A stretch of DNA of 64,000 nt from Actinomycetota bacterium (GCA_003132665.1 PKYN01000019.1:238889-302888); one strand, 5' to 3'; positions 1 through 64,000 are shown, counted from the first letter of the stretch. Made by a program: numbers and translations. Notes: a model not told the origin generated them from the letters alone.

Positions 1-1806
1 CTCGAGAAGCCGATCCCGATCTCGCCCACGATCGCCCTCGACCGCGAGCGCTGCATCATGTGCTTCCGCTGCACGCGCTTCTCGCAGGAGGTCGCCGAGG
101 ACGAAGAGCTCTCCGCCGTCAATCGCGGCGCGCTCTCGATGATCGCGACCTTCGAGGACGAGCCCTACCGCGGCCCGTTCTCGGGCAACGTGGTCGAGCT
201 CTGCCCGGTGGGTGCGCTGACCTCGACGCAGTACCGCTTCAAGGCGCGCCCCTGGGAGTACGAGCAAGCGGCCAGCGTCTGCGGCCTCTGTCCGGTGGGC
301 TGCAACGTGGCCGTACAGAGCCGCGAGGGCCGGGTTCAGCGCGTTCTCTCGCGCAACCACCCCGAGGTCGACCGCGGCTGGCTCTGCGACAAGGGTCGCT
401 TCAGCTACTCCCACCTCTACTCCGACGAGCGCATTCTCACGCCGCGCCGGCGCGGTGTGCGCGAGCTCGAGGAGCTGGGCTGGGAGCAGGCTCTGGACGA
501 GCTGGAGGGAATGATCGAACGCGCCCAGGGAGAGGTCGTCCTGGCTCTCTCGGGCTCGGAGACGCTCGAGCTGGCCTACGCGCTGGCCAAGATCGTGCGC
601 CAGGGCGCCGGCTCCGACCGGGTCGTGCTGCCCGAGCAGGCCGCCGATGCGCTCGATCCCTTCCGCGTGCCGATCGCGGCGCTGGCCGAGGCCGAGGAGA
701 TCGTCGTCTTCGAGGAGTGCCCCGTGCTCGACCGCGCGCCGCTGATCGAGCTCTGGCTCAAGCAGGCGCGGCGAAACGGCGCGCACGTCACCCGAATCGG
801 ACCGTCCGGGGACATTCAGCGCGGGCGCGGCGAGGCTGCCCTCGCCTGTCAGGAGCTGGCCGAGCAGGAGAGCGCGCTCGGCAAGCGATTGCGCGCGGCC
901 GAGCGAACGATCCTGCTCTGGTCGGGAGGCGGCGGAGCCGGCGGATGCCATCTCGCCGCGCTCGCCCATGCGCTCGGGTTGCACGAGAAGGAAGGTTCGG
1001 GAGCGCTGCTGCTTCCGGCCAGCCCAAATGCGCGCGGCGTCGCCGAGGCCTGGGCCGCCGCCGGAGACGAGAATCGCCAACCGAGGCAGATCGGCCTGCT
1101 CGTCGTCTCGGGCGACGAGGCGGCAAGTGAGCCTCAGGTGCGCCAGCTTGCCGAGCACGCTCGCGCGACCGTGGCGCTGACTCTGTTTGCCGGCGACAGC
1201 GGCGAATGGGCCGACCTTGTGCTGCCCGCTACGGGCTATCTGGAGCGAACCGGAACGATGCGCAACCTGGAGGGCCGGCTGCAGCGCCTGCGCGGCGCCA
1301 CCGGCTCGCCCGCTCGCTCGGAGCTCTCCTGGCTGGTCGAGCTGGCCGGGCGCCTGGGCGTAGAGCTTCCGGGCAGCGAGGCCGCGCTGTTTACGGAGCT
1401 GTCCGCGAAGGTGCTGGACGGTATCTCGCTCGCCTCCCTCGGCGACCGCGCTCCGCTGCCGCCGCGCGTGGAGGCAAAGACTTTCGAGGCCGCCCGAGCG
1501 GAGTCGCCCCCCACCCTGCTCGGTGGGCCACTGGAGCTAATCCGCTACCGCGCGCTCTTCTCCGGGCCCGAGGTCGCGCATGTCCCGGAGCTTGCCTTCC
1601 AGCGCCCGGCGGCGGAGGTCGAGATCTCTCCCGAAGACGCCGACCGGCGCGGGATCTCGGCCGACGACGAGGTCGTCGTGCGCTCGAACGGAACCCGGGT
1701 TACGCTGCGCGCCCGCCTCAATGCCGCGCTCCTGCCCGGCACGGTCAGAATCGCCGCAGAGCACTGCGCCGAGCTGGCGCGGGGCGTGGAGGTGAGCAGG
1801 CCGTGA
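1..1806 (+). CDS. nuoG: NADH-quinone oxidoreductase subunit G (5'-truncated)
   Basis: Iron-sulfur subunit of the peripheral arm of complex I, passing electrons from NADH towards quinone. The frame is open from base 1, so the N-terminal 2Fe-2S part lies outside the window. The visible 601 residues contain a cluster motif C18-x2-C21-x2-C24 with C68 (ELCPVGAL), then the C94-x2-C97-x3-C101 motif (CGLCPVGC) that opens the molybdopterin-oxidoreductase-like domain, and a C-terminal molydopterin-dinucleotide-binding-like region. The stop TGA overlaps the GTG of nuoH. First gene seen of a nuoG-N operon. Confidence 0.95.
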   Translation, partial: LEKPIPISPTIALDRERCIMCFRCTRFSQEVAEDEELSAVNRGALSMIATFEDEPYRGPFSGNVVELCPVGALTSTQYRFKARPWEYEQAASVCGLCPVGCNVAVQSREGRVQRVLSRNHPEVDRGWLCDKGRFSYSHLYSDERILTPRRRGVRELEELGWEQALDELEGMIERAQGEVVLALSGSETLELAYALAKIVRQGAGSDRVVLPEQAADALDPFRVPIAALAEAEEIVVFEECPVLDRAPLIELWLKQARRNGAHVTRIGPSGDIQRGRGEAALACQELAEQESALGKRLRAAERTILLWSGGGGAGGCHLAALAHALGLHEKEGSGALLLPASPNARGVAEAWAAAGDENRQPRQIGLLVVSGDEAASEPQVRQLAEHARATVALTLFAGDSGEWADLVLPATGYLERTGTMRNLEGRLQRLRGATGSPARSELSWLVELAGRLGVELPGSEAALFTELSAKVLDGISLASLGDRAPLPPRVEAKTFEAARAESPPTLLGGPLELIRYRALFSGPEVAHVPELAFQRPAAEVEISPEDADRRGISADDEVVVRSNGTRVTLRARLNAALLPGTVRIAAEHCAELARGVEVSRP

Positions 1807-2819
1807 GCCTTTTGTTACCGGTCGCAGCGGTCGAGCGCTGGTGGGTGGGAGCGATCGAGGCCTTCGTCATCCTCAACGCCCTGCTGCTCACCTTCGCCTT
1901 CATGACGCTGATCGAGCGCAAGGTGCTCGGTCGCTTGCAGCTTCGCTACGGCCCAAACCGGGCCGGGCCGTTCGGCGTGATTCAGCCCTTCGCCGACCTG
2001 ATCAAGCTGGTGCGCAAGGCGCCCTTCCAGCCCGACCGGCTGATCCATCCCGCTCTTTACCTGGGTGCTCCGGTGCTTTCGGCGACGATGGCCTTTCTGG
2101 CTTTCTCGGTCATCCCCTGGGGCGGCGGCTGGGAGCTCTATGGCTACCAGATCGACGGACAGGTGGTCAACGTCCCGATCTCGCTGGTCGTGGTCTTCGC
2201 CATCGGCTCGATCTCGACCTACGGCGTGCTGATCGGCGGCTGGGTCTCGGAGTCGAAGTTCGCGCTCCTCGGCGCCATGCGCACCGGCGCTCAGCTCGTC
2301 TCCTACGAGGTGGCCCTGGCGCTGTCGGTGCTGGGCGTCGTGCTGATGGCGCGGTCGCTTTCGCTGACCGAGATCGTCGCCGCTCAGCACCGCACCATCT
2401 GGTACATCGTCCCGCAGATCGTCGGCTTCGGCTGCTTCGCCATCGCGGGCGTTGCCGAGGTCGGTCGGGCTCCCTTCGACCTGCCCGAGGCCGAGCAGGA
2501 GATCGTCGCCGGCTACCACACCGAGTTCTCGGGGATGCGCTGGGGCCTGTTCCAGATCGCCGAGTACGTCCACATGATCACCGTCTCGGCGCTGATGGTC
2601 ACGCTCTTCTTCGGCGGCTGGCTGTTCCCGGTTCTTCATCGCTTCGGCCCGCTCTGGTTCGTGCTCAAGCTGGCGATCGTGCTCTTCTGCTTCATCTGGG
2701 CGCGCGCCTCGCTGCCTAGATTGCGCTACGACCAGCTGATGAACCTCGGCTGGAAGGTGATCCTGCCGATCGCAACCGTAAACGCGATCGCAACGGCCTT
2801 CTTCGTGGTGCTCAGATGA
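1803..2819 (+). CDS. nuoH: NADH-quinone oxidoreductase subunit H
   Basis: Membrane subunit of complex I that with the peripheral arm forms the quinone-binding chamber. The 338-residue protein has about eight hydrophobic segments and the conserved loops LIERKVLGRLQLRYGPNR and EVGRAPFDLPEAEQEIVAGY typical of NuoH. The GTG start at 1803 was chosen because it overlaps the nuoG stop (GTGA) and gives the family's normal N-terminus; a longer in-frame reading from 1206 lies antisense-free inside nuoG and is spurious. The stop overlaps the ATG of nuoI. Confidence 0.95.
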   Translation: MSLLLPVAAVERWWVGAIEAFVILNALLLTFAFMTLIERKVLGRLQLRYGPNRAGPFGVIQPFADLIKLVRKAPFQPDRLIHPALYLGAPVLSATMAFLAFSVIPWGGGWELYGYQIDGQVVNVPISLVVVFAIGSISTYGVLIGGWVSESKFALLGAMRTGAQLVSYEVALALSVLGVVLMARSLSLTEIVAAQHRTIWYIVPQIVGFGCFAIAGVAEVGRAPFDLPEAEQEIVAGYHTEFSGMRWGLFQIAEYVHMITVSALMVTLFFGGWLFPVLHRFGPLWFVLKLAIVLFCFIWARASLPRLRYDQLMNLGWKVILPIATVNAIATAFFVVLR

Positions 2820-3316
2820 TCGGCTCGACCCTGATCACGGTCGCTCGCTCGCTCGGCGTCACGCTGAAGCAGATCTTCCGCGGCACGGTGACCGAGCAGT
2901 ACCCGGAGTACAAGCGCCCGGTCTATCCGCGCTTCCGCGGCCGCCACCGGCTCAACCTGTACGAAAACGGGCTCGAAAAATGCGTCGGCTGCTCGCTCTG
3001 CGCCGCCGCCTGCCCGGTCGACTGCATCCGCGTCGTGCCGGCCGAGAACAGCGCCGACAATCGTGTCTCGGCCGGAGAGCGCTATGCCCGCATCTACGAG
3101 ATCAATCTCGGCCGCTGCATCTTCTGCGGCTACTGCGAGCTGGCCTGCCCATTCGACGCGATCACGCTCGGCAACGACTACGAGCTGAGCGAGTACTCGC
3201 GCAGCGACCTGATCTATACGAAGGACATGCTCCTGGCCGAGCCGATCAAGCGCACCCCGGTCGCGGACGCGGCGCTCTACGACACCCCGACCCCCTACTA
3301 CAGGACGGACAGTTGA
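2816..3316 (+). CDS. nuoI: NADH-quinone oxidoreductase subunit I
   Basis: Ferredoxin-like subunit carrying two 4Fe-4S clusters (N6a, N6b) that relay electrons towards the quinone site. The 166-residue protein has two clear motifs, CVGCSLCAAACP near residue 56 and CIFCGYCELACP near residue 101. ATG overlaps the nuoH stop (ATGA), indicating translational coupling; the stop overlaps a TTG start of nuoJ. Confidence 0.96.
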   Translation: MIGSTLITVARSLGVTLKQIFRGTVTEQYPEYKRPVYPRFRGRHRLNLYENGLEKCVGCSLCAAACPVDCIRVVPAENSADNRVSAGERYARIYEINLGRCIFCGYCELACPFDAITLGNDYELSEYSRSDLIYTKDMLLAEPIKRTPVADAALYDTPTPYYRTDS

Positions 3317-3858
3317 GCGCCGGAAACATCCTCGTCTGGATCGTCTGGTTCGCGGCGGCCGCCGGTTGCATCGGCTCGGCGCTGGCCGTGGTCGCACTCC
3401 GGAACGCGCTCTTCTCGGCTCTGGCGCTGATCGGCAACCTCGTCTCGCTGGCGGTCTTCTACCTGCTCCTCTCTGCCGAATTCGTCGCCGCCGCCCAGGT
3501 GCTGATCTACGCCGGCGCGGTGATGGTGATGTTCCTGTTCGTGATCGCCTATGTCGGCTGGAATCTGGATATCGCCTGGACGGGCGGGCCGAACTGGCAG
3601 ACGCTGGGCGGTGTTGTCGCCGCGGCGGCGCTTCTGGCCGAGCTGGTGGTCGTGATCGTGCTTGGAGCCGCGAACGACCTGAAGCACTCCAACAAGATCG
3701 CCGTCAACTTCGGCGATCCCGCTTCGATCGGGCGCGTGTTTCTGAGCAACCACCTGCTCGCCTTCGAGGTCATTTCGATCGTTCTGCTCGTCGCCGCGAT
3801 CGGTGGCGTGATTCTGGGCGCTCAGCGGCGGCGCGAGCGAACCGGAGGTATCCGCTGA
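3313..3858 (+). CDS. nuoJ: NADH-quinone oxidoreductase subunit J
   Basis: Membrane subunit of complex I. 181 residues with about five hydrophobic helices; the segment AAQVLIYAGAVMVMFLFV is the family signature in helix 3, where a pi-bulge forms part of the proton path. The start is TTG at 3313, overlapping the nuoI stop by 4 bases (TTGA); no ATG fits the family N-terminus. The stop overlaps the nuoK ATG. Confidence 0.93.
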   Translation: MSAGNILVWIVWFAAAAGCIGSALAVVALRNALFSALALIGNLVSLAVFYLLLSAEFVAAAQVLIYAGAVMVMFLFVIAYVGWNLDIAWTGGPNWQTLGGVVAAAALLAELVVVIVLGAANDLKHSNKIAVNFGDPASIGRVFLSNHLLAFEVISIVLLVAAIGGVILGAQRRRERTGGIR

Positions 3859-4166
3859 TGCTCGGGCCGGCCATCGCCTGGTATCTCGTCGTCGGCAGCG
3901 CGATCTTCGCGATCGGGGCAGCCGGCGTGATGCTGCGCCGAAACCCATTGATCATGCTGCTCTCGCTGGAGCTGATGCTGAACGGCGCCAACCTGGTGCT
4001 GATCGCCTTCGCGCGCCGGCACGGCTCGCTCGACGGCCAGGTGTTCGCGCTCGCGGTGATGGCGGTCGCGGCCGCCGAGGTGGTCGTCGGGCTCGGTCTC
4101 GTCGTCGCCATGGCCAGGCGGAAGATCGAGATCGACGTCGACCTGCTCTCGAGGTTGCGCAAGTGA
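3858..4166 (+). CDS. nuoK: NADH-quinone oxidoreductase subunit K
   Basis: Small three-helix membrane subunit homologous to MrpC of cation/proton antiporters. 102 residues, the normal length. NPLIMLLSLELMLNGANLVLI contains the conserved membrane glutamate (SLELMLN) and a second glutamate lies in AAAEVVVGL; both are part of the proton translocation path. Start ATG overlaps the nuoJ stop by one base, stop overlaps nuoL GTG. Confidence 0.95.
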   Translation: MLGPAIAWYLVVGSAIFAIGAAGVMLRRNPLIMLLSLELMLNGANLVLIAFARRHGSLDGQVFALAVMAVAAAEVVVGLGLVVAMARRKIEIDVDLLSRLRK

Positions 4167-6052
4167 TCGCGGCGAGCGCATGGGTCTGCCTGCTCGCCCC
4201 GCTGACCGCGGTGCTCGCGATCGCACTGGGCGGGAATCGCTTGCCTCGCCGCACAGCGGGCTACCTGGCCACCGGCTCGACCGTGATCTCCTTCGCGGCC
4301 GCCGTCACGGCGCTCATAGCCACGCTCGGCAAGTCGGCGAGCCAGCGCCAGACGGTCAGCACGGCCTTCGGCCTGATCGAGACGCACGCCTTCAAGATCA
4401 ACCTGAACCTGCTCGTCGATCCGCTGGCGCTGGTGATGATGCTCGTCGTCTCGGGCGTCGGCTCGCTGATCATCGCCTACTCGATCGGCTACATGAAGGG
4501 CGAGAACGAGGAGCGCCGCTACTTCGCCTACATCGCATTTTTCGCCTTCTCGATGCTGCTTCTGGTCGAAGCCGCCAACTTCTTCGTCCTGCTCGTCGGC
4601 TGGGGCCTGGTCGGACTCTCCTCCTACCTGCTGATCGGCTTCTGGCAGGAGCGTCCGAGCGCGATCGCCGCCGCCAAGAAGGCCTTCATCATCAACGCCG
4701 TGGGCGATGCCGCCATGGCGCTGGCGCTCTTCCTGCTGATTCAGCACGCCCACACGCTCGACTTCGCCGGCGTCTTCGGCCAGGCGGTCGTGCTTGGAGA
4801 GAACACCTGGCTGATCAACCTCGTCGCCGCCGGGCTGCTCGTCGGCGCAATCGCCAAATCGGCCCAGATCCCGCTCCACACCTGGCTCCCCGACGCGATG
4901 GAGGGCCCGACTCCGGTCAGCGCCCTGATCCACGCCGCGACCATGGTCACCGCCGGCGTCTACCTGATCGTGCGCGCGCACCCGCTGTTCGAGCAGGCGC
5001 CGCACGTGCAGCAGACGGCCGCCGGCCTGGGCGCCGCGACGCTGCTTGCGGCCGGCGCGATCGCGCTCGTGCAGACCGACATCAAGCGCGTGATCGCCTA
5101 TTCGACCATGTCGCAGATCGGCTACATGTTCCTGGCGGCCGGCATCGGCGCCTACAGCGCGGCGATGTTCCACTTGGTCACGCACGCCTTCTTCAAAGCG
5201 CTGCTCTTCCTGGCGGCCGGCGTCGTCATCCACGCGCTCGGCGGCGAGCAGGACATGCGCAAGATGGGCGGCCTGCGGAGGAGAATGCCGCGAACGTTCA
5301 TCGCCATGCTGATCGGCACCGGCGCCTTGGTGGGCCTTCCGCCCCTGGCCGGCTTCTTCTCGAAGGACGCGATCCTGGCCACCGCCGTCTCGAACGGCGT
5401 CTACGGTAAGGTGCTGTTCGCGGCCGCCATAGCCGGCGTGCTCCTGACCGCTCTGTATTCCTTCCGCCTGCTCTTCCTCGTCTTCTCGGGCGAGGAGAGT
5501 GAGCTGGTCAAGAAGAGCCTGCCCAAGCGAAAGCGCGCCGAAGGACCGCGTTGGATGACCGCGCCCGTCGCCGTCTTGACCCTGCTCGCGATCGGCGGCG
5601 GCTGGATGCAGGTAGCCGGACTGTGGCATCCCTTCTCGAGCTTCCTGGAGGAGGTCGCGCCTTCGTTCGCGGCCGAGCCCAGCGCTTCGCGCGAGTGGCT
5701 GCTCAGCGCCGTCTCTCTCGTCGTCGCACTGGGCGGACTCTGGATCGCCTGGGCGATCTACTCGGCCCGGACACAGCGAGCGCCGAGAGCGCCAAGGGCG
5801 CTGGTCGAGAAGCTCTACTTCGACCGCGTTTACGACCTCGTCTTCTATCGCCCGGCCGTCGCTGTCGCGCACCGGTTGGGGAGTTGGTTCGAGCGACCGG
5901 TGATCGAGCGCTCCGGTGAGGAGATCGGATTCGGCGCTCTCATGGGCGGCCGCTTCGCCGCGGCGATCCAAAGCGGTCTCGCGCGCACCTACGTGCTGCT
6001 CGTGGCGGCCGGTGTGTCCGTAATCGTCCTGCTCTTCCTGGTGCTTCGCTGA
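4163..6052 (+). CDS. nuoL: NADH-quinone oxidoreductase subunit L
   Basis: Distal antiporter-like proton-pumping subunit of complex I, 629 residues and rich in hydrophobic helices. Visible signatures are the lysine/glutamate-bearing AKSAQIPLHTWLPDAMEGPTPVSALIHAATMVTAG block and YSTMSQIGYMFLAAG. A long C-terminal extension after about residue 470 fits the lateral amphipathic helix of NuoL. GTG start overlaps the nuoK stop (GTGA); the stop shares a base with the nuoM ATG. Confidence 0.95.
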   Translation: MIAASAWVCLLAPLTAVLAIALGGNRLPRRTAGYLATGSTVISFAAAVTALIATLGKSASQRQTVSTAFGLIETHAFKINLNLLVDPLALVMMLVVSGVGSLIIAYSIGYMKGENEERRYFAYIAFFAFSMLLLVEAANFFVLLVGWGLVGLSSYLLIGFWQERPSAIAAAKKAFIINAVGDAAMALALFLLIQHAHTLDFAGVFGQAVVLGENTWLINLVAAGLLVGAIAKSAQIPLHTWLPDAMEGPTPVSALIHAATMVTAGVYLIVRAHPLFEQAPHVQQTAAGLGAATLLAAGAIALVQTDIKRVIAYSTMSQIGYMFLAAGIGAYSAAMFHLVTHAFFKALLFLAAGVVIHALGGEQDMRKMGGLRRRMPRTFIAMLIGTGALVGLPPLAGFFSKDAILATAVSNGVYGKVLFAAAIAGVLLTALYSFRLLFLVFSGEESELVKKSLPKRKRAEGPRWMTAPVAVLTLLAIGGGWMQVAGLWHPFSSFLEEVAPSFAAEPSASREWLLSAVSLVVALGGLWIAWAIYSARTQRAPRAPRALVEKLYFDRVYDLVFYRPAVAVAHRLGSWFERPVIERSGEEIGFGALMGGRFAAAIQSGLARTYVLLVAAGVSVIVLLFLVLR

Positions 6053-7572
6053 TGCTGACGACGGCGCTCATCTGCCTGCCCCTGCTCGGCGCTCTGTCGG
6101 TGTTCCTGCTGCCGGCGCCCAGGATGTGGGTCGGCTCGCTCGCGCTCTTCTTCTCTCTGGCCGAGCTGGCACTGTGGATCTCGGGCCTGACCCGCTTCGA
6201 CTTCGGTAGCCCCAAGATCCAGTTCGAGCAGCAGCACTCCTGGATCTCCGATCTCGGCATCAGCTACCACGTCGGTCTGTTCGGCTTCTCGCTCTGGCTC
6301 GTCGGTCTGACCGTGGTGGTGATGACCGCCGCGATCGCCTACGGACTCTGGAGCGGCCGCGAGCGGGCGAACGCCTACTACGCACTGATGCTCTTCCTCC
6401 TCGCCGCGATCGTCGGCGTCTTCACGGCGCAGGACCTGATCCTCTTCTACGTCGCCTACGAGGCGATGATGATTCCGCTGTACGTGCTGATCGGCGTCTG
6501 GGGCGGCGCCGGGCGCCTGCGGGCGACCTTCAAGTTCGTCGCCTACACGATGGCCGGGTCGCTGCTGATGTTCGCCACGATCGTCGTCTACGGCCTCTCG
6601 CACGGGTTCGACCTGGCGACGGCTCAGCAGAGCGGCAGCGTCTGGCTCTTCCTCGGTTTCGCCGCCGCCTTTGCCGTCAAGGCTCCGCTCTTCCCGTTGC
6701 ACGGCTGGCTCGCCGACGCCTATCGCGAGTCGCCGCCGGAGGTCGCCGCGCTGCTCTCGGGCGTGATCTCGAAGGTCGCCGTGTTCGGCTTCCTGCGCAT
6801 CGCGCTGACTCAGTTCCCCGGCCCCACGCACGATCTGCGCTCACTCATGCTCGCGCTCTCGGCGGTCGGTCTCGTCTACGGCTCGCTGCTCGCCTTCCGG
6901 GCTCCCGACATCCGCGGCGTCGTCGCCTACTCGAGCCTGGCTCAGATGAGCCTGATCGGGCTCGGCGTCTTCGCCCAGAACGAGCTTTCGCTGAGCGGCT
7001 CGGTGCTGCAGATGGTGAACCACGGGCTGGTCTCGGCGGCGCTGTTCTTGCTCGCCGGGGTGATCGAGCTCCGCAGCTCGAGCGGCGCCCTGTCGCGTCT
7101 CGGCGGAATGGCGCGCGGGCGGCCGATTCTGGCCAGCCTGATCATCTCGATCGGCGTGATCTCGCTGGCGGTGCCGGGATCGAACGCCTTCGCGGGTGAG
7201 TTCCTGATTCTGGCCGGCGTCTTCCAGCAGGGCTGGGGCTGGGCGATTCCCGGCCTCGTGGCGATGGTGCTGGCGGCGATGTACATGCTGCGGCTCGTCT
7301 CGGCGCTACTCCACCGCGAGGTCGGCGAGGCGGTCAGCAAGAAGGCGCCCGACGTTCTCCTGCCGGAGCTGTGCGTGATCGGAGCCCTGCTCGGTTGCAT
7401 GCTCGCGCTCTCGGTCTGGCCGGCGGCGATCAGCAAGCACTCCTTCGCCTGCCTCGAGCAGGCCCCGCTGACCTCGGCGGGGATCTCGAGTCAGAGCAAG
7501 GCGCAGGTCGGGCTTGCCTGCGTGCCGGGAACCGGTAGCACGACCGCCACGACGACGGGGACGGCGAAGTGA
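6052..7572 (+). CDS. nuoM: NADH-quinone oxidoreductase subunit M
   Basis: Antiporter-like proton-pumping subunit of complex I, 506 residues. Signatures include ILFYVAYEAMMIPLYVLIGVWGG with the key glutamate, and FAVKAPLFPLHGWLADAYRESPPEVAALLSG with the helix-breaking lysine/histidine region. The C-terminus after the last helix is threonine/glycine-rich and looks disordered. Start ATG at 6052 overlaps the nuoL stop. Confidence 0.95.
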   Translation: MLTTALICLPLLGALSVFLLPAPRMWVGSLALFFSLAELALWISGLTRFDFGSPKIQFEQQHSWISDLGISYHVGLFGFSLWLVGLTVVVMTAAIAYGLWSGRERANAYYALMLFLLAAIVGVFTAQDLILFYVAYEAMMIPLYVLIGVWGGAGRLRATFKFVAYTMAGSLLMFATIVVYGLSHGFDLATAQQSGSVWLFLGFAAAFAVKAPLFPLHGWLADAYRESPPEVAALLSGVISKVAVFGFLRIALTQFPGPTHDLRSLMLALSAVGLVYGSLLAFRAPDIRGVVAYSSLAQMSLIGLGVFAQNELSLSGSVLQMVNHGLVSAALFLLAGVIELRSSSGALSRLGGMARGRPILASLIISIGVISLAVPGSNAFAGEFLILAGVFQQGWGWAIPGLVAMVLAAMYMLRLVSALLHREVGEAVSKKAPDVLLPELCVIGALLGCMLALSVWPAAISKHSFACLEQAPLTSAGISSQSKAQVGLACVPGTGSTTATTTGTAK

Positions 7573-9035
7573 TCAGGACTCCCGCCATCGACTGGCTCAC
7601 GCTGGCTCCCTCGCTCGCCCTGCTCGCGGCGACGATCGCCTCGCTGATGAGTGCGGTGCTGGTTCCCGAGCGCCGGCGCAAGAACGTATCCTGGTTCTTC
7701 TGCCTGGCCGGATACGCGGGCGCCTTCGCCGCTGCCGCAATCCTCTTCGACCGCAGCCCCCACTCCCGCGGCGTGATCGCGAACGCGCTCTTCCGCGATC
7801 GCTACGGCGCGCTGGCGGCGATGATCGTGGCCGGCGTGGGGCTACTCACGACGCTCGTCTACTACGGCGAGCGCTCGACCGTCGATCGGGTCGGCGAGCG
7901 CTTCGCGCTGCTTGCCTCGGCCGGCGGCGGAATGATCCTCTTCGCCCAGTCGGCCAACCTGCTCACCCTCTTCCTCGGGCTGGAGTGGCTGTCGATCTCG
8001 CTGTACGTGCTCTGCGCGCTCGAGCGCGAGCGCCCGGAGGCGATCGAGGCGGGCTTCAAGTACCTGATCGTGGGCGGCTTCAGCTCGGCGATTCTCGTCT
8101 TCGGCGCCGCCTTCGTCTACGGCGCCACGGGAACGCTCAACCTCGCTCAGATCGCCGGCAAGGCGCCGAGCGGCGACCTGTTCTTGGTCACGGGGCTGGC
8201 GATGATCCTGGTCGGCTTCGCCTTCAAGGCCTCGGCGGCGCCCTTCCACACCTGGACGCCCGACGTCTACCAGGGCGCCGCGACGCCGGTCTCGGGCTTC
8301 ATGGCCGGCGCGACCAAGGCGGTCGCGCTGCTGGTGGCGTTGCGCGTGCTCTCGCTCTCCTTCTCGGCCCAGGAGCATCTCTGGACCTCGGCGGCGGCGG
8401 TGCTCGCGGTCGCCTCGCTGGTGGTCGGTAACCTGGCCGCCCTGGTCCAGCGCGATCTCAAGCGCATGCTCGCCTACTCCTCGATCTCACACGCCGGCTT
8501 TCTGCTCTTCGCGATCGCCGCCGCCAGCTCGCTCGGCACGCGGGCGCTGCTCTACTACCTGATCCCCTACGGCGCCGCCTCGGTGGGCGTCTTCGCGCTG
8601 GCCGCCCTGCACGAGCGCGAGCTGGGCGAGCCGGCGACGCTCGACAACCTGGCCGGCTTTGGCTGGCGGCGGCCGCTCTCCGGAATCGCGCTCTGGATCT
8701 TCATGCTCTCGTTTGCCGGCTTCCCGCTCACGGGCGGCTTCGTGGGCAAGGTCTACCTCTTCGCGGCCGCCTACCGGTCGGGCTGGACATGGCTCTTGAT
8801 CGTCGGCGCCGTGGCGACGCTGGTCAGCCTCGGCTACTACCTGGCGGTCGTCCGCGCGATCTACATGCGACCGGTTCCGGACGAGGAGGCGGCGGCGAAG
8901 GAAGAGCCGCCGCTACTCGATCGCATGCTCTCGACGGCCGTTTTCGCAGCGGTTGTCGTCACGGTCGGATCGTTCTTCGCCGTTCAGCCGCTGATCGACC
9001 TGGCCAAGCACGCGGCGAGCCAGCTGCCGCTCTAG
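7569..9035 (+). CDS. nuoN: NADH-quinone oxidoreductase subunit N
   Basis: Third antiporter-like proton-pumping subunit, 488 residues. LTLFLGLEWLSISLYVLC holds the conserved glutamate, FKASAAPFHTWTPDVYQGAATPVSGFMA the lysine/histidine block, and RDLKRMLAYSSISHAGF the C-half signature. GTG start at 7569 overlaps the nuoM stop (GTGA). Last gene of the nuo operon; no clear hairpin-plus-T terminator follows, but copy A of a ~100-bp repeat begins about 50 bases downstream. Confidence 0.95.
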   Translation: MIRTPAIDWLTLAPSLALLAATIASLMSAVLVPERRRKNVSWFFCLAGYAGAFAAAAILFDRSPHSRGVIANALFRDRYGALAAMIVAGVGLLTTLVYYGERSTVDRVGERFALLASAGGGMILFAQSANLLTLFLGLEWLSISLYVLCALERERPEAIEAGFKYLIVGGFSSAILVFGAAFVYGATGTLNLAQIAGKAPSGDLFLVTGLAMILVGFAFKASAAPFHTWTPDVYQGAATPVSGFMAGATKAVALLVALRVLSLSFSAQEHLWTSAAAVLAVASLVVGNLAALVQRDLKRMLAYSSISHAGFLLFAIAAASSLGTRALLYYLIPYGAASVGVFALAALHERELGEPATLDNLAGFGWRRPLSGIALWIFMLSFAGFPLTGGFVGKVYLFAAAYRSGWTWLLIVGAVATLVSLGYYLAVVRAIYMRPVPDEEAAAKEEPPLLDRMLSTAVFAAVVVTVGSFFAVQPLIDLAKHAASQLPL

Positions 9036-9083
9036 CTGGAAGCCATAACGGAGTGGGCTGGTCTCAGGCGTGGCTGTGCGTTT

Positions 9084-9181
9084 TCGGCACGCAATTGGCG
9101 CAGTTAGAGCGCTCGTTTTCGTTACCTTGGGACGACCCCGCGGGCGGGTGGCTCGGTGGCGGGCTGAGAAACCGGTGCCCT
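9084..9181. repeat. ~100-bp intergenic repeat element, copy A
   Basis: About 98 bases that align without large gaps to 17474-17573. Shared blocks are TCGGCACG at the left end, GGCGCA plus GAGCG, a T-rich patch, CTACC/TTACC, ACGACCCCGCGGG followed by GGGTGG, and CGGTGCCCT at the right end. The ends GGCAC and GTGCC are complementary, so the unit could fold as one closed RNA or DNA stem with an inner GC-rich hairpin. It lies between the 3' ends of two convergent genes and touches the stop codon of the 9180-9611 gene. Confidence 0.7.
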
Positions 9182-9611
9182 AGAGTCCGATGTGCTCGGC
9201 CGTGGCGAACTCCTCGCCGGCCCGGGCATAGAGACCGACGGGATGCCTCGCCGCCGCCAGCACCCTGCCGACCAGACCAAGCACCGCCTGAACGACGAAG
9301 ATGCCCAGGCAGGCGCCGAGCGCCGAGGCGCCTAAGACCGGCACCGAGGCGTCGAGCAAGGGCCCCGAGCCCGAACCGACAACGACGACAACCAGCGCGA
9401 GCGCAAGCAAGGTGAGAATCCCCTGGGCTCCGAGCACGATCTCGCGCTCGAGCCCGTGGGCTTCCGCCAGATCTCCGAACGTCATCAGCCCGCTCACGAC
9501 TATCACCGGCCCCGCTGCAAGTACGAAGTAGAAGGCGCTCGAGTGGGCGCCCGAGCTGTCGGCCAGCGCGGCAGCGATCAGGAGCAAGAAGGCAAACGAG
9601 CGTGCGAGCAT
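9180..9611 (-). CDS. Hypothetical four-helix membrane protein
   Basis: 143 residues with about four hydrophobic segments (residues 4-20, 27-47, 60-82, 90-115) and a short charged tail. No catalytic motif was recognised and no family name can be given. It is read towards nuoN; its upstream neighbour is the Mrp ATPase gene, whose 3' end lies about 58 bases before this start, so the two may be cotranscribed. Codon use resembles the neighbours, so the frame is probably real. Confidence 0.6.
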   Translation of the reverse strand: MLARSFAFLLLIAAALADSSGAHSSAFYFVLAAGPVIVVSGLMTFGDLAEAHGLEREIVLGAQGILTLLALALVVVVVGSGSGPLLDASVPVLGASALGACLGIFVVQAVLGLVGRVLAAARHPVGLYARAGEEFATAEHIGL

Positions 9612-9669
9612 GAAGTGGGGCCTTCGCGCGAACTCGGCCGAGTCCTGCGCACTTCGTCTCTCCCGAGAA

Positions 9670-10716
9670 CTAAACCCGGCTTACGGCGACTGCCTTGGCG
9701 ATCGACACGATCGCGGCGGCCGACTCGCTCTCAGGCGCGCCGAGGGTGACCGGCTCGCCGCGCTCGCCGCATTCGCGCAGCACCGGATCGAGCGGGACCC
9801 GACCCAGTAGCGGTACGCCGAGCTCCTCGGCCAGGCGCTCGCCGCCGCCCGAGCCGAACACTTCCTGCCCCGTTCCGACCAGGTAGGACATGTTCTCGAT
9901 CACGCCGAGCAGGCGCATGCCCGTCTCGTTGGCCATCAGGGCGGCGCGGGCCGCGACCTCCTGGGCGAGCGGCTGCGGCGTGGTGACGACGATCGTCTCG
10001 GCGTGCGGCAGCAACTGGGCGAGTGAAAGAGCCACGTCGCCGGTGCCCGGCGGCATGTCCACGACGAGCGTGTCGATGTCGCCCCAGTGCACGTCCGAGA
10101 GAAACTGCTCGAGCGCCTTGTGCAGCATCGGGCCGCGCCAGATCACCGGCTTGTTCTCCTCCAGGAAGAAGCCGATCGACATCAGCTTGAGCCCGTGACC
10201 GAGCGGCGGCACGATCATCTCGTCCACCGCGACGGGATGCTGCGTGACGCCGAGCAGCTGCGGCACCGAGTGGCCGTAGATGTCGGCGTCGAGCACACCA
10301 ACCTGCTCGCCCAGACCGGAAAGCGCCGCGGCCAGGTTGACGCTGATGGAAGACTTGCCGACGCCGCCCTTGCCCGAGGTGACGGCGAGCACGCGCGTGT
10401 TCTCGTGCAGCGAGATGCCCCTCTTCTCGGGAATGCCGAGCCTCTGGCGCAGCGCCTGCTTCTGCTCGTCGGTCATCTCCTCGAAGGCGAGCTCGACCGA
10501 CTCGACCCCGGGAACCGCGCCGACGTGCCGCGCGACCTGCTCCTGAAAGCTGTCCTTGAGCGGGCAGCCCGCGATCGTCAGCGCCAGCACAATGCGAACG
10601 ATGCCGCCCTCGACCTCGATCTTGCGCACCATGCCGAGCATCGTCACGGGCTTGCCCAGCTCGGGATCGATGACGTTGCGAAGCGCCAGCTCGATCTGTA
10701 CGCGCGAAACGGTCAT
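9670..10716 (-). CDS. Mrp/NBP35 family Fe-S cluster carrier ATPase
   Basis: Cytosolic P-loop ATPase thought to hold and deliver Fe-S clusters to target apoproteins (ApbC/Mrp). 348 residues: an N-terminal MIP18/DUF59 domain (about 1-85, with VIDPELGKPV and CPLKDSFQ), then the deviant Walker A GKGGVGKSS near residue 114 and VDMPPGTGDVALSLAQ of the Mrp family. The usual C-terminal CxxC is not evident; only single cysteines are seen. Its position next to nuo would fit supply of clusters to complex I, which is inference. Confidence 0.9.
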   Translation of the reverse strand: MTVSRVQIELALRNVIDPELGKPVTMLGMVRKIEVEGGIVRIVLALTIAGCPLKDSFQEQVARHVGAVPGVESVELAFEEMTDEQKQALRQRLGIPEKRGISLHENTRVLAVTSGKGGVGKSSISVNLAAALSGLGEQVGVLDADIYGHSVPQLLGVTQHPVAVDEMIVPPLGHGLKLMSIGFFLEENKPVIWRGPMLHKALEQFLSDVHWGDIDTLVVDMPPGTGDVALSLAQLLPHAETIVVTTPQPLAQEVAARAALMANETGMRLLGVIENMSYLVGTGQEVFGSGGGERLAEELGVPLLGRVPLDPVLRECGERGEPVTLGAPESESAAAIVSIAKAVAVSRV

Positions 10717-10839
10717 CGCTACAGCCTAGCGGTGCGAGAGTCGCCTGCTTTTGGCGCTCGCGGCTCCGCCTCGCCCCGAGAAACTGCGAGCGACCGTGGC
10801 GTCTCAGGAAGAATCCATGCTTCAGCGGGTCGCTAAACC

Positions 10840-12156
10840 ATGAGCAGAGAGAACAAAACCGGACATCACCTTCCCCCCGCTCTGAGGGAAAAGGACTTCG
10901 CGCTGCTCTGGGTGGCCTCGCTGACGATGGGCCTCGGCAGCCAGATGGCCGCGGTCGCGGTCGGCTGGCAGGTGTTCGCCATCCGGCACAGCCCGCTCGA
11001 TCTCGGCCTGATCGGACTGGCGGAGTTCGTGCCGCTGCCGCTGCTGGCGCTACCCGCCGGGCACCTCGCCGATCGGTTGCCGCGGCGTCTCGTCTTCGCT
11101 GCTGCGGTCGCGATCGACATGATCGTGATGGCGCTCCTGCTTCTGGTCACTCGCTCGGGAGCCACGAAGCTCTGGCCCTTCCTCGTTCTGGCGGCCGCGA
11201 CCGGCGTGGCAAGCGCGATCGGAAGCCCGGCCGCGCGCGCGCTCCCACCCACGCTGGTTCCAACCGAGATGCTTGCCGGCGCCCTGGCGCTGCGCTCGAT
11301 CGCGATGCAGATTGCGACCGTAGCCGGGCCGGCGATCGGCGGATTCATCTTCGCGATCCGGCCCGAGCTGCCCTACGAGGTTGCACTGGGGCTGTTTGCG
11401 CTCTCGGGCGCCTGCGCGCTCTCGCTGCGCTCCCCGGCCGCGCGCACCCGGGCAGCGAGCGGGGGATCTCCCGACTGGCGGAGTCTCGTTGCCGGCATCG
11501 GCTTCGTCCGGAAGACGCCCGTGCTCCTCGGCGCGATTACGCTCGACCTGTTCGCCGTTCTGCTGGGTGGCCAGATTGCGCTTGCGCCTCTGTTCGCGCG
11601 CTCGATCCTGCACGTCGGGCCCGAGGGGCTGGGCCTGCTCAGAGCGGCGCCGGCGGCCGGCGCGATCCTGGCCGGAGTGCTGCTCACCCGGCGGCCGGCG
11701 ATGCGCCACGCCGGCCGCACACTCCTGCTGGTGGTCGCCGGTTTCGGCGCGAGCATGATCGTGTTCGGACTCTCGCACTCGTTCCCGCTCTCATTGGGCG
11801 CGCTCGCAGTCAGCGGCTTCGTCGACATGATCAGCATGAACATCCGCGCGACCACTGCCGCCCTGGCAACCCCCGACCGCTTGCGAGGGCGCGTAAACGC
11901 AATCGAGATGGTCTTCATCAGCGCCTCCAACCAGCTCGGCGCCTTCGAGTCGGGCGCGGCGGCCGCCTTGCTCGGAGCGGCTCCGGCCGTCGTCGCGGGC
12001 GGCGTGCTGACGATTTTGCTCGCCGGGGTGTGGCCGCGCGTCTTTCCCGCGCTCGCCCGTATCGACCGGCTCGAGGAGCTGCGGCCGGCGCGCGAGCCGT
12101 CTGCGCCACCGCCCGCGCCTGTCGAGCCGGCCGAGCCTCCCGCCGAGACCTGGTGA
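10840..12156 (+). CDS. MFS transporter (EntS-like exporter)
   Basis: 438 residues with about twelve hydrophobic helices of the major facilitator type resembling the EntS / MFS_3 group of exporters. LPLLALPAGHLADRLPRR is the loop 2-3 signature. The last ~40 residues are proline/alanine-rich and hydrophilic. It is divergent from the Mrp gene across a 120-base gap. Substrate cannot be read from the sequence. Confidence 0.88.
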   Translation: MSRENKTGHHLPPALREKDFALLWVASLTMGLGSQMAAVAVGWQVFAIRHSPLDLGLIGLAEFVPLPLLALPAGHLADRLPRRLVFAAAVAIDMIVMALLLLVTRSGATKLWPFLVLAAATGVASAIGSPAARALPPTLVPTEMLAGALALRSIAMQIATVAGPAIGGFIFAIRPELPYEVALGLFALSGACALSLRSPAARTRAASGGSPDWRSLVAGIGFVRKTPVLLGAITLDLFAVLLGGQIALAPLFARSILHVGPEGLGLLRAAPAAGAILAGVLLTRRPAMRHAGRTLLLVVAGFGASMIVFGLSHSFPLSLGALAVSGFVDMISMNIRATTAALATPDRLRGRVNAIEMVFISASNQLGAFESGAAAALLGAAPAVVAGGVLTILLAGVWPRVFPALARIDRLEELRPAREPSAPPPAPVEPAEPPAETW

Positions 12157-12246
12157 GCTGATCCGCGCTTCGCCGCCGGTCTCGGCGCCCGACTCAGATC
12201 CCATTCGATCGGGCATGATGAGCAGATCGCGACTCGAATCCTCATT

Positions 12247-13503
12247 TTGGGCGGCGGCACCGGCGGCACGCTGATCGCCAACAAGCTGCGGCGGCGCTAC
12301 GGCGCCGAGACCGAGATCGAGATCACCGTCGTGGACAGGGACGATCGCCACGTCTACCAGCCCGATCTGCTCTTCGTCCCCTTTGGCCTGGTCGAGTCGG
12401 ACTCGATCTACCGGCCGCGCTCCAAGCAGCTCCGCAGCGGAATCGAGTTCCGCCTCGGCAAGGTCGAGCGCGTCGAGTCCGAAAAGAACACGGTTCATCT
12501 GGTCGGCGGTGAGACGCTTCCCTACGACGTTCTGGTCGTCGCCAGCGGCGCCGAGCTCCTGCCCGAGGAGACCGAGGGACTGACCGGGCCGGGCTGGGGC
12601 GCGACCGCCTTCACCTACTACTCGGTCGAGGGCGCCGCGGCGCTGAACAAGGCGATGGAGGGCTTCGAAGGCGGTCGCCTGGTCGTGAACATCGTCGAGA
12701 TGCCGATCAAGTGCCCGATCGCGCCGCTCGAGTTCTGCTTCCTCTCGGACTGGTGGTTGCAGAAACGCGGCCTGCGAAAGAAGACGGAGATCGTGCTGGC
12801 AACCCCGCTGGACGGCGCCTTCACCAAGCCGGTCGCCTCGAGGATACTCGGCGAGTTGCTGGAGAAGAAGAAGATCCTGGTCGAGGCGGAGTTCGCGGCC
12901 GGGCGCGTCGATGGCGATGCGCGCAAGCTGCACAGCTGGGACGAGCGCGAGATCGACTACGACCTGCTGGTCTCGATTCCGCTGCACGGCGGCTCACCGT
13001 TCGTGGAGAGCTCGGACGGTCTGGGCGACGAACTCGGTTTCATCGTCGTCGATCCGAACACGCTTCAGGCGAAGGTTGCCCCGAACGTGTTCGCCATCGG
13101 CGACGCGACCAACGTCCCGACCTCGAAGGCGGGAGCGGTCGCGCACTTCCAGGCCGAGACGCTGAGCGAGAACGTCCAGCATTTCCTGGCCGGAGAGGAG
13201 CTCGAGAAGAGCTTCGACGGACACGCCAACTGCTTCATCGAGACGGGCTTCAGCAAGGCGCTGCTACTCGACTTCAACTACGACGTCGAGCCCTTGCCGG
13301 GTAAGTTCCCCTTCCCCGGCGTCGGGCCGATGTCGCTGCTCAGAGAGTCGCGCCTCGATCATCTCGGCAAGCTCGCCTTCCGCTGGCTTTACTGGCATCT
13401 GCTCCTGCCGGGCAGACGCATTCCGCTGATTTCCGCGCAGCTGAAGATGGCGGGCAAGGACACCAGCCTCCTGAGTTCGACAGAGGAAGGAGTGACCGGA
13501 TGA
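12247..13503 (+). CDS. NAD(P)/FAD-dependent oxidoreductase, sulfide:quinone reductase-like
   Basis: Flavoprotein of the SQR type that would oxidise sulfide (or a related thiol) and pass electrons to quinone at the membrane. Residues 1-20 hold the FAD-binding GGGTGG; later come LVVASGAELLP, a conserved-looking cysteine in MPIKCPIAPLEFCF, and the second FAD motif NVFAIGDATNVP. The start is doubtful: TTG at 12247 is the only canonical start codon in frame after the MFS stop, yet it cuts off the expected first beta strand, which the open frame encodes just upstream (TRILIL). Followed, with overlapping ends, by DsrC-like and then DsrE-like genes. Confidence 0.85.
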   Translation: MGGGTGGTLIANKLRRRYGAETEIEITVVDRDDRHVYQPDLLFVPFGLVESDSIYRPRSKQLRSGIEFRLGKVERVESEKNTVHLVGGETLPYDVLVVASGAELLPEETEGLTGPGWGATAFTYYSVEGAAALNKAMEGFEGGRLVVNIVEMPIKCPIAPLEFCFLSDWWLQKRGLRKKTEIVLATPLDGAFTKPVASRILGELLEKKKILVEAEFAAGRVDGDARKLHSWDEREIDYDLLVSIPLHGGSPFVESSDGLGDELGFIVVDPNTLQAKVAPNVFAIGDATNVPTSKAGAVAHFQAETLSENVQHFLAGEELEKSFDGHANCFIETGFSKALLLDFNYDVEPLPGKFPFPGVGPMSLLRESRLDHLGKLAFRWLYWHLLLPGRRIPLISAQLKMAGKDTSLLSSTEEGVTG

Positions 13504-13817
13504 CGACTGTCACGCTTGCAGGCACGCCCGTCGAGGTCGACGACGAGGGCTTCCTGCAAAAGCCCGAGCAGTGGACGAGAGAGATGGGCGAGGAGATGGC
13601 GCGCTCCGCCGGCATCGAGAAGCTGACCGAGCGGCACTGGCAGGTAATCGACTTCATGCGCAAGACGTACCTGGATACGGGCGCGGCGCCGTCGATGCGG
13701 GCGCTCGGGAAGACCTCGGGCGTGGCGATCAAGGAGCTGTACGAGCTCTTCCCGAAGGGCCCGGCCAAGCTCGCCGCCAAGATCGGCGGCATTCCCAAGC
13801 CACGCGGTTGCGTCTAG
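13500..13817 (+). CDS. DsrC/TusE family sulfur carrier protein
   Basis: 105-residue protein of the DsrC/TusE family, which carries sulfur as a persulfide or trisulfide on the penultimate cysteine. The family end is present (GGIPKPRGCV, cysteine at 104). The second cysteine of true DsrC, about eleven residues earlier, is absent: that stretch reads FPKGPAKLAAK. It is therefore a one-cysteine, TusE-like form that could relay sulfur but not make the DsrC trisulfide. ATG overlaps the end of the SQR-like gene. Confidence 0.9.
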   Translation: MTTVTLAGTPVEVDDEGFLQKPEQWTREMGEEMARSAGIEKLTERHWQVIDFMRKTYLDTGAAPSMRALGKTSGVAIKELYELFPKGPAKLAAKIGGIPKPRGCV

Positions 13818-13831
13818 AAAGGGGTGGGGAA

Positions 13832-14299
13832 ATGGCAGACAGCATCGAGAAGGTCTCGATCGTCATCTCGAAGGGGTCTTTGGAGGGCGTCTACCCAGGC
13901 CTGATCATGGGTAACGGCGCCCGTATGGAGGGGATCGAGGCCAATCTCTTCTTCACCTTCTTCGGCCTGGACGTGATTCGCAAGAATCGGATCGACAAGA
14001 TCAAGGTCGGTACGGTCGGTAACCCGGGTATGCACATGCCCACCTGGATAGGCGCGATTCCGGGCATGTCTTGGCTGGCGACCAAGATGATGAGCCGGCA
14101 GATGGACAAGATTGACATCCCACCCGTGCGCGAGTTCATCGAGATGATCGGCGACTCTGGCGGCAAGCTCTACGCCTGCCAGGCGACGGTCGATATGTAC
14201 GGCTTGAGCATGGACGACTTCGTGCCGCAGGTCGAGAAGGTGCTGACCGTCGGCGAGTTCTACGAGCTCTCCGCGGGCGGCGAGATCATCTTCACCTGA
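13832..14299 (+). CDS. DsrE-like (DsrE2) sulfur-transfer family protein
   Basis: 155 residues matching the DsrE/DsrF-like fold: an initial KVSIVISKGSLEGVYPGL strand-loop, FFTFFGLDVIRK, and a single cysteine in GGKLYACQATVDMYG, the position that carries sulfur in DsrE2-type proteins. It has a GGGG-rich Shine-Dalgarno 5-10 bases before ATG 13832 and lies 14 bases after the DsrC-like gene. Together SQR, DsrC and DsrE form a sulfane-sulfur handling set; the direction of sulfur flow is inference. Confidence 0.85.
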   Translation: MADSIEKVSIVISKGSLEGVYPGLIMGNGARMEGIEANLFFTFFGLDVIRKNRIDKIKVGTVGNPGMHMPTWIGAIPGMSWLATKMMSRQMDKIDIPPVREFIEMIGDSGGKLYACQATVDMYGLSMDDFVPQVEKVLTVGEFYELSAGGEIIFT

Positions 14300-14330
14300 G
14301 CGGCCGCTAGACAGCGCCGCGTTACGGAGC

Positions 14331-15230
14331 TCAGCCGCGCTTCTGCCACGGCCTGCTGATCTTCAGGGCCGAGAGGATGGCGCGCGTCGAGGGCGAGCGG
14401 TTGAGCGTGTAAAAGTGGATGCCCGGGGCGCCGCGAGCAAGCAGGTCGGCGGCTTGGAGCGTGGCGTGAGCGACACCGAGCTCGAGCACTGTGCCCGGAT
14501 CGCTGGCGCGCAACTCGATCTGGGCGATCAGCTCCCTGGGAATCGTCGCGCCGGAGAGAGCGGTCATGCGCTCGATCTGCTCGGCGTTGGTGATCGGCAT
14601 CAGGCCGGGAATGATCGGCTGCTCGATCCCGGCCGCGCGAACCGCCTCGACGAACTCGAAGTAAACGGCGTTGTCGAAGAAGAGCTGGGTGATGAAGAAG
14701 GCGGCGCCGGACTCGGCCTTGGTTTTGAGCACGCGGATCTCGCCGGCCATGTCGCTCGCGTCAACGTGCACCTCCGGGTAGCAGGCGGCGCCGATACAGA
14801 ACGGGTAATCCCCCGCGATCAGCGCTATCAGGTCGCTGGCGTAACGGATCGACTCGCTCTCGGGCGTCCAGTCGGGCCGCTCGCGCGGCGGGTCTCCGCG
14901 CAGCGCAAGCACGTTGTCGATGCCCACCTCGGCGGCCAGGTCGAGAATCCGGCGCAGTTCCTCCGGCGTCGAGCCGTAGCCGGTCAGGTGCGACATCGCC
15001 TCCAGGCCCAGCTCCTGCTTCATCCAGCGCGTCAGCTCGACGGTGCGCTCGCTCGTCGAGCCGGCGCGCCGCGTGATCGAGACGAACGAGGGCTCGAGCG
15101 GCGCCAGCTTCTCGATCGCCTCGCGCAGGTTGCGCTCGCCTTCCTCGCTCGTCGGCGGGAAGAACTCGAACGAGAAGACGGGCTGCTCGCTTTGGCTGAT
15201 GATCTCGTCTATGCGCACAGAGGTCGTCAT
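14331..15230 (-). CDS. metF: Methylenetetrahydrofolate reductase
   Basis: Flavoenzyme reducing 5,10-methylene-THF to 5-methyl-THF for methionine synthesis. 299 residues, normal for bacterial MetF. Signatures are FSFEFFPPTSEEGERNL near residue 19, SHLTGYG, and DNVLALRGDPP in the TIM barrel. Convergent with the DsrE gene; the next gene upstream in the same direction ends 113 bases away. Confidence 0.94.
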   Translation of the reverse strand: MTTSVRIDEIISQSEQPVFSFEFFPPTSEEGERNLREAIEKLAPLEPSFVSITRRAGSTSERTVELTRWMKQELGLEAMSHLTGYGSTPEELRRILDLAAEVGIDNVLALRGDPPRERPDWTPESESIRYASDLIALIAGDYPFCIGAACYPEVHVDASDMAGEIRVLKTKAESGAAFFITQLFFDNAVYFEFVEAVRAAGIEQPIIPGLMPITNAEQIERMTALSGATIPRELIAQIELRASDPGTVLELGVAHATLQAADLLARGAPGIHFYTLNRSPSTRAILSALKISRPWQKRG

Positions 15231-15342
15231 TCTAGGTCGGCTCGACTCGGCCGAGGTCGTCGCATACCGCGAACAAACGACTCGTTCGCCCTCGACGCGG
15301 TGTCTACCTGCCCCGGCGCGGCGATAGATCTACGAGCGAGCT

Positions 15343-16173
15343 CTAGGAGCGAAGGCGTTCGCTCAGTGCCTGGCACAGCTCTTCTGTGCCCGCCGCCGCA
15401 ATCCGCGAACGCGATTCCAGGTCGAGTTGAGAGTCGAGGAAGGACAATTCGCCGTCCACGAACTCGACCGCCAGCCCGACCTCGCGCACCAGCAGCTGCC
15501 CGGCGGCGACGTCGATCGAGCGCGCCGGCTTGAGCGAGCAGACCGCGTCGAGGCGCCCGGCGGCCAGATGGCAGAGCGAAAGCGCGAGCGAGCCCATGAT
15601 GCGCAGACGCTTGGCCAGCCCGACGACGCTCGGCGCTCGCTCGGCGATCTTCGCCGTCTCGGTCGCTTCGAACGCCAGTAGCTCGATCTCGTCCTTGGGT
15701 TTGGTCGCGCCGAGCGCCTCACCGTTCAGCCAGGCGCCCTCACCGCGCCGGGCAGTCCATTCCTCGCCGCTCCCGAAGTCGTAGACGTAGCCGAAGAAGA
15801 CATCGCGCATCTTGTCGCCGTCGGCCACCGCGAGTGAGACCGAGAAGAAGGGAATACCGCGCTTGGCGTTGATCGAGCCGTCAATCGGATCGAGCACGAC
15901 GCGCAGCGAGCCGCCCCCGCCGAACACCCGCTCGCCCAGCTCCTCCGAGACGAGCGTGAAGCCCGGCACGTCCAGTCGCTCGAGCCGGCGCACGACGGCC
16001 TGCTCGGCCGCTTCGTCGATCTGCGTTGTCTCGTCGCCGCCCATGCCGCGGCGCAGAACCTTCTCGCGCTCTTCGCGCGTCGGCAGGCGCTTCAGCTCGG
16101 CGCGGATGTCCTGGACGATGCCGCGGCACAGTTCGAGCAGAGCATCCGCATCGAGTCGGGCTTCGTCGGGCAC
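15343..16173 (-). CDS. Inositol monophosphatase family phosphatase
   Basis: Mg-dependent sugar/inositol phosphatase-like enzyme of 276 residues. The metal-binding block DPIDGSINAKRGIPFFSVSLA and the earlier acidic SEELGE motif are present, as is a late motif near SIDVAAGQLLVREVG in place of the usual WDxAAG, so the substrate may be atypical. GTG 16173 was preferred because the long frame starting at 16395 would run deep into the upstream DUF1015 gene. It follows that gene by 47 bases and is probably cotranscribed with it. Confidence 0.82.
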   Translation of the reverse strand: MPDEARLDADALLELCRGIVQDIRAELKRLPTREEREKVLRRGMGGDETTQIDEAAEQAVVRRLERLDVPGFTLVSEELGERVFGGGGSLRVVLDPIDGSINAKRGIPFFSVSLAVADGDKMRDVFFGYVYDFGSGEEWTARRGEGAWLNGEALGATKPKDEIELLAFEATETAKIAERAPSVVGLAKRLRIMGSLALSLCHLAAGRLDAVCSLKPARSIDVAAGQLLVREVGLAVEFVDGELSFLDSQLDLESRSRIAAAGTEELCQALSERLRS

Positions 16174-16220
16174 CTGGCGATCGTATCCGGCGCGCGGATC
16201 CCCGGCCGATCCTTCGGGCA

Positions 16221-17348
16221 CTAGAGCGGGTAGAGGACGAGCCCGGAGAGAAGCTTGGGATAGAAGTAGGTGCTCTTCTGGGGCATCACGCGGCCTTCGC
16301 GGGCGACCGCAAAGACCTGATCGATGCGCGACGGGCGCATCAGTACGCTCACTTCGGCGGCGCCGGAATCGACCGCCGCAACAGCTTCCTTCCAATCGGG
16401 CGTGTAGGAAATGCCTTCGTGCCCCAGCCGACCGACCAGCTCGACATCGAGAATCGCTTCGTCGGTGACGACCAGGCGCACGCCGCCCTTGTCATAGACG
16501 AGCGCGGCGGCGGTCTCGTAGGACATCGCCTCCAGTTCCGCTAGCGCCGCCTCGACATCGTCTCTGGGCTCTCCCCCGGCCAGCGCGCCGAGCTCGGGCG
16601 TCGTGGCGAACACGCGATGCGTCGGGAAGATGGCAAGTCCCTCGCCGCGCGTGTTCACGAGTGCCGCAAACGTGTAGGCGCTGGCCGGCGTTCCGTCCTG
16701 CTGGTGGAAGGCGACCGCCGTCTCGTAGCGGTGATGCCCGTCGGCGATCAAGAGCTGCTTGTCGGCGAGCGCGGAGCGCACCCGCTCGAGCGCCGCCGCG
16801 TCGTCAACGCGCCAGAGGCGGCTGCGAACGCCCAGCTCCTCGGCGTCGAGGTCGGGCTCGCGCACGGCGGCCTGCTCGCGCAGGGCCTGTTCGCAGCGCT
16901 CGGGATCGTCGTAGAGCAGGAAGATCGGCTCGATCTGGGTGCGCGCGGCGGTCAGCAGGCGCAGACGGCTTTCCTTGGGGCCGGAGTGCGTGCGCTCGTG
17001 CGGCAGCACGACCTTGTTCTCGTAGGGCTCGACCTTGATCGAGGCCAGGAAGCCCTCACGGGTGCGGGCGACTCCGTCGGGCCCGACGAAGGACTGCTCC
17101 AGCCACCAGAGCGCCGGCTCGGCGTCGCGGCGAAGGACTCCCTCGTCGCGCCAGGACGCGAGCATCGGCCCGGAATCGCGCTCGTCCTCGAGCAGAGTGA
17201 GATTGACGATGTTGTGCGGCGACCTGCCCAGGTATCCGGCGCGAGCCTCGGCGTCGATCACGTCGTAGGGCGGTGCCACGAGCTGCGCCAGCGGCCCGGC
17301 AACCGCGGGGTCGAAGGTCAGCGCCTGGAAGGGACGAACGTCAGCCAC
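16221..17348 (-). CDS. DUF1015 family protein
   Basis: 375-residue member of the DUF1015 family: opening with RPFQALTFDP and VAPPYDVID, followed by SPHNIVNLTL and, mid-protein, LLIADGHHRYETAVAF with the conserved histidine pair. The biochemical role of the family is not firmly assigned. It is transcribed away from the OB-HD nuclease gene; copy B of the ~100-bp repeat lies in the shared upstream region. Confidence 0.9.
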   Translation of the reverse strand: MADVRPFQALTFDPAVAGPLAQLVAPPYDVIDAEARAGYLGRSPHNIVNLTLLEDERDSGPMLASWRDEGVLRRDAEPALWWLEQSFVGPDGVARTREGFLASIKVEPYENKVVLPHERTHSGPKESRLRLLTAARTQIEPIFLLYDDPERCEQALREQAAVREPDLDAEELGVRSRLWRVDDAAALERVRSALADKQLLIADGHHRYETAVAFHQQDGTPASAYTFAALVNTRGEGLAIFPTHRVFATTPELGALAGGEPRDDVEAALAELEAMSYETAAALVYDKGGVRLVVTDEAILDVELVGRLGHEGISYTPDWKEAVAAVDSGAAEVSVLMRPSRIDQVFAVAREGRVMPQKSTYFYPKLLSGLVLYPL

Positions 17349-17473
17349 GCGAGGAGCGTACCAACCGCCTTCTGACTAGACTCGACTAGTGATCTCCGCC
17401 GAAAATACTGTTCTTTTCGACCGCGAAAACACTGACGCCGGCGACCAGCCGGGGGCGAGGTCGTGATGCAATC

Positions 17474-17573
17474 TCGGCACGATAATGGCGCATTTGGAGC
17501 GGTTTTTCTCGCTACCGTTTCACGACCCCGCGGGTGGGTGGATCCGGCGGGGGGCGTAGTACCGCGGTGCCCT
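17474..17573. repeat. ~100-bp intergenic repeat element, copy B
   Basis: Second copy of the element at 9084-9181, with the same block order and the same complementary ends (GGCAC near the left end, GTGCC near the right). It sits between divergent genes, about 45 bases before the GTG of the OB-HD nuclease gene. Because copy A is not in a promoter region, a dispersed REP/MITE-like repeat is more likely than a cis-regulatory RNA of one gene. Confidence 0.7.
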
Positions 17574-17617
17574 CGCAACCTCGCGGTAAGTAGTCATTCG
17601 AGACGAGCGCCGACGCC

Positions 17618-18454
17618 GTGACCCAGCTCGTCGAGCTTGTAGCGGACAGCGCCGTCGAGGGCGTGTACGCGGTCGCCCGCAAGGAGCGATTGCGGACGAA
17701 AGCGGGCGCCTCCTACCTTGCGCTCGAGCTGACGGACGAGTCCGGTCGCGTCGAGGCGCGCGTGTGGAGCGACGTCGACCTGCTCGATGCGCGTTTCGCC
17801 GAGGGCGACGCGGTGCGCGTGCTGGGGCGGGTCGAAAGCTTCCGCGACAAGCTTCAGATCCAGGTGCGCACGCTCGAGGCGGCGCCCGAGGCCGACCCGG
17901 CGACGCTCGCACCGGCCGGCCGCCGCGATCCCGACGAGCTGGAGGGTTTTCTCGATTTCCTCGTCGCCGAGATCGCGCACGAGGCGCTTCGCTCGACCGT
18001 CACGGCGCTGCTCGAAGGCGGCGACAGGGAGCGGCGCCTGCGCACTCTCCCGGCGACGCGCGAGGGCCACCACAGCTACTCCGGCGGGCTGCTCGAGCAT
18101 ACGGTCGGGGTCGCCACCATCTGCCGCGACCTCTGTCAGCTCCATCCGCGCCTGCGCTCCGACCTGCTACTCGCCGCCGCGCTCACGCACGATCTCGGCC
18201 GCACGCTCGAGCTCGGGCCGGCGCCGCTCTATGCGCCCACCGGCGAGGGGCGGCTACTCGGCCACGTTCAGCTCGGTCTGCGCCTGATCGAGCAGCATGC
18301 AGACGCACTCGGCGCCGACCTGCGAGCGGAGCTCTTGCACGCCGTCGCAGTCCACCACGACGTCCGCGCGGCCCGCACCGCCGAGGCGGCCGCTCTCTAC
18401 CACGCCAACCAGCTCGACACCGTCGCCCAGTTGCGACCGGTCGATTCCGCGTAG
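17618..18454 (+). CDS. OB-fold / HD-domain 3'-5' exoribonuclease, YhaM-like
   Basis: 278 residues: an N-terminal OB-fold nucleic-acid-binding domain (about 1-100, with YLALELTDESGRVEARVW) followed by an HD phosphohydrolase domain with HHSYSGGLLEHT and LTHDLGRTLE supplying the metal-binding histidines and aspartate, and a later AVHHD. This is the architecture of YhaM, a 3'-5' exoribonuclease. GTG start at 17618. Followed after 12 bases by an EamA transporter gene. Confidence 0.87.
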   Translation: MTQLVELVADSAVEGVYAVARKERLRTKAGASYLALELTDESGRVEARVWSDVDLLDARFAEGDAVRVLGRVESFRDKLQIQVRTLEAAPEADPATLAPAGRRDPDELEGFLDFLVAEIAHEALRSTVTALLEGGDRERRLRTLPATREGHHSYSGGLLEHTVGVATICRDLCQLHPRLRSDLLLAAALTHDLGRTLELGPAPLYAPTGEGRLLGHVQLGLRLIEQHADALGADLRAELLHAVAVHHDVRAARTAEAAALYHANQLDTVAQLRPVDSA

Positions 18455-18466
18455 GTCGCCAGCTCC

Positions 18467-19303
18467 ATGCTCGGAATCGGACTCGCGTTCGCGGCGAGCC
18501 TCTCATGGGGCCTCTCCGACTATCTCGGCGGCGTCAAGAGCCGCATCGTGCCGCTGCTGACGCTGATCGCCGTCTCTCAGCTCGCCGGTCTCGCGCTGGT
18601 CGCTGTGCTCGCCGTTGCGACGCACTCCTATCCCGACGGGAGGACGGCGCTCTACGCGGTGCTGGCAGGAAGCGCCGGACTGGTCGCACTCGCCGCCTTC
18701 TACCGCGGCATGGCGATCGGCAGGATCAGCATCGTGGCTCCGATCTCGGCGACCGGCGCGGCGCTGCCGGTCGCGGCAGGGCTGGCTCGTGGCGAGCGGC
18801 CGGCCGTGGCGGCGCTGCTCGGGATCGCGCTCGCGCTGATCGGCGTCATCCTCGCCTCGGCCGAGAACCATCCCGAGCGAGGCCGCAGTCTGGCCGCGGA
18901 GGTGCCGCTTGCGCTCGGCGCGGCGCTCGGGTTCGGCGTCTTCTTCCTCTTCGTCGCCAAGGCGAGCGAGCATCATCATGCGATCGCGGCGACGCTGATG
19001 CTGCGCCTGACCACGGCCCCCCTCGTCGTGCTCTTGTTGCTCGTGCTGCGCCAGGCGCCTCGCATCCCGGCGGGGAATCTGCACTGGCTGATCCTGATCG
19101 GCCTGCTCGACAGCGGCGCCAACACGCTCTACGCGCTGGCGACCGATCACGGCCTGCTCAGCCTGGTCAGCGTTCTTGCCTCGCTCTATCCGCTCACGAC
19201 CGTTCTTTTGGCGCAGGCGCTCCTGCGCGAGCACGTCTCTCGCCAGCAGCGGCTCGGGATCGTCGCGGCGCTGGCGGGCGTGGTGCTGATTTCGGCCGGC
19301 TAG
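18467..19303 (+). CDS. EamA/DMT family transporter
   Basis: 278-residue inner-membrane protein with ten hydrophobic segments arranged as two five-helix EamA repeats, as in drug/metabolite exporters. SWGLSDYLGG in helix 1 and SVLASLYPLTTVLLAQALLREHV in the second repeat are typical. Substrate unknown. Its 3' end overlaps the 3' end of the convergent ArsR gene by 4 bases. Confidence 0.88.
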   Translation: MLGIGLAFAASLSWGLSDYLGGVKSRIVPLLTLIAVSQLAGLALVAVLAVATHSYPDGRTALYAVLAGSAGLVALAAFYRGMAIGRISIVAPISATGAALPVAAGLARGERPAVAALLGIALALIGVILASAENHPERGRSLAAEVPLALGAALGFGVFFLFVAKASEHHHAIAATLMLRLTTAPLVVLLLLVLRQAPRIPAGNLHWLILIGLLDSGANTLYALATDHGLLSLVSVLASLYPLTTVLLAQALLREHVSRQQRLGIVAALAGVVLISAG

Positions 19304-19620
19304 GGCGCCAGCGTGGCGCGCAACTCGTCGATCGCGGCCGGAACGAGGCGGTAGTACATCCAGGTTCCGCGCCGCTCGTGCTCGATCAGCCCGGCTTCGC
19401 GCAAAACGCGCAGGTGATGGGAAACCGTCGGCTGAGCCAGCTCGAGCACGTCGACGAGCTCGCAGACGCAGGCCTCTCCGCAGGAGGCGAGGCGGTTGAC
19501 GATCGCCACCCGCGCCGGCTCCGAGAGAGCCTTGAAGCGCTGCGCGTGCTCGGCGAAGGCGTGCGCGTCGCCGGGCTCGGTACCCGGTCGGCAACAGACC
19601 TTGGTGAGCTGTACGTTCAT
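19300..19620 (-). CDS. ArsR family metal-sensing transcriptional regulator
   Basis: 106-residue winged-helix repressor. FKALSEPARVAIVNRL, TVSHHLRVLREAGL (recognition helix) and RRGTWMYYRL (wing) are clear. EACVCELVDVL carries the C-V-C metalloid/metal-binding motif of the alpha-3 helix, and an extra CC pair lies near the N-terminus. It would repress a target when metal-free. No arsenic gene is adjacent: the neighbours are the convergent EamA transporter and an unrelated NACHT gene. Confidence 0.92.
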   Translation of the reverse strand: MNVQLTKVCCRPGTEPGDAHAFAEHAQRFKALSEPARVAIVNRLASCGEACVCELVDVLELAQPTVSHHLRVLREAGLIEHERRGTWMYYRLVPAAIDELRATLAP

Positions 19621-19636
19621 CGATAATCCTGAATGT
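19613..19636. promoter_or_regulatory. Candidate ArsR operator (inverted repeat)
   Basis: ACGTTCA and TGAATGT, 7-base arms with one mismatch separated by ten bases, span the ArsR start codon region. The spacing and TTCA/TGAA arms resemble ArsR/SmtB operators, suggesting autoregulation. It overlaps the ATG, so it would act on a very short leader; hence low certainty. Confidence 0.35.
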
Positions 19637-19655
19637 AACAGCTCTCACCGGGCTC

Positions 19656-19680
19656 GAGGAGACATCTTTACTGTCTCCGA
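19656..19680. other. Short perfect hairpin
   Basis: GGAGAC and GTCTCC (six bases each) flank a nine-base loop in the gap between the ArsR start and the 3' end of the NACHT gene. It could be a weak terminator for the leftward NACHT transcript, but no T-run follows on either strand. Confidence 0.3.
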
Positions 19681-19819
19681 CTCCTCCGGTGCCGTGATTC
19701 GGCGCAGAATCCGCACACCGAGGTTCGACTCTCGCCGCGCACTCGCAGTTCGGACCCTTGGAGCTGCTAACGAACGCGGGGCCGAGGTCGCGCTGTGCCT
19801 TTTGCGAATACCTCGGTAA

Positions 19820-22800
19820 TCACGTGAACCATCCTTCGGCTTCGGCGGTATCTGCGACCGGCGTGATTCGCTTAGCGATCGTTTCTCGGGAGATCCTTTC
19901 TGCGGTTTCTACGAGTTCGCGCGGGTACTGGTCGCTCTGCTCGCATACTCGCTCGCCCATTACAGCGCTAAAGCGCTGTCGGCCCCTTCTTCGCCCAGGT
20001 CTAATGAGAGGCACTAGGAATTCCGGCTCCAATTCCACATCTGCAACGTACGAGCGGCGGGCGATCTCGACGTAATCGTCCCAATCAACATCGCCTCTCT
20101 GCAATCTCTTCGCCAGGCAGCGTTGCACTAGTGGTCGGAGTAGGACATCCGGAACCGCGCTTGGCCTCGCATTCCCGACATGTTCGGAATAGAGGGTCTC
20201 CAGTAGCGGCCCGCCCGCGCAGATCGCGAGGAGCGTTGCAGCCCGGGGTGTGGTTGATTTACCAAGCGCCTTGATTTGTGACGATTCGAGCTCTTTGAGG
20301 GTGATTTCTTCACCTGTTACCTCGAAGCCCGTTCTCACAACCTCGCACATAGCGGTGAAATTCTTGTCTGAAAGCGGCTCTACGAGCGAAGCAAGGCTGG
20401 GGATGAGAGGGGCGATTGTTCCTGAACTTCCCCACGTAAGAAGCACTGAAAGTGCTATGGCGGTTTCGAACTCATCTGACGCTCGACCTAACGTTCGCTT
20501 CCACCACTCGACCTGCCCGGCGCGCATACGCGCGTAGCGAAGTCGCGGAGCGAGTTCACGGCGTTCGTCGAATAGATCCTCGTAACCGGCTCCGCGCTCG
20601 GTGCGAGAACGTATACCTGCTGCAAGATTCGCTAAAGACACGAGCGCCCAACGTGTTCCCCATCGGTCTCGCACTGACTCGATGAACGAATTCCATGGCT
20701 CGAGAGATGTTTCTAGTACCTCAGTAGTCGTAAATGAGAGATCACGGAACGCACGAACTACGTCGAGACACGCCTTCGCTATCGGATCGCCAACGGCGTT
20801 CTCCGCAAGCGCGGTCACATCAGGCTTGCTTCCGGTAAGTCGTTCGAGGGCCTTCCCGAGCGTGGGCGCTGGTGCGTACTTTCGAGCGAAGACGTACGGC
20901 CACGGACTGACTGCAAGCCTGAAGGCGGAAAGTATGTCCTCGCCAGCTCGTCTTGGGCTAGTGAGCGCCGCGATGTCGTCCAGTGCTAGCTGAACGCACT
21001 TATCCGTTAGTTGCGGGCGGTCATGAAGTTGTGAGTACCGTACATCCTGTAACACACCGTCAACGAGAGACTCCGTCCTGGCTTCCTTAAGGACTATCGC
21101 GAGCTGCTCGCTGGAAAGGCTACGGATTACATCAAGGCGTTGGCCATACTCAATCCATGCGTCCTTCGCGCGTGAGCTCGCACGGCTCAGGCCATGGAGC
21201 CACTTTTCTAGCGCTTCCTCGCTTGTTGCATTCTCATTAATAAGATCAACGAGTATTCGCGCACGCCCACGATCCACGCCAGTTCGGAGGCGACTGAACG
21301 CTTCTTCGATTAGGACATCGCGATCAGACCCATGAAGAGCGGGCTTACTTCCGCTCGGTAGAAACTCGTCATAGTGAAGCGGGTAGTGCAACCCTTTCTC
21401 GCTCAGTAGAAGATTAATGACCTCGCGCGCGTCTCTCGGGCTCTGACTGAAGACCCAGTCGGATAGCAGCATCGCCGCAAGTGTCTTTGGATGGGAGGTC
21501 GCACGGTAGCCCTGCTCCGTGCATAGGTCGTCTAGGCATTGGACGAGCGCGGGGAGTTCACCACGATCCACACAACCGGCGTAAAATCGCGCGACATTGA
21601 GCCAATAGAAGTTTCGCGCCAATGCGTTAAACCTGTCTATTAAATCGCCCCTCTTGGCAATAGCGGCAGGAGAGTACTTTTTCGTATGGTAGAGATACAC
21701 GCCGGCGAAATACTCGCGAAGCGGTTGGACTTCGAACTCGTATGTCCCCTCGACTCGGGAAACAAGCGCTACAACGCGCTCGACCATTCCTTGAAACAAG
21801 CGCTCAACTAGATCAGGGTCACGCCCTTCTAACACTAGATACTCGCGCAAGAGAGCGCGAAGAGCCGCGTCACTTATGCTTCCTCGGGTGTCGCCACGTT
21901 CGGCATCACCATGAAGTCGCCACGCGAGATAGCCGTGGAGCTCGACTAGTAATTCCCGATGTTCACGAATTAGGGGTGATTTCTCGGATTCGCGATCGAA
22001 GAAGAGCGAGACATAATTATCGTAAAGTTGGGTTCGCTTGTCTGGAAGCGATGCGCCACGACTATGTATAACGCCTAGCAAAATGGCGAGCTGCATCGGG
22101 TTCCGCGCAAGCTCGCGAATGTGTGGCAGGCCTAGTCTTTCTCTGACCAGCGTGCGAACCTCCTCGGCTTCAGCGGAAGGAAGCGCTCGAGCGCGGATCC
22201 ACTTGTTTGCGTAGCTGTCAATAAGGTCGCGGCGTAGAGCCGTCAGAAGCGCATAGCGGAAACGCGATCTCGAAAATCCTGGAGAGTTCGCAAACGCGGC
22301 TGGTCGACTTGTTACGACGGCTTGAAGTGAGACACAAAGCGTCGCTAACCGCTCGATACCAACCTGAGCAACTTGAACGACGGTCCTCCGAAGAGCCATA
22401 TCTGCGACCTCGTCCAGACCGTCGAGAACGAGGAGAAGCGCGCTCTGGGTCGCGACGGCCTGCAAATCCGAGACGCTGAAGTCGGCGCCACCGGACTCGT
22501 GGCGTATGAGTGCGGCGAGAAACGCCTCCAGCGACGGCTCCGTTCGTTCCGCGATGGGGAGTGCCGATTCCGCAGTAAAGGGGTCCTGGCCGCTGAGCCA
22601 TGCCGCGAAATGCCTCAGATCGACGCGGATAGGGAGTCGTAGGGGTCCTTCGAGATGATTCGACGGGATGCCTTGTGAGGCGGGCTCGCCTAATAACCGC
22701 GCTCTGTACAACTGGCAGACATACTGAGCCAGCGTCGACTTGCCTTGGCCCGGTGCTCCCTCAATGACTAGAAGCGGATAGTGTTTCTGTACTTCGCTGT

Positions 22801-23692
22801 CGAGAAGGAAAGAGGCGCCTCCAACCGCGAGGGCCTCATCTGGGTCTCCTGTGTGATATCGGAATGGAGGTCCAAATGAGTCACGCCCAAGGACGCGCGT
22901 AGCTGGGTCGAGCTTCCAAACGCGGCGAAGCGCGACCTGATCGGGGTAGGAATCCCGGCTTGTACGTGGCTGAAGCGTAAGCGGTACATCTACAAACAGG
23001 TCCGTCAACTCGCTATCGAGATCGATCTGACGAAAGCGCACTTTTCGGTCGGCTTCGTACTGAGCACGCGCGAACGCACGAATTGCGTTCACTCGACGCT
23101 CGCGTTGATCTGAGAGCCCGGCCTCAACGAGGACACGCAGTACGTCCTGACCTGTAAGCAGCTCGGGGAATGACCATTTCAGAGCAAGAGGGTCGTTTTC
23201 GAGACGACGATTGAGATCATCACGCCACCAGCATTGCGACGGAACAGATATCTCGGCGTCTAAGAGCGCCTGTAGACGGTCGATTGAGCCAGCTTGAGGG
23301 AAGGCGGTGCCTGCGACGTTTGTCAGCAGGATGTATTCCTGAGCCCCGTTCCGAATCAACTGATTGATTTTCGGAAGCTCCTTGCTCATGACGTCGACGA
23401 GCCACTTATGGGGATCCTTTTCGCGACCTGCGAACTTCACTTGGAACGCAACGTAACCTTCGCTCCGTCGGTGCCGGAGATTGCTTAGCGCGTCGCGACC
23501 TCCATCGCGCTGGCCGACGGGAAGGCACTGGATATTCGGGTACTCTCGGATTAGCAGCGCTTGGGCGAACTCCTGGAAGCGGTTCGGACCAAGGTTCTCG
23601 TATGCATAGTCCATCGACGTAGGAGTAGTGGCTCGCGTTATCCTCTCGCGTTGAGTTGTCAAAAGCAACTTTTCCGCGACGATGGGAGCCAT
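19820..23692 (-). CDS. PD-(D/E)XK nuclease-NACHT NTPase fusion, probable anti-phage protein
   Basis: Large 1290-residue protein. The N-terminus (about 30-110) looks like a restriction-endonuclease fold: GQRDGGRDA with D67, then AFQVKF giving Q84-x-K86. A NACHT domain follows, with Walker A GAPGQGKST near residue 310 and the NACHT-type Walker B VLDGLDEV near 420, and a winged-helix-like EVQPLREYFAGVYLY near 680. The rest is helical and probably a repeat sensor. bNACHT and Avs proteins use this layout to sense phage and trigger a nuclease. GC content is visibly lower than on either side, indicating transfer. An alternative start is ATG 23614. Confidence 0.82.
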   Translation of the reverse strand: MAPIVAEKLLLTTQRERITRATTPTSMDYAYENLGPNRFQEFAQALLIREYPNIQCLPVGQRDGGRDALSNLRHRRSEGYVAFQVKFAGREKDPHKWLVDVMSKELPKINQLIRNGAQEYILLTNVAGTAFPQAGSIDRLQALLDAEISVPSQCWWRDDLNRRLENDPLALKWSFPELLTGQDVLRVLVEAGLSDQRERRVNAIRAFARAQYEADRKVRFRQIDLDSELTDLFVDVPLTLQPRTSRDSYPDQVALRRVWKLDPATRVLGRDSFGPPFRYHTGDPDEALAVGGASFLLDSEVQKHYPLLVIEGAPGQGKSTLAQYVCQLYRARLLGEPASQGIPSNHLEGPLRLPIRVDLRHFAAWLSGQDPFTAESALPIAERTEPSLEAFLAALIRHESGGADFSVSDLQAVATQSALLLVLDGLDEVADMALRRTVVQVAQVGIERLATLCVSLQAVVTSRPAAFANSPGFSRSRFRYALLTALRRDLIDSYANKWIRARALPSAEAEEVRTLVRERLGLPHIRELARNPMQLAILLGVIHSRGASLPDKRTQLYDNYVSLFFDRESEKSPLIREHRELLVELHGYLAWRLHGDAERGDTRGSISDAALRALLREYLVLEGRDPDLVERLFQGMVERVVALVSRVEGTYEFEVQPLREYFAGVYLYHTKKYSPAAIAKRGDLIDRFNALARNFYWLNVARFYAGCVDRGELPALVQCLDDLCTEQGYRATSHPKTLAAMLLSDWVFSQSPRDAREVINLLLSEKGLHYPLHYDEFLPSGSKPALHGSDRDVLIEEAFSRLRTGVDRGRARILVDLINENATSEEALEKWLHGLSRASSRAKDAWIEYGQRLDVIRSLSSEQLAIVLKEARTESLVDGVLQDVRYSQLHDRPQLTDKCVQLALDDIAALTSPRRAGEDILSAFRLAVSPWPYVFARKYAPAPTLGKALERLTGSKPDVTALAENAVGDPIAKACLDVVRAFRDLSFTTTEVLETSLEPWNSFIESVRDRWGTRWALVSLANLAAGIRSRTERGAGYEDLFDERRELAPRLRYARMRAGQVEWWKRTLGRASDEFETAIALSVLLTWGSSGTIAPLIPSLASLVEPLSDKNFTAMCEVVRTGFEVTGEEITLKELESSQIKALGKSTTPRAATLLAICAGGPLLETLYSEHVGNARPSAVPDVLLRPLVQRCLAKRLQRGDVDWDDYVEIARRSYVADVELEPEFLVPLIRPGRRRGRQRFSAVMGERVCEQSDQYPRELVETAERISRETIAKRITPVADTAEAEGWFT

Positions 23693-23777
23693 TGCAGTGC
23701 TCTATACAACGTAGCGGCGTTCCGAAGACCTAGAGCAATGGCGGGGCGACAAGCGGCTCCTAAGGAGAGAGACGCTC

Positions 23778-24719
23778 CTAGACGTTGAAGCGGATGTTGA
23801 GCACGTCGCCGTCGGCGACGACGTATTCCTTCCCCTCCAGGCGCTGCAATCCCTTGCGGGCGGCCTCGGAGTGGGAGCCCGCGGCGACGAGATCGTCCCA
23901 GCGGATCACCTCGCAGCGGATGAAGCCGCGCGCGATGTCGGAGTGAATCGTGCCGGCGGCCTCCAGCGCGGTCTGCCCGCGCCTGAGCGTCCAGGCTCGG
24001 GTCTCCTTCTCGCCGGCGGTGAAGAAGCTGATCAGGTCGAGCGCCTCGAACAGCCGCTGCACGACCGCGCCGAGCGCCGAGGGCTTGCCCTCGCGAAACT
24101 CGTCGGCCTCCTCGTCCGAGAGCTCCGCCAGCTCCAGCTCGAGCTGCCCGTCGATTCCGCCCGGACCGTTCTCGAGCGGGATCAAGAGCTTGGTCGTGAG
24201 CGGATCGAGCTCGGGCGGCAGCTCCTCGGGCCAGTCGCGCATGTTCTTGCCCTCGTCGAGGTGGGCGAGCAGCCGCTCCAGCGCCGTCACTTCTTTCTTC
24301 AGCATCGGGTCGCCGGACTTGGCCTGCTTCTGCATCCGCTCCAGCCGGCGCTCGACGTGGTCGCGGTCGGCCACCAAGAGCTCCAGCTCGAGCGTTTCCA
24401 GGTCACGCGCCGGATCGGCCTCGGACGAAAAGCCGTCGACGACGGCCAGGATGGCGTCGACCTGGCGCAGGTTGCCGAGCAGCGCCGGTCCAGTCCCCGG
24501 CACGTCCACGACGCGGATCGCGGCCTTGGTGACCTTCTTCGCTTTGACCGTCTCGGCCAGCTGTTGCAGCCGCTCGTCGGCGATCTCGGCCATGCCGACG
24601 TGCTCCTTGCCCGAGGGGCCGGAGTAGGCGCCGACCTGGGCGCCCGCCTTGGTTAGGGCGTTGAAGATGGTGGTCTTGCCCGCGCCGGGCAGGCCGACGA
24701 TGCCGACTTCGAGTGCCAT
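23778..24719 (-). CDS. ychF: YchF/OLA1-type ribosome-associated ATPase
   Basis: Obg-family P-loop protein that hydrolyses ATP rather than GTP. 313 residues, shorter than the usual ~360. G1 is GLPGAGKTTIFNALT, G3 reads DVPGT, and the C-terminal TGS-like domain contains ISFFTAGEKETRAWTLRRG and ends ADGDVLNIRFNV. The TGS hallmark (GAAFFTVG-type spacing, IHSDIARGFIRCEVI) is clear. Downstream member of a leftward pair with the HAD gene, 31 bases apart. Confidence 0.92.
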   Translation of the reverse strand: MALEVGIVGLPGAGKTTIFNALTKAGAQVGAYSGPSGKEHVGMAEIADERLQQLAETVKAKKVTKAAIRVVDVPGTGPALLGNLRQVDAILAVVDGFSSEADPARDLETLELELLVADRDHVERRLERMQKQAKSGDPMLKKEVTALERLLAHLDEGKNMRDWPEELPPELDPLTTKLLIPLENGPGGIDGQLELELAELSDEEADEFREGKPSALGAVVQRLFEALDLISFFTAGEKETRAWTLRRGQTALEAAGTIHSDIARGFIRCEVIRWDDLVAAGSHSEAARKGLQRLEGKEYVVADGDVLNIRFNV

Positions 24720-24750
24720 GCCGGTAGCTTAGGGCAAGCCCGCGCTCGGT

Positions 24751-25422
24751 TTACGCACGCGCCGGTTTCTCAGGGACGAGCGTGAGCACCTGCGCCAGGC
24801 TCGTGATCTCCGGCCCCTGCCAGTCCTCGGGCGGCTGCGTGTCGCCCGGGTTGAGCAACACCGCCTTCATCCCGAAATCGCGAGCGCCGGTCAGTTCGTC
24901 GTCGCCGCCGTCGCCGATGTAGAGGAAGAACCTCGGCTCGACGCCCAATCCGTTCGCCGCGAGCTGATAGATCGCGCGGTCGGGCTTTCTCAAGCCGACG
25001 CTACAGGAGTAGATCTCGACATCGAAGAGGCCGGCAAGCGGCGACTCGGCGACGAGCCCGGGGACTTCGGAGGTGCAGTTCGTGAGGAGACCGGTGAGGT
25101 AACCGCGAGCGCGGAGCTCGCGGAGGGTGGAAGCGGCATCCTCGCGGGGCCGAAAGCTCCTGCGGTGCATCTCGACCCGCATTCTGTAGGCCTGGTCGAT
25201 CGCGTCGCTTCGCTTTACCCCGAGCGAGTCGCAAACGTATTCGACGCTCTCGCGCAGATCGGAAACGAGGCGCTGCGAGTAGGCGCGGCGCCAGGCAGGC
25301 TCGAACTCCTCGCGCGACACCTGGAGGATGTCCGCCATCGCTTCGTAGGCGCTCGCCCAACGCTCGCTTTCGAACGGGATGAGCGTGCCCCAGAGATCGA
25401 AGATCACCGCGCGCGGAGCCAT
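24751..25422 (-). CDS. HAD superfamily hydrolase
   Basis: 223-residue haloacid-dehalogenase-like hydrolase. Motif I is FDLWGTL, where tryptophan replaces the second aspartate of DxDxT; motif II is LLTNCT; motif III lysine in GLRKPDRAIY; motif IV IGDGGDDELTGARDFG. The changed acid/base residue occurs in some HAD subfamilies and may mean slower phosphatase turnover. Substrate unknown. Confidence 0.88.
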   Translation of the reverse strand: MAPRAVIFDLWGTLIPFESERWASAYEAMADILQVSREEFEPAWRRAYSQRLVSDLRESVEYVCDSLGVKRSDAIDQAYRMRVEMHRRSFRPREDAASTLRELRARGYLTGLLTNCTSEVPGLVAESPLAGLFDVEIYSCSVGLRKPDRAIYQLAANGLGVEPRFFLYIGDGGDDELTGARDFGMKAVLLNPGDTQPPEDWQGPEITSLAQVLTLVPEKPARA

Positions 25423-25468
25423 CGCTCAAGAGTAGTCGGTCAGCTTCGGCGCTCTCGCTACGCGGCGG

Positions 25469-25633
25469 TCAGAAAACCCGCTCGCTGATCCGCAGCCCGG
25501 CCCAGATGCCGAGGATGCCGCCGACGAGACCGCCGAGTAGCGATGCGACGATTCCGCCGCCGTACAGCGACGGCGCAATGCCGCCCAGCGTCGAGCCGAC
25601 AACCATCCCGAGCATCGTCAGCGAGCCCTTCAT
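25469..25633 (-). CDS. Small glycine-rich membrane protein
   Basis: 54 residues (ATG 25633) almost entirely of two glycine-rich hydrophobic helices, with a GGLVGGILGIWAGLRISERVF end. It resembles the glycine-zipper style of GlsB/YeaQ-type proteins, though it cannot be assigned to a family. The longer frame to 25720 has an unlikely polar N-terminus. Confidence 0.55.
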   Translation of the reverse strand: MKGSLTMLGMVVGSTLGGIAPSLYGGGIVASLLGGLVGGILGIWAGLRISERVF

Positions 25634-25738
25634 GTCGTTCCCATCACACTCGGCGGATCGACCGATGACGAGCCCGGCTTGAGTGGATGCGATCGAAGGC
25701 GTCGCATCGCGTCGCCCCAAACGGCTAGCGAGGCGCGC

Positions 25739-25915
25739 TCAGTGCTGGCGAGCCCAGCGGATTCCGGCTGCCAGGCAGGTGCAAGCCAGGAGTATCCAGA
25801 GCGCACCGATCACGACGTATGTCGCCGTAGTACTGTCGCCGCCGCCCCAGAGATTCTTCAGTGCCCCCCAGGCAAAGAGGGCACAGAAGACCGCCCCAGC
25901 TCCTGCTAAGCCCAT
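25739..25915 (-). CDS. 58-residue two-helix membrane protein
   Basis: A short frame starting ATG 25915 encodes two hydrophobic helices (about 3-21 and 32-52) joined by a glycine-rich turn (NLWGGGDSTT) and ends RWARQH. Composition is typical of a real small membrane protein, and it lies in tandem with the other small membrane gene at 25469-25633. Function unknown. It would be missed by ORF callers with a 60-residue cut-off. Confidence 0.55.
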   Translation of the reverse strand: MGLAGAGAVFCALFAWGALKNLWGGGDSTTATYVVIGALWILLACTCLAAGIRWARQH

Positions 25916-25944
25916 TTTCGCCTTGCGCGCGGGACGAATAATAA

Positions 25945-26316
25945 TTGAGCGTTGCCTCAGCTTCGAAGTCGATCAGGGAACTAAACGGAGCACGTTCAAA
26001 CCCTCAAGCCGGGGTTGAGCTCTCTCGACTCGACGCGCTCCACGACGAATTGCTCCATAAGGCCATGCTCAATCCTCGCGAACCTCGGCCTGCGCCGGCC
26101 AGAGTGACCCCGGTGCTCGAGACCGTGACGGTGGTGCTCGAGCGGGCCAGGGGTCCGATGTGGATACGTGAGATTCACGCAGCCGCCGAGGAGCTCGCAG
26201 GCCAGCCCCTGCTCTGGAAATCCGTGAAAGCGGCGTTGGCGGTTAATGCCGAGGGCGAGGAAACGCGCTTCGAGCGCGTCCGACGCGGCTACTACCGGAT
26301 CAAGAAGAACGGGTAA
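25945..26316 (+). CDS. HARE-like winged-helix small protein, module copy 1
   Basis: About 123 residues from TTG 25945. The conserved core runs from ELNGARSNPQAGVELSRL to RRGYYRIKKNG. The block PVLETVTVVLERARGPMWIREIH, then PLLWKSVKAAL and ERVRRGYYRIK, looks like a HARE-type winged helix-turn-helix (helix, recognition helix, wing). Three near-identical genes occur at 31176 and 32969 and as a remnant at 53880. Their DNA is conserved from the motif GGAACTAAACGGAGCACG onward, so copies arose by recent duplication or recombination. Confidence 0.6.
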   Translation: MSVASASKSIRELNGARSNPQAGVELSRLDALHDELLHKAMLNPREPRPAPARVTPVLETVTVVLERARGPMWIREIHAAAEELAGQPLLWKSVKAALAVNAEGEETRFERVRRGYYRIKKNG

Positions 26317-26402
26317 GAGGTCGATCGCCGCACGCGACTCTTAGCGCCAACGCCTCCGTCCACGGGGGCGTTCAAATCCGCGACGATCCGACGCCGTTAG
26401 CG

Positions 26403-26561
26403 TTAGTTCTCGTCGACGGAGCCGCTCCCACCGCAAACGGTGCACTTGCCGGTGTTGTCACAGCGCTTGCAATCGGACTGGCCGATTATCCCCTGATGGC
26501 CAGTTCCTCCGCAATTCGAGCAGTTCCCGTTTCCTTTGCATGAAGGGCATTCCTTAGCCAC
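26403..26561 (-). CDS. 52-residue DnaJ-type zinc-finger protein
   Basis: Short frame with start GTG 26561 preceded by an excellent Shine-Dalgarno (GGAGGTG, 7 bases upstream). The protein has five C-x2-C pairs, several of the DnaJ CxxCxGxG kind: CPSCKGNG, CSNCGGTG, CKRCDNTG, CTVCGGSG. This is the cysteine-rich domain of DnaJ standing alone, expected to bind two zinc ions and perhaps act as a thiol chaperone. It is just downstream of the broken IS481-type transposase and too short for common ORF cut-offs. Confidence 0.7.
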   Translation of the reverse strand: MAKECPSCKGNGNCSNCGGTGHQGIIGQSDCKRCDNTGKCTVCGGSGSVDEN

Positions 26562-26599
26562 GATAATTCACCTCCACTTGTTGAATGAAACGACGAGAT

Positions 26600-27559
26600 T
26601 TAGTGACCGCTAGCGTTGGGCTCATTGTAGTGACGAAGCCAGTGTGGCAGAGCTGCGTTTCTGTGTCGATGCGAGGAGTAGGCAAGCCCGTATAGGCCCA
26701 CTCCCTCGCCATCGTCTGGTGGAAGCGCTCGACCTTGCCGTTGGTGCGCGGCCGGTAGGGCTCGGTCGTCAAATGCTTGATCTGGCGCGAGACCAGAAGC
26801 TCGTGCAGGGACCCGTTCCTGACATAGCTGAAGGTGTTGTCTGTCGTCAGGCGCCTGACCGTTATCCCGCGGCTCTCGTAGAAGCGGAGCGCTCGCTCGA
26901 CGAAACCCGTGACCGTCTCCGCCCTCTCGTCTGAATGCAGCTCCACGTAGGCGAGCCTCGAGTGGTCGCGACTATCGCGTGGGCGTAGTCGCGACCGACG
27001 TGAGCGTGCCAAAGCTTTCCCTTGTGACTGCCGGTCAGCGCGTGGCCGGGGCGCAGGAAGCGCACGTAGTGCGAGACATCCATATGCGGGAGGTCGCCAG
27101 GGCAGGGCCACTCGTACCTGTTTGCCGGCTCCCTCTCGGGCCTCTGCGGGCGTGAGATGCCAGCTCTCTTCAGGACCTTCCAGACGGTCGAGTGGGCAAA
27201 GCCGGTAGCAGTGGCGACCAGTCTCGGTCCCCAGCCCGTCTTCAGGCGACAGGCGCAGATCCGCTCCTGTAGGTGCCCGGCGAGCTCGCGTGGCGAGCGC
27301 TTCGGGCGAGAGGAGCGATCGAGAAGGCAGCTAAGCGACGAGCGCTCCTCCTCGCTTGCCTGCGTCCAGCGATGCCACCAGCGATGGGCGGTCGCCGGCG
27401 AGACGCTCATTCCTCCTTCAATTGCGCAGACGAGCGCGTGGCGTCCGGCCAGTCCGAGCTTGGCGTTAGCGTGCAGCTTCATCCGGTGCCTCCTTGGGCG
27501 TAGGTCGTGGCAGACCCACAGCCTTAAAGGAGGCCCGGATGTCCTATCAGCCGTTCACA
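26600..27559 (-). mobile_element. IS481-type insertion sequence remnant
   Basis: The intact end is at about 27559, where the leftward strand starts TGTGAACGG, the end type seen in IS481 elements, about 80 bases before the transposase ATG. The other end is missing: homology to the transposase breaks off near 26610, just before the DDE C-terminal region. The element is an immobile fossil inside an accessory stretch. Confidence 0.75.
26608..27482 (-). pseudogene. IS481-family transposase, frameshifted and 3'-truncated
   Basis: The N-terminal part (27482 to about 26970) has the two helix-turn-helix segments and GWGPRLVATATGF. A frameshift near 26970 moves the catalytic core into a second frame, where DDHSRLAYVELHSDE (as RDHSRLAYVELHSDE), TTDNTFSYV and RPRTNGKVERFHQT are read. 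A second shift near 26665 is needed to read AALPHWLRHYNEPN; the normal RPHSxLGG ending is lost. At least two frameshifts plus truncation make this non-functional. Confidence 0.85.
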
Positions 27560-27598
27560 ACGTGTGTGGGCGCGACGGCTAGCCACCCGCAATATGAC

Positions 27599-27964
27599 TT
27601 ATCTCGGGAGAGGAGGCAGTTTCGTCCAGGTCGCACCGTGATCTCGGCTACGGAAGACGTTGGTCGTGAGGGTCCACGCGTAGAACGTGCCGTCTATGGG
27701 TTGAACTGTCACGCCTCGGATATTACGAGGGAGCCCTTTGATGCGCGCCCAGTGTCGCCCGCCGTCGACAGTTCGCGTAACAGCGCCCTTTTTCGAGACA
27801 GCCATCACGAGGTTCGTTAGTCGCCGATCCGGGATGACATCGACAATACCGCGAAGATTTCTAAGTCGGGTCCAGTGTCGCGCGTACTCGTCTCCGCGAT
27901 AGACGGTGCCTTTACTCGTGACTACCCACAGCGCCGGATGAGAGCCGGCGCCACTGGTAATCAC
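27599..27964 (-). CDS. Asp-box (BNR-like) beta-propeller fragment
   Basis: 121 residues containing two Asp-box-like turns, VDGGRHWARIKGLP and DHGATWTKLPPLP, spaced as in sialidase/VPS10-type propeller blades, plus STKGTVYRGDEYARHW-like repeats. A full propeller needs five or more blades and a signal peptide; neither is present, so this is probably the tail of a broken gene next to the IS remnant. A weak 68-residue leftward frame (27912-28118) touches it and may be part of the same relic. Confidence 0.4.
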   Translation of the reverse strand: MITSGAGSHPALWVVTSKGTVYRGDEYARHWTRLRNLRGIVDVIPDRRLTNLVMAVSKKGAVTRTVDGGRHWARIKGLPRNIRGVTVQPIDGTFYAWTLTTNVFRSRDHGATWTKLPPLPR

Positions 27965-28135
27965 TCACCTGCGGCTCGTCGTCGGCGAGCGGCGCGGCCG
28001 CAGTGTCGTCTACGCGCTCCATGACTCGCACGTTGCCGACTTCCTGGACCAGGCGCTGTACCACATCGAGCACGTCCGTCTTGGTCACATAGAGCCGATC
28101 GAGCAAGCCTCCTGACACCCGCTCAGCAGCGGCGC

Positions 28136-28798
28136 GTGAGCGAAAACAGACACACCCATAGCCATTCGCACGGTCTCGTCGATCGCTCGATCGTCCGCTC
28201 GCACGCAGGCCTCAGGGCGGTCGCGATCAGCCTCGCCATCCTCGCGATAACCGCAGCGGCGCAGGTCGGCATCTTCCTCGTCTCGAGCTCGGTCGCGCTC
28301 CTCGCCGACCTGATTCACAACTCGGGCGACGCCCTGACGGCGATTCCGGTCGGGATCGCCTTCTTTCTGCGTTCCTTCCGCGCCGAGAAACTGGCCGGGC
28401 TTGCGGTTGTGCTCGCGATTTTCGTCAGCGCCTGCGTCGCCCTCTACGAGACGATCATGCGCTTCATCCACCCGCAGCAGCTAACGCATCTCTGGATACT
28501 TGCGGCGGCCGGCGCGATCGGCTTTATCGGCAACGAGCTTGCCGCCCGGGTGCGGCTGCGAGCCGGCAAGCGGCTGCAGAGTCCGGCGCTTGTCGCGGAC
28601 GGCAATCACGCCCGCGTCGACAGCTACGTCTCGCTCGGCGTCGTAGCGGCCGCGATCGGCGTCGGGCTCGGAGTACCAATCGCCGATCCGCTTATCGGTC
28701 TCGCGATCACGCTCGTGATCCTCAAGGTCACCTGGGATTCGTGGCGCCTCGTCGCAACCACCGAGCCGGGCGAGGCCGCGGAAGTGCGGGAGAGCTAG
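28136..28798 (+). CDS. Cation diffusion facilitator family transporter
   Basis: 220-residue CDF-type metal/proton antiporter. A histidine-rich N-terminus (HTHSHSHG) precedes six hydrophobic helices; helix 2 has LADLIHNSGDAL and helix 5 VADGNHARVDSYVS, giving the H/D metal sites of CDF proteins. It lacks the cytoplasmic ~90-residue C-terminal domain, ending soon after helix 6. Expected to export Zn, Cd, Co or Fe from the cytoplasm. GTG start. Confidence 0.88.
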   Translation: MSENRHTHSHSHGLVDRSIVRSHAGLRAVAISLAILAITAAAQVGIFLVSSSVALLADLIHNSGDALTAIPVGIAFFLRSFRAEKLAGLAVVLAIFVSACVALYETIMRFIHPQQLTHLWILAAAGAIGFIGNELAARVRLRAGKRLQSPALVADGNHARVDSYVSLGVVAAAIGVGLGVPIADPLIGLAITLVILKVTWDSWRLVATTEPGEAAEVRES

Positions 28799-28965
28799 CC
28801 GGGCGAGGCATCTTTCGTTTCGGTTCGAAGTCGCGCTCCCCGGGGAACGTACTCCTACGATTCCGAACAACGGCTCGCTTGAGACGATGGTGATTACCAC
28901 ATGATTGAACTGAGAGCGCACGAAGCATGACGACCCCGCCGGCGACCGAGCAAAGGGTGTGAACA

Positions 28966-29220
28966 ATGATGTATGGCTTCGATCACGATGCTGGCGGTTG
29001 GTGGATTTTCATGATGGGTTTCATGGCGATCTTCTGGATCAGCGTGATCGTCGTGATCGCCTGGGCGCTTACGAGACTCGTTCCGCGACGACGAGAGTCG
29101 AGCCAGTCGCATGAACCGGCCAAGGCAATCCTCGACCGGCGCCTCGATGCAGGAGAGATCGACGTCAAGACCTACGACGAGCTGCGCGCGAAACTTCGCG
29201 GTTCCGCCGAGAAGCCCTGA
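28966..29220 (+). CDS. SHOCT-domain small membrane protein
   Basis: 84 residues: one hydrophobic helix (about 12-37) and a C-terminal SHOCT motif (AILDRRLDAGEIDVKTYDELRAKL), a short oligomerisation domain. Often found beside copper or other metal-handling genes; here it lies between a CDF transporter and a cysteine desulfurase. Confidence 0.8.
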   Translation: MMYGFDHDAGGWWIFMMGFMAIFWISVIVVIAWALTRLVPRRRESSQSHEPAKAILDRRLDAGEIDVKTYDELRAKLRGSAEKP

Positions 29221-29281
29221 GAGCCCTCGCGCCCTGTTGTGGAGGCCTGTGCGATGAGCGACGTCTGAGGAGCGATGACGG

Positions 29282-30442
29282 ATGAGTGATACGCACGAGA
29301 ACCCGATCTACCTCGACCACAACGCGACGACCCCCATCCAGTCCGAGGTGCTCGAGGCGATGCTTCCGTACCTCGGGGAGGAGTTCGGCAACCCCTCGAG
29401 CGCTCACCCCTATGGACGACGCGCCCACGATGCGATCGAACACGCGCGCTCCGAAGTCGCAGCTCTTCTCGGCTGTTTACCCGAGGAGGTGATCTTCACC
29501 TCCGGCGGAACGGAGGCGAACAACCTCGCGCTCCGTGGTGTCCTCGCCGCTGTGGAGAGCCGGAGACACCTGGTGACCTCGGTCGTCGAGCACCCGGCGA
29601 TCGAAACGCCCTGCGCCTGGCTCGAACGCAGCGGCTTCGAGGTAGATCGCGTCTCGGTTGATCGGACGGGACGCGTGCCGCTCGACGAGCTTCAGGCCAG
29701 ACTTCGGAGCGACACCGCCATCGTGACGGTCATGCTCGCAAACAACGAGACCGGCACTGTCATGCCGATCGCGGATATCGCCGCAGCGGCACACGCCCAG
29801 GGAGCCCTAGTCCACACCGACGCTGCCCAGGCGGTCGGGAAGATTCCTGTTCGGGTCAACGAGCTCGGCGTCGACCTTCTCTCCGTCGCCGGGCACAAGC
29901 TGTACGCGCCGAAGGGCGTCGGAGCGCTCTACGTGAGGCGGGGAACCCCAATCCGGCCGCTGCTTCTCGGCGCCGGTCACGAGCGCGGCCTGCGTCCAGG
30001 CACGGAGAACGTCGCCGCGATCGTCGGGCTTGGCCGCGCCTGTGCGCTCGCGCTCAAGGATCTGGGGGAGGAAGCAGGGCGCGTGCGCGCTCTCCGCGAC
30101 GATCTCTGGGCGCTTCTGCAGGCCGGTGTCCCCGGTCTCCGGTTGAACGGGCATCCGAGCGAGCGGCTACCGAACACGCTGAATGTCTCGTTCTCAGGCG
30201 TCTGGGGCAGCTCGATTCTCGCCGCCGCGCCCGAGATCGCTGCCTCGACTGGCTCGGCATGCCACGAAGGAGGCGAGAGTGCCTCGGGGGTGCTTATCGC
30301 GATGGGGCTCGATCCCGAGGTCGCCCTAGGAGCCGTCCGGCTCTCTCTCGGTCGAGGGACGACGAGCGAGCACGTCGAGAACGCTGCCAAGGCGCTCGTC
30401 CGAGCCTGGAGTGCCTCGACCGAGAGCAAAGCTCAAACGTGA
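29282..30442 (+). CDS. Cysteine desulfurase (NifS/IscS family)
   Basis: PLP enzyme that takes sulfur from cysteine as an enzyme persulfide for Fe-S clusters or thiolation. 386 residues. It begins with IYLDHNATTPIQSEV, has the PLP-lysine motif SVAGHKLYAPKGVGALYV, and the mobile-loop cysteine in STGSACHEGG. No IscU partner is adjacent. Its stop TGA overlaps the GTG of the following CDF-like gene, so the two are translationally coupled. Confidence 0.92.
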   Translation: MSDTHENPIYLDHNATTPIQSEVLEAMLPYLGEEFGNPSSAHPYGRRAHDAIEHARSEVAALLGCLPEEVIFTSGGTEANNLALRGVLAAVESRRHLVTSVVEHPAIETPCAWLERSGFEVDRVSVDRTGRVPLDELQARLRSDTAIVTVMLANNETGTVMPIADIAAAAHAQGALVHTDAAQAVGKIPVRVNELGVDLLSVAGHKLYAPKGVGALYVRRGTPIRPLLLGAGHERGLRPGTENVAAIVGLGRACALALKDLGEEAGRVRALRDDLWALLQAGVPGLRLNGHPSERLPNTLNVSFSGVWGSSILAAAPEIAASTGSACHEGGESASGVLIAMGLDPEVALGAVRLSLGRGTTSEHVENAAKALVRAWSASTESKAQT

Positions 30443-31083
30443 GCGCCGCTTCCGCGGGACTACCTTCGCGATCGGTGGAGCGGGCAAGGCTCGAGCGTCG
30501 CGCGCGGTTGCTTGCCTGGGGCGGGAACGCCTGGCATCTGGTCGAGTTCGGGATCGCGCTCAGCGCCGGGATCGCCGCCGGCTCGGTTGCGCTCGTTGCG
30601 TTCGGCTTCGACAGCCTGATCGAGGTATTCGCCGCGTTCGTCATCGTCTGGCTCTTCTCGGGCGGGCGTGGCTCGTCCGAGCGAGCCGAGAGATCTGCGC
30701 AGCGGCTGATCGCCGCGACCTACTTCATCCTGGTCGCCTATATCGGGATCGAGTCGATCCGCGATCTGATCGGCGGCCACCGGCCTGCAACAAGCTGGGT
30801 AGGAATCGGCCTCGCCGCCTTCACCGCGCCGACGATGCCGTTGCTTGCGACAACGAAACGGCGGCTGGGACGCAAGCTGAACTCGAGAGCGACCGTGCAC
30901 GAAGCTCAACAGAATCAGATCTGCGCCTATCTGTCGGTGGCTCTTCTCGTCGGACTGCTACTGAACGCGCTCGCCGGCTGGTGGTGGGCCGATCCCGCCG
31001 CCGCGCTCGTGATCGGTGCGGTCGCCCTCAACGAGGGCGTAGAGAGCTGGCGGGGCGAGACGAAGATCGATGACTGCTGCTAG
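30439..31083 (+). CDS. Cation efflux (CDF-like) membrane protein
   Basis: 214 residues with about six hydrophobic helices. Helix 1-2 region ARLLAWGGNAWHLVEFGIALSAG and FGFDSLIEVFAAFVIVWLF resemble a CDF-superfamily subgroup in which the metal site is D-x3-E rather than H/D. Start GTG 30439 overlaps the cysteine desulfurase stop. It ends with DDCC, two cysteines at the very C-terminus. Substrate unknown; possibly functionally linked with the desulfurase. Confidence 0.75.
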   Translation: MSAASAGLPSRSVERARLERRARLLAWGGNAWHLVEFGIALSAGIAAGSVALVAFGFDSLIEVFAAFVIVWLFSGGRGSSERAERSAQRLIAATYFILVAYIGIESIRDLIGGHRPATSWVGIGLAAFTAPTMPLLATTKRRLGRKLNSRATVHEAQQNQICAYLSVALLVGLLLNALAGWWWADPAAALVIGAVALNEGVESWRGETKIDDCC

Positions 31084-31100
31084 CTGCCTGGCCTCCGCGA

Positions 31101-31172
31101 GCGAACTCTGAGGTTGTGCTCTGGGGTTTGGACGTCGCACTTTGGTTGTTGTGAATTACCCCGTAAAACCGT
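31101..31172 (+). repeat. Non-coding flank of HARE module copy 2
   Basis: Two sub-blocks shared with the flank of copy 3, though in the opposite order. Block a (about 31101-31139) reads CGAACTCTGAGG ... GTTTGGACGTCGCA; block b (about 31139-31170) reads CTTTGGTTGT ... CGTAAAACCG. Block a also occurs at about 53842-53881 beside the decayed copy 4. Conservation outside the coding part supports a DNA-level repeat. Confidence 0.6.
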
Positions 31173-31175
31173 GGT

Positions 31176-31610
31176 TTGGAACTAAACGGAGCACGTTCAA
31201 ACCCTCGAGCCGGGGTTGAGCTATCTCGACTCGGCACGCTCCATGACGGGCTTCTTCGTAAAGCCTTGGCCAATCCTCGCGAACCTCGGCCTGCCCCGGC
31301 CAAGGTGAGCCCAGTGCTCGAGACCGTGATACGAGTGCTCGAACAGGCTGGGGACCCAATGCAGGTGCGAGAGATTCACGCGGCGGCAGAGCAACTCGCG
31401 GGGGAGCCACTGCTCTGGAAATCCGTGAAGGCAGCGCTGGCGGTTAACGCCGAGGGTGATGAAGCGCGCTTCGAGCGTGTTCGGCGCGGCCACTACCGGA
31501 TCAAAAGGGTGGGGCTCTCCTCGCGAGCGAGAGCCTTGAGACCTGACGACGCTCACAATAGACTGGCGGCGACTGGTGGTGTACTCGAGCCAGCTCCGGT
31601 TAATAGCTGA
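31176..31610 (+). CDS. HARE-like winged-helix small protein, module copy 2
   Basis: 144 residues from TTG 31176. The core (ELNGARSNPRAGVELSRL to RRGHYRIKR) is close to copy 1, with PLLWKSVKAALAVNAEGDEARFERV identical in large part. It then runs about 35 residues into unrelated sequence before a stop, unlike copy 1. Whether the protein is made is unclear; the wing motif and frame are intact. Confidence 0.55.
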   Translation: MELNGARSNPRAGVELSRLGTLHDGLLRKALANPREPRPAPAKVSPVLETVIRVLEQAGDPMQVREIHAAAEQLAGEPLLWKSVKAALAVNAEGDEARFERVRRGHYRIKRVGLSSRARALRPDDAHNRLAATGGVLEPAPVNS

Positions 31611-31643
31611 AGCCACTACTCGACTGGTTATAGGAGATATGCA

Positions 31644-31700
31644 ATGAATCGCCGTCTCAACATCGATGCGAGCCCGGCCCGATCTGGGGGCAAGGGTTAA
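31644..31700 (+). CDS. 18-residue peptide ORF coupled to the next gene
   Basis: ATG 31644 has a good Shine-Dalgarno (TAGGAG, 8 bases upstream) and encodes MNRRLNIDASPARSGGKG. Its TAA overlaps the ATG of the following 374-residue gene (TAATG), so the two are probably translationally coupled. It may be a leader peptide or a small precursor peptide; no known class was recognised. Confidence 0.4.
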   Translation: MNRRLNIDASPARSGGKG

Positions 31701-32824
31701 TGCCCGCGCCAGGCCTGGCCGACAAGCTCGCGGCACTGACCCCCGAGCAGAAGCAGGCGCTGTTCTACGAGGGGCTGCCGTCGCCCTACGATTTCGGCGC
31801 CCTTCCTTGCAGTAGGGGTCTTCAGGGCGCGTACATCGCCATTCTCACGCTCAGGAGGCGCAACTCAGACCTGAACCAGGACAACTTGGATCTGCTGAAT
31901 ACCCATATGAGCGATCAGAACCTCCTGCTCGCATACCTTCTCGAGCAGGTCGACCAGCATGCTCCGCCAGGCGAGTTGCGCGACGACTTGCTCGAGAGAC
32001 TCAACAGCGACGCATCTCCCGAAGAGCGCGTCTCAACCCTTATCGCATACATGGATGCTTTACAGCCCCATTTGTGTCGCAAGACGTATTCCCGCGAAGA
32101 GGCTCTGGAGGCCATAAAAGCCGCTATCGATCAAAGCATCATCTCCGAAAGCATCAAGAGAACCCTCATTGACTCCAACTCTCTGGAGAAGCGGTACGAA
32201 ATGTTCGACAACAGGATCGCCACATCCCTGCACTTGATACCAGGAACGCCTAATCCCTCAAGGACGTTCGTGGATGCAAACAGTTCGCTCGGTCTCCTTG
32301 GCGTGTACTTGTCTTTGAGATACGGAGTGTTAGTCGTAAATCTCAAGGTGACCGATCTTCATCAAGACGAAGTGGACTCGATACTCAGCTATCTCGTCAC
32401 GAACGGTATTGTGAGTACAGGCGATGTGCGCTGCATCTATGGTCTGGAACAGGTCTTCGACGATTCTGGTTCAGGGCGGATCTACTCGCAGGGCGACATC
32501 CTCTACTACAGTTCTTTTGGCAACCAAGACTACGATCTCAATGTGAGGATCAAGGTTCTGGCCCTGATGCCGGTTGGATCGAGGCTGGTTTTACAGATCG
32601 CAGATGGCGACGAGTACCCCGATGAGTATTTCGACGAGGAGAAGATAGTCATCACTCCAGAAGAGATACCTAATCCAAGGAACGTGCCGTTGGACAAGAT
32701 TGCTCCCTTCGACATGACGGTCTTCAGGAAGAAGGATGCAATCAAAGGGGACCCGGAGCAGTTCATGCCTTCTCTTGGGTCAATCGACGGGAAGTGGCAT
32801 AAAGGATCCCGTGGGAATTGCTGA
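31700..32824 (+). CDS. Uncharacterised 374-residue protein
   Basis: Not recognised. The N-terminal 120 residues are helical and charged (LTPEQKQALFYEGLPSPYDFG, then leucine-rich amphipathic helices); the middle and C-terminal parts are mixed beta, with GVLVVNLKVTDLHQDEVDSIL and acidic stretches (DGDEYPDEYFDEEK). No membrane helix or signal peptide. GC content is lower than in core genes, and it lies between two copies of the winged-helix module, which points to horizontally acquired cargo. A short peptide ORF overlaps its start. Confidence 0.6.
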   Translation: MPAPGLADKLAALTPEQKQALFYEGLPSPYDFGALPCSRGLQGAYIAILTLRRRNSDLNQDNLDLLNTHMSDQNLLLAYLLEQVDQHAPPGELRDDLLERLNSDASPEERVSTLIAYMDALQPHLCRKTYSREEALEAIKAAIDQSIISESIKRTLIDSNSLEKRYEMFDNRIATSLHLIPGTPNPSRTFVDANSSLGLLGVYLSLRYGVLVVNLKVTDLHQDEVDSILSYLVTNGIVSTGDVRCIYGLEQVFDDSGSGRIYSQGDILYYSSFGNQDYDLNVRIKVLALMPVGSRLVLQIADGDEYPDEYFDEEKIVITPEEIPNPRNVPLDKIAPFDMTVFRKKDAIKGDPEQFMPSLGSIDGKWHKGSRGNC

Positions 32825-32884
32825 AGTTCGAGGCGCCACGGGTGATAGCCGGGAGCTGGCCAAAGCCCTGCTTAGGTTCGTACC

Positions 32885-32975
32885 TGAGACTTTGGTTGTC
32901 TGCGTTTACCACGTAAAACCGGGCTTTGGGAGTCGACGGATACGAATTCCGACGCCGCGCTCGGGGGTTTGGACG
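32885..32975 (+). repeat. Non-coding flank of HARE module copy 3
   Basis: Contains block b first (CTTTGGTTGT ... CGTAAAACCG, about 32891-32922) and block a second (about 32943-32977, ending GTTTGGACGTCG), the reverse of the order beside copy 2. The sequence GGAGCACGTTCAAACC then appears twice within 35 bases (about 32998 and 33022), a small tandem duplication at the module border. Confidence 0.6.
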
Positions 32976-33376
32976 TCGATGCTGTGGTCGTAGACAGCGG
33001 AGCACGTTCAAACCTTTTGGAACTAAACGGAGCACGTTCAAACCCTCGAGCCGGGATTGAGCTTTCTCGGTTGAGGGCGCTTCACAACGAGTTACTACTC
33101 AGAGCCCAGGCCAATCCTTGCGTACCACGGCCCGTCCCCGCCAAGGTGAGTCCGGTGCTCGAGACCGTGACGATGGTCCTCGAGCGAGCCGGAAAGCCGA
33201 TGCCGGCACGCGAGATTTACGCGGCGACCTGCGATCTCGTAGGTGAGCCGATGCTCTGGAAATCCGTGAAGGCCGCGCTCGCGAGAAACGTGACGGGAGA
33301 GCATCCGCGCTTCCGAAGGGTGCGCCGTGGTGTCTACCAACTCGCGAGAGACGTTACGCGGGCGGTGGATATTTGA
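32969..33376 (+). CDS. HARE-like winged-helix small protein, module copy 3
   Basis: 135 residues. It contains the same core as copies 1 and 2 (ELNGARSNPRAGIELSRL, PVLETVTMVLERAGKPMPAREIY, PMLWKSVKAAL, RRVRRGVYQLAR) with more substitutions. The N-terminus includes a second GARSN produced by a small tandem duplication, so the start used here (ATG-type start at 32969) is uncertain; a later start in the core is possible. Likely DNA-binding, role unknown. Confidence 0.55.
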   Translation: MDVDAVVVDSGARSNLLELNGARSNPRAGIELSRLRALHNELLLRAQANPCVPRPVPAKVSPVLETVTMVLERAGKPMPAREIYAATCDLVGEPMLWKSVKAALARNVTGEHPRFRRVRRGVYQLARDVTRAVDI

Positions 33377-33388
33377 ACTCCGTCCGCC

Positions 33389-34042
33389 CTAACACGCCTC
33401 GAGTGAGACAAGGGGGTAGTCGCCGGCAGTCACGAGAGCGTAGTACCCTGCCATCGCAGGGCCAGGGTTCACGATCTTCGCCGTTCCAATCTCGTCGATA
33501 GCGCGACCCTCATGAATGTGGCCGCAGAGAACGATGTCAATCTGCTCTCGCTCAACGAACGAGCGCACGGCGATGCTGCCAACGTGCTGCCCGCTCATAG
33601 TTTGATCGCAGGCGGTTCCCTTTGGAGGCGCATGAGCGCAGAGGATTCGTATCCGGCTGGCGCGCACTGACGCGAATCCCCGCTCGATTCGCTGCCCGAG
33701 TTCCTTCTCATTGAGCTCGTATGGCGTATGCAAGGGGGACTCCGGAGCTGCCGACAGGCCGAAGAAACCAATGTCACCAAGAGCGACTCCGCGCCCGTTT
33801 AGAGAGACGCCGAGTTCGGTCAGGCGATCGTCGATTTCAGGCGAGTCCCAGTTCCCGGCAACGGCGAATAGCTGTGGCGCTAGCGGGCGCCAGCCCTCGA
33901 TCGCCCGTGTTACTTCGTCGAGCGACCCGGCGCGCGTGATGTCACCGCCGATGACGAGGACATCCACCGCGCCGATCTTCCGCAGCGCTTGCGAGACGAT
34001 ATCGAAATGACCGTGGACGTCCACGAAATAGGCTATGCGCAT
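33389..34042 (-). CDS. Calcineurin-like metallophosphoesterase
   Basis: 217-residue phosphoesterase resembling the YfcE/MJ0936 group. Metal ligands are visible in order: DVHGHFD (D8, H10), GGDI (D34), GNWDSP (N), HAPP, GHIHEGR. The usual GDxHG start reads VDVHGH. Substrate unknown (phosphodiesters or nucleotides). Divergent from the fluoride-riboswitch-controlled DUF6062 gene across a 225-base gap holding a long inverted repeat. Confidence 0.85.
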   Translation of the reverse strand: MRIAYFVDVHGHFDIVSQALRKIGAVDVLVIGGDITRAGSLDEVTRAIEGWRPLAPQLFAVAGNWDSPEIDDRLTELGVSLNGRGVALGDIGFFGLSAAPESPLHTPYELNEKELGQRIERGFASVRASRIRILCAHAPPKGTACDQTMSGQHVGSIAVRSFVEREQIDIVLCGHIHEGRAIDEIGTAKIVNPGPAMAGYYALVTAGDYPLVSLEAC

Positions 34043-34061
34043 AGCGCCTCGCGGCGATGTT

Positions 34062-34109
34062 AGCGACTGAATCGGGCAGTCGACCAGAGCCCGATCCTAT
34101 TCAGTCGCT
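34062..34109. other. Long inverted repeat between divergent genes
   Basis: AGCGACTGAAT (34062-34072) pairs perfectly with ATTCAGTCGCT (34099-34109), and CGGGC pairs with GCCCG inside it, leaving an 11-base loop and one bulge. No T-run follows, so it is not a standard terminator. It could be an operator or a small structured RNA in the shared upstream region. Confidence 0.5.
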
Positions 34110-34183
34110 CAAGGTGCTTCCAGATCAGTCCCGCTTTCGGAGTGCTCTTTCGGGGACGCTTGCAGTACCTGCACTGGACTGAC

Positions 34184-34190
34184 ACGCTAT
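34184..34190 (+). promoter_or_regulatory. Candidate -10 element of fluoride riboswitch 1
   Basis: ACGCTAT ends ten bases before the aptamer. The same heptamer precedes aptamers 3 (41163-41169) and 4 (50973-50967, minus strand), while aptamers 2 and 5 have GGTAATAT. A TTGCAG at 34160-34165 is a possible -35 box with rather long spacing. Confidence 0.4.
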
Positions 34191-34199
34191 AGGGGAGAC

Positions 34200-34248
34200 C
34201 GGCGATGAGGCTCGCCGTAACCGCGACTCCCGCTAATGGCCTCTAGGA
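34200..34248 (+). ncRNA. Fluoride riboswitch 1 (crcB motif)
   Basis: GGCGATGAGGCTCGCC at 34201-34216 supplies the pseudoknot arms (GGCG/CGCC) and the 5' strand of P1 (GAGGCU). GCTAATGGCCTCTA at 34232-34245 supplies the 3' strand of P1 (GGCCUC). A small P2 hairpin, GCG/CGC, lies between. This matches the known crcB aptamer consensus nearly base for base. Downstream, GGCCTC (34238-34243) can instead pair with GAGGCC (34258-34263), which would mask the Shine-Dalgarno of the DUF6062 gene; fluoride binding would free it. Confidence 0.93.
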
Positions 34249-34267
34249 GGACGAAGGGAGGCCGAGC

Positions 34268-34957
34268 GTGGACATATTCACCCTTGAGCTGGAGGCAGTT
34301 CTCGCCGAGGCGGGATGCCCACTTTGCCGCGCCGACGGCATAGACCAGCGCCACTGGATGCAGACCTTCATTCGAGAAGGACATCGCGACACCGGCGTTC
34401 GCCGGCGCTTCCTGGCCAGCGGAGGCTTCTGCGCCGCGCACGCCGATCTCTTCCTCGAGATGGCTCGTGGACAGGAGAAGCTTGTCGTCATCGGACTCGT
34501 CTACAGATCCCTCGTAGAAGAGAACCTCTCTCGACTGCAAGCACTGACGAAGCCGCGCCGAGGCCGAAGGTCGAAGTCGCCTCTGTGGCAGGGAACCTGC
34601 CCGGCCTGCCTCGAGAGAGAGCGGAGCGCAGAGAGAAAGTCCTATTTCTTCTGTGAGGTGCTTGTAGGCGGAGCCTCCCGCGAGCGCTATGCGAGGTCGA
34701 ACGGGCTGTGCGCTGGCCATCTCGCCACGGTTCTCGAGCAAGCGGCCGAGCGGAAGATGCCTCGGGTCTACGAGTTCCTCCTCAACGATTGGATCGAGCG
34801 GCTGACTCTGCTCCGGAGCGGTCTCTCCGAGTTCGACCGCAAGCGCGATTACCGCTTCAAGCACGAGCCCCGGGGTGAGGAGCAGCAAGCTCCGATCGAG
34901 GCTCTGCGACGCTATTCAGGCTCCGGAGGAGCCACGTCGTCCTCGGAATCCGGGTGA
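34268..34957 (+). CDS. DUF6062-like Cys/His protein under fluoride control
   Basis: 229 residues with GTG start and Shine-Dalgarno GGGAGG six bases upstream. It contains two halves with the same metal-site spacing: C17-x2-C20 with C55-x2-H58, and C111-x2-C114 with C148-x2-H151, each half having a GFCAAH / GLCAGH motif. The pattern fits a DUF6062-type protein that probably binds zinc or Fe; no enzymatic motif is seen. It is translated from a message beginning with fluoride riboswitch 1 and is convergent with the MutS-like genes. Confidence 0.75.
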   Translation: MDIFTLELEAVLAEAGCPLCRADGIDQRHWMQTFIREGHRDTGVRRRFLASGGFCAAHADLFLEMARGQEKLVVIGLVYRSLVEENLSRLQALTKPRRGRRSKSPLWQGTCPACLERERSAERKSYFFCEVLVGGASRERYARSNGLCAGHLATVLEQAAERKMPRVYEFLLNDWIERLTLLRSGLSEFDRKRDYRFKHEPRGEEQQAPIEALRRYSGSGGATSSSESG

Positions 34958-35003
34958 TTCGGTTCGCGACCCAACTGTTGCGGGGAGGGCGGCGGGGCAC
35001 CTA

Positions 35004-36491
35004 TTAACCGAAGATTCGCCGATAGGAGTCTCCGCCAAAGCTGGTCGACAGCGGCTCGCCCTCTGTAATTCGAAATGTGCGCGTACCATCGGGCTTTCGC
35101 TCGGCACGGAGGAAGAGAGCGGTACGCAATCCCTGCGCGTGGAAGCCGCTCGCCAGATCGAACATATGGGTAACGAAGAAGATCTTGATCCCTTTCTCGA
35201 GCAGAGCGCGAACTACCTGGCGGGCTATCTCCGGTCCTTCTCGCTCGTTGGTGGACGCGAACGATTCATTGCAGAGCAGGAGGCAGTTGGGCGCTATCGC
35301 CTCTGCTATATCGCTCATCCTGGATAGCTCTTCGTCGAGCTTGCCGCGCTCCATGCTCGTATCTTCTTCGCGTTTGAAGTGGGTGAAGATTCCCTCGCAG
35401 ACGTTGGCACGAAAGGCCTCGGCGCCGATGAACATGCCGCTCTGCATCATCAGCTGCGCCACGCCGACGCCGCGCAGGAGCGTGGATTTTCCGCCCTGGT
35501 TCGCCCCGGTTATCAGCACGAGTGATTTGTCGTCGGCGCCCAACTCGTTACCCACAACCCTTTCGTCGACGTGAAGGGCGAGACAAACGTCGTAGAGACC
35601 GCGAGCATCAATCACGCTCCTCCCCACCGGCAGCGGGATGGGAAGGCACGTCGGCTCGGCTTTTTCGTCGAGTCGTTCATGAAGATTCAGACATCCGAGG
35701 TAGAAGGCGAGCTCGGATCGCACCATGTCGAAGAAGCTCTTAACGTGTTCGGCCGACCGGGCGATCGAATTGGAAACGGGATTGATCCCTCTATTTCGTA
35801 TGTTCGCCAGCGCCAGGAAGCCCCGATCGTCGCGCGGAGGAATCTGGAAGGTGAAGCTCGCAGGCCGTTTCCCAAGCGGAAGCTGCTCCGTCCATCTTCG
35901 TCTCCGAGGAGTGCGGACGACATAGCCGCTGCCCTTATTGCCCTTGGCGAGCGCAGCGCTGATCAGCACACCGCGTCTGAAGCTCAGCGCTTGTAGGTGA
36001 CGCTCGACCGTCTGGAGATAGTCGTCATCGAGCTCCTGTTGGAGCATCGCGAAGAAGCGCGTAAATCCGTCCGACTGGAAACTTCCTGCGGTCTCCTCAG
36101 CGAGCTGCCGGAGTCGCCTGAGCACGGCCACCTGGAGTTTCAGTATCTCCACCGAGCGATAGAGGATCCGATCGGGCGAAGCGCTGGACATGAGCCAGTT
36201 GACCTTCCTCTCGCTCTGAATCGCCTCGATCGCGAGCGCGTACATTTGCCGCACGACCTCCTCGTGCTCGAGACAATCGGTTAGCACTCGCTGCCGATAC
36301 ACGATCTCGTCAGGATCGGTCAGCCCGAGCAGGACTGCCGGCCTCGCAATCCCGTACAGGAAAGGGTCGCCGTCTGCCATCGCGTCCCAGAGGGTCTCCA
36401 GCTCGAGGTCCTGGGTCAGCGCGATTTCGTTTGCCGGCAGCTCGCTTTTCGGATCGAAATCGCGATCGGGATACATGAGCAGGACCTTCAT
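35004..36491 (-). CDS. MutS-like ATPase (second of tandem pair)
   Basis: 495-residue protein with the MutS core (lever helices) and ATPase domains but no mismatch-recognition domain. Walker A is TGANQGGKST near residue 330; the Walker B region near 407 reads LLLCNESFASTNEREG, with asparagine in place of the catalytic aspartate of DE. C-terminal VTHMFDLA matches the MutS H-loop. It overlaps the preceding MutS-like gene by 4 bases (ATGA). MutS-family genes are known members of fluoride riboswitch regulons; their role there is unknown. Confidence 0.88.
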   Translation of the reverse strand: MKVLLMYPDRDFDPKSELPANEIALTQDLELETLWDAMADGDPFLYGIARPAVLLGLTDPDEIVYRQRVLTDCLEHEEVVRQMYALAIEAIQSERKVNWLMSSASPDRILYRSVEILKLQVAVLRRLRQLAEETAGSFQSDGFTRFFAMLQQELDDDYLQTVERHLQALSFRRGVLISAALAKGNKGSGYVVRTPRRRRWTEQLPLGKRPASFTFQIPPRDDRGFLALANIRNRGINPVSNSIARSAEHVKSFFDMVRSELAFYLGCLNLHERLDEKAEPTCLPIPLPVGRSVIDARGLYDVCLALHVDERVVGNELGADDKSLVLITGANQGGKSTLLRGVGVAQLMMQSGMFIGAEAFRANVCEGIFTHFKREEDTSMERGKLDEELSRMSDIAEAIAPNCLLLCNESFASTNEREGPEIARQVVRALLEKGIKIFFVTHMFDLASGFHAQGLRTALFLRAERKPDGTRTFRITEGEPLSTSFGGDSYRRIFG

Positions 36492-38110
36492 GACACGACC
36501 CGCTCGATTAGACGCTCGTAGGTGAGACCGTACTTCTCCGCGATCGCCCAGGCGTAGGCAAGCCCGTCGGCGGGTTTCCTCACGATCTTGAACGTCCGCT
36601 CGGCCGGGTTCTCCGGCACGACCGTGCTGACCATGCTCACAGTCGACTCGCTGAGCGAAGCCAGCTCGTCCACGAACGTTACGTAGACGCCGAGCGGATT
36701 CAGCGCGAGGATCCGCTTCATCACCTCGGTTCCTACGAAGAGCGCATCCTGAAGAGTCGTCGAGCTGAACGTCTCGTTCATAACGATCACGCTCTCGCCG
36801 GTCGCCTCGCCGAGGATCTCGTGCACTCTGACGAGCTCGTCCTCGAGCTTGCCCCTGAGAGTCGCGATGTTCTCTTCCTTCTCGAAGTGGGTGAACAACC
36901 GGTCGGGCAGGACGAGCTGCGCACCCGTGCCGGGCACGAGCAAACCGAGGCTGGCGAGGTAGTGAAGCTGGCCGAACATCCGCGCGAAGGTGGTCTTACC
37001 TCCGTTGTTGGGCCCGGTGACGACGATGACCCGCTCGGGCTCCTCGAGATAGAAGTCGTTGCACACGACCTCTGATCGCTCCCCGATTAGCTTGATCGCT
37101 AGGGCGAGATCGAACGCTTCGTCGGCGAAGGTTCTCGTGGAGTGGGCGGAGACCTGCGGGTAGCAGAACGGCAAGCCGGACTCGCTCAACTTCTCGACCA
37201 GCTCCAGATAGGCGAGGTAGAACTGAACCTCTCGATCGAACCGGTCAATCGCCTCGTCCAGGTAATCGCGGTGACGGGTGCAGTATTCGTCGAGGGGACC
37301 GAAGACGTCCGGATACAGCCTTGCGACGAGCTCGAGGATGCGCGTCTCGATGTGATTCATCTCAGGGTCTTCGGAATAGTTGACCAGGTAGCTCTTTGGC
37401 GTCTGCTGCTCGAACTTCGCGAACGTCTCCTCGAGCTCGGCGCTGTAATCGGCCTCGCCTTCGTACCTGCTAACGGTTACTCGGTCTGCCCTTATCCGCA
37501 TCGTGTACTGAACGCTCGCGAGCAACTCCCTAGATGCCTCTGTCTCGACCGCTAGTGAGCCGAAACCGTCCGAGGCGGTGTAGTTCGTTAGGTAGTCGCG
37601 GAACTCGTTCAGGCCACGCGAGACCACATCGAGCCGAACCAGTTCCTCGGAGAGCAGGCGAACCGCCTCACAGTAAATCGTCACCGCATCGAGAAACCAG
37701 GCTTGCTTCTGAAGCGCGTAGCGGAGCCTCTCGACTTGAGCGAGGTGCTCGCGCATCTGTCGCATCCTCCGCGCGAACGCCTGGATCGACTCACGCACAT
37801 CGCTCTTCTCGAGGTCGCGCAGTACCTCGTGTCGATAAGTCACCGACTCGACCTCGTGCAGAGGAGCGTAGAAGAACGGCCCGAGGTCGTACTCGCTGCG
37901 ACCGGCCATCATCGACTCCAGCACCTGATCGAGGTTCAGATCGCCGAAGAAGTCCGGTTCTCCCAGCCGCATGGCTTCGGCGCTCGCTCCGGGTTTATCG
38001 AAGAGGATGCTCTCGAAGCTTCCCGAGCGGACGTCCTCGGCGGGTGCCCGCTGCTTCGCCACGCCTCCTGCCGGAGACGGCTCGGTGTCGGAACGAAGAG
38101 AGCGCGCCAT
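36488..38110 (-). CDS. MutS-like ATPase (first of tandem pair)
   Basis: 540-residue paralogue of the next gene, with helical clamp/lever region and ATPase domain. Walker A is TGPNNGGKTT near residue 365; the Walker B region reads VIVMNETFSSTTLQ, again NE instead of DE. VYVTFVDELASLSE corresponds to the switch near the H-loop. The first ~40 residues are polar and variable. Middle gene of the operon led by fluoride riboswitch 2, starting 12 bases after the dynamin-like gene. Confidence 0.88.
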   Translation of the reverse strand: MARSLRSDTEPSPAGGVAKQRAPAEDVRSGSFESILFDKPGASAEAMRLGEPDFFGDLNLDQVLESMMAGRSEYDLGPFFYAPLHEVESVTYRHEVLRDLEKSDVRESIQAFARRMRQMREHLAQVERLRYALQKQAWFLDAVTIYCEAVRLLSEELVRLDVVSRGLNEFRDYLTNYTASDGFGSLAVETEASRELLASVQYTMRIRADRVTVSRYEGEADYSAELEETFAKFEQQTPKSYLVNYSEDPEMNHIETRILELVARLYPDVFGPLDEYCTRHRDYLDEAIDRFDREVQFYLAYLELVEKLSESGLPFCYPQVSAHSTRTFADEAFDLALAIKLIGERSEVVCNDFYLEEPERVIVVTGPNNGGKTTFARMFGQLHYLASLGLLVPGTGAQLVLPDRLFTHFEKEENIATLRGKLEDELVRVHEILGEATGESVIVMNETFSSTTLQDALFVGTEVMKRILALNPLGVYVTFVDELASLSESTVSMVSTVVPENPAERTFKIVRKPADGLAYAWAIAEKYGLTYERLIERVVS

Positions 38111-38122
38111 CTGCTTACCTTT

Positions 38123-39850
38123 CTATCCGCCGGATGAAGCCTTCTCGCGACGACCCAAGGCAAGAGCGACGTTGTCGAGCTGCTCGGCCTTTTTCCTGAG
38201 GTCGCGCAGGCGAATCTCGACTTGGCGGCGCCCGGTTCGCTGCTCGCGTCCCGCTCTATCGAGCGCCGAGCGCACTTGCCCGATTGCCTCCTCCAGCGCC
38301 GACTCGAGCTCGTCGCGATAGTCGCCGGCGCTTGCCTTGATTCGCTCAGCCAGATCCGACCTGAGCCGGCCGGCGTGACGATCAAGAAGCATCCTCAGGC
38401 GGCTTTTCGCCTCGCGTAGAGCGAGGCGGCGGCCAAGCGAACCGGGGACGAGCTTCTGCCCGAGATCGACAAGCTGATCGAGCGCCTGCGCCTCGTCGCG
38501 TAGCTTGAAGGTGAAGCGCGCGGGCGTGTGCAGGTCGAGGGTCGGCAGCTGCAGCGGCGGCCGTGAGCCGAATGCCTGCTCGGCCGCCTCGGCGATCTCC
38601 TCGAGGATTCCACGCATGCGCGAGCCGTAGCGTTTCTCCGCCCGCTCGAGCGCATCCGCGATCTCCGCCTCGAGCTCGGGCGCGAGCTTGAGCGTGTCGG
38701 CCTGGATGATTTCCTCGACGCCGTGTCGCAATGCGAGCGTGAACTTGCGTGTCCCGCCGTCGATAGCTGCAGCCTTGCCATCGAGCGAGCTCTCAAGCGC
38801 CTTCGCGTGTCCGGCCGCATAAGCAAGGAGCGGCTCGTTCACCTGCATCCGAATGATGTCCTCCACCGCGCGCTCGAGTAGTAGTCGCGCCTCCTCGCGC
38901 GCATCCTGAAGAGCGGCGAGCGAACGCTCGAACGAAGCAAGCCGCCCCTCCAGCTCCTCCAACGGTAGCTCGAGCGCATGCGCCTCGAAGCGGGCGGCCT
39001 GGGCAGCGTCGGCGGCGAACGTGCCGGCAAGCAGCGCAACCGACTCGAGTAGCGTCTCGCGCCGTTCCGAAGCAATGAAGCGCTGGAGTCGATCGTGGAG
39101 AGATTCGATTCCCGTGGAATAGCGTGCGCTTACGGCGAAGAGCTCAGGGCTACCGCTTCCCTCGGCATCGACGAGCCGGGAGCGAATGAAGTCGAGCGCG
39201 ATCTCCTCCTCGCCCGGGCCGAGCACGTCGATCTTGTTGACGGCGTAGAAGAGCTTCGGAGTGCGCTCGGCCAGCTCGGCGAGAAGCCGCTGCTCGTCGC
39301 CCGAGAGTGGCTGCTCGGCCGTGAGGACGACCAGCGCGGCGTCGATCTGCGGGAAGAAGCGCCTAGCGGTTTCGGTGTTGTGCACGTGCACCGAGCCGAG
39401 CCCGGGCGTATCGACAAGCTGGAGTCCCTGCTCGAGCAACGGATGTGGCAGCTCGACGATCGCGATCTCGACCCCACGCTCGTTGTTCGGGTTCTCGGCC
39501 TCGGTGACGAAGGCGTTGAGATCTGCAAGCGGGTGCTCGCTCTCGCTTCCGTCGAGGAAGCGCACGATCAGGCGCTCGCGCTCCCCGAAGCGAACCAATG
39601 TGATGATCGACGTCAGCGGCACGACTCCCGTCGGAAGCAGATCGCGCTCGAGCAAGGCATTGATGAGTGTGCTCTTGCCGCGTTTGAACTCGCCGACGAC
39701 GACTAGGTTGAGCCGGTCCTCGCTCAGTCTTCTTGCCGCTTGCTCGAGCTCGTACCGAGAGCGCTCCGGAACGAGCTCCCGGGCAAGCTCGCCCAGCTCA
39801 CCCGCCTTCGTGAGCAGTTGCTCCCGATCCAGCTCAGGTACGTCCCGCAT
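38123..39850 (-). CDS. Dynamin-family GTPase
   Basis: 575-residue large GTPase of the bacterial dynamin-like type: G1 GEFKRGKSTLINALL, switch threonine in LTSIITLVRF, G3 DTPGLGS, G4 NKID, followed by long coiled helices typical of the stalk. Such proteins act on membranes, for example in repair. ATG 39850 is preferred over ATG 39862 because a GGAAG Shine-Dalgarno lies five bases before it, and that same GGAAG is complementary to the changed P1 strand of riboswitch 2. Leads the operon with two MutS-like genes. Confidence 0.87.
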   Translation of the reverse strand: MRDVPELDREQLLTKAGELGELARELVPERSRYELEQAARRLSEDRLNLVVVGEFKRGKSTLINALLERDLLPTGVVPLTSIITLVRFGERERLIVRFLDGSESEHPLADLNAFVTEAENPNNERGVEIAIVELPHPLLEQGLQLVDTPGLGSVHVHNTETARRFFPQIDAALVVLTAEQPLSGDEQRLLAELAERTPKLFYAVNKIDVLGPGEEEIALDFIRSRLVDAEGSGSPELFAVSARYSTGIESLHDRLQRFIASERRETLLESVALLAGTFAADAAQAARFEAHALELPLEELEGRLASFERSLAALQDAREEARLLLERAVEDIIRMQVNEPLLAYAAGHAKALESSLDGKAAAIDGGTRKFTLALRHGVEEIIQADTLKLAPELEAEIADALERAEKRYGSRMRGILEEIAEAAEQAFGSRPPLQLPTLDLHTPARFTFKLRDEAQALDQLVDLGQKLVPGSLGRRLALREAKSRLRMLLDRHAGRLRSDLAERIKASAGDYRDELESALEEAIGQVRSALDRAGREQRTGRRQVEIRLRDLRKKAEQLDNVALALGRREKASSGG

Positions 39851-39875
39851 GCGTTCTTCCATGGCCTCGGATTGG

Positions 39876-39924
39876 AATAGAAGCCATTAGCCACGGTGGC
39901 GCTTATTCGGCGGGCCTCATCGCC
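39876..39924 (-). ncRNA. Fluoride riboswitch 2 (crcB motif)
   Basis: Read leftwards: GGCGATGAGGCCCGCC (39924-39909), a P2 hairpin GCCA/TGGC, then GCTAATGGCTTCTA (about 39890-39877). P1 is GAGGCC with GGCUUC, one G-U pair replacing G-C. The strand CUUCU is complementary to GGAAG at 39860-39856, the ribosome-binding site of the dynamin-like gene, so ligand-free RNA could block translation. Confidence 0.9.
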
Positions 39925-39932
39925 TTTCTCTC

Positions 39933-39959
39933 ATATTACCCGGTCGTCGAGGCGGTCAA
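39933..39959 (-). promoter_or_regulatory. Candidate promoter of dynamin-MutS-MutS operon
   Basis: On the leftward strand TTGACC (39959-39954) and TAATAT (39938-39933) are 15 bases apart, and TAATAT ends eight bases before aptamer 2. The same GGTAATAT with the same eight-base gap precedes aptamer 5. The promoter overlaps the 3' end of the MFS gene. Confidence 0.5.
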
Positions 39960-41150
39960 GCGCGCGCGGTTGAGAGCGAACGCGAGCGCCATCAACGCGG
40001 CGGCGTAGCCGAAGCCGACGATCGGGGAGAAGATCGCCCAGAGCAGGCCGACGGCGAGCGAGGAGGTGAAGTCGCCGAGCGACTGCACACCGCCGAGAAC
40101 GCCGAAGCCGCTGCCGCGGAGCTCGTCCGGAAGCGCCCTGGCGACGAGCGTCGACTCCGCCGTCTCGACGAGGCCGATGCCGGCGCCGGCAAGCGCGAAG
40201 CCACCGATCAAGAGAGGCCAGGCGGTACCGGCCAGGGCAAAAAAGACGTAGCCCCCGAAAAACAAGGCCGTCCCGGTGCCGAAGACGACGCGAGCGCCGA
40301 ACCTGTCGGTCGCATGGCCGCCGGGTATCGAGATCAGGGAGCCGACAAGGTTGTGACCCGCATACAGAAGGATCGCGAGAACGGTTGCGTTTGTGAGGCT
40401 GCGGCTGTCGGTAAGCACCGTCGTGGCGCGCAGGATGAGCAGCGTCGTCGCACAGTTCCCGAGTTCGAAGGCGCCGACCGGAAGAAGCGTGCGGGTTAGC
40501 CCGCTCGCATGAAGGCCGCGCAGTTCGAGCCGAAAACGGCGACGAACCCCGGTGTGAAGACGTCGCGCCTCGGCGGCGGCGACAGTGATCGCGAGCGCCG
40601 CGAGCACGCCTGGGATCGCCGCGAGGTAGAACGTGTGACGAATGCCGATGAGGGCGACGAACCCTGCGGCGGCGAGCGGTCCGGCGACCGCGCCGAGGTT
40701 GTCCATCGCCCGCTCATAGCCGAAGGCTCGCCCGTAGGCCTCCTTCGGCGCGAGTGAGGCGAGCAGCGAATCCCGCGCCGGCGTTCGCGCGCCACGAGCG
40801 ACCCAGGCGAACGCGCGCAAGATGCCGACTTGCCAGGTCGCCGTGGCCAGACCTATCGCCCCGGTCGCCACCGCTGTGCCGATGTAGCCGCCGCTCGCGA
40901 GCCGACCGCGGCGCTCCTCATCGTTCGAGGCGGCGCCGCCTGCGAGCTTCGCTATTCCGGCGAGGCCGTCGCTGACGCCTTCGATCACACCGAGCGCGCC
41001 CGGCGAGGCACCTAGCGTGTGGGTGAGAAAGCCCGGCAAAACCGAGGTTGCGATCTCATGGCCGGAGTCGCTGAAGAAGCTCGCGGCGCCCACGCTGCCG
41101 ACGCCGCGCGTCAACCAGCGTTCCTCGACTCTTTCGTCCGACCTCGGCAT
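39936..41150 (-). CDS. MFS transporter
   Basis: 404-residue major facilitator protein with about twelve helices. FFSDSGHEIATSVLPGFL in helix 1 and GVIEGVSDGLAGIAKLAGG in helix 2 place it in the same broad subgroup as the MFS gene at 52328 (compare VVEGLLGVGVTLARYLSG). It has no recognisable aptamer of its own, but it sits between aptamers 2 and 3 and may be cotranscribed into the dynamin operon. Substrate unknown. Confidence 0.87.
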   Translation of the reverse strand: MPRSDERVEERWLTRGVGSVGAASFFSDSGHEIATSVLPGFLTHTLGASPGALGVIEGVSDGLAGIAKLAGGAASNDEERRGRLASGGYIGTAVATGAIGLATATWQVGILRAFAWVARGARTPARDSLLASLAPKEAYGRAFGYERAMDNLGAVAGPLAAAGFVALIGIRHTFYLAAIPGVLAALAITVAAAEARRLHTGVRRRFRLELRGLHASGLTRTLLPVGAFELGNCATTLLILRATTVLTDSRSLTNATVLAILLYAGHNLVGSLISIPGGHATDRFGARVVFGTGTALFFGGYVFFALAGTAWPLLIGGFALAGAGIGLVETAESTLVARALPDELRGSGFGVLGGVQSLGDFTSSLAVGLLWAIFSPIVGFGYAAALMALAFALNRARLTASTTG

Positions 41151-41162
41151 CTGCGGGCTCGA

Positions 41163-41169
41163 ACGCTAT
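41163..41169 (+). promoter_or_regulatory. Candidate -10 element of fluoride riboswitch 3
   Basis: ACGCTAT (with TTCT following) lies 21 bases before aptamer 3, just upstream of the divergent MFS start. It matches the heptamer before aptamers 1 and 4. No convincing -35 box is seen. Confidence 0.35.
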
Positions 41170-41189
41170 TCTAGAATTGAAAGACGTTG

Positions 41190-41240
41190 CGGCGATGAGG
41201 CTCGCCGACGACCGCGCGGTTCGCGCTGATGGCCTCTAGA
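41190..41240 (+). ncRNA. Fluoride riboswitch 3 (crcB motif)
   Basis: GGCGATGAGGCTCGCC (41191-41206), P2 hairpin GCGCG/CGCGC, and GCTGATGGCCTCTA (41225-41238) give the full crcB aptamer. The 100 bases before the HEAT gene hold AGAGGG shortly downstream, able to pair with CCTCT of P1, and the GGAGG Shine-Dalgarno of the gene, which is also complementary to CCUCU. Confidence 0.92.
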
Positions 41241-41340
41241 ACGAGAGGGTCATAGTCGTGCGAGAGCCGCATAGCGCCGAATCGCTTTTTCCCATACGCC
41301 CTTTTCGGACGAGCCTGGCGGAAAGTCGGAGGGGACTCCG

Positions 41341-42534
41341 ATGAAGAAGCTCGCGTCATCGCGGCGAGCTGCATCGGATCCAAGCGACCGCCTGACGGAG
41401 GTGCTTTCCTCCGGACGCGACGCCAGGGCGCGAATCAGACTGCTCCGAGCGGTCGAGGACGTCTCGCCCATAGTTGCTAAGCGCGCGCTCAAACGACTCG
41501 CCGAAGTCGGCGGCCCAGACGAAGCGAAGCGCCTTCGCGAGCTGCTCTTCGCTCTCGACCTGGCCGTCATCCCCGCCTGCGTGCAGACACTGATAGCCCT
41601 CGGCGAGGAGGACAAGAGCAGAGGGGAAGCCGTGAGGGAGCTTTCGTCCTCCTTGAACGACGTACGCCTGAAGGCGGCGCTCGTGCTGCGCGAGGTTGCC
41701 AATCCCTCTAGCGCCGGGGCGCTGCGAGCGGCACTCCGAGACCCGCTCGCGAACGTACGCCGGGTTGCGCTCGAGGCACTCGCGCGGCTCCCTGATGATG
41801 GAAAGAATCTCGCTGCGGCGCTCGAGTTGACGGGCGATGAAGACGAGACCGTTCGCGCGGCGCTCGTGCGTGCGGTCGTCGCGCTCGCCGCCAACCCGGG
41901 TCCGACCTTGGCCTGTTTCCTCGAAGATCCAGCCGCGGTCGTGCGTCTCGCGCTCGCGCGAAACACCGCGTCGCTCAGCGTGGGGGCCATCTCCTTGCTG
42001 CTCGAGGACGGTAACTACGACGTTCGCTCGCAGACTCTCTGGTCGCTCGTCGAAGAGCCGAGGCCCGAGCTTGCAGATGCCATTGTTGCCCGGCTCGAGG
42101 ACAACCACTGGGCCGTGCGCCGAGCTGCTTGTCGAGCGCTTGGGGCAGCGGGAACCGAGAGCGCGTTTCGGCCGTTGCTCTGCCGCCTCGTCGACTCGAG
42201 CTCAATCGTTCGTGAGGCAGCGCTACGGGCTCTTCGTGAGATCTTCGAGGACGACCTTCCTCTGCTTCTGAGAAGCGCAGCCTTGACCGAGCGAGAGCCG
42301 GGCCTTAGACGCCGGATCGTCTACGCGATCGGCAAGACCGCACGTGGCGACCTCGCTGGGCTAGTTGAACCGTTCGCAGCGGATTCGGATGCCGACGTCC
42401 GTCTCGCAGTTGTGAGAGTCCTAACCGATCGTCCGCAAACAAACCGAAACGGGATACTCAAGGAACTCGCGAAGGACGATGACCTCGCCGTTCGTCAAGC
42501 GGCTCGTTTCCTCCTGGGAGTGCCTGGTGACTAG
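41341..42534 (+). CDS. HEAT-repeat protein under fluoride control
   Basis: 397 residues made of about ten HEAT/PBS-lyase-like repeats of ~31 residues (for example AALRDPLANVRRVALEALARLPDD and VARLEDNHWAVRRAACRALGAAG), forming a helical solenoid for protein binding. No enzymatic domain. Shine-Dalgarno GGAGGGG lies before ATG 41341. First gene of an operon with a small helical protein and UspA, headed by fluoride riboswitch 3. A second, shorter HEAT protein with a zinc ribbon is at 43627. Confidence 0.85.
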   Translation: MKKLASSRRAASDPSDRLTEVLSSGRDARARIRLLRAVEDVSPIVAKRALKRLAEVGGPDEAKRLRELLFALDLAVIPACVQTLIALGEEDKSRGEAVRELSSSLNDVRLKAALVLREVANPSSAGALRAALRDPLANVRRVALEALARLPDDGKNLAAALELTGDEDETVRAALVRAVVALAANPGPTLACFLEDPAAVVRLALARNTASLSVGAISLLLEDGNYDVRSQTLWSLVEEPRPELADAIVARLEDNHWAVRRAACRALGAAGTESAFRPLLCRLVDSSSIVREAALRALREIFEDDLPLLLRSAALTEREPGLRRRIVYAIGKTARGDLAGLVEPFAADSDADVRLAVVRVLTDRPQTNRNGILKELAKDDDLAVRQAARFLLGVPGD

Positions 42535-42895
42535 CGAGTCAACACACCTGTCGCTCAACCAAGCGCAGCGGCGGGCGATCGGTCACGGGATCAACGGGAT
42601 ACATGCGCTTCTTCGGGAGTTGAAGGTTGGGGGGTACAAAGGAGGGTGCATTACGGATCTCGAGGGGGCGCTCGAGCACTTCGAGCAGACGACTGCGGCA
42701 GAACCACCGCGTGCCGCTCGCAGTAATGTGGCCGTCATTTTCGCCCAGCTGCTCACCCTCGTCTACGAACTTCGCCCGTCGACATTGGAGGAGTATGGTC
42801 CGCTTGACGCCGCCGCCCACGCCTATCTCGACCGGGAAGCGGGACGGCTGATCGAGCTCACCGGAGTGCTAATAGACACACTATCCACCCGATAA
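42527..42895 (+). CDS. Small helical protein, unknown
   Basis: 122 residues from GTG 42527, which overlaps the stop of the HEAT gene. Predominantly helical and without recognised motifs: LNQAQRRAIGHGINGIHALLRELKVGG, then ARSNVAVIFAQLLTLVYEL and a C-terminal helix. Its coupling to the HEAT gene and to UspA (14 bases downstream) suggests a shared role in the fluoride response. Confidence 0.7.
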   Translation: MTSESTHLSLNQAQRRAIGHGINGIHALLRELKVGGYKGGCITDLEGALEHFEQTTAAEPPRAARSNVAVIFAQLLTLVYELRPSTLEEYGPLDAAAHAYLDREAGRLIELTGVLIDTLSTR

Positions 42896-42909
42896 GAAGG
42901 GAGAGGTAG

Positions 42910-43332
42910 ATGCCGTTCTCGAATCTTCTCGTCGCGATTGACGGAAACCCGAGCGGGCAGAAGGCGCTCGAGACCGCCATAGAGCTCTCGAAGCTGATCG
43001 GATGCCCTTTGGCCGTGCTCGTTGTCGAGGGCCCGCTGCCCGCCTATGCCGCCACGGTCGGCGAGGTGGAAGAGGTGAAGAACGAGAAGGACGCGTTCTT
43101 CGAAAGAATCATCCGACTCGCTCGCGAAAAAGCCAAGGAGGCGGGAGTCGAGGTCGACGTTTCGATGCACGTCGGCCACCCGGCCGAGGTCATCGTGCGC
43201 GAGGTAGAGGCGCGGAAGGCAGATCTCGTCGTTGTCGGACACAAGGATCACTTCCTCGGCGACTACGTGCTCGGCTCGACCGCCGATCGAGTCGCCCATC
43301 ACGCGCCCTGTCCGGTATTGATCGTTCGTTAG
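42910..43332 (+). CDS. Universal stress protein UspA family
   Basis: 140-residue Usp with FSNLLVAIDGNPSGQKALETAIEL at the start and the ATP-binding end GHKDHFLGDYVLGSTADRVAHHAPCPVLIVR (the G-x2-G-x9-G-S/T pattern is present). UspA-family genes are known in fluoride riboswitch regulons. Third gene of the riboswitch-3 operon, with a GGGAGAGG Shine-Dalgarno. Its end overlaps the end of a small convergent gene. Confidence 0.92.
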   Translation: MPFSNLLVAIDGNPSGQKALETAIELSKLIGCPLAVLVVEGPLPAYAATVGEVEEVKNEKDAFFERIIRLAREKAKEAGVEVDVSMHVGHPAEVIVREVEARKADLVVVGHKDHFLGDYVLGSTADRVAHHAPCPVLIVR

Positions 43333-43562
43333 GAATTACCGTTGGCAGGAGGCTGATCGCTTAGGAGGCCTGCCGCTATGAAGCAAGGGCAACTCTCCAT
43401 CGCAGCGGGATCGCGGTCGCGGAGTCGGAATAGATCGGTTGCGATGCGCGGGTGCTGGCAGAGACCGACGATCTCGTAGCCGACATCATCGTGCGCAGGG
43501 GGGTCGAGAGCGCTGAAGAAGTGGCAGTTAGGGCATTCCTCTGGGTCGAACGGCCAGCTCAT
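43329..43562 (-). CDS. Small Cys/His-rich protein, unknown
   Basis: 77 residues with C10-x2-C13-H14 (ECPNCHFF), later C35-x-H37 (GLCQHPRI) and C-P-C near 58 (SCPCF). The pattern suggests a bound metal or an Fe-S site. Start ATG 43562 was chosen over TTG 43568. Convergent with UspA, overlapping by 4 bases. No family recognised. Confidence 0.55.
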   Translation of the reverse strand: MSWPFDPEECPNCHFFSALDPPAHDDVGYEIVGLCQHPRIATDLFRLRDRDPAAMESCPCFIAAGLLSDQPPANGNS

Positions 43563-43626
43563 TGGCAATCACTTTGCTTTTACTCCCTTGGGATGAATCT
43601 CGAAAGTATGGTTGGTATCGAGACGA

Positions 43627-44013
43627 ATGCCCGGCAAGAGCCTGACGTACTTCTGCTTCGAGTGCTACGCGGAAAACGAGCGACCGGAGGGCGCGTGCGT
43701 GCGCTGCGGCGGCGCGATCGAGCCGCCGCCCGATACGAGCTACGCCGACCTTCTGATCTGGGCGCTCCACCACCCACTCGCGCCGGTGGCAACCCATGCC
43801 GCGGCCGTCCTGGGAGACGTTGGTGACAGACGCGCGATCGGCCCGCTGCACGTGCTCATCGATGATCCGCCCGATCCGTACATCGCAGCCGCGGCGCTCG
43901 CGAGCCTTGTCGCCCTTCAGGGAGTGGACGAGCTTCGGCCGCTTCTCGAGCGCCTGGCCCGAGAAGCGGCTCCGCCAGTTAGGCGCGTCGCAAAGAACTC
44001 ACTTCAAGAATGA
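43627..44013 (+). CDS. Zinc-ribbon HEAT-repeat protein
   Basis: 128 residues from ATG 43627. An N-terminal zinc ribbon (YFCFECYAENERPEGACVRCGG) is followed by two to three HEAT repeats (HPLAPVATHAAAVLGDVGDRRAIGPLHVLIDD). It looks like a short companion of the HEAT protein at 41341. No aptamer precedes it. Confidence 0.7.
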   Translation: MPGKSLTYFCFECYAENERPEGACVRCGGAIEPPPDTSYADLLIWALHHPLAPVATHAAAVLGDVGDRRAIGPLHVLIDDPPDPYIAAAALASLVALQGVDELRPLLERLAREAAPPVRRVAKNSLQE

Positions 44014-44166
44014 GGACCCGTCGACCGGATGCGATCGGGGGGTCCGATGCGAGGACGCAGGCTTCGTTCGTAGCTGGAGGCTCCGGGCAGCGAAACGCTC
44101 AGAACTCGCCATCCGCAGACAGCCCAGTTGCTCGCCCCTGCTAATGCTGTCGAGAGACTCGGGCGC

Positions 44167-44385
44167 TCAAGAATCTCTTCCCCGGGGCTTCGACTCCGGG
44201 TCGTTTGACTCGACCATTCCGGCGCTTCTGTCCCAGAGCGATACGGTGCGCCCTTCCGTGACCAGGTGGCCGTAGGCCTCACGCGCCTGTTCTTCCGTCT
44301 CGTACTCGTCTTCCGTATCGAGTGGAGGGAGCCACTCGATAGCGGCTCGCGTGAACATGCGCTCGCGAATGAACCAGCGTCCCAT
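44167..44385 (-). CDS. Small hypothetical protein
   Basis: 72 residues beginning MGRWFIRERMFTRAAIEWLPP, with an acidic EDEYETEEQAREAYGHLVTEGRTVSLWDR segment that looks like a small folded alpha-beta domain. No family recognised. Composition matches coding sequence. It is isolated between the HEAT/zinc protein and a membrane gene. Confidence 0.45.
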   Translation of the reverse strand: MGRWFIRERMFTRAAIEWLPPLDTEDEYETEEQAREAYGHLVTEGRTVSLWDRSAGMVESNDPESKPRGRDS

Positions 44386-44547
44386 GCTCGGAATCTAGAG
44401 CATCCCTAGCTCACGAACGTCGATTGATGAAAAGAAGGGCCGGCACTGTCCCCGACCAGGTGTGTCGGAATCGCGCCCCGAACGTGAACCCAACACCCTC
44501 CCCGTGAATCGTGACCCGAACAGGTTGTCTTGCGCGGGAAAACTGAC

Positions 44548-45051
44548 CTACCAATAGTGGCGGACGGCGAACCCTATCTCCGCCGTGAGCCAGAAGACCA
44601 CGAACGCGCACGACAGGAGAGTCATCATGAAGCTAACAGAGGGCTTCTTGAGGACGGCCCAGTTCCACAAGCCTCGGTCCGGCCGGTACCGCTTGTACTG
44701 AAGTCCCTTCCTTACGATCACGTCCAGTTCGTCCTGGGTCACCAGAAAGAAGTGATTGAACGCGGGAGTGAGCTTCGCCTCGATGTCCTCGACCTGTCGC
44801 TCCCACCGAACATGCCAATACCGGCTCCCGAGATTCACCAGGAGCCAGAGCAACGAAGCGACGAAACCGAGTCCTCCCAGCAGGAGGGCGAACTTAACGC
44901 TTCGGACGGCGAAGAAACCGGTGCCGATCGCCGTGTTGAGGACGAGGAAGTAGTTTGAACGCTGCCAGAAGAGCTGGATCTCGAAGTTCCTCGTCTCAAG
45001 AGCCAACTTGTACTCGGCGACTTTGGCGGGATCGGGGGGGTCGCTATCCAC
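44548..45051 (-). CDS. Four-helix membrane protein, RipA-like
   Basis: 167 residues. The N-terminal YKLALETRNFEIQLFWQRSNYFLVLNTAIG leads into a first helix pair (about 30-72), a cytoplasmic segment (RYWHVRWERQVEDIEAKL to FLVTQDELDVIVRKG) and a last helix pair (about 137-160). The E-x2-LFWxRSxYF pattern recalls the RipA family of membrane proteins, but that assignment is tentative. Leftward, downstream of enolase but not in its operon direction gap. Confidence 0.55.
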   Translation of the reverse strand: MDSDPPDPAKVAEYKLALETRNFEIQLFWQRSNYFLVLNTAIGTGFFAVRSVKFALLLGGLGFVASLLWLLVNLGSRYWHVRWERQVEDIEAKLTPAFNHFFLVTQDELDVIVRKGLQYKRYRPDRGLWNWAVLKKPSVSFMMTLLSCAFVVFWLTAEIGFAVRHYW

Positions 45052-45362
45052 GCGTACAGGATCTCACGACGTCGCCTCGTATGCGAACGCGCTTCAGCCA
45101 GATGGTGCGAAAGTGTCTGGACTCAGCGCTCTTCTTTTTGCGGGCGTTTGCTCCGTATCGAACATGCGCTGCGCTGAGGAGCCGCTTGTGGAGCAGCCGG
45201 AAAAGCCCGTCTCGTTGGCGAGGAGTGCGGTGAGCTGACGGTCATATCTCAGCTGGAGATCTGTGAAGCCGCGAACCACTCGGGCCTCACGCCGGGTGCC
45301 GGCGGTGCAAGGCTCCCGCTTTTGTCAAGGCGTGATTTGGGCCGGAAAAGAGTTTGTGCTGA
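45052..45362. other. Intergenic stretch with no gene seen
   Basis: About 310 bases between the RipA-like gene start and the enolase end. Short frames are present on both strands but lack start sites with ribosome-binding signals or plausible protein sequence. No tRNA, aptamer or hairpin with a T-run was recognised. It may hold the promoter of the RipA-like gene. Confidence 0.5.
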
Positions 45363-47192
<1,830 letters not shown>

Positions 47193-47193
<1 letters not shown>

Positions 47194-48464
47194 TAGGCGT
47201 GGACTGTCCGGGCGTAGCGCCTGAATGACCTCACCCCCTCCAGCGCCGAGACGAGCGGCATCCCCTCCCGCCACTCGACGACAGGGACGCCTAAGCATTC
47301 GTAACGGTAACGAAGCGCATCGCGCCAGAGACGCCAGACGCGAAGCGAGAGCTCGCCGAGCGAGTCGTCCTCTCCGACTGCGTACTCGAGCGGCGAGACA
47401 TCGACAATTGCGAGATCGAATCCGCGCCGGCGCAGGTCGAGCAGGGCATCGATCGTCCGCTCGTCGAGCAGTGGAGTCAGCGCGATCACGAGCGACTGCG
47501 GTGGCAGGGTGTGGCTAGGGACCGTGTCGATCTTCCGCCACGCATATGAGAAGTGAACCTCCGTCTTGAGCAGCGTCTCGACGATCCTGTATAGCTGCTC
47601 GGAGCCTCCGGCGGGCGTCAACCAACGCACGATGCCGCCGAAGCTCACGAGCCCGACCCGATCGCGCCTCTCGAGGTAGGCGGTGGCTAGTGCCGTCGTG
47701 GCTCGCACCGCTCGGTCGAGAGTGCCCTCGCCGGCACGGCGCGCCTCGGCGAAGCTGTCGACGAATAGCACGACGTCGGCGTTTCGCTCCGGGTGACTCT
47801 CGTTCACGTGCAGAGTTTGCCGGCGGGCGCTTGTGCGCCAGTTGATCCTGCGCACCTGATCGCCGGGGCTGAACTGTCGTATGTCGGCGAACTCGATCCC
47901 GTCACCCTTGACTCGTGCAACCTGGTTGCCCGTGTAGGGCTGCGTTTCCACCGGATCGATCAATTGCCGCAACCGCTCCGCGCTTGGATATACGCGCAGA
48001 GCGAGCGCGGGCTCTATCCGCGTCTCGTCAACGACCAGACCGAAGCGATCGAATGCCCTCAATCTCACGGCGCCGAGCCGATAGGCGCCCCAGCGCCGAC
48101 AACGGATCCCGAGCGGTATTACACGAGACTCATCAAGCCCGAAGTGCATCGTCTGAGGAGGATCCTGCTTGAGCTCGAGGCCGAAGGGGAGCACGGGCTC
48201 GAGTTCGAGTCGCTCGATCCCCGTTTCCGACCCGAGCGTCAACGTCAGGTCGAGATCCTCGCCTTCGACGGCGACTGTTCGCCCGAGCGATAGCTCGACG
48301 GCGACGTGTTGCGCAGGGAGGCGAGCGAGACCGATCGAGAGGAAGAGCACGAAGGGCGCTGCCAGCGACACGAGCTCTGGCCGACCGAGAATGATCGCGG
48401 CCAGCAGGCCAACCGCGGCGAGCGCCGCGTACGCGCGCAGCTTCGGCAGCGCCGCTCGTCTCAT
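47193..48464 (-). CDS. DUF58 domain protein
   Basis: 423-residue DUF58 protein: two N-terminal membrane helices (about 8-45), a beta-rich domain, the DUF58 signature EFADIRQFSPGDQVRRINW near residue 215, and a von Willebrand A-like end with VVLFVDS and LVIALTPLLDE. DUF58 proteins are usual partners of MoxR AAA ATPases. Start ATG 48464 overlaps the MoxR stop (ATGA); the frame continues upstream but that part reads as MoxR antisense-free shadow. Confidence 0.88.
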
Positions 48465-49429
48465 CTGCCGGCCTCGGCCGTCTCCGCGGGTGGGGTCGGC
48501 ACGGTCTCGAGTATCTCCCGCACAACATCCTCGCCGCTTATCTGCTGTACCCACAGCTCAGGTCGCAGTGAGATTCGGTGCGCGAGAGCCGGTACGGCGA
48601 CAGCCTTGACGTCTTCGGGCGTAACGAAGTCGCGTCCAGCGAGCGCGGCGCGGCAGCGCGCGAGCTTCATCAATGCGAGCGAGCCGCGCGGGCTCGCACC
48701 GACCTGAGCGCGCGGGCTTTCTCGCGTCGCCGCGACGAGGTCGACGATGTAGAGCTGGATCGGCTCCGAAACATGGACGTCCTCAATGGCACGCTGCATC
48801 TCCAGGAGCCCCGCCGCGTCAATGACCGGCTCCAGCTTCGTCTCGTCGCTACGGCGCTCGATCCGGCGATCCAGCACCTTGACCTCGTCGAGCCGCCCCG
48901 GGTAGCCGATCGAGAGGCGCAGCAGGAAGCGGTCGAGCTGGGCCTCCGGAAGGGGATAGGTTCCTTCGTACTCGATCGGGTTCTGAGTCGCGAGCACGAG
49001 GAACGGAGGCGCGAGCGGCCGCGTCTCGCCCTCGACGGTGACCTGGCGCTCCTGCATCGCCTCCAGCAGCGCCGCCTGCGTTTTCGGGGGAGTGCGGTTG
49101 ATCTCGTCGGCAAGGAGCAGGTTGGTGAAGATCGGGCCGGGCCGGAACTCAAAGTCACTGGTGCGCTGGTTGTAGATCGAGGAGCCGGTCACGTCCGCTG
49201 GCATCAGGTCCGGGGTGAACTGGATACGGGTGAAACGCATCTCGGTGACCTGCGCAAACGAGCGCGCGATCAGAGTCTTGGCAAGACCGGGGTAATCGTC
49301 GATCAGCACGTGGCCGTCGGCGAGCATGCCCATCAGCACGAGCTCGAGTGCCTCGCGTTTCCCGATCACGACACGCTCGACCTCGTCCAGAATGGGCCGT
49401 GCGTGGCCTGCGACTTCCTCGACTCTCAT
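48461..49429 (-). CDS. MoxR-family AAA+ ATPase
   Basis: 322-residue AAA+ ATPase thought to act as a chaperone or maturase for vWA-domain partners. Walker A is the family variant DDYPGLAKT, Walker B LLLADEINRTPPKTQAALLEAMQE, sensor 1 LATQNPIEYEG. It overlaps its neighbours on both sides by a few bases, indicating tight coupling with the 171-residue membrane gene and DUF58. Confidence 0.93.
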   Translation of the reverse strand: MRVEEVAGHARPILDEVERVVIGKREALELVLMGMLADGHVLIDDYPGLAKTLIARSFAQVTEMRFTRIQFTPDLMPADVTGSSIYNQRTSDFEFRPGPIFTNLLLADEINRTPPKTQAALLEAMQERQVTVEGETRPLAPPFLVLATQNPIEYEGTYPLPEAQLDRFLLRLSIGYPGRLDEVKVLDRRIERRSDETKLEPVIDAAGLLEMQRAIEDVHVSEPIQLYIVDLVAATRESPRAQVGASPRGSLALMKLARCRAALAGRDFVTPEDVKAVAVPALAHRISLRPELWVQQISGEDVVREILETVPTPPAETAEAGR

Positions 49430-49944
49430 TAGATCGCCTCCAGATCCTCGATTAGCGCTCTTAGCTCATCAGAACTCAAACCTCGCGCGAAACGGTTCTC
49501 CGGCGGCTCCTGTTCTTCCTCGAGCAGTCGCCAGAGGCGCTCGCTCATAACCTCCCGCGCGCGCTCGGGCTCGCGCTCGAGAACGATGCCGTAGCGACGA
49601 GCGAGCGCCACCGCGGCGATCTGGCGAACGAGCGGGCGAAATCTAATCCGTAGATCGAAGGCACTTTGCCGAGCCGCGCGCAGGTTCCGTTCTATCCAGC
49701 GAACTTGCCGAAGGGACTGTGGCGCGGGTTGCTGCCGCCCGCCGCCCGAGCCGTACAGGGACGAGACGACGGGCATCGCCTGCCGCAACCAGGCAATGAG
49801 GCCGATAAGCCCGAGTGCGAGCAGAAAGAACAGGTACGCAGCGAGAGCAAGCGCTCGGACATGCGTACCAAGTCGCAGAGCCGTCGCAAACACGCCGGCG
49901 CCAACCGCCGCGGCCACCGACAGCCGGATGATCGCGCCCCTCAT
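49429..49944 (-). CDS. Two-helix membrane protein, operon partner of MoxR
   Basis: 171 residues. Two hydrophobic helices at about 5-25 and 31-52, then a cytoplasmic helical domain with LARRYGIVLEREPERAREVMSERLWRLL. Not assigned to a family, but a protein like this often lies between DUF4129 and MoxR genes. ATG overlaps the stop of the DUF4129 gene. Confidence 0.75.
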   Translation of the reverse strand: MRGAIIRLSVAAAVGAGVFATALRLGTHVRALALAAYLFFLLALGLIGLIAWLRQAMPVVSSLYGSGGGRQQPAPQSLRQVRWIERNLRAARQSAFDLRIRFRPLVRQIAAVALARRYGIVLEREPERAREVMSERLWRLLEEEQEPPENRFARGLSSDELRALIEDLEAI

Positions 49945-50861
49945 CGACCGCCTCGAAGCTCGGCCGAAAGCTGACCCAGCGCCGACAGCGCGTCGCCGCG
50001 CATCGACTCGTCGATCGCGTGCTTGCTGAACTTGGCGCGCTCGAAAAGCGAGGTTAAACCGGCGATCGATTGTCCGCTCGCGTGCAGGTGCTGCAACGCT
50101 CGTGCGAGGTACTCGAGCGGAGCCTCGGGAGGGTTGCGCGCGATGCCAGCCTCGCCGAGCGCGAGCTCCATGCGCGCGTAAGCCTTGATCACGGCCCGGC
50201 GAGGATCGCGCTCACTCTCGAGATCGTCGATTCCAGCCTCGATCGCGCTCGCCAACCTCTCGGCTCGTTCCGAGGGGGTGAAGACGCTACTCCGGCGATG
50301 CCTCAACACCAAGACGACGAGCGCGGCGAGCGCCAAGCCGGCGAGGACAGCCAAGGCGAGCCAATGGATACCTAGTCCACCCCCGTGCGTGGATGCAGTG
50401 GGCTCAACGTGCGTGGGCGATCCGGGATGCCGGTGTGGGGGCACGGTTGGCGTGGTTGTGTTACTGCCCTTACGTTGGTAGAGAAACACGAACGCGACGA
50501 TCGGTGTAGCGAAAACGACGAGCAGGAGCAGGTAGAGCGGCAGCATTTCCCGGTGCGAAACCGGCGGCCGCTCGATAGCGATTGCGGACCGATTGCGGAT
50601 CCGCCCGGACTTCAAGATCGAGACCAACAGAGCGAGGGTTAGGAACCCAAACGCGATTAGCACCAGGAGCACATATCCGAACCCGATCGAGACATGACGA
50701 GCAGCCGGTGGTGATCCGAGACGAGAGTGCACCCCGGGAATTACGAACGCAAGGCCGAAGACGAGGAGCGCGAGCGCAGCCGCGAGAACGCCCGTTTGCC
50801 AGAGTCCCCAAGGTGCCGGAGCGTCAGCCCGGATCTCTCGCGCTACTCGCTGCTCGCTCAC
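49941..50861 (-). CDS. DUF4129 membrane protein, first gene of fluoride operon
   Basis: 306 residues from GTG 50861: four hydrophobic helices (roughly 15-37, 52-80, 105-127, 160-180) and a C-terminal DUF4129 domain (SDPRRAVIKAYARMELALGEAG, then PLEYLARAL). The first ATG in frame (50921) lies inside aptamer 4 and so cannot be the start; AAGGAGG at 50875-50869 fits GTG 50861. The Shine-Dalgarno is complementary to the aptamer's P1 strand. Confidence 0.85.
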   Translation of the reverse strand: MSEQRVAREIRADAPAPWGLWQTGVLAAALALLVFGLAFVIPGVHSRLGSPPAARHVSIGFGYVLLVLIAFGFLTLALLVSILKSGRIRNRSAIAIERPPVSHREMLPLYLLLLVVFATPIVAFVFLYQRKGSNTTTPTVPPHRHPGSPTHVEPTASTHGGGLGIHWLALAVLAGLALAALVVLVLRHRRSSVFTPSERAERLASAIEAGIDDLESERDPRRAVIKAYARMELALGEAGIARNPPEAPLEYLARALQHLHASGQSIAGLTSLFERAKFSKHAIDESMRGDALSALGQLSAELRGGR

Positions 50862-50893
50862 ACACACGCCTCCTTGGAATCGCCGATGCTCCT

Positions 50894-50910
50894 GACCGCC
50901 CGAAGCGGTC
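50894..50910 (-). other. Hairpin between aptamer 4 and its gene
   Basis: GACCGC/GCGGTC with a five-base loop follows P1 of aptamer 4 directly. No T-run follows, so it is not an intrinsic terminator; it may be part of the expression platform. Confidence 0.5.
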
Positions 50911-50962
50911 ATAGAGGCCATCAGCGCCGGAGGGCGCGCTCGAAGGCGAGCCTCATCGCCTA
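50909..50962 (-). ncRNA. Fluoride riboswitch 4 (crcB motif)
   Basis: Read leftwards: GGCGATGAGGCTCGCC (50960-50945), P2 GCGCC/GGCGC, then GCTGATGGCCTCTA (50924-50911). Pseudoknot and P1 (GAGGCU/GGCCUC) are intact. GCCTC of P1 is complementary to GAGGC overlapping the Shine-Dalgarno of the DUF4129 gene. It heads the DUF4129-MoxR-DUF58-enolase operon. ACGCTAT, a candidate -10 box, lies six bases upstream. Confidence 0.93.
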
Positions 50963-51011
50963 TTCAATAGCGTAACTGACGAAGAGGGATGCCCGCGCCG
51001 AAATCTTCCGG

Positions 51012-51017
51012 TAATAT
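51012..51017 (+). promoter_or_regulatory. Candidate -10 box of fluoride riboswitch 5
   Basis: TAATAT in GGTAATAT lies eight bases before aptamer 5, with the same sequence and spacing as before aptamer 2. The leftward promoter of aptamer 4 lies about 45 bases away, so both operons start from one ~60-base region. Confidence 0.45.
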
Positions 51018-51023
51018 CGCTCA

Positions 51024-51074
51024 TCCGCGATGAGGCTCGCGCGAGTTGTGCCTTCGGGCTGATGGCCTCTACCG
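51024..51074 (+). ncRNA. Fluoride riboswitch 5 (crcB motif)
   Basis: CGCGATGAGGCTCGCG (51026-51041), P2 GCC/GGC with a TTCG loop, then GCTGATGGCCTCTA (51058-51071). The pseudoknot arms have co-changed to CGCG/CGCG relative to GGCG/CGCC in the other copies. CCUCU is complementary to the AGGAGG of the antiporter gene at about 51100. Back to back with aptamer 4. Confidence 0.93.
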
Positions 51075-51111
51075 AGTTACGGCAGCGGCATTGGGCCCTT
51101 AGGAGGTATCG

Positions 51112-52272
51112 ATGAGCGAGCTTGCAATTGCGGCGGTCTTGACGGCGACGGTTCTCCTCGCGAGCACGATCTCGGTTGAGATTGGGCTTTCGGTGGCATT
51201 GGTCGAGCTAGCGCTAGGAATCGGCGTCGGCAACGCCTTTCACATCAGCCCGCCCGACTGGTTGACCTTCATCGGCTCCTTCGCCGGGATCGTGCTCACC
51301 TTTCTCGCCGGCGCCGAGGTCAACGTGCCTCAGTTCAAGCGTGACTGGCGCGGCAGTCTCATGCTCGGTGGTGTCTCCTTTCTGGCGCCGTTTGCCGTTG
51401 TAGGCGCGTTCGCCTACTTCGCACTTGGCTGGAATCGCGGCCAGGCCGAGATCGCCGGTATCGCCCTCTCGACCACCAGCCTCGCCGTCGTCTACGCCGT
51501 CTTAGTGGAGACCGGGCTCAACCGGACCCTGATCGGCAAGCGGCTGATGGCGGCGACCTTCGTAACCGACTTCAGCGTCGCCGCCGCGCTTTCGATTCTC
51601 TTCATCAAGCCGAGCGTGTGGATCATCCCTTTCCTTGCCGTTTCGGTGCTTCTGATCTTCGGGCTGCCGCGCCTGGCGCCCTGGTTCTTCAAGCGCTATG
51701 GCAATCGCGTGATCGAGCCCGAAATAAAGCTCGTCTTCGCCGTCCTCTTCGTCCTTATGTGGCTCGGCGGCAGAGCGCACTCGCAGGCCGTGCTTCCCGC
51801 CTTCGTCCTCGGGCTCGTGCTCTCGAGCCACTACATCCAGCACCGCCGAGAGCAGGAGCGTCTCCGCGTCGTCGCCTTCGCCTTCTTGACACCTTTCTTC
51901 TTCCTCAAGGGCGGCATGAGCGTCTCCCTCGGCGCGCTCTGGGCCAACCTCGGACTGCTCGGCCTGCTTTTTGCGGCCAAGATGGTGCCGAAACTGGCGG
52001 CCGTCTACCCGCTCGCTCGTCGCTACACGGCGCCGCACGGAGCGTTCACGACCCTGCTCATGTCGACCGGACTCACCTTCGGCGCGATCTCGTCGCTCTA
52101 CGGGCTCAACGCCGGCATTATCGACCGCACCCAGTTCTCGCTATTGATCGCGGTCGTGATCCTCTCGGCGATAGTGCCCACGGCAATCGCCCAGCGCTTC
52201 TTCCAACCGAGCGAGAGTGATGAGCGAGACATGCTCGAGCTTGAGAGTGCCTTGGAATTGAGGCACTCGTAG
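51112..52272 (+). CDS. CPA2-type cation:proton antiporter under fluoride control
   Basis: 386-residue membrane protein with 11-13 helices of the Kef/NhaS-like Na+/H+ exchanger family (EIGLSVALVELALGIGVGNAF, FLAGAEVN, TSLAVVYAVLVETGL, FVLGLVLSSHY). It ends shortly after the last helix, without an RCK/TrkA-N domain. Headed by riboswitch 5 with an AGGAGG ribosome site. Na+/H+ antiporter-like genes are known fluoride riboswitch targets; it may restore pH lost as HF enters the cell. A second, broken copy of its end lies at 53655. Confidence 0.9.
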   Translation: MSELAIAAVLTATVLLASTISVEIGLSVALVELALGIGVGNAFHISPPDWLTFIGSFAGIVLTFLAGAEVNVPQFKRDWRGSLMLGGVSFLAPFAVVGAFAYFALGWNRGQAEIAGIALSTTSLAVVYAVLVETGLNRTLIGKRLMAATFVTDFSVAAALSILFIKPSVWIIPFLAVSVLLIFGLPRLAPWFFKRYGNRVIEPEIKLVFAVLFVLMWLGGRAHSQAVLPAFVLGLVLSSHYIQHRREQERLRVVAFAFLTPFFFLKGGMSVSLGALWANLGLLGLLFAAKMVPKLAAVYPLARRYTAPHGAFTTLLMSTGLTFGAISSLYGLNAGIIDRTQFSLLIAVVILSAIVPTAIAQRFFQPSESDERDMLELESALELRHS

Positions 52273-52327
52273 CCGTCTGAATCTGTCTGAGGAAAGAACA
52301 CCGAATCCACAAAAGCTCAAGCTTGAC

Positions 52328-53590
52328 GTGAAAGAAACGCTTCCAGAACGCCCAGAGGTAGAGAAGAGCGAAAGAACCTCGGTGGCTGTGAGCGCCGCAA
52401 AGCAGTCCAACGTCCGAATCCTGGGCTGGACCGCTTTTTGGAGCGGAATGTCCCAGGAGATGGTTTACCCGCTTCTCCCAATCTTCCTCGTCGTAGCCCT
52501 TAGCTCGTCCAAGACCGCGCTGGGTGTCGTCGAAGGACTTCTCGGAGTCGGAGTAACTCTCGCTCGCTATTTGAGCGGACGCGCCGTCGACCGTGGTCGC
52601 TCACCGCTACGGTTAACTCGTTTTTCTTATGCCGTCTCGTTGATCGCTCGCCCCTTGATCGCCGCCGCTCCCTCTGTAGTGGCTGTCGGCATTCTCCGAG
52701 TAGCCGACGGACTCGGCAAGGGCGGCAAGGACGCTCCCAGAGACGTCTTAGTCGCAGCAGATGCAGACGATGAGGCAATGGGGCGCTCCTTTGGCCTCCA
52801 AGTCATGCTTGACACCCTTGGCTCAGTCGCCGGGCCCTTAGCTGCGGCCGGCATTCTGTTCGTTGTCGGTCAAAGCGCGGGAGGTCTCCGGCTCGCCTTC
52901 GCACTCGCGTCTCTTCCCGCTTTCGGAGCGATTTATCAACTACGGCGCGCTCATGACGTGGCACCTCGGGGAAAGCACGTGAACGTCTCCATCAGGAGCC
53001 TGCCCCGACCATTCTTCATCCTGCTCATCGCAGTCACCCTCTTCGGTATCGCAAACTCAAGCGACACCCTCCTACTGCTCCGAGCCCACGGCGCCGGCCT
53101 GAACGCCGCGTACCTGGCCGTCCTCTTTGCGGGCTTCAACCTCGTCTATGCACTGCTCGCTGTCCCCGCCGGGGTTCTCTCCGACCGGATCGGCCGTCGG
53201 CCACTGTTGATCGTCGCCTGGATCGCTTATGCCGCCACCTATGCTGGTTTTGCCTTTGCCAGCCGGGCCTGGCAGCTTATCGCGCTCTTCTTGGGTTACG
53301 GGGTTTACTACGCCATCGCGCAAGGCACTATCAAGGCTTGGGTCGTCGGCCTTGTGCCCGAAGAGCGGCGCGGTGCAGCCTTCGGCCTCATTGCTGCTGC
53401 CAGTGGACTCCTTCTTCTGCCGGCCAGCGTGATTGCGGGCGTTCTTTGGGATTCCTTCGGGCCAAAGCCGGCGTTCCTCTTTGGTTCTATCGCCGCACTG
53501 GCCGCTCTGGCTGTGGTGATTCTGTCTCCGAGTTTGCGCCGACAGATCGAAACAAAGTCTCAGTCGATTGACTCGACCAGCTCGGCGTAG
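52328..53590 (+). CDS. MFS transporter downstream of the antiporter
   Basis: 420-residue major facilitator protein with about twelve helices; DRGRSPLRLTRFSYAV after helix 2 and GVLSDRIGRRPLLIV are the typical loops. GTG start at 52328, 55 bases after the antiporter, so it is probably in the riboswitch-5 transcript. It is flanked on both sides by antiporter sequence (intact before, C-terminal remnant after), which suggests it was inserted between repeats or that a duplicate antiporter decayed. Confidence 0.85.
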   Translation: MKETLPERPEVEKSERTSVAVSAAKQSNVRILGWTAFWSGMSQEMVYPLLPIFLVVALSSSKTALGVVEGLLGVGVTLARYLSGRAVDRGRSPLRLTRFSYAVSLIARPLIAAAPSVVAVGILRVADGLGKGGKDAPRDVLVAADADDEAMGRSFGLQVMLDTLGSVAGPLAAAGILFVVGQSAGGLRLAFALASLPAFGAIYQLRRAHDVAPRGKHVNVSIRSLPRPFFILLIAVTLFGIANSSDTLLLLRAHGAGLNAAYLAVLFAGFNLVYALLAVPAGVLSDRIGRRPLLIVAWIAYAATYAGFAFASRAWQLIALFLGYGVYYAIAQGTIKAWVVGLVPEERRGAAFGLIAAASGLLLLPASVIAGVLWDSFGPKPAFLFGSIAALAALAVVILSPSLRRQIETKSQSIDSTSSA

Positions 53591-53654
53591 GTCTCGACGT
53601 AGCCTTCCGCGAGCAGATAGCAGGGTCGCGGCCAACCTCGGCCCTGCTCGGGAT

Positions 53655-53813
53655 GCCTTGAACGCCGACATCATCGACAGGACACGGTTCTCGCTTCTGA
53701 TCACGGTCGTCATCCTCTCGGCGATCGTGCCGACGGCGATCGCGCAGCGCTTCTTCCAGCCCGACGAGAGCGATGAGCGAGACACAATCGAGCTTGACCG
53801 CGTCTTCGAATAA
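53655..53813 (+). pseudogene. C-terminal remnant of a second cation:proton antiporter
   Basis: The translated piece LNADIIDRTRFSLLITVVILSAIVPTAIAQRFFQP-DESDERD and following residues match the end of the antiporter at 51112-52272 with few substitutions, but nothing of the first ~330 residues is present. DNA similarity between the two ends is high. It marks a duplication or gene replacement around the MFS gene. Confidence 0.85.
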
Positions 53814-53841
53814 ACGTAGTTCGAGGACAGCGGCGGATACG

Positions 53842-53881
53842 AACTCTGAGGCCGCGCTCAGGGGTTCGTACGTCGCACCTA
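53842..53881 (+). repeat. Flank block a of HARE module copy 4
   Basis: CGAACTCTGAGGCCGCGCTC followed by GGTTCGTACGTCGCA corresponds to block a at about 31101 and 32943 beside copies 2 and 3. The coding part that should follow is shortened. Confidence 0.55.
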
Positions 53882-54018
53882 AGGTCAGAGCCGCGTGCGA
53901 CCTCGCAGGCGCCCCTCTCTTGTGGAGCACAGTGAGATCCACCTTATCCGCGGGCTCGAATGGCGATCGGCCGCGCTTCCGAAGGTTGGGATGGGGCGTC
54001 TACGAAACCACCCGCGCG
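53882..54018 (+). pseudogene. HARE-like module copy 4, N-terminally deleted
   Basis: Only the second half of the winged-helix domain remains: ACDLAGAPLLWSTVRSTLSAG and RPRFRRLGWGVYETT align with the CDLVGEPMLWKSVKAAL and RFRRVRRGVYQLA parts of copy 3. The GARSN start and first helices are missing. It closes the fluoride island on its right side, as copy 3 does on its left. Confidence 0.6.
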
Positions 54019-54277
54019 ACAAAGGCTGGACGAGCGTCTAGTCGGTAGCCGGGACGAATCCCCATATTGCAACGGCGCCGAGCGCTCTCACCGCGCGGAG
54101 CGAGCGAGAAGCTGGTTTGAGCTCGTCCGGACTTCGGACCTCGATGCTTTCCGGATTTCGTTCCATAAGCCAATTGTAACATTTGACACGTTCTGCCACT
54201 AGCTCATATAGCCGGACGCCACGATCTCTGAGCATCAGTCGGGGTCCGGAACACTCAGCGAACGAAGAATGTGAACG

Positions 54278-54538
54278 ATGACGTCCTATGTGGGGATCCT
54301 TAACGAGGCCCAGATCGCCGTGCTTCGCTGGATTGCCGATGGCTGCCCCGATGGCGTGATGGAAGGCTTCGAGCACCGCATCTCTGCAGCGGTACCGCGA
54401 ACGCGCGACCTCGTACCGGTCAGCGGTCATGGGAAGACCTGGCGTGCCGAGATCACTGACCGCGGGCACGACTATCTTTCTCGGCTGTCCGCGGTGGGCG
54501 ATGGCGGAATGAGTGGATTCTGGACGCTGAGCGCTTGA
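54278..54538 (+). CDS. Small winged-helix-like protein
   Basis: 86 residues; LNEAQIAVLRWIADGCPDGVMEG and ISAAVPRTRDLVPVSGHGKTWRAEITDRGHDYL form a helix-turn-helix with wing that is common in actinobacterial accessory DNA. Expected to bind DNA; role unknown. Confidence 0.6.
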   Translation: MTSYVGILNEAQIAVLRWIADGCPDGVMEGFEHRISAAVPRTRDLVPVSGHGKTWRAEITDRGHDYLSRLSAVGDGGMSGFWTLSA

Positions 54539-54575
54539 CACAGCAGCGCGTAGTCAGCGAGGATGGGCGGCGCCA

Positions 54576-54803
54576 ATGGCAAGTCGCCCGTACCAGAACC
54601 ACTCGGAAGCCGAGCTACTCAATTGGCGGAGAGGCCATGAGGACGCTTTACGGGGGCTCAAGCGCAGGAAAAGTGATTTCGAGAAGCGGGTTGGCTCTCA
54701 TTTCTGGGAGTTCGAAGGCTACAAAGAGATAGAGGGCATGGAAAAGAACGTCTGGAGTGAAATCTCAGCTATCGACCGCGAGTTGGCTGCCCGCCGCAGC
54801 TAG
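54576..54803 (+). CDS. Small charged helical protein
   Basis: 75 residues from ATG 54576, rich in charged helices (HSEAELLNWRRGHEDALRGLKRRKSDFEKRVG). Possibly coiled coil. No family recognised. It lies between the winged-helix gene and the IetAS pair, followed by about 250 bases without a gene. Confidence 0.45.
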   Translation: MASRPYQNHSEAELLNWRRGHEDALRGLKRRKSDFEKRVGSHFWEFEGYKEIEGMEKNVWSEISAIDRELAARRS

Positions 54804-55053
54804 CGCGTGTCGGGACCGAGTGCGCTCGGCCCCGAGTACAGCGACTACCGCTAGAAAGTTTCACTCACCGGGCGCAGGGGACGCAGAACACGGCGGGCAT
54901 CCTCCGCTTGCCAAGATAAGGTGATCTGACGTAGGCGGCGAAGTCGTTAGGAGCGCTATCGTCTCACCTATCTCGTAGAGTTGTCGTTCATGATGATCTC
55001 GGCCATCTGTTCGGGTGTATGTTCAGCTCGCCGAGTGGCAGGAAAGCACCTCA

Positions 55054-56040
55054 ATGGCGACCGCTGACCAGGTCAAAGCCCTCATCAGAAGCCACGCAGA
55101 CGGCGACGACACGAAGTTCTATTCGGTGGCTCTGCAGGTAGCTGCGCGCGCCGCTCGCGGTGGCCAGGGTCGTTTTGCCCAGGATCTCCGCGACCTCGTT
55201 GATCAGCTTCGGAAGGAAGAGGGGCGGCGTACGCACGCGCATCGCCGTCCGGTCCCCGTCGCTCAACCGAAGGGCGAACTCTCATCTCTGCTCACTGTCT
55301 CGTACTCGACTACGAAGATGGCCGATCTCGTTTTGGAGCCGGAGGTTCGTGACCGACTCGAGCGAGTAGTCCTGGAGCAACGACAGAATGATCGGCTACA
55401 AGCTCAGGGCTTTCGTCCTCTCCGACGACTTCTCCTGATCGGTCCACCGGGTACCGGCAAGACTCTGTCCGCGAGCGCGCTAGCCGGCGAACTGCGACTT
55501 CCGCTCTTCTTGATCCGGCTTGATGGTCTTATCACCAAGTTCATGGGCGAAACGGCCGCGAAACTTAGGCTCGTCTTCGACGCTCTCGCCGAAACGCGCG
55601 GTCTCTACCTATTCGATGAGGTGGATGCGCTAGGCGGAGAGCGTGCGCGGTCCAATGACGTGGGCGAAATACGCCGTGTGCTGAACTCGTTTCTCCAATT
55701 CCTAGAGCAGGAGCCCTCAGACAGCATCCTCGTCGCGGCAACGAACCACCCACAACTCCTTGACGAAGCGGTCTTTCGCCGTTTCGACTCGGTAATCCAG
55801 TACCCGCTCCCCACGCCCGAACTGGCGCGAGCTGTGATCCGAAGTCGACTTGCGACCGTGAAGCTCGGCCGTATCTCGTGGCCAAGGATCGACGACGCCG
55901 CGGCTGGGCTGAGTCACGCAGAGGTCACCCTTTCGGCTGAGCAGGCAGCTAAGGATGCGATCTTGGCCGGCAAGGAGCGAGTAGAAACGGACACGTTGGT
56001 CGCAGCGCTGCGAGAACGGCACCCGCGTAGCGCTTCCTAA
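55054..56040 (+). CDS. ietA: IetA-like AAA ATPase
   Basis: 328-residue AAA+ ATPase. A helical N-terminal region (about 1-85) precedes Walker A GPPGTGKT near residue 130, Walker B LYLFDEVDAL near 187, sensor ATNHP and an arginine finger in FRRFDSV. ATG 55054 with GGAAAG eight bases upstream was preferred to the TTG-type start at 55015. It is directly followed by a subtilisin-like protease; this ATPase-protease pair is the IetAS system, first described for plasmid stability and reported as an anti-phage system. Confidence 0.85.
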   Translation: MATADQVKALIRSHADGDDTKFYSVALQVAARAARGGQGRFAQDLRDLVDQLRKEEGRRTHAHRRPVPVAQPKGELSSLLTVSYSTTKMADLVLEPEVRDRLERVVLEQRQNDRLQAQGFRPLRRLLLIGPPGTGKTLSASALAGELRLPLFLIRLDGLITKFMGETAAKLRLVFDALAETRGLYLFDEVDALGGERARSNDVGEIRRVLNSFLQFLEQEPSDSILVAATNHPQLLDEAVFRRFDSVIQYPLPTPELARAVIRSRLATVKLGRISWPRIDDAAAGLSHAEVTLSAEQAAKDAILAGKERVETDTLVAALRERHPRSAS

Positions 56041-56043
56041 AGC

Positions 56044-58596
56044 ATGGCGCCTCGAAATCGGCCGCATATACTCACCCGACGCCCGGCCCTTGCCGAACCC
56101 TATCGACGTCCCCCTCGCGTCATCCCCCCGCGAGCGTATGCTCCGCCGTCCGATCGGCGCGAACACGGCGACAACCTAGCTCGTGCTCTTACCCTCGCGG
56201 AGAGCGAAGGACTAGCACGACGACAAGCGCGACCGCTGGACGTCGATGGTGCGATAGACGGGATCTACGTTGTCTTCGAATCGTTCCCGGGCGTCGAGCT
56301 TGTACTCGAATCCCTGGACTCACGGCAAGGTCGGCGCCATCCAGAGCTGGTCTCGGTTCGGGAATCCGAACGTGACGGCGAAAAGGTCGAACATGCCACC
56401 GTATTCATCCCAGACGGGACGCTCGGCCACTTCCTAGGCCGTATTGGTAAGTACTTGGAGACAGTCGATGAGGAGAAGCCGCGTAATATGCGGCTGCTCG
56501 ATCCGATTCGGTCGATAGGTCTTGCCTCCCTAGAGGCTCTCTGGACGGATCCACCAAGCGAATACCCAAAGGCGGATGAGCGAGTCTGGTGGGAACTCTG
56601 GCTACGCCGGCGCGATGGGCAAGAAACAACTCGTGTAGCAAGATTCGCGGAGGCCGTTGGGGCGACGCTCGGTAGGACGAGCCTCGGTTTCGCCGATCGC
56701 ACGGTAGTCCTGATACAGGCGACCGCAACCGACTTAACGACGGCTCTCGATGTGCTCGATGACCTTTCAGAACTTCGCCGACCTCGCGAACCAAGAGAGC
56801 TCTTTGCGCTCGAACCTCCCACCGAGCAGGCGCAGCTGGTGAACCGACTCGCTGATCGGACAGATCCCGCACCGCGAGATGCTCCAGCCGTGTGCGTTCT
56901 CGACACTGGCGTTCACCAGTCCCATCCTCTCCTAACCCACTCGCTCGAGACGAGCGACTGTCACACGTGCGACCCCGCATGGGCTAGTAGCGACCATGAC
57001 GGCCATGGAACTCAAATGGCTGGCCTCGCCCTTTACGGAGATGTTGCGGAGGCCGTCCTTTCGAACTCCCCGGTCCGTCTTAGCCATAGGCTCGAATCCG
57101 TCAAGGTACTTCCGCCTCGACCGGCTGCGAATCCGCCCGAGCTATTTGGCGCCGTCACCGCGACAGCTGCGAGTCTCGCGGAGATCGAGATGCCTAATCG
57201 AAGGCGGGTGTTTTCGATGGCCATCACGTCTGGTTGGGAGACAGCGCCAGAATCGTCGGGGGCTAAGCAGGAAACGCCGTTTGGCCAGCCGACGTCGTGG
57301 TCAGCAGCTATCGATGCTCTTGCGGCGGGGGTCGCAGTCGTCCCGACAAGCGATGGTCTGATCTTCCTAGATGACGAGGAAGACAGCGCGCATCGTTTGT
57401 TCGTCGTCTCCGCTGGAAACGTCGACATTTGGGAGACCGACCATCTCACGAGGAGCGATCTCGAACCGGTTGAGGATCCCGCGCAGTCGTGGAACGCGTT
57501 GACCGTGGGCGCGTATACCGATCGTGACGATCTGCGGGCTCAACCCGATTACGAGGGCTGGACGCCGGTTGCAGAACGTGGCGAGCTCGCGCCGTTCAGT
57601 CGGACATCTGTCCTGTTCAGCGCCGCTTGGCCGATAAAGCCGGATGTTGTTCTCGAAGGCGGGAACCTCGCGTTGTCGCCTGCTGCGACGGAGTTCGACA
57701 CTCCGGAGGTTCTGCAAGTGCTGACAACGAAAGCTCCGATATCGGACCAACGGCTGTTGACGGTCACAAACGCGACGAGCGCGGCCACTTCACAAGCCGC
57801 GTATCTCGCAGCGCGAATCTCCGCCCAGTATCCGGGATTGTGGCCGGAGGCTGTTCGAGCGCTCATCGTTCACTCGGCCGAGTGGACCGATGCTATGCAC
57901 GCAAGATTCGCTGGAGCCGAACAGCGAAGGGAAAAAGCGACGCTTCAGCGCCGTTATGGAATGGGGGTCCCCGATCTCCTCCGCGCGACGCGAAGTGCTG
58001 CCGACGCCCTCACGCTTGTTGCACAGGACGTTATTCATCCGTTTGATGGTGATGGTCGTATGCGCGAGATGCATCTTCACGAACTTCCGTGGCCGACAGA
58101 TGTATTGACGGAGCTTGGCGGCGCGCAAGTCCGGATGCGCGTGACCCTTTCGTATTTCGTTGAGCCAAATCCTGGGAACCGCGGTTGGAGACGCCGATAC
58201 TCATACTCTTCCCACGGACTTCGCTTCGATGTGCGCCGTTCCACGGAGTCAACCGACGAGTTCCGAAAGCGCATAAACGAGCGCGCGAGAGTGGAGGACA
58301 AACACTTCGTCCCGGCCGAGAGCGATTCCGCGGAGTGGTTCTTTGGCGCAGATCAACGTTCACGCGGATCTCTCCACACCGATATTTGGGTAGGGACAGC
58401 AGCTGACCTCGCTCAGCGGGGGGTCGTGGGCGTCTATCCGGTGACGGGATGGTGGAAGCAGCGGAAAGACCGGGATCACAGCGAGAGAGGGGCACGGTAC
58501 GCCCTTGTCATATCGATCGAGACTCCAGAGCAGGAGGTCGATCTTTGGACACCCGTTGCGCAGGAAGTAGGAATCCCGATATCGATTGACATCTGA
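56044..58596 (+). CDS. ietS: IetS-like S8 family (subtilisin) protease
   Basis: 850-residue serine protease. The catalytic triad is visible: Asp in CVLDTGV near residue 285, His in DHDGHGTQMAG near 318, Ser in TSAATSQAAYLAARI near 581. There is a ~250-residue N-terminal extension and a beta-rich C-terminal part. No signal peptide, so it acts in the cytoplasm. It starts three bases after the IetA stop; the ATPase probably controls it. Confidence 0.87.
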   Translation: MAPRNRPHILTRRPALAEPYRRPPRVIPPRAYAPPSDRREHGDNLARALTLAESEGLARRQARPLDVDGAIDGIYVVFESFPGVELVLESLDSRQGRRHPELVSVRESERDGEKVEHATVFIPDGTLGHFLGRIGKYLETVDEEKPRNMRLLDPIRSIGLASLEALWTDPPSEYPKADERVWWELWLRRRDGQETTRVARFAEAVGATLGRTSLGFADRTVVLIQATATDLTTALDVLDDLSELRRPREPRELFALEPPTEQAQLVNRLADRTDPAPRDAPAVCVLDTGVHQSHPLLTHSLETSDCHTCDPAWASSDHDGHGTQMAGLALYGDVAEAVLSNSPVRLSHRLESVKVLPPRPAANPPELFGAVTATAASLAEIEMPNRRRVFSMAITSGWETAPESSGAKQETPFGQPTSWSAAIDALAAGVAVVPTSDGLIFLDDEEDSAHRLFVVSAGNVDIWETDHLTRSDLEPVEDPAQSWNALTVGAYTDRDDLRAQPDYEGWTPVAERGELAPFSRTSVLFSAAWPIKPDVVLEGGNLALSPAATEFDTPEVLQVLTTKAPISDQRLLTVTNATSAATSQAAYLAARISAQYPGLWPEAVRALIVHSAEWTDAMHARFAGAEQRREKATLQRRYGMGVPDLLRATRSAADALTLVAQDVIHPFDGDGRMREMHLHELPWPTDVLTELGGAQVRMRVTLSYFVEPNPGNRGWRRRYSYSSHGLRFDVRRSTESTDEFRKRINERARVEDKHFVPAESDSAEWFFGADQRSRGSLHTDIWVGTAADLAQRGVVGVYPVTGWWKQRKDRDHSERGARYALVISIETPEQEVDLWTPVAQEVGIPISIDI

Positions 58597-58643
58597 GTCG
58601 GCTGAGGGCGGGCTCCCGCTAGCACTCGGTTAGTCTCTTGCGC

Positions 58644-58877
58644 GTGGACGACGCGAGAGCCCAGACGAAGGAGCGGATCTGCCGGGAGTCGATTGCCGGC
58701 GTTCAATTCGACGGCGTGCAAGTGCTTGAGTTCGACGGTGCGGGCGGCCACCTAATCGCGATGATCTCGTTTCCACACGATGGGTTGCAGTATTCGGATC
58801 ACAACATGGAGAGCAAGACTCCCGTGCAGCAAGCCTGGATCGTCGCCAAAGCTTTCGGTCACTCCTTCGATTGGTAA
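58644..58877 (+). CDS. Small hypothetical protein
   Basis: About 77 residues (GTG 58644), with GVQFDGVQVLEFDGAGGHLIAMISF suggesting a small beta sheet. No family recognised. It lies just after IetS; whether it belongs to the system is unknown. Confidence 0.4.
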   Translation: MDDARAQTKERICRESIAGVQFDGVQVLEFDGAGGHLIAMISFPHDGLQYSDHNMESKTPVQQAWIVAKAFGHSFDW

Positions 58878-58908
58878 GCCAGAAGAAGACAACGGGAAGA
58901 GGAAGAAG

Positions 58909-59034
58909 ATGGCCAAGAGCCCTGAGGTCGGAAGGCCCGAGTCAGGACCAGGAAAAGCGCAGCCCAAGGTCGTCCACGAAAGCACTCTGAAGGCGCTCGG
59001 GAAGACGGCTATCAAGGGCAGCAACAAGAAGTAG
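58909..59034 (+). CDS. 41-residue basic peptide
   Basis: ATG 58909 is preceded by a GGAAGAGGAAG purine-rich ribosome site. The peptide is short, lysine-rich and apparently disordered (MAKSPEVGRPESGPGKAQPK...SNKK). No family recognised. Confidence 0.4.
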   Translation: MAKSPEVGRPESGPGKAQPKVVHESTLKALGKTAIKGSNKK

Positions 59035-59107
59035 TTTCAGCGACGCTTCATTCGGCAATGACCGCCTACCAAAGGCGCCGTCCCGAACGACTCAGACGTC
59101 TCCGTCG

Positions 59108-59725
59108 TCAAATGTCTTCGACCACGATCTGGCACCAAATGCCATCTTTGTCCGGAAACACCAGTTCTCCATCAGTGTCAACCAACTTCCACCGGGAGAT
59201 GAAGGAGCCCGCGAAGCCCGGAGCTTTGAGGTAGACGCGGATTTGCGCCGTCTGTCCCGGCTCGACGCGGCCTAACGCTATCTCGCGCTCACTCGGCTGC
59301 ATGTACACGGGCATCGCTTGGTCATCGGTATTGACGAGGCGGAAATCAACCCAGGGAAACTCGCCGGTGTTCTGGATCTCCCAGACCTTCTCGAACTCTT
59401 GATTCGCGGCAACAGCTGAGTTGTCAGGGTAGGTTACGTCGGCGACGAAAGCCGAGTCATACTCGCTGTACTTGGCCGCCCTTCCATACGCGCGGAGAGG
59501 CCTCCTGTAGTCCGAGTACATGTGACCGACCAGATCCGAGTAGTGAACATGTAGGGCACGTGCGATGTCTCGGAGCAGGTCAATCGACGGATTGGCAATC
59601 TCGCACCTCAGGAGTTTCTCGACCGTGCTGCGCGGACGTTTGCTTATCCTGACGAGATCCTGTTGTCTCATACCCCGCTGCCGCATGAGCTCGTAGATCC
59701 TGTCTCGAAGAGCTTCCTGGCCCAA
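59108..59725 (-). CDS. XRE-family regulator with NBR1-Ig-like domain
   Basis: 205 residues from TTG 59725, which has an excellent GGAGG Shine-Dalgarno six bases upstream. An XRE helix-turn-helix (MRQQDLVRISKRPRSTVEKLLRCEIANPSIDLLRDIARAL) is followed by a beta domain with FEKVWEIQNTGEFPW and PGFAGSFISRWKL, the signature of the NBR1 Ig-like domain. Likely a regulator of the mobile element; divergent from the 59970 gene over two 22-bp direct repeats. Confidence 0.82.
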   Translation of the reverse strand: MGQEALRDRIYELMRQRGMRQQDLVRISKRPRSTVEKLLRCEIANPSIDLLRDIARALHVHYSDLVGHMYSDYRRPLRAYGRAAKYSEYDSAFVADVTYPDNSAVAANQEFEKVWEIQNTGEFPWVDFRLVNTDDQAMPVYMQPSEREIALGRVEPGQTAQIRVYLKAPGFAGSFISRWKLVDTDGELVFPDKDGIWCQIVVEDI

Positions 59726-59815
59726 GTTCCGCCTCCTCAGATTTAGCGGAGTTGATCTTAGCCCGAGACTTACTCCTCCCGGCCGCCGCCGAGAGCCAAG
59801 TTCATGCATCGCAGT

Positions 59816-59859
59816 GGCGTAACTGGTACAGCGCAGGGGCGTAGCCGGTACACCACAGT
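59816..59859. repeat. Two 22-bp-phased direct repeats
   Basis: GGCGTAACTGGTACAGCGCAG (59816) and GGCGTAGCCGGTACACCACAG (59838) start 22 bases apart and agree at 16 of 21 positions. Placed between the XRE regulator and the divergent membrane gene, with two-helical-turn phasing, they are good candidates for the regulator's operator. Confidence 0.6.
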
Positions 59860-59969
59860 GCGCTTAGCAATCGCCATCTTGAAGATGCGGAGACTCCAGT
59901 CGACGCGCTGCCGAGGCCACACGAGCTAGGCAGGGGTAATCGCCCTAAAAAGGATCGGAGGGCGGCCTG

Positions 59970-61211
59970 ATGGCCAGAACGAAGCGGAGGCCGAACCGAA
60001 CGGGCGCGGCAGTTGTCGCGCGGTTGCCGACGAAGCGCAGGACTGAGCCCGTCGAGGTGCGACCGGAGACTGTCCGTGGCTCCGGCAAGAAAGCGGCTCG
60101 ACGCGATCTCGAGAGCGGCTACCCACTCGGTGACCGGAGCGCGTACCAGGACGGACTGATCGCTGACCACGGAGAAGCGGCGAGCAACGAGCTCGAGCAC
60201 GCGACTGCGGAAAGGGGCGAGTTCGAAGAAGAGCTGGCAGACGTCGAGTGCGAGCACGTCTGGCGCGAAGCCGATGTTGAGAACGGAAACGCGAAGATCG
60301 AAAAGGCCGAGCGAAGACGCGACCAGCTCGTAGAGGCGGCGAGGCCGATCGGTCAGATGCCGCTCGTCGCCTATGTGGCGCTCATGGTGCTCTTCTCGGT
60401 AGCGGAGTATCCGCTCCTCAAACTGTCCTTCACGAGACTACCGGCCGACGATAGAACGATCCGGCTGATCTCGGTGTTGGTCGGGATGATGCTTATCGGG
60501 AGCGTTCACGCGCTCGGTCTGGTTGCTTCCCGCGTCGTACGCGAGGAGAGCGATCGGAGAGAAAGCCGTCGCGACTGGCAAATCCACCGAGCGGTGCTCA
60601 CGCTCGGCGTGGTTTTCCTTACTGGTGCCGTCGTGTGGCTGGCGATGCTGCGCGCGAGCGAGATCAGCGCGGTCAGCCGCCAGTTCGCCGGACAGGGAGT
60701 CAGCCATCCCTCCTGGCTTGGCGCAGCGCTCGGGCTCCTTCACGCGCTGGTCTTGCTCAGCGCTTTCTACCTCGCCTATCAGCGCGGTCGCGGGGATGAG
60801 TTACGCGACATCGAAGCCGAGATAGCCGACTTTGTGACCGAACGGGCCACTGCTGAGATAGCACTGGAGAAGCTTGAGCGCCGGCGCGTACGACTGCTCA
60901 TCCGAATCGACACCCTCGACGAGAGAACCGAGCTTCGGCTCGAGCGGCTATTTCGTCACCACCGGCACGAGGAGGCCGACTACCTCGCCATCCTCAGACG
61001 TAGGCTCCCCGACCCGCCGCACGCGATCGCCGACTGGGCGGCTGGCGGCGCGATCGGCCGGATCCCGCGTTCGTTTCGGGTTAGGCCGGCGTTCACGAAC
61101 GGACGCCTATCCCTGAACGGCAAGTCGCCTCCGGTCGAGCCGTGGACGACAGCGGCAAGGCGCATCAAACCAGCCCTTCGTGACTCAGACAGGAAGGAGA
61201 ACACGCCATGA
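59970..61211 (+). CDS. Membrane protein with coiled coils, conjugation region
   Basis: 413 residues. A basic N-terminus (about 1-60), a coiled coil (about 70-125), four hydrophobic helices (roughly 130-150, 165-188, 208-230, 250-272), then a second coiled coil (DIEAEIADFVTERATAEIALEKLERRRV) and a basic tail. No family recognised. Its stop overlaps the ATG of the lipoprotein gene, so it belongs to the transfer-type operon. Confidence 0.65.
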   Translation: MARTKRRPNRTGAAVVARLPTKRRTEPVEVRPETVRGSGKKAARRDLESGYPLGDRSAYQDGLIADHGEAASNELEHATAERGEFEEELADVECEHVWREADVENGNAKIEKAERRRDQLVEAARPIGQMPLVAYVALMVLFSVAEYPLLKLSFTRLPADDRTIRLISVLVGMMLIGSVHALGLVASRVVREESDRRESRRDWQIHRAVLTLGVVFLTGAVVWLAMLRASEISAVSRQFAGQGVSHPSWLGAALGLLHALVLLSAFYLAYQRGRGDELRDIEAEIADFVTERATAEIALEKLERRRVRLLIRIDTLDERTELRLERLFRHHRHEEADYLAILRRRLPDPPHAIADWAAGGAIGRIPRSFRVRPAFTNGRLSLNGKSPPVEPWTTAARRIKPALRDSDRKENTP

Positions 61212-61975
61212 AAACGCTCAAGACTACGACCCTACTGATACTGGTCGCAGCGCTCGTGACCGCCTCGGCGGCGTGCACGTTCCCGACGGGGAAAGGTGGC
61301 CCGATCGGCGTCTCGCAGCGGGTCGAGCTCGCCGATGTAAGTCTCGACTCGACCGCAGCCGAGCGAGCGGAGGCGCTACGGATCCTCGGCGAGATGACCG
61401 ACCTCGCCGCCGCGGATCGTGGCTTCGTCGCGGCAGCGCCGTTCCAGTGGAGCGCTCTCGCCACGATCGCCTGGCCGATCAACCACCGCTTCAGTCCCGA
61501 TCCCTCCGATCTGAACTCCTACTACCAAAGGCTCGACCTCGCCCGGCAGGCCGAGCAGGTGAAGCAGCAGGCGAAGACGCTTTTCGCCCACCGATCGAGC
61601 CGTCCCGGAACGGACATCCTCGGCAGCCTGGTCGCCGCCAGCGAGTTCTTTGCCTTCCAGCCGCCCGGGCCGCGGACGCTCGTTCTCAGTTCGAACATGT
61701 GGGCCTACAGCCCCTCTGACGGACTGAACCTGAAGAAGCGTGCGCTGAGCCGCGCGGAGACCGCGCGACTCGTCACCAAGCTCGCGCAGACCGGCAAGGT
61801 CGCGCAGCTCAGCGGTGTCTGCGTATACGTGGTCGGCGCCGGGCTCGATCCGGGCCGGAAGATCCCGAACTCAATCCAGCTCAGCATGCGCAATTTCTGG
61901 CGGGCGTACTTCACCCGCTCCGGTGCGTTCCTGCGCTCCTGGACACCCACCCTCAATACGGAGCCCTCGTGCTGA
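61208..61975 (+). CDS. Putative lipoprotein, conjugation region
   Basis: 255 residues with a lipobox signal peptide (TLLILVAALVTASAAC, cysteine at 23). The rest has a Rossmann-like look with TLVLSSNMWAYSPSDGLNL and VCVYVVGAGLDPGRKIPNSIQ, near the end FWRAYFTRSGA. The protein would be anchored on the outer face of the membrane. Similar lipoproteins accompany conjugation clusters of actinobacterial elements; exact role unknown. Confidence 0.65.
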   Translation: MKTLKTTTLLILVAALVTASAACTFPTGKGGPIGVSQRVELADVSLDSTAAERAEALRILGEMTDLAAADRGFVAAAPFQWSALATIAWPINHRFSPDPSDLNSYYQRLDLARQAEQVKQQAKTLFAHRSSRPGTDILGSLVAASEFFAFQPPGPRTLVLSSNMWAYSPSDGLNLKKRALSRAETARLVTKLAQTGKVAQLSGVCVYVVGAGLDPGRKIPNSIQLSMRNFWRAYFTRSGAFLRSWTPTLNTEPSC

Positions 61976-62045
61976 ACCGCGAGGGAAACGACGTCTCGGC
62001 CGAGGCTCCGATCCGACCGATCATCTGCCCGCAGAAAGCCGGCGC

Positions 62046-62216
62046 TTGAACCCGATCCTCGACACCTGGTTTCGCTTCCTCTGGAGCCTGCTCCTGGCCG
62101 CGATCGTCATCAACGTCGCCGTCGCGCTGATCAAGCCGGCGGTGCCGTTTCTGATCGCCATCGCCGCGATCGTCGGGATCTTCCAGATCGTTCGCTGGTG
62201 GAGGGAGCGCTGGTGA
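62046..62216 (+). CDS. 56-residue two-helix membrane protein
   Basis: TTG 62046 starts a peptide with two hydrophobic helices (about 8-30 and 30-48) and a basic WWRERW end. It lies 70 bases after the lipoprotein. A small membrane subunit of a transfer machine is plausible. Confidence 0.55.
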   Translation: MNPILDTWFRFLWSLLLAAIVINVAVALIKPAVPFLIAIAAIVGIFQIVRWWRERW

Positions 62217-62255
62217 GACTCGACCCCTGTTATAGAGCGGCATTTCAGAAAATAG

Positions 62256-62286
62256 TGTTGACAATTTGGACAACATGTGAGACAGT
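62256..62286 (+). promoter_or_regulatory. Candidate promoter with inverted repeat
   Basis: TTGACA (62258-62263) is a consensus -35 box; TGTTG (62256-62260) and CAACA (62271-62275) form an inverted repeat overlapping it, and GACAGT 17 bases after the -35 could be the -10. It lies in a distinctly AT-rich patch before the coupling-protein operon and looks like a repressed promoter. Confidence 0.5.
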
Positions 62287-62333
62287 CGTGACGTTACAAA
62301 AACTAACCGGGTGGGCTAGTTCAGGAGTTATCG

Positions 62334-62528
62334 ATGCGCAAGAGCGCGTCTAGTCCTCCCGGAGCGACGCGGCAGGTTCGCGTGCGCTCACGTCCACTTA
62401 CTGAGATCGACGAAGCGAAGCTCGCCGTCGCACTCTGGATGATGGCCAGGCGCCTGATCGAAGAGCGCGTGAGTGTCCTTCCGATCGCGGCGGAGTCCTC
62501 CCCTCCTGAAAAGCGGGAGGTCGCCTGA
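62334..62528 (+). CDS. Small hypothetical protein before coupling ATPase
   Basis: 64 residues, ATG with AGGAG eight bases upstream. A basic N-terminus and one amphipathic helix (LAVALWMMARRLIEER). Its TGA shares a base with the ATG of the coupling protein, indicating coupling. Confidence 0.55.
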   Translation: MRKSASSPPGATRQVRVRSRPLTEIDEAKLAVALWMMARRLIEERVSVLPIAAESSPPEKREVA

Positions 62529-64000
62529 TGGATGTGTTGCTCGCGGCCGCCGGCGGCGCCGGAAGCATCGGCGCCGGCCTAGCCGTAGGAGCGCTTGCCG
62601 CGAAGTATCACGGCAAGTCAGGAAGACGACCGCTTCAGGCGGTCGAGCTTCGCTTTGGAAGCGAACTGACCCGAGAGGCGGTCGAGGCTCTCTTGGGAGC
62701 GGTCTCAGGACTACCCAGGCGGGCGAGTGTCGTACTCGAGACGCTCGCGACCGAGGACGGGATCAGCCACTCGCTCATCGCCGAGCAAGCGCCCCTCGAC
62801 AACGTCTGCGGGCAGCTGCGAGGCCTGATCCCCGATCTCCGCATCGAGCCGGTCAAGGCTCGGGCCAACCCGACCTGGCAGATGGGCGCTCGGCTTTCCT
62901 GGTCTCACTCGCACGTACTACTTCGAACCGACGGGATCGGCGAAGCAGCGGCCGGAATGCTCGCCGCGTTCCATCCGTTGGCGAAAGACGAAGCCGTGCT
63001 GCTTCGGGTCGAGCTCCGGCCCGGACGACCGGCTCCGCTGCCGCAAACGAGCGGGAGCACTGCTCGGCAAACGAAAGCAGGGTTTCCGTTCGATCTCTTT
63101 AGCGGCGGAGCGCACGTCGACGCCGAGCGGGTGCGAGCGCTCAAGGGCAAGTACGCAGGGCCGCTCGTACAGGCGCGCGTGCTCGTGGCCGTCGCCTGCG
63201 GCCATCCGAAGCGTGCGGCGCATCTACTCAGCCGAGTGACCTCGGTCTTTCGAACACGCAGAGGCGCGCGCGGAGGGCTGACTATCCGCCGACTACGCAG
63301 CGGCGCGATCGCAAGGGCGCTCGAGCGTAGATCGGCCGGTGGCGATCTGCTCTCTCCTTCGGAGCTTGCCGGGCTCATCGGCTGGCCGATCGGAGCGCCT
63401 CGGCTTCCGGGTCTCTCCCTCGGTATCGCTCCGTTTCTTCTTCCCGACAGGCGAATCCCAGACCGCGGTCGCATCCTGGGCCTTTCGACCTGGCCGGGTA
63501 TGGAGCGACGCGGGCTCGCTCAGCCGGTTGTCGGTGCTCTATCGCACAGCCTGCTTGCAGGCCCCACCGGCTCGGGGAAGAGCGCCCTGATCACCGGCCT
63601 GGTTGTCTCCGACCTGATGGAGGGGCGAGGCTGCCTCGTTCTCGATGGCAAGGGCGACCTCGCCGACGACCTCCTCGCACGCGTTCCCGAGAAGCGCCTC
63701 TCCGACGTGATAGTGCTCGACCCCGCCGCGGGCGGCCCGGTGCCAGGACTGCGCGTCTTCGGCAAGACAAGCGACCCCGAGCTCGCCGCTGATTTGGTGT
63801 TGAACGTCCTGCGCGAAATCTTCCGGGACTCCTGGGGCGTCCGCTCCGAGCAGTGGTTGCGCGCCGGCCTCGTCACCGTGGCGCACGATCCCAAAGGAAC
63901 GCTCGGCGATCTCCCCTACGTGTTCTCAGACGATGCCTACCGACGCCGCCTGGTCGGCAAGATCGGCGACCCGATGCTGCAGGCGACCTGGGCGGCGTTC
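62528..64000 (+). CDS. VirD4/TraG-like conjugative coupling ATPase (3'-truncated)
   Basis: The frame stays open for 491 residues to the window edge. A hydrophobic N-terminal segment (about 3-27) is followed by a variable domain and a P-loop ATPase: LLAGPTGSGKSALITGLV near residue 343, then RGCLVLDGKGDLADDLLARVPEKR and VIVLDPAAGG, the pattern of actinobacterial type IV coupling / conjugative DNA transfer proteins. It would bring DNA to a secretion channel. It defines the right end of the window as part of a conjugative element. Confidence 0.8.
   Translation, partial: MDVLLAAAGGAGSIGAGLAVGALAAKYHGKSGRRPLQAVELRFGSELTREAVEALLGAVSGLPRRASVVLETLATEDGISHSLIAEQAPLDNVCGQLRGLIPDLRIEPVKARANPTWQMGARLSWSHSHVLLRTDGIGEAAAGMLAAFHPLAKDEAVLLRVELRPGRPAPLPQTSGSTARQTKAGFPFDLFSGGAHVDAERVRALKGKYAGPLVQARVLVAVACGHPKRAAHLLSRVTSVFRTRRGARGGLTIRRLRSGAIARALERRSAGGDLLSPSELAGLIGWPIGAPRLPGLSLGIAPFLLPDRRIPDRGRILGLSTWPGMERRGLAQPVVGALSHSLLAGPTGSGKSALITGLVVSDLMEGRGCLVLDGKGDLADDLLARVPEKRLSDVIVLDPAAGGPVPGLRVFGKTSDPELAADLVLNVLREIFRDSWGVRSEQWLRAGLVTVAHDPKGTLGDLPYVFSDDAYRRRLVGKIGDPMLQATWAAF

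Follow-up and report, generated by a model that had tools for sequence, protein, structure and literature searches.

Paired MutS-like proteins with altered ATP-site residues and a dynamin-like GTPase behind a fluoride riboswitch in an Actinomycetota bacterium

Genes named mutS that occur beside fluoride riboswitches have been filed under DNA repair since 2010, when Weinberg et al. listed 'DNA repair (mutS)' among the genes behind the crcB/fluoride riboswitch RNA (PMC2864571). The locus analyzed here, part of a 64,000-nucleotide stretch of DNA that was examined as a whole (the window), carries two tandem MutS-like proteins together with a dynamin-like GTPase. It raises the question of what such proteins do under fluoride control, and whether DNA repair is a suitable label for them. 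It is very likely that the mutS of 2010 and the present pair belong to the same family, and both show the same association of MutS with the riboswitch; the available text of that paper does not describe the pair, the NE and GK motifs or the dynamin.

The preliminary description of the window placed the three genes at 35004-39850, and all three were found there on the minus strand. The place was right; the gene block in fact runs from 39862 to 35004, in the order dynamin-like GTPase, MutS-B and MutS-A, and the riboswitch lies outside the interval first given. The first two genes are separated by 12 nt and the last two overlap by 4 nt (ATGA), and the three are therefore considered one operon. 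Both MutS-like proteins exceeded the gathering score of PF00488 (MutS_V), which is 30.2 bits. A scan for sigma-70 promoters gave nothing informative. Features of the locus are shown in Table 1.

Table 1. Genes and riboswitches at the locus, with positions counted from the first nucleotide of the window.
Feature	Position	Strand	Evidence and remarks
Second fluoride riboswitch	34192..34252	+	cmscan 38.1 bits, E 5.6e-7; precedes DUF6062 gene
DUF6062 protein, convergent gene with its own fluoride riboswitch, same regulon	34268..34957	+	PF19538 7.8e-11
MutS-A	35004..36491	-	495 aa; Pfam MutS_V 1e-18, 68.4 bits
MutS-B	36488..38110	-	540 aa; Pfam MutS_V 1.3e-16, 61.6 bits
Dynamin-like GTPase	38123..39862	-	579 aa; Pfam Dynamin_N (PF00350) 1.3e-27
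Fluoride riboswitch aptamer RF01734	39871..39933	-	cmscan 41.3 bits, E 5.1e-8; heads the dynamin-MutS-MutS operon
MFS transporter, adjacent to the dynamin riboswitch on its upstream side	39936..41150	-	MFS_1 1.3e-29
Probable fluoride riboswitch, below gathering score	41182..41245	+	28.3 bits, E 6.9e-6, own-genome search; precedes HEAT-repeat/universal stress protein genes
HEAT-repeat protein, small unknown ORF, universal stress protein	41341..43332	+	Pfam HEAT_2, Usp; putatively same regulon
Enolase	45363..46646	-	translation; matches enolases of other islands
Probable fluoride riboswitch, below gathering score	50905..50969	-	29.9 bits, E 2.1e-6; precedes DUF4129/MoxR/DUF58 gene run

Fluoride riboswitches bind Mg-fluoride and raise expression, and enolase and phosphoryl-transfer enzymes are documented targets of fluoride (PMC11139923). 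Two aptamers, at 39871-39933 and 34192-34252, passed the RF01734 gathering threshold of 34 bits, and the first of these, on the minus strand, bears out the fluoride control that had been claimed for the three genes. This aptamer follows directly on the MFS gene, and 8 nt separate its end from the ATG of the dynamin gene (39862); this arrangement suggests control at the level of translation. Searching the whole genome for riboswitches revealed one further match above threshold elsewhere in the genome and two sub-threshold matches within the window. Overall, the operon is best read as fluoride-inducible and as part of a fluoride-resistance island with multiple riboswitches; this view shares the moderate confidence given to the functional explanation below.

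Enolase, pyrophosphatase, antiporters and CrcB are the established fluoride-response genes (PMC11139923), and the recurrent neighbours of the MutS pair are genes for dynamin, MFS, enolase, CPA antiporter, CrcB, pyrophosphatase and USP. Clustering of CrcB, enolase and pyrophosphatase is likewise found in the FRM operon of Enterobacter cloacae, in the available account of that operon (PMC5533749; also via PMC11139923); a combination of fluoride, MutS and dynamin was found in no report in the open literature. A custom riboswitch model, built from 12 Rfam-type matches, gave matches in 55 of 78 pair loci and placed a riboswitch within 500 nt upstream of MutS-B in 33 of 65. Rfam confirmed many of the model matches, with up to five fluoride riboswitches per locus. 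The presence of a riboswitch in every pair locus is ruled out by ten loci in which neither the model nor Rfam found one within about 8 kb; the fluoride link of the pair is common, not universal. Separately, several of these ten loci were observed to carry enolase, MFS or USP genes.

Analysis of the domain content of the two families revealed MutS_V as the only Pfam domain in every member, the sole exceptions being occasional weak matches to AAA or FtsK. MutS_I to MutS_IV were matched by none of 86 MutS-A and none of 65 MutS-B members, which bears out the earlier statement that a mismatch-binding domain is lacking. Smr had no match in either family, and the proteins stop after the ATPase domain, lacking the KOW and SMR domains of MutS2. 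Good AlphaFold2 models were obtained for MutS-A (pLDDT 89.1, pTM 0.87) and MutS-B (pLDDT 85.1, pTM 0.82), and Foldseek matched them to MutS, Msh2/Msh3 and MutS2. The predicted anatomy of both proteins is one of lever helices and an ATPase domain, a core of lever and ATPase from which domains I and II are missing. The clamp is reduced in both models to a hairpin of two strands, whose loops are of low confidence; this hairpin is basic in MutS-A (family mean +5) and neutral in MutS-B. Since it is basic, contact of MutS-A with nucleic acid is possible.

The Walker B motif reads VIVMNETFSSTT in MutS-B and LLLCNESFASTN in MutS-A, and in both proteins its asparagine aligns with the aspartic acid of MutS. 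Asparagine was found at this position in 85 of 86 MutS-A homologues when relatives from the same class were included (80 of 81 rows without them) and in all 75 MutS-B homologues. The sole exception, one MutS-A, has DE in place of NE, indicating that reversal from NE to DE is tolerated at least once. The glutamic acid that follows, the catalytic one, is invariant wherever that residue is present. Fixation of NE among homologues at about 50% identity is far from what chance would give. The replacement of DE by NE noted in the preliminary description is thus confirmed for both proteins and is fixed in the fluoride-linked family, for which DE in homologues from fluoride clusters had been named as the contrary outcome. 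One homologue search pattern contained NESF, and an ascertainment effect was therefore considered; it was rejected, since MutS-B was not used in that search and yet has NE in 75 of 75, and since a whole-protein search of 399 genomes of the class recovered the pair in 10, with NE in both proteins in all usable full-length sequences. Among the MutS_V proteins listed for eight carrier genomes, MutS1 has DEIGRGTST, MutS2 has DELGAGTDP and the short MutS-like proteins have DEIFRGTNS, and NE occurs only in the pair. All 14 KamC sequences analyzed have DE.

Changes at the ATP site are not confined to Walker B. In the alignment of ATPase domains, most of the other MutS-type families have STF or SSF as their ABC signature; MutS-A and MutS-B both have GK[LF], which reads GKL in the two proteins here. 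Lysine occurs at this signature in 83 of 86 MutS-A (arginine in the other three) and in 63 of 65 MutS-B. The switch histidine is present in 86 of 86 MutS-A (VTH here), and phenylalanine takes its position in 65 of 65 MutS-B (VTF here). Walker A retains its lysine and the preceding glycines in both proteins, in agreement with the pattern GPN-GGK[ST]. The signature change and the histidine-to-phenylalanine change of MutS-B were missed by the preliminary description; together with the aspartic acid-to-asparagine change they rebuild the ATP sites, as judged from the alignments. Compared with MutS1, the pair shares Walker A, lacks domains I and II, the DE of Walker B and the STF signature, and keeps the switch histidine in MutS-A only.

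Profile alignment to E. coli MutS chains identified the changed positions as Asp693, Ser668 and His728. Equivalents of Asp693 and Ser668 are altered in both subunits and that of His728 in MutS-B alone; Glu694 and the P-loop asparagine are retained. The importance of Asp693, Ser668, His728, Glu694 and Asn616 for signalling between the ATP site and the rest of MutS is set out in a review, where substitution of Asp693, Ser668 or His728 is described as ruinous for repair (PMC3848065). A laboratory mutant equivalent to the natural asparagine, E. coli MutS D693N (PDB 3k0s), is among the Foldseek matches; it is a mutant of a repair protein, whereas the asparagine of the pair has been fixed by evolution along with changes that look compensating.

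The same mutational results, in which substitutions at Asp693 and Ser668 abolish MutS function (PMC3848065), are what might be expected if the pair had a dead or slow ATPase and acted as a nucleotide-binding sensor or scaffold, with NE and GK as marks of degeneration. Such a reading is improbable: the catalytic glutamic acid, Walker A and the switch histidine of MutS-A are invariant over many phyla, unlike decay, and the replacement residues are themselves fixed. The fixed changes (D to N, S to G and T to K) could instead be an adaptation to fluoride chemistry, with an ATPase site freed from the Mg2+ cage that the Mg-, Al- and Be-fluoride mimics use; this is a tentative idea to which we give a low probability. 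If it were true, the ATPase would still work, or would sense metal-fluoride complexes, while other ATPases and GTPases are poisoned, and the pair would be a dedicated cross-domain remodeller of the fluoride response.

A total of 557 MutS-A relatives were confirmed in a scan of species-representative genomes and 80 of them were kept, coming from Actinobacteria, Chloroflexi, Firmicutes, Proteobacteria, Acidobacteria, Bacteroidetes, Spirochaetes, Thermotogae and archaea. In the tree, MutS-A and MutS-B group together as sister clades (support 100/99), with MutS1, MutS2, KamC and short MutS all falling outside. MutS-B is followed by MutS-A in 65 of 66 loci. Mirror-tree comparison of the A and B distance matrices gave r 0.876, to which shared ancestry contributes, against a permutation maximum of 0.275. 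On these grounds the MutS pair is a conserved unit, and a heterodimer of MutS-A and MutS-B is the natural and most likely interpretation of sister clades, adjacency and correlated distances. Results from this study point to a heteromeric lineage within the MutS superfamily that is separate and ancient, has a rebuilt ATP site and occurs in archaea as well as in many bacterial phyla.

MutL (TIGR00585) had no match in the genome under study (77.5% complete) and none over the cut-off in the 41 genomes searched, and the former contains no MutS beyond the pair at the same completeness. Without a recognition domain, MutL or another MutS in the genome, mismatch repair by the pair is unlikely, in agreement with the earlier view that repair is not its main job. 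A broader role under fluoride stress, in which the pair repairs DNA or blocks recombination as a sliding clamp that does not recognise mismatches, would fit the MutS fold, the basic hairpin at the clamp position of MutS-A and the 2010 annotation as given in the available text (PMC2864571). It is nevertheless unlikely in our judgement, as the mismatch and connector domains are absent and the clamp is reduced, the signature, Walker B and histidine changes fall on residues that MutS needs (PMC3848065), MutL is missing from this 77.5% complete genome, and the neighbours are metabolic and transport genes.

Among known proteins, MutS2 gives some of the best profile and fold matches and shares the core fold of the pair, likewise lacking mismatch and connector domains. 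MutS2 uses this lever, clamp and ATPase core to split stalled ribosomes (PMC10897456), and the pair might, by analogy, be a heterodimeric counterpart that rescues or splits ribosomes when fluoride-metal complexes jam translational GTPases. This role is rather improbable, since the recruiting KOW and SMR domains are absent and the pair-bearing genomes examined also keep MutS2. The pair further differs from MutS2 in being heteromeric, in having NE for DE and GK[LF] for STF, and in the loss of the histidine in MutS-B. KamC, the reactivase ATPase of lysine 5,6-aminomutase (NF052383), is also MutS-like, about 500 aa long and without mismatch domains, and by its NCBIfam name it is a precedent for a MutS-family enzyme reactivase. 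Membership of the pair in the KamB/KamC reactivases, as suggested by NCBIfam, was rejected: NF052383 scored 66 bits with MutS-A and 36 with MutS-B against a cut-off of 300, and KamC forms a separate clade and carries DE together with a signature of the S-x-F type.

Overall, our analysis favours an explanation in which the pair is a heterodimer that serves the fluoride response as an ATP-gated clamp or a remodelling ATPase and the dynamin is a fluoride-induced membrane module; we consider that there is about an even chance of its being correct. In the first module, paralogous MutS-B and MutS-A would form a heterodimer with the lever and ATPase core of MutS and a reduced clamp, lacking mismatch and connector domains. 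The two subunits would close around ATP as a sandwich, so that the GK motif of each meets the nucleotide of its partner. Its two composite ATP sites would be rebuilt, with asparagine for aspartic acid, glycine-lysine for serine-threonine in the signature acting in trans, the catalytic glutamic acid retained and the switch histidine in MutS-A only. Asparagine would hold Mg2+ more weakly and the signature lysine would supply charge, giving slow and asymmetric hydrolysis, and the pair would possibly be less trapped by Mg- and Al-fluoride mimics of phosphate. Its target may be an enzyme or cellular machine, protein or nucleoprotein in nature, that suffers damage under fluoride, in analogy with MutS2 on ribosomes and KamC on the mutase. 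Two questions become testable in this way: what fluoride breaks that needs a dedicated ATPase, and whether a P-loop enzyme can evolve resistance to metal-fluoride mimics of phosphate. A search of the open literature for fluoride together with MutS or dynamin found the 2010 paper only and nothing on the motifs of the pair or on a fluoride-controlled dynamin. The remodelled ATP site, the asymmetry between MutS-A and MutS-B and the fluoride-controlled dynamin family appear to be new.

The dynamin-like GTPase has intact motifs in its translation (G1 GEFKRGKST, G3 DTPG and G4 NKID). Co-occurrence of the three genes elsewhere, raised in the preliminary description, was found in part. Of 78 pair loci, 24, drawn from several phyla, have a dynamin gene no more than about 8 kb away. 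Of the 33 close dynamin homologues in 18 carrier genomes, 28 map to within 16 kb of the pair; 14 of these genomes had been picked because a dynamin was known to neighbour the pair. In the 399 genomes of the class, the pair occurs in 10 and the dynamin in 15, with the present genome as the only overlap, and an obligate trio is ruled out by this survey. The nearest pair-bearing relatives have no dynamin, and where the contig shows it the riboswitch stands directly before MutS-B. Conversely, all nine dynamin loci from pair-less genomes lie in fluoride-riboswitch islands, eight of them with a riboswitch directly upstream; Rfam found at least one riboswitch above threshold in eight of the nine.

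Because pair-less dynamin loci sit in riboswitch islands, these dynamins are, on the genomic evidence, a fluoride-controlled family of their own, and in the trio two modules are joined locally. Pair and dynamin are accordingly best described from their distribution as separable modules of one fluoride regulon. It had been argued that pairing with a membrane-remodelling GTPase speaks against DNA repair; repair is indeed unlikely, and that particular argument carries little weight, as the dynamin also occurs apart from the pair. That the three proteins form one machine, with the ATPase pair driving or regulating the dynamin at the membrane, would agree with the single operon here and with the counts of nearby dynamins given above (24 of 78 loci; 28 of 33 homologues in genomes mostly preselected for dynamin). 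It is very improbable in view of the single co-occurrence among the class genomes, the dynamins that stand alone behind their own riboswitch in pair-less genomes and the pairs that stand alone in the nearest relatives.

As the second module of the favoured explanation, the fluoride-induced bacterial dynamin would most likely maintain the membrane through which HF enters. Membrane maintenance would then be a likely and little-recognised arm of fluoride resistance, with a bearing on organofluorine-degrading microbes. The nearest solved relatives of the dynamin are BDLP (2j68, 1e-22) and also CjDLP (5owv) and IniA (6j72); it resembles these and LeoA (6e-16) in its Dynamin_N GTPase domain and similar length, and differs from them in forming its own subfamily in fluoride-riboswitch islands. 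Anti-phage defence was considered and rejected: in PADLOC the MutS proteins matched only mad8, and weakly, the dynamin matched LeoA, as any dynamin would be expected to, and the neighbours are fluoride genes.

Analysis of the dynamin-like GTPase family away from the MutS pair (MutS-B and MutS-A) revealed that its genes are directly preceded by their own fluoride riboswitch in eight of nine loci (L206-L214) from genomes of the class lacking the pair. CrcB, a CPA antiporter, USP or enolase are frequent companions. The dynamin at these loci is thus fluoride-inducible independently of MutS. One fluoride island of Acidicapsa dinghuensis, at 10935-18228 of locus L109, has CrcB surrounded by several dynamin-like genes in tandem.

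Two other loci, L050 and L064, carry four to five fluoride riboswitches each above the Rfam gathering score, with a different gene behind every one. Homologues of the DUF6062 protein were also found in fluoride islands L050, L077, L080, L086 and L211.

Features in the window outside the dynamin-MutS genes
Feature	Position	Strand	Remark
DUF6062 protein	34192-34957, riboswitch included	+	own fluoride riboswitch
Probable fluoride riboswitch	41182-41245	+	upstream of HEAT-repeat and universal stress protein genes
HEAT-repeat protein and universal stress protein	41341-43332	+	behind probable riboswitch 41182-41245
DUF4129/MoxR/DUF58 run	46660-50921		end near enolase
Probable fluoride riboswitch, below gathering score	50905-50969	-	start of DUF4129/MoxR/DUF58 run
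AAA ATPase adjoining subtilase	55015-58596	+	no fluoride connection seen
HTH protein with N_BRCA1 Ig-like domain	59108-59809	-	no fluoride connection seen

The HEAT-repeat and universal stress protein genes and their riboswitch point away from the MFS-dynamin side. The other probable riboswitch overlaps the start of the DUF4129/MoxR/DUF58 run, whose first gene may really start further in.

Among 86 MutS-A proteins, DE was found only in that of locus L053 (VLLDESFAATNE), which is typical in all else; this natural reversal is useful for mutagenesis.
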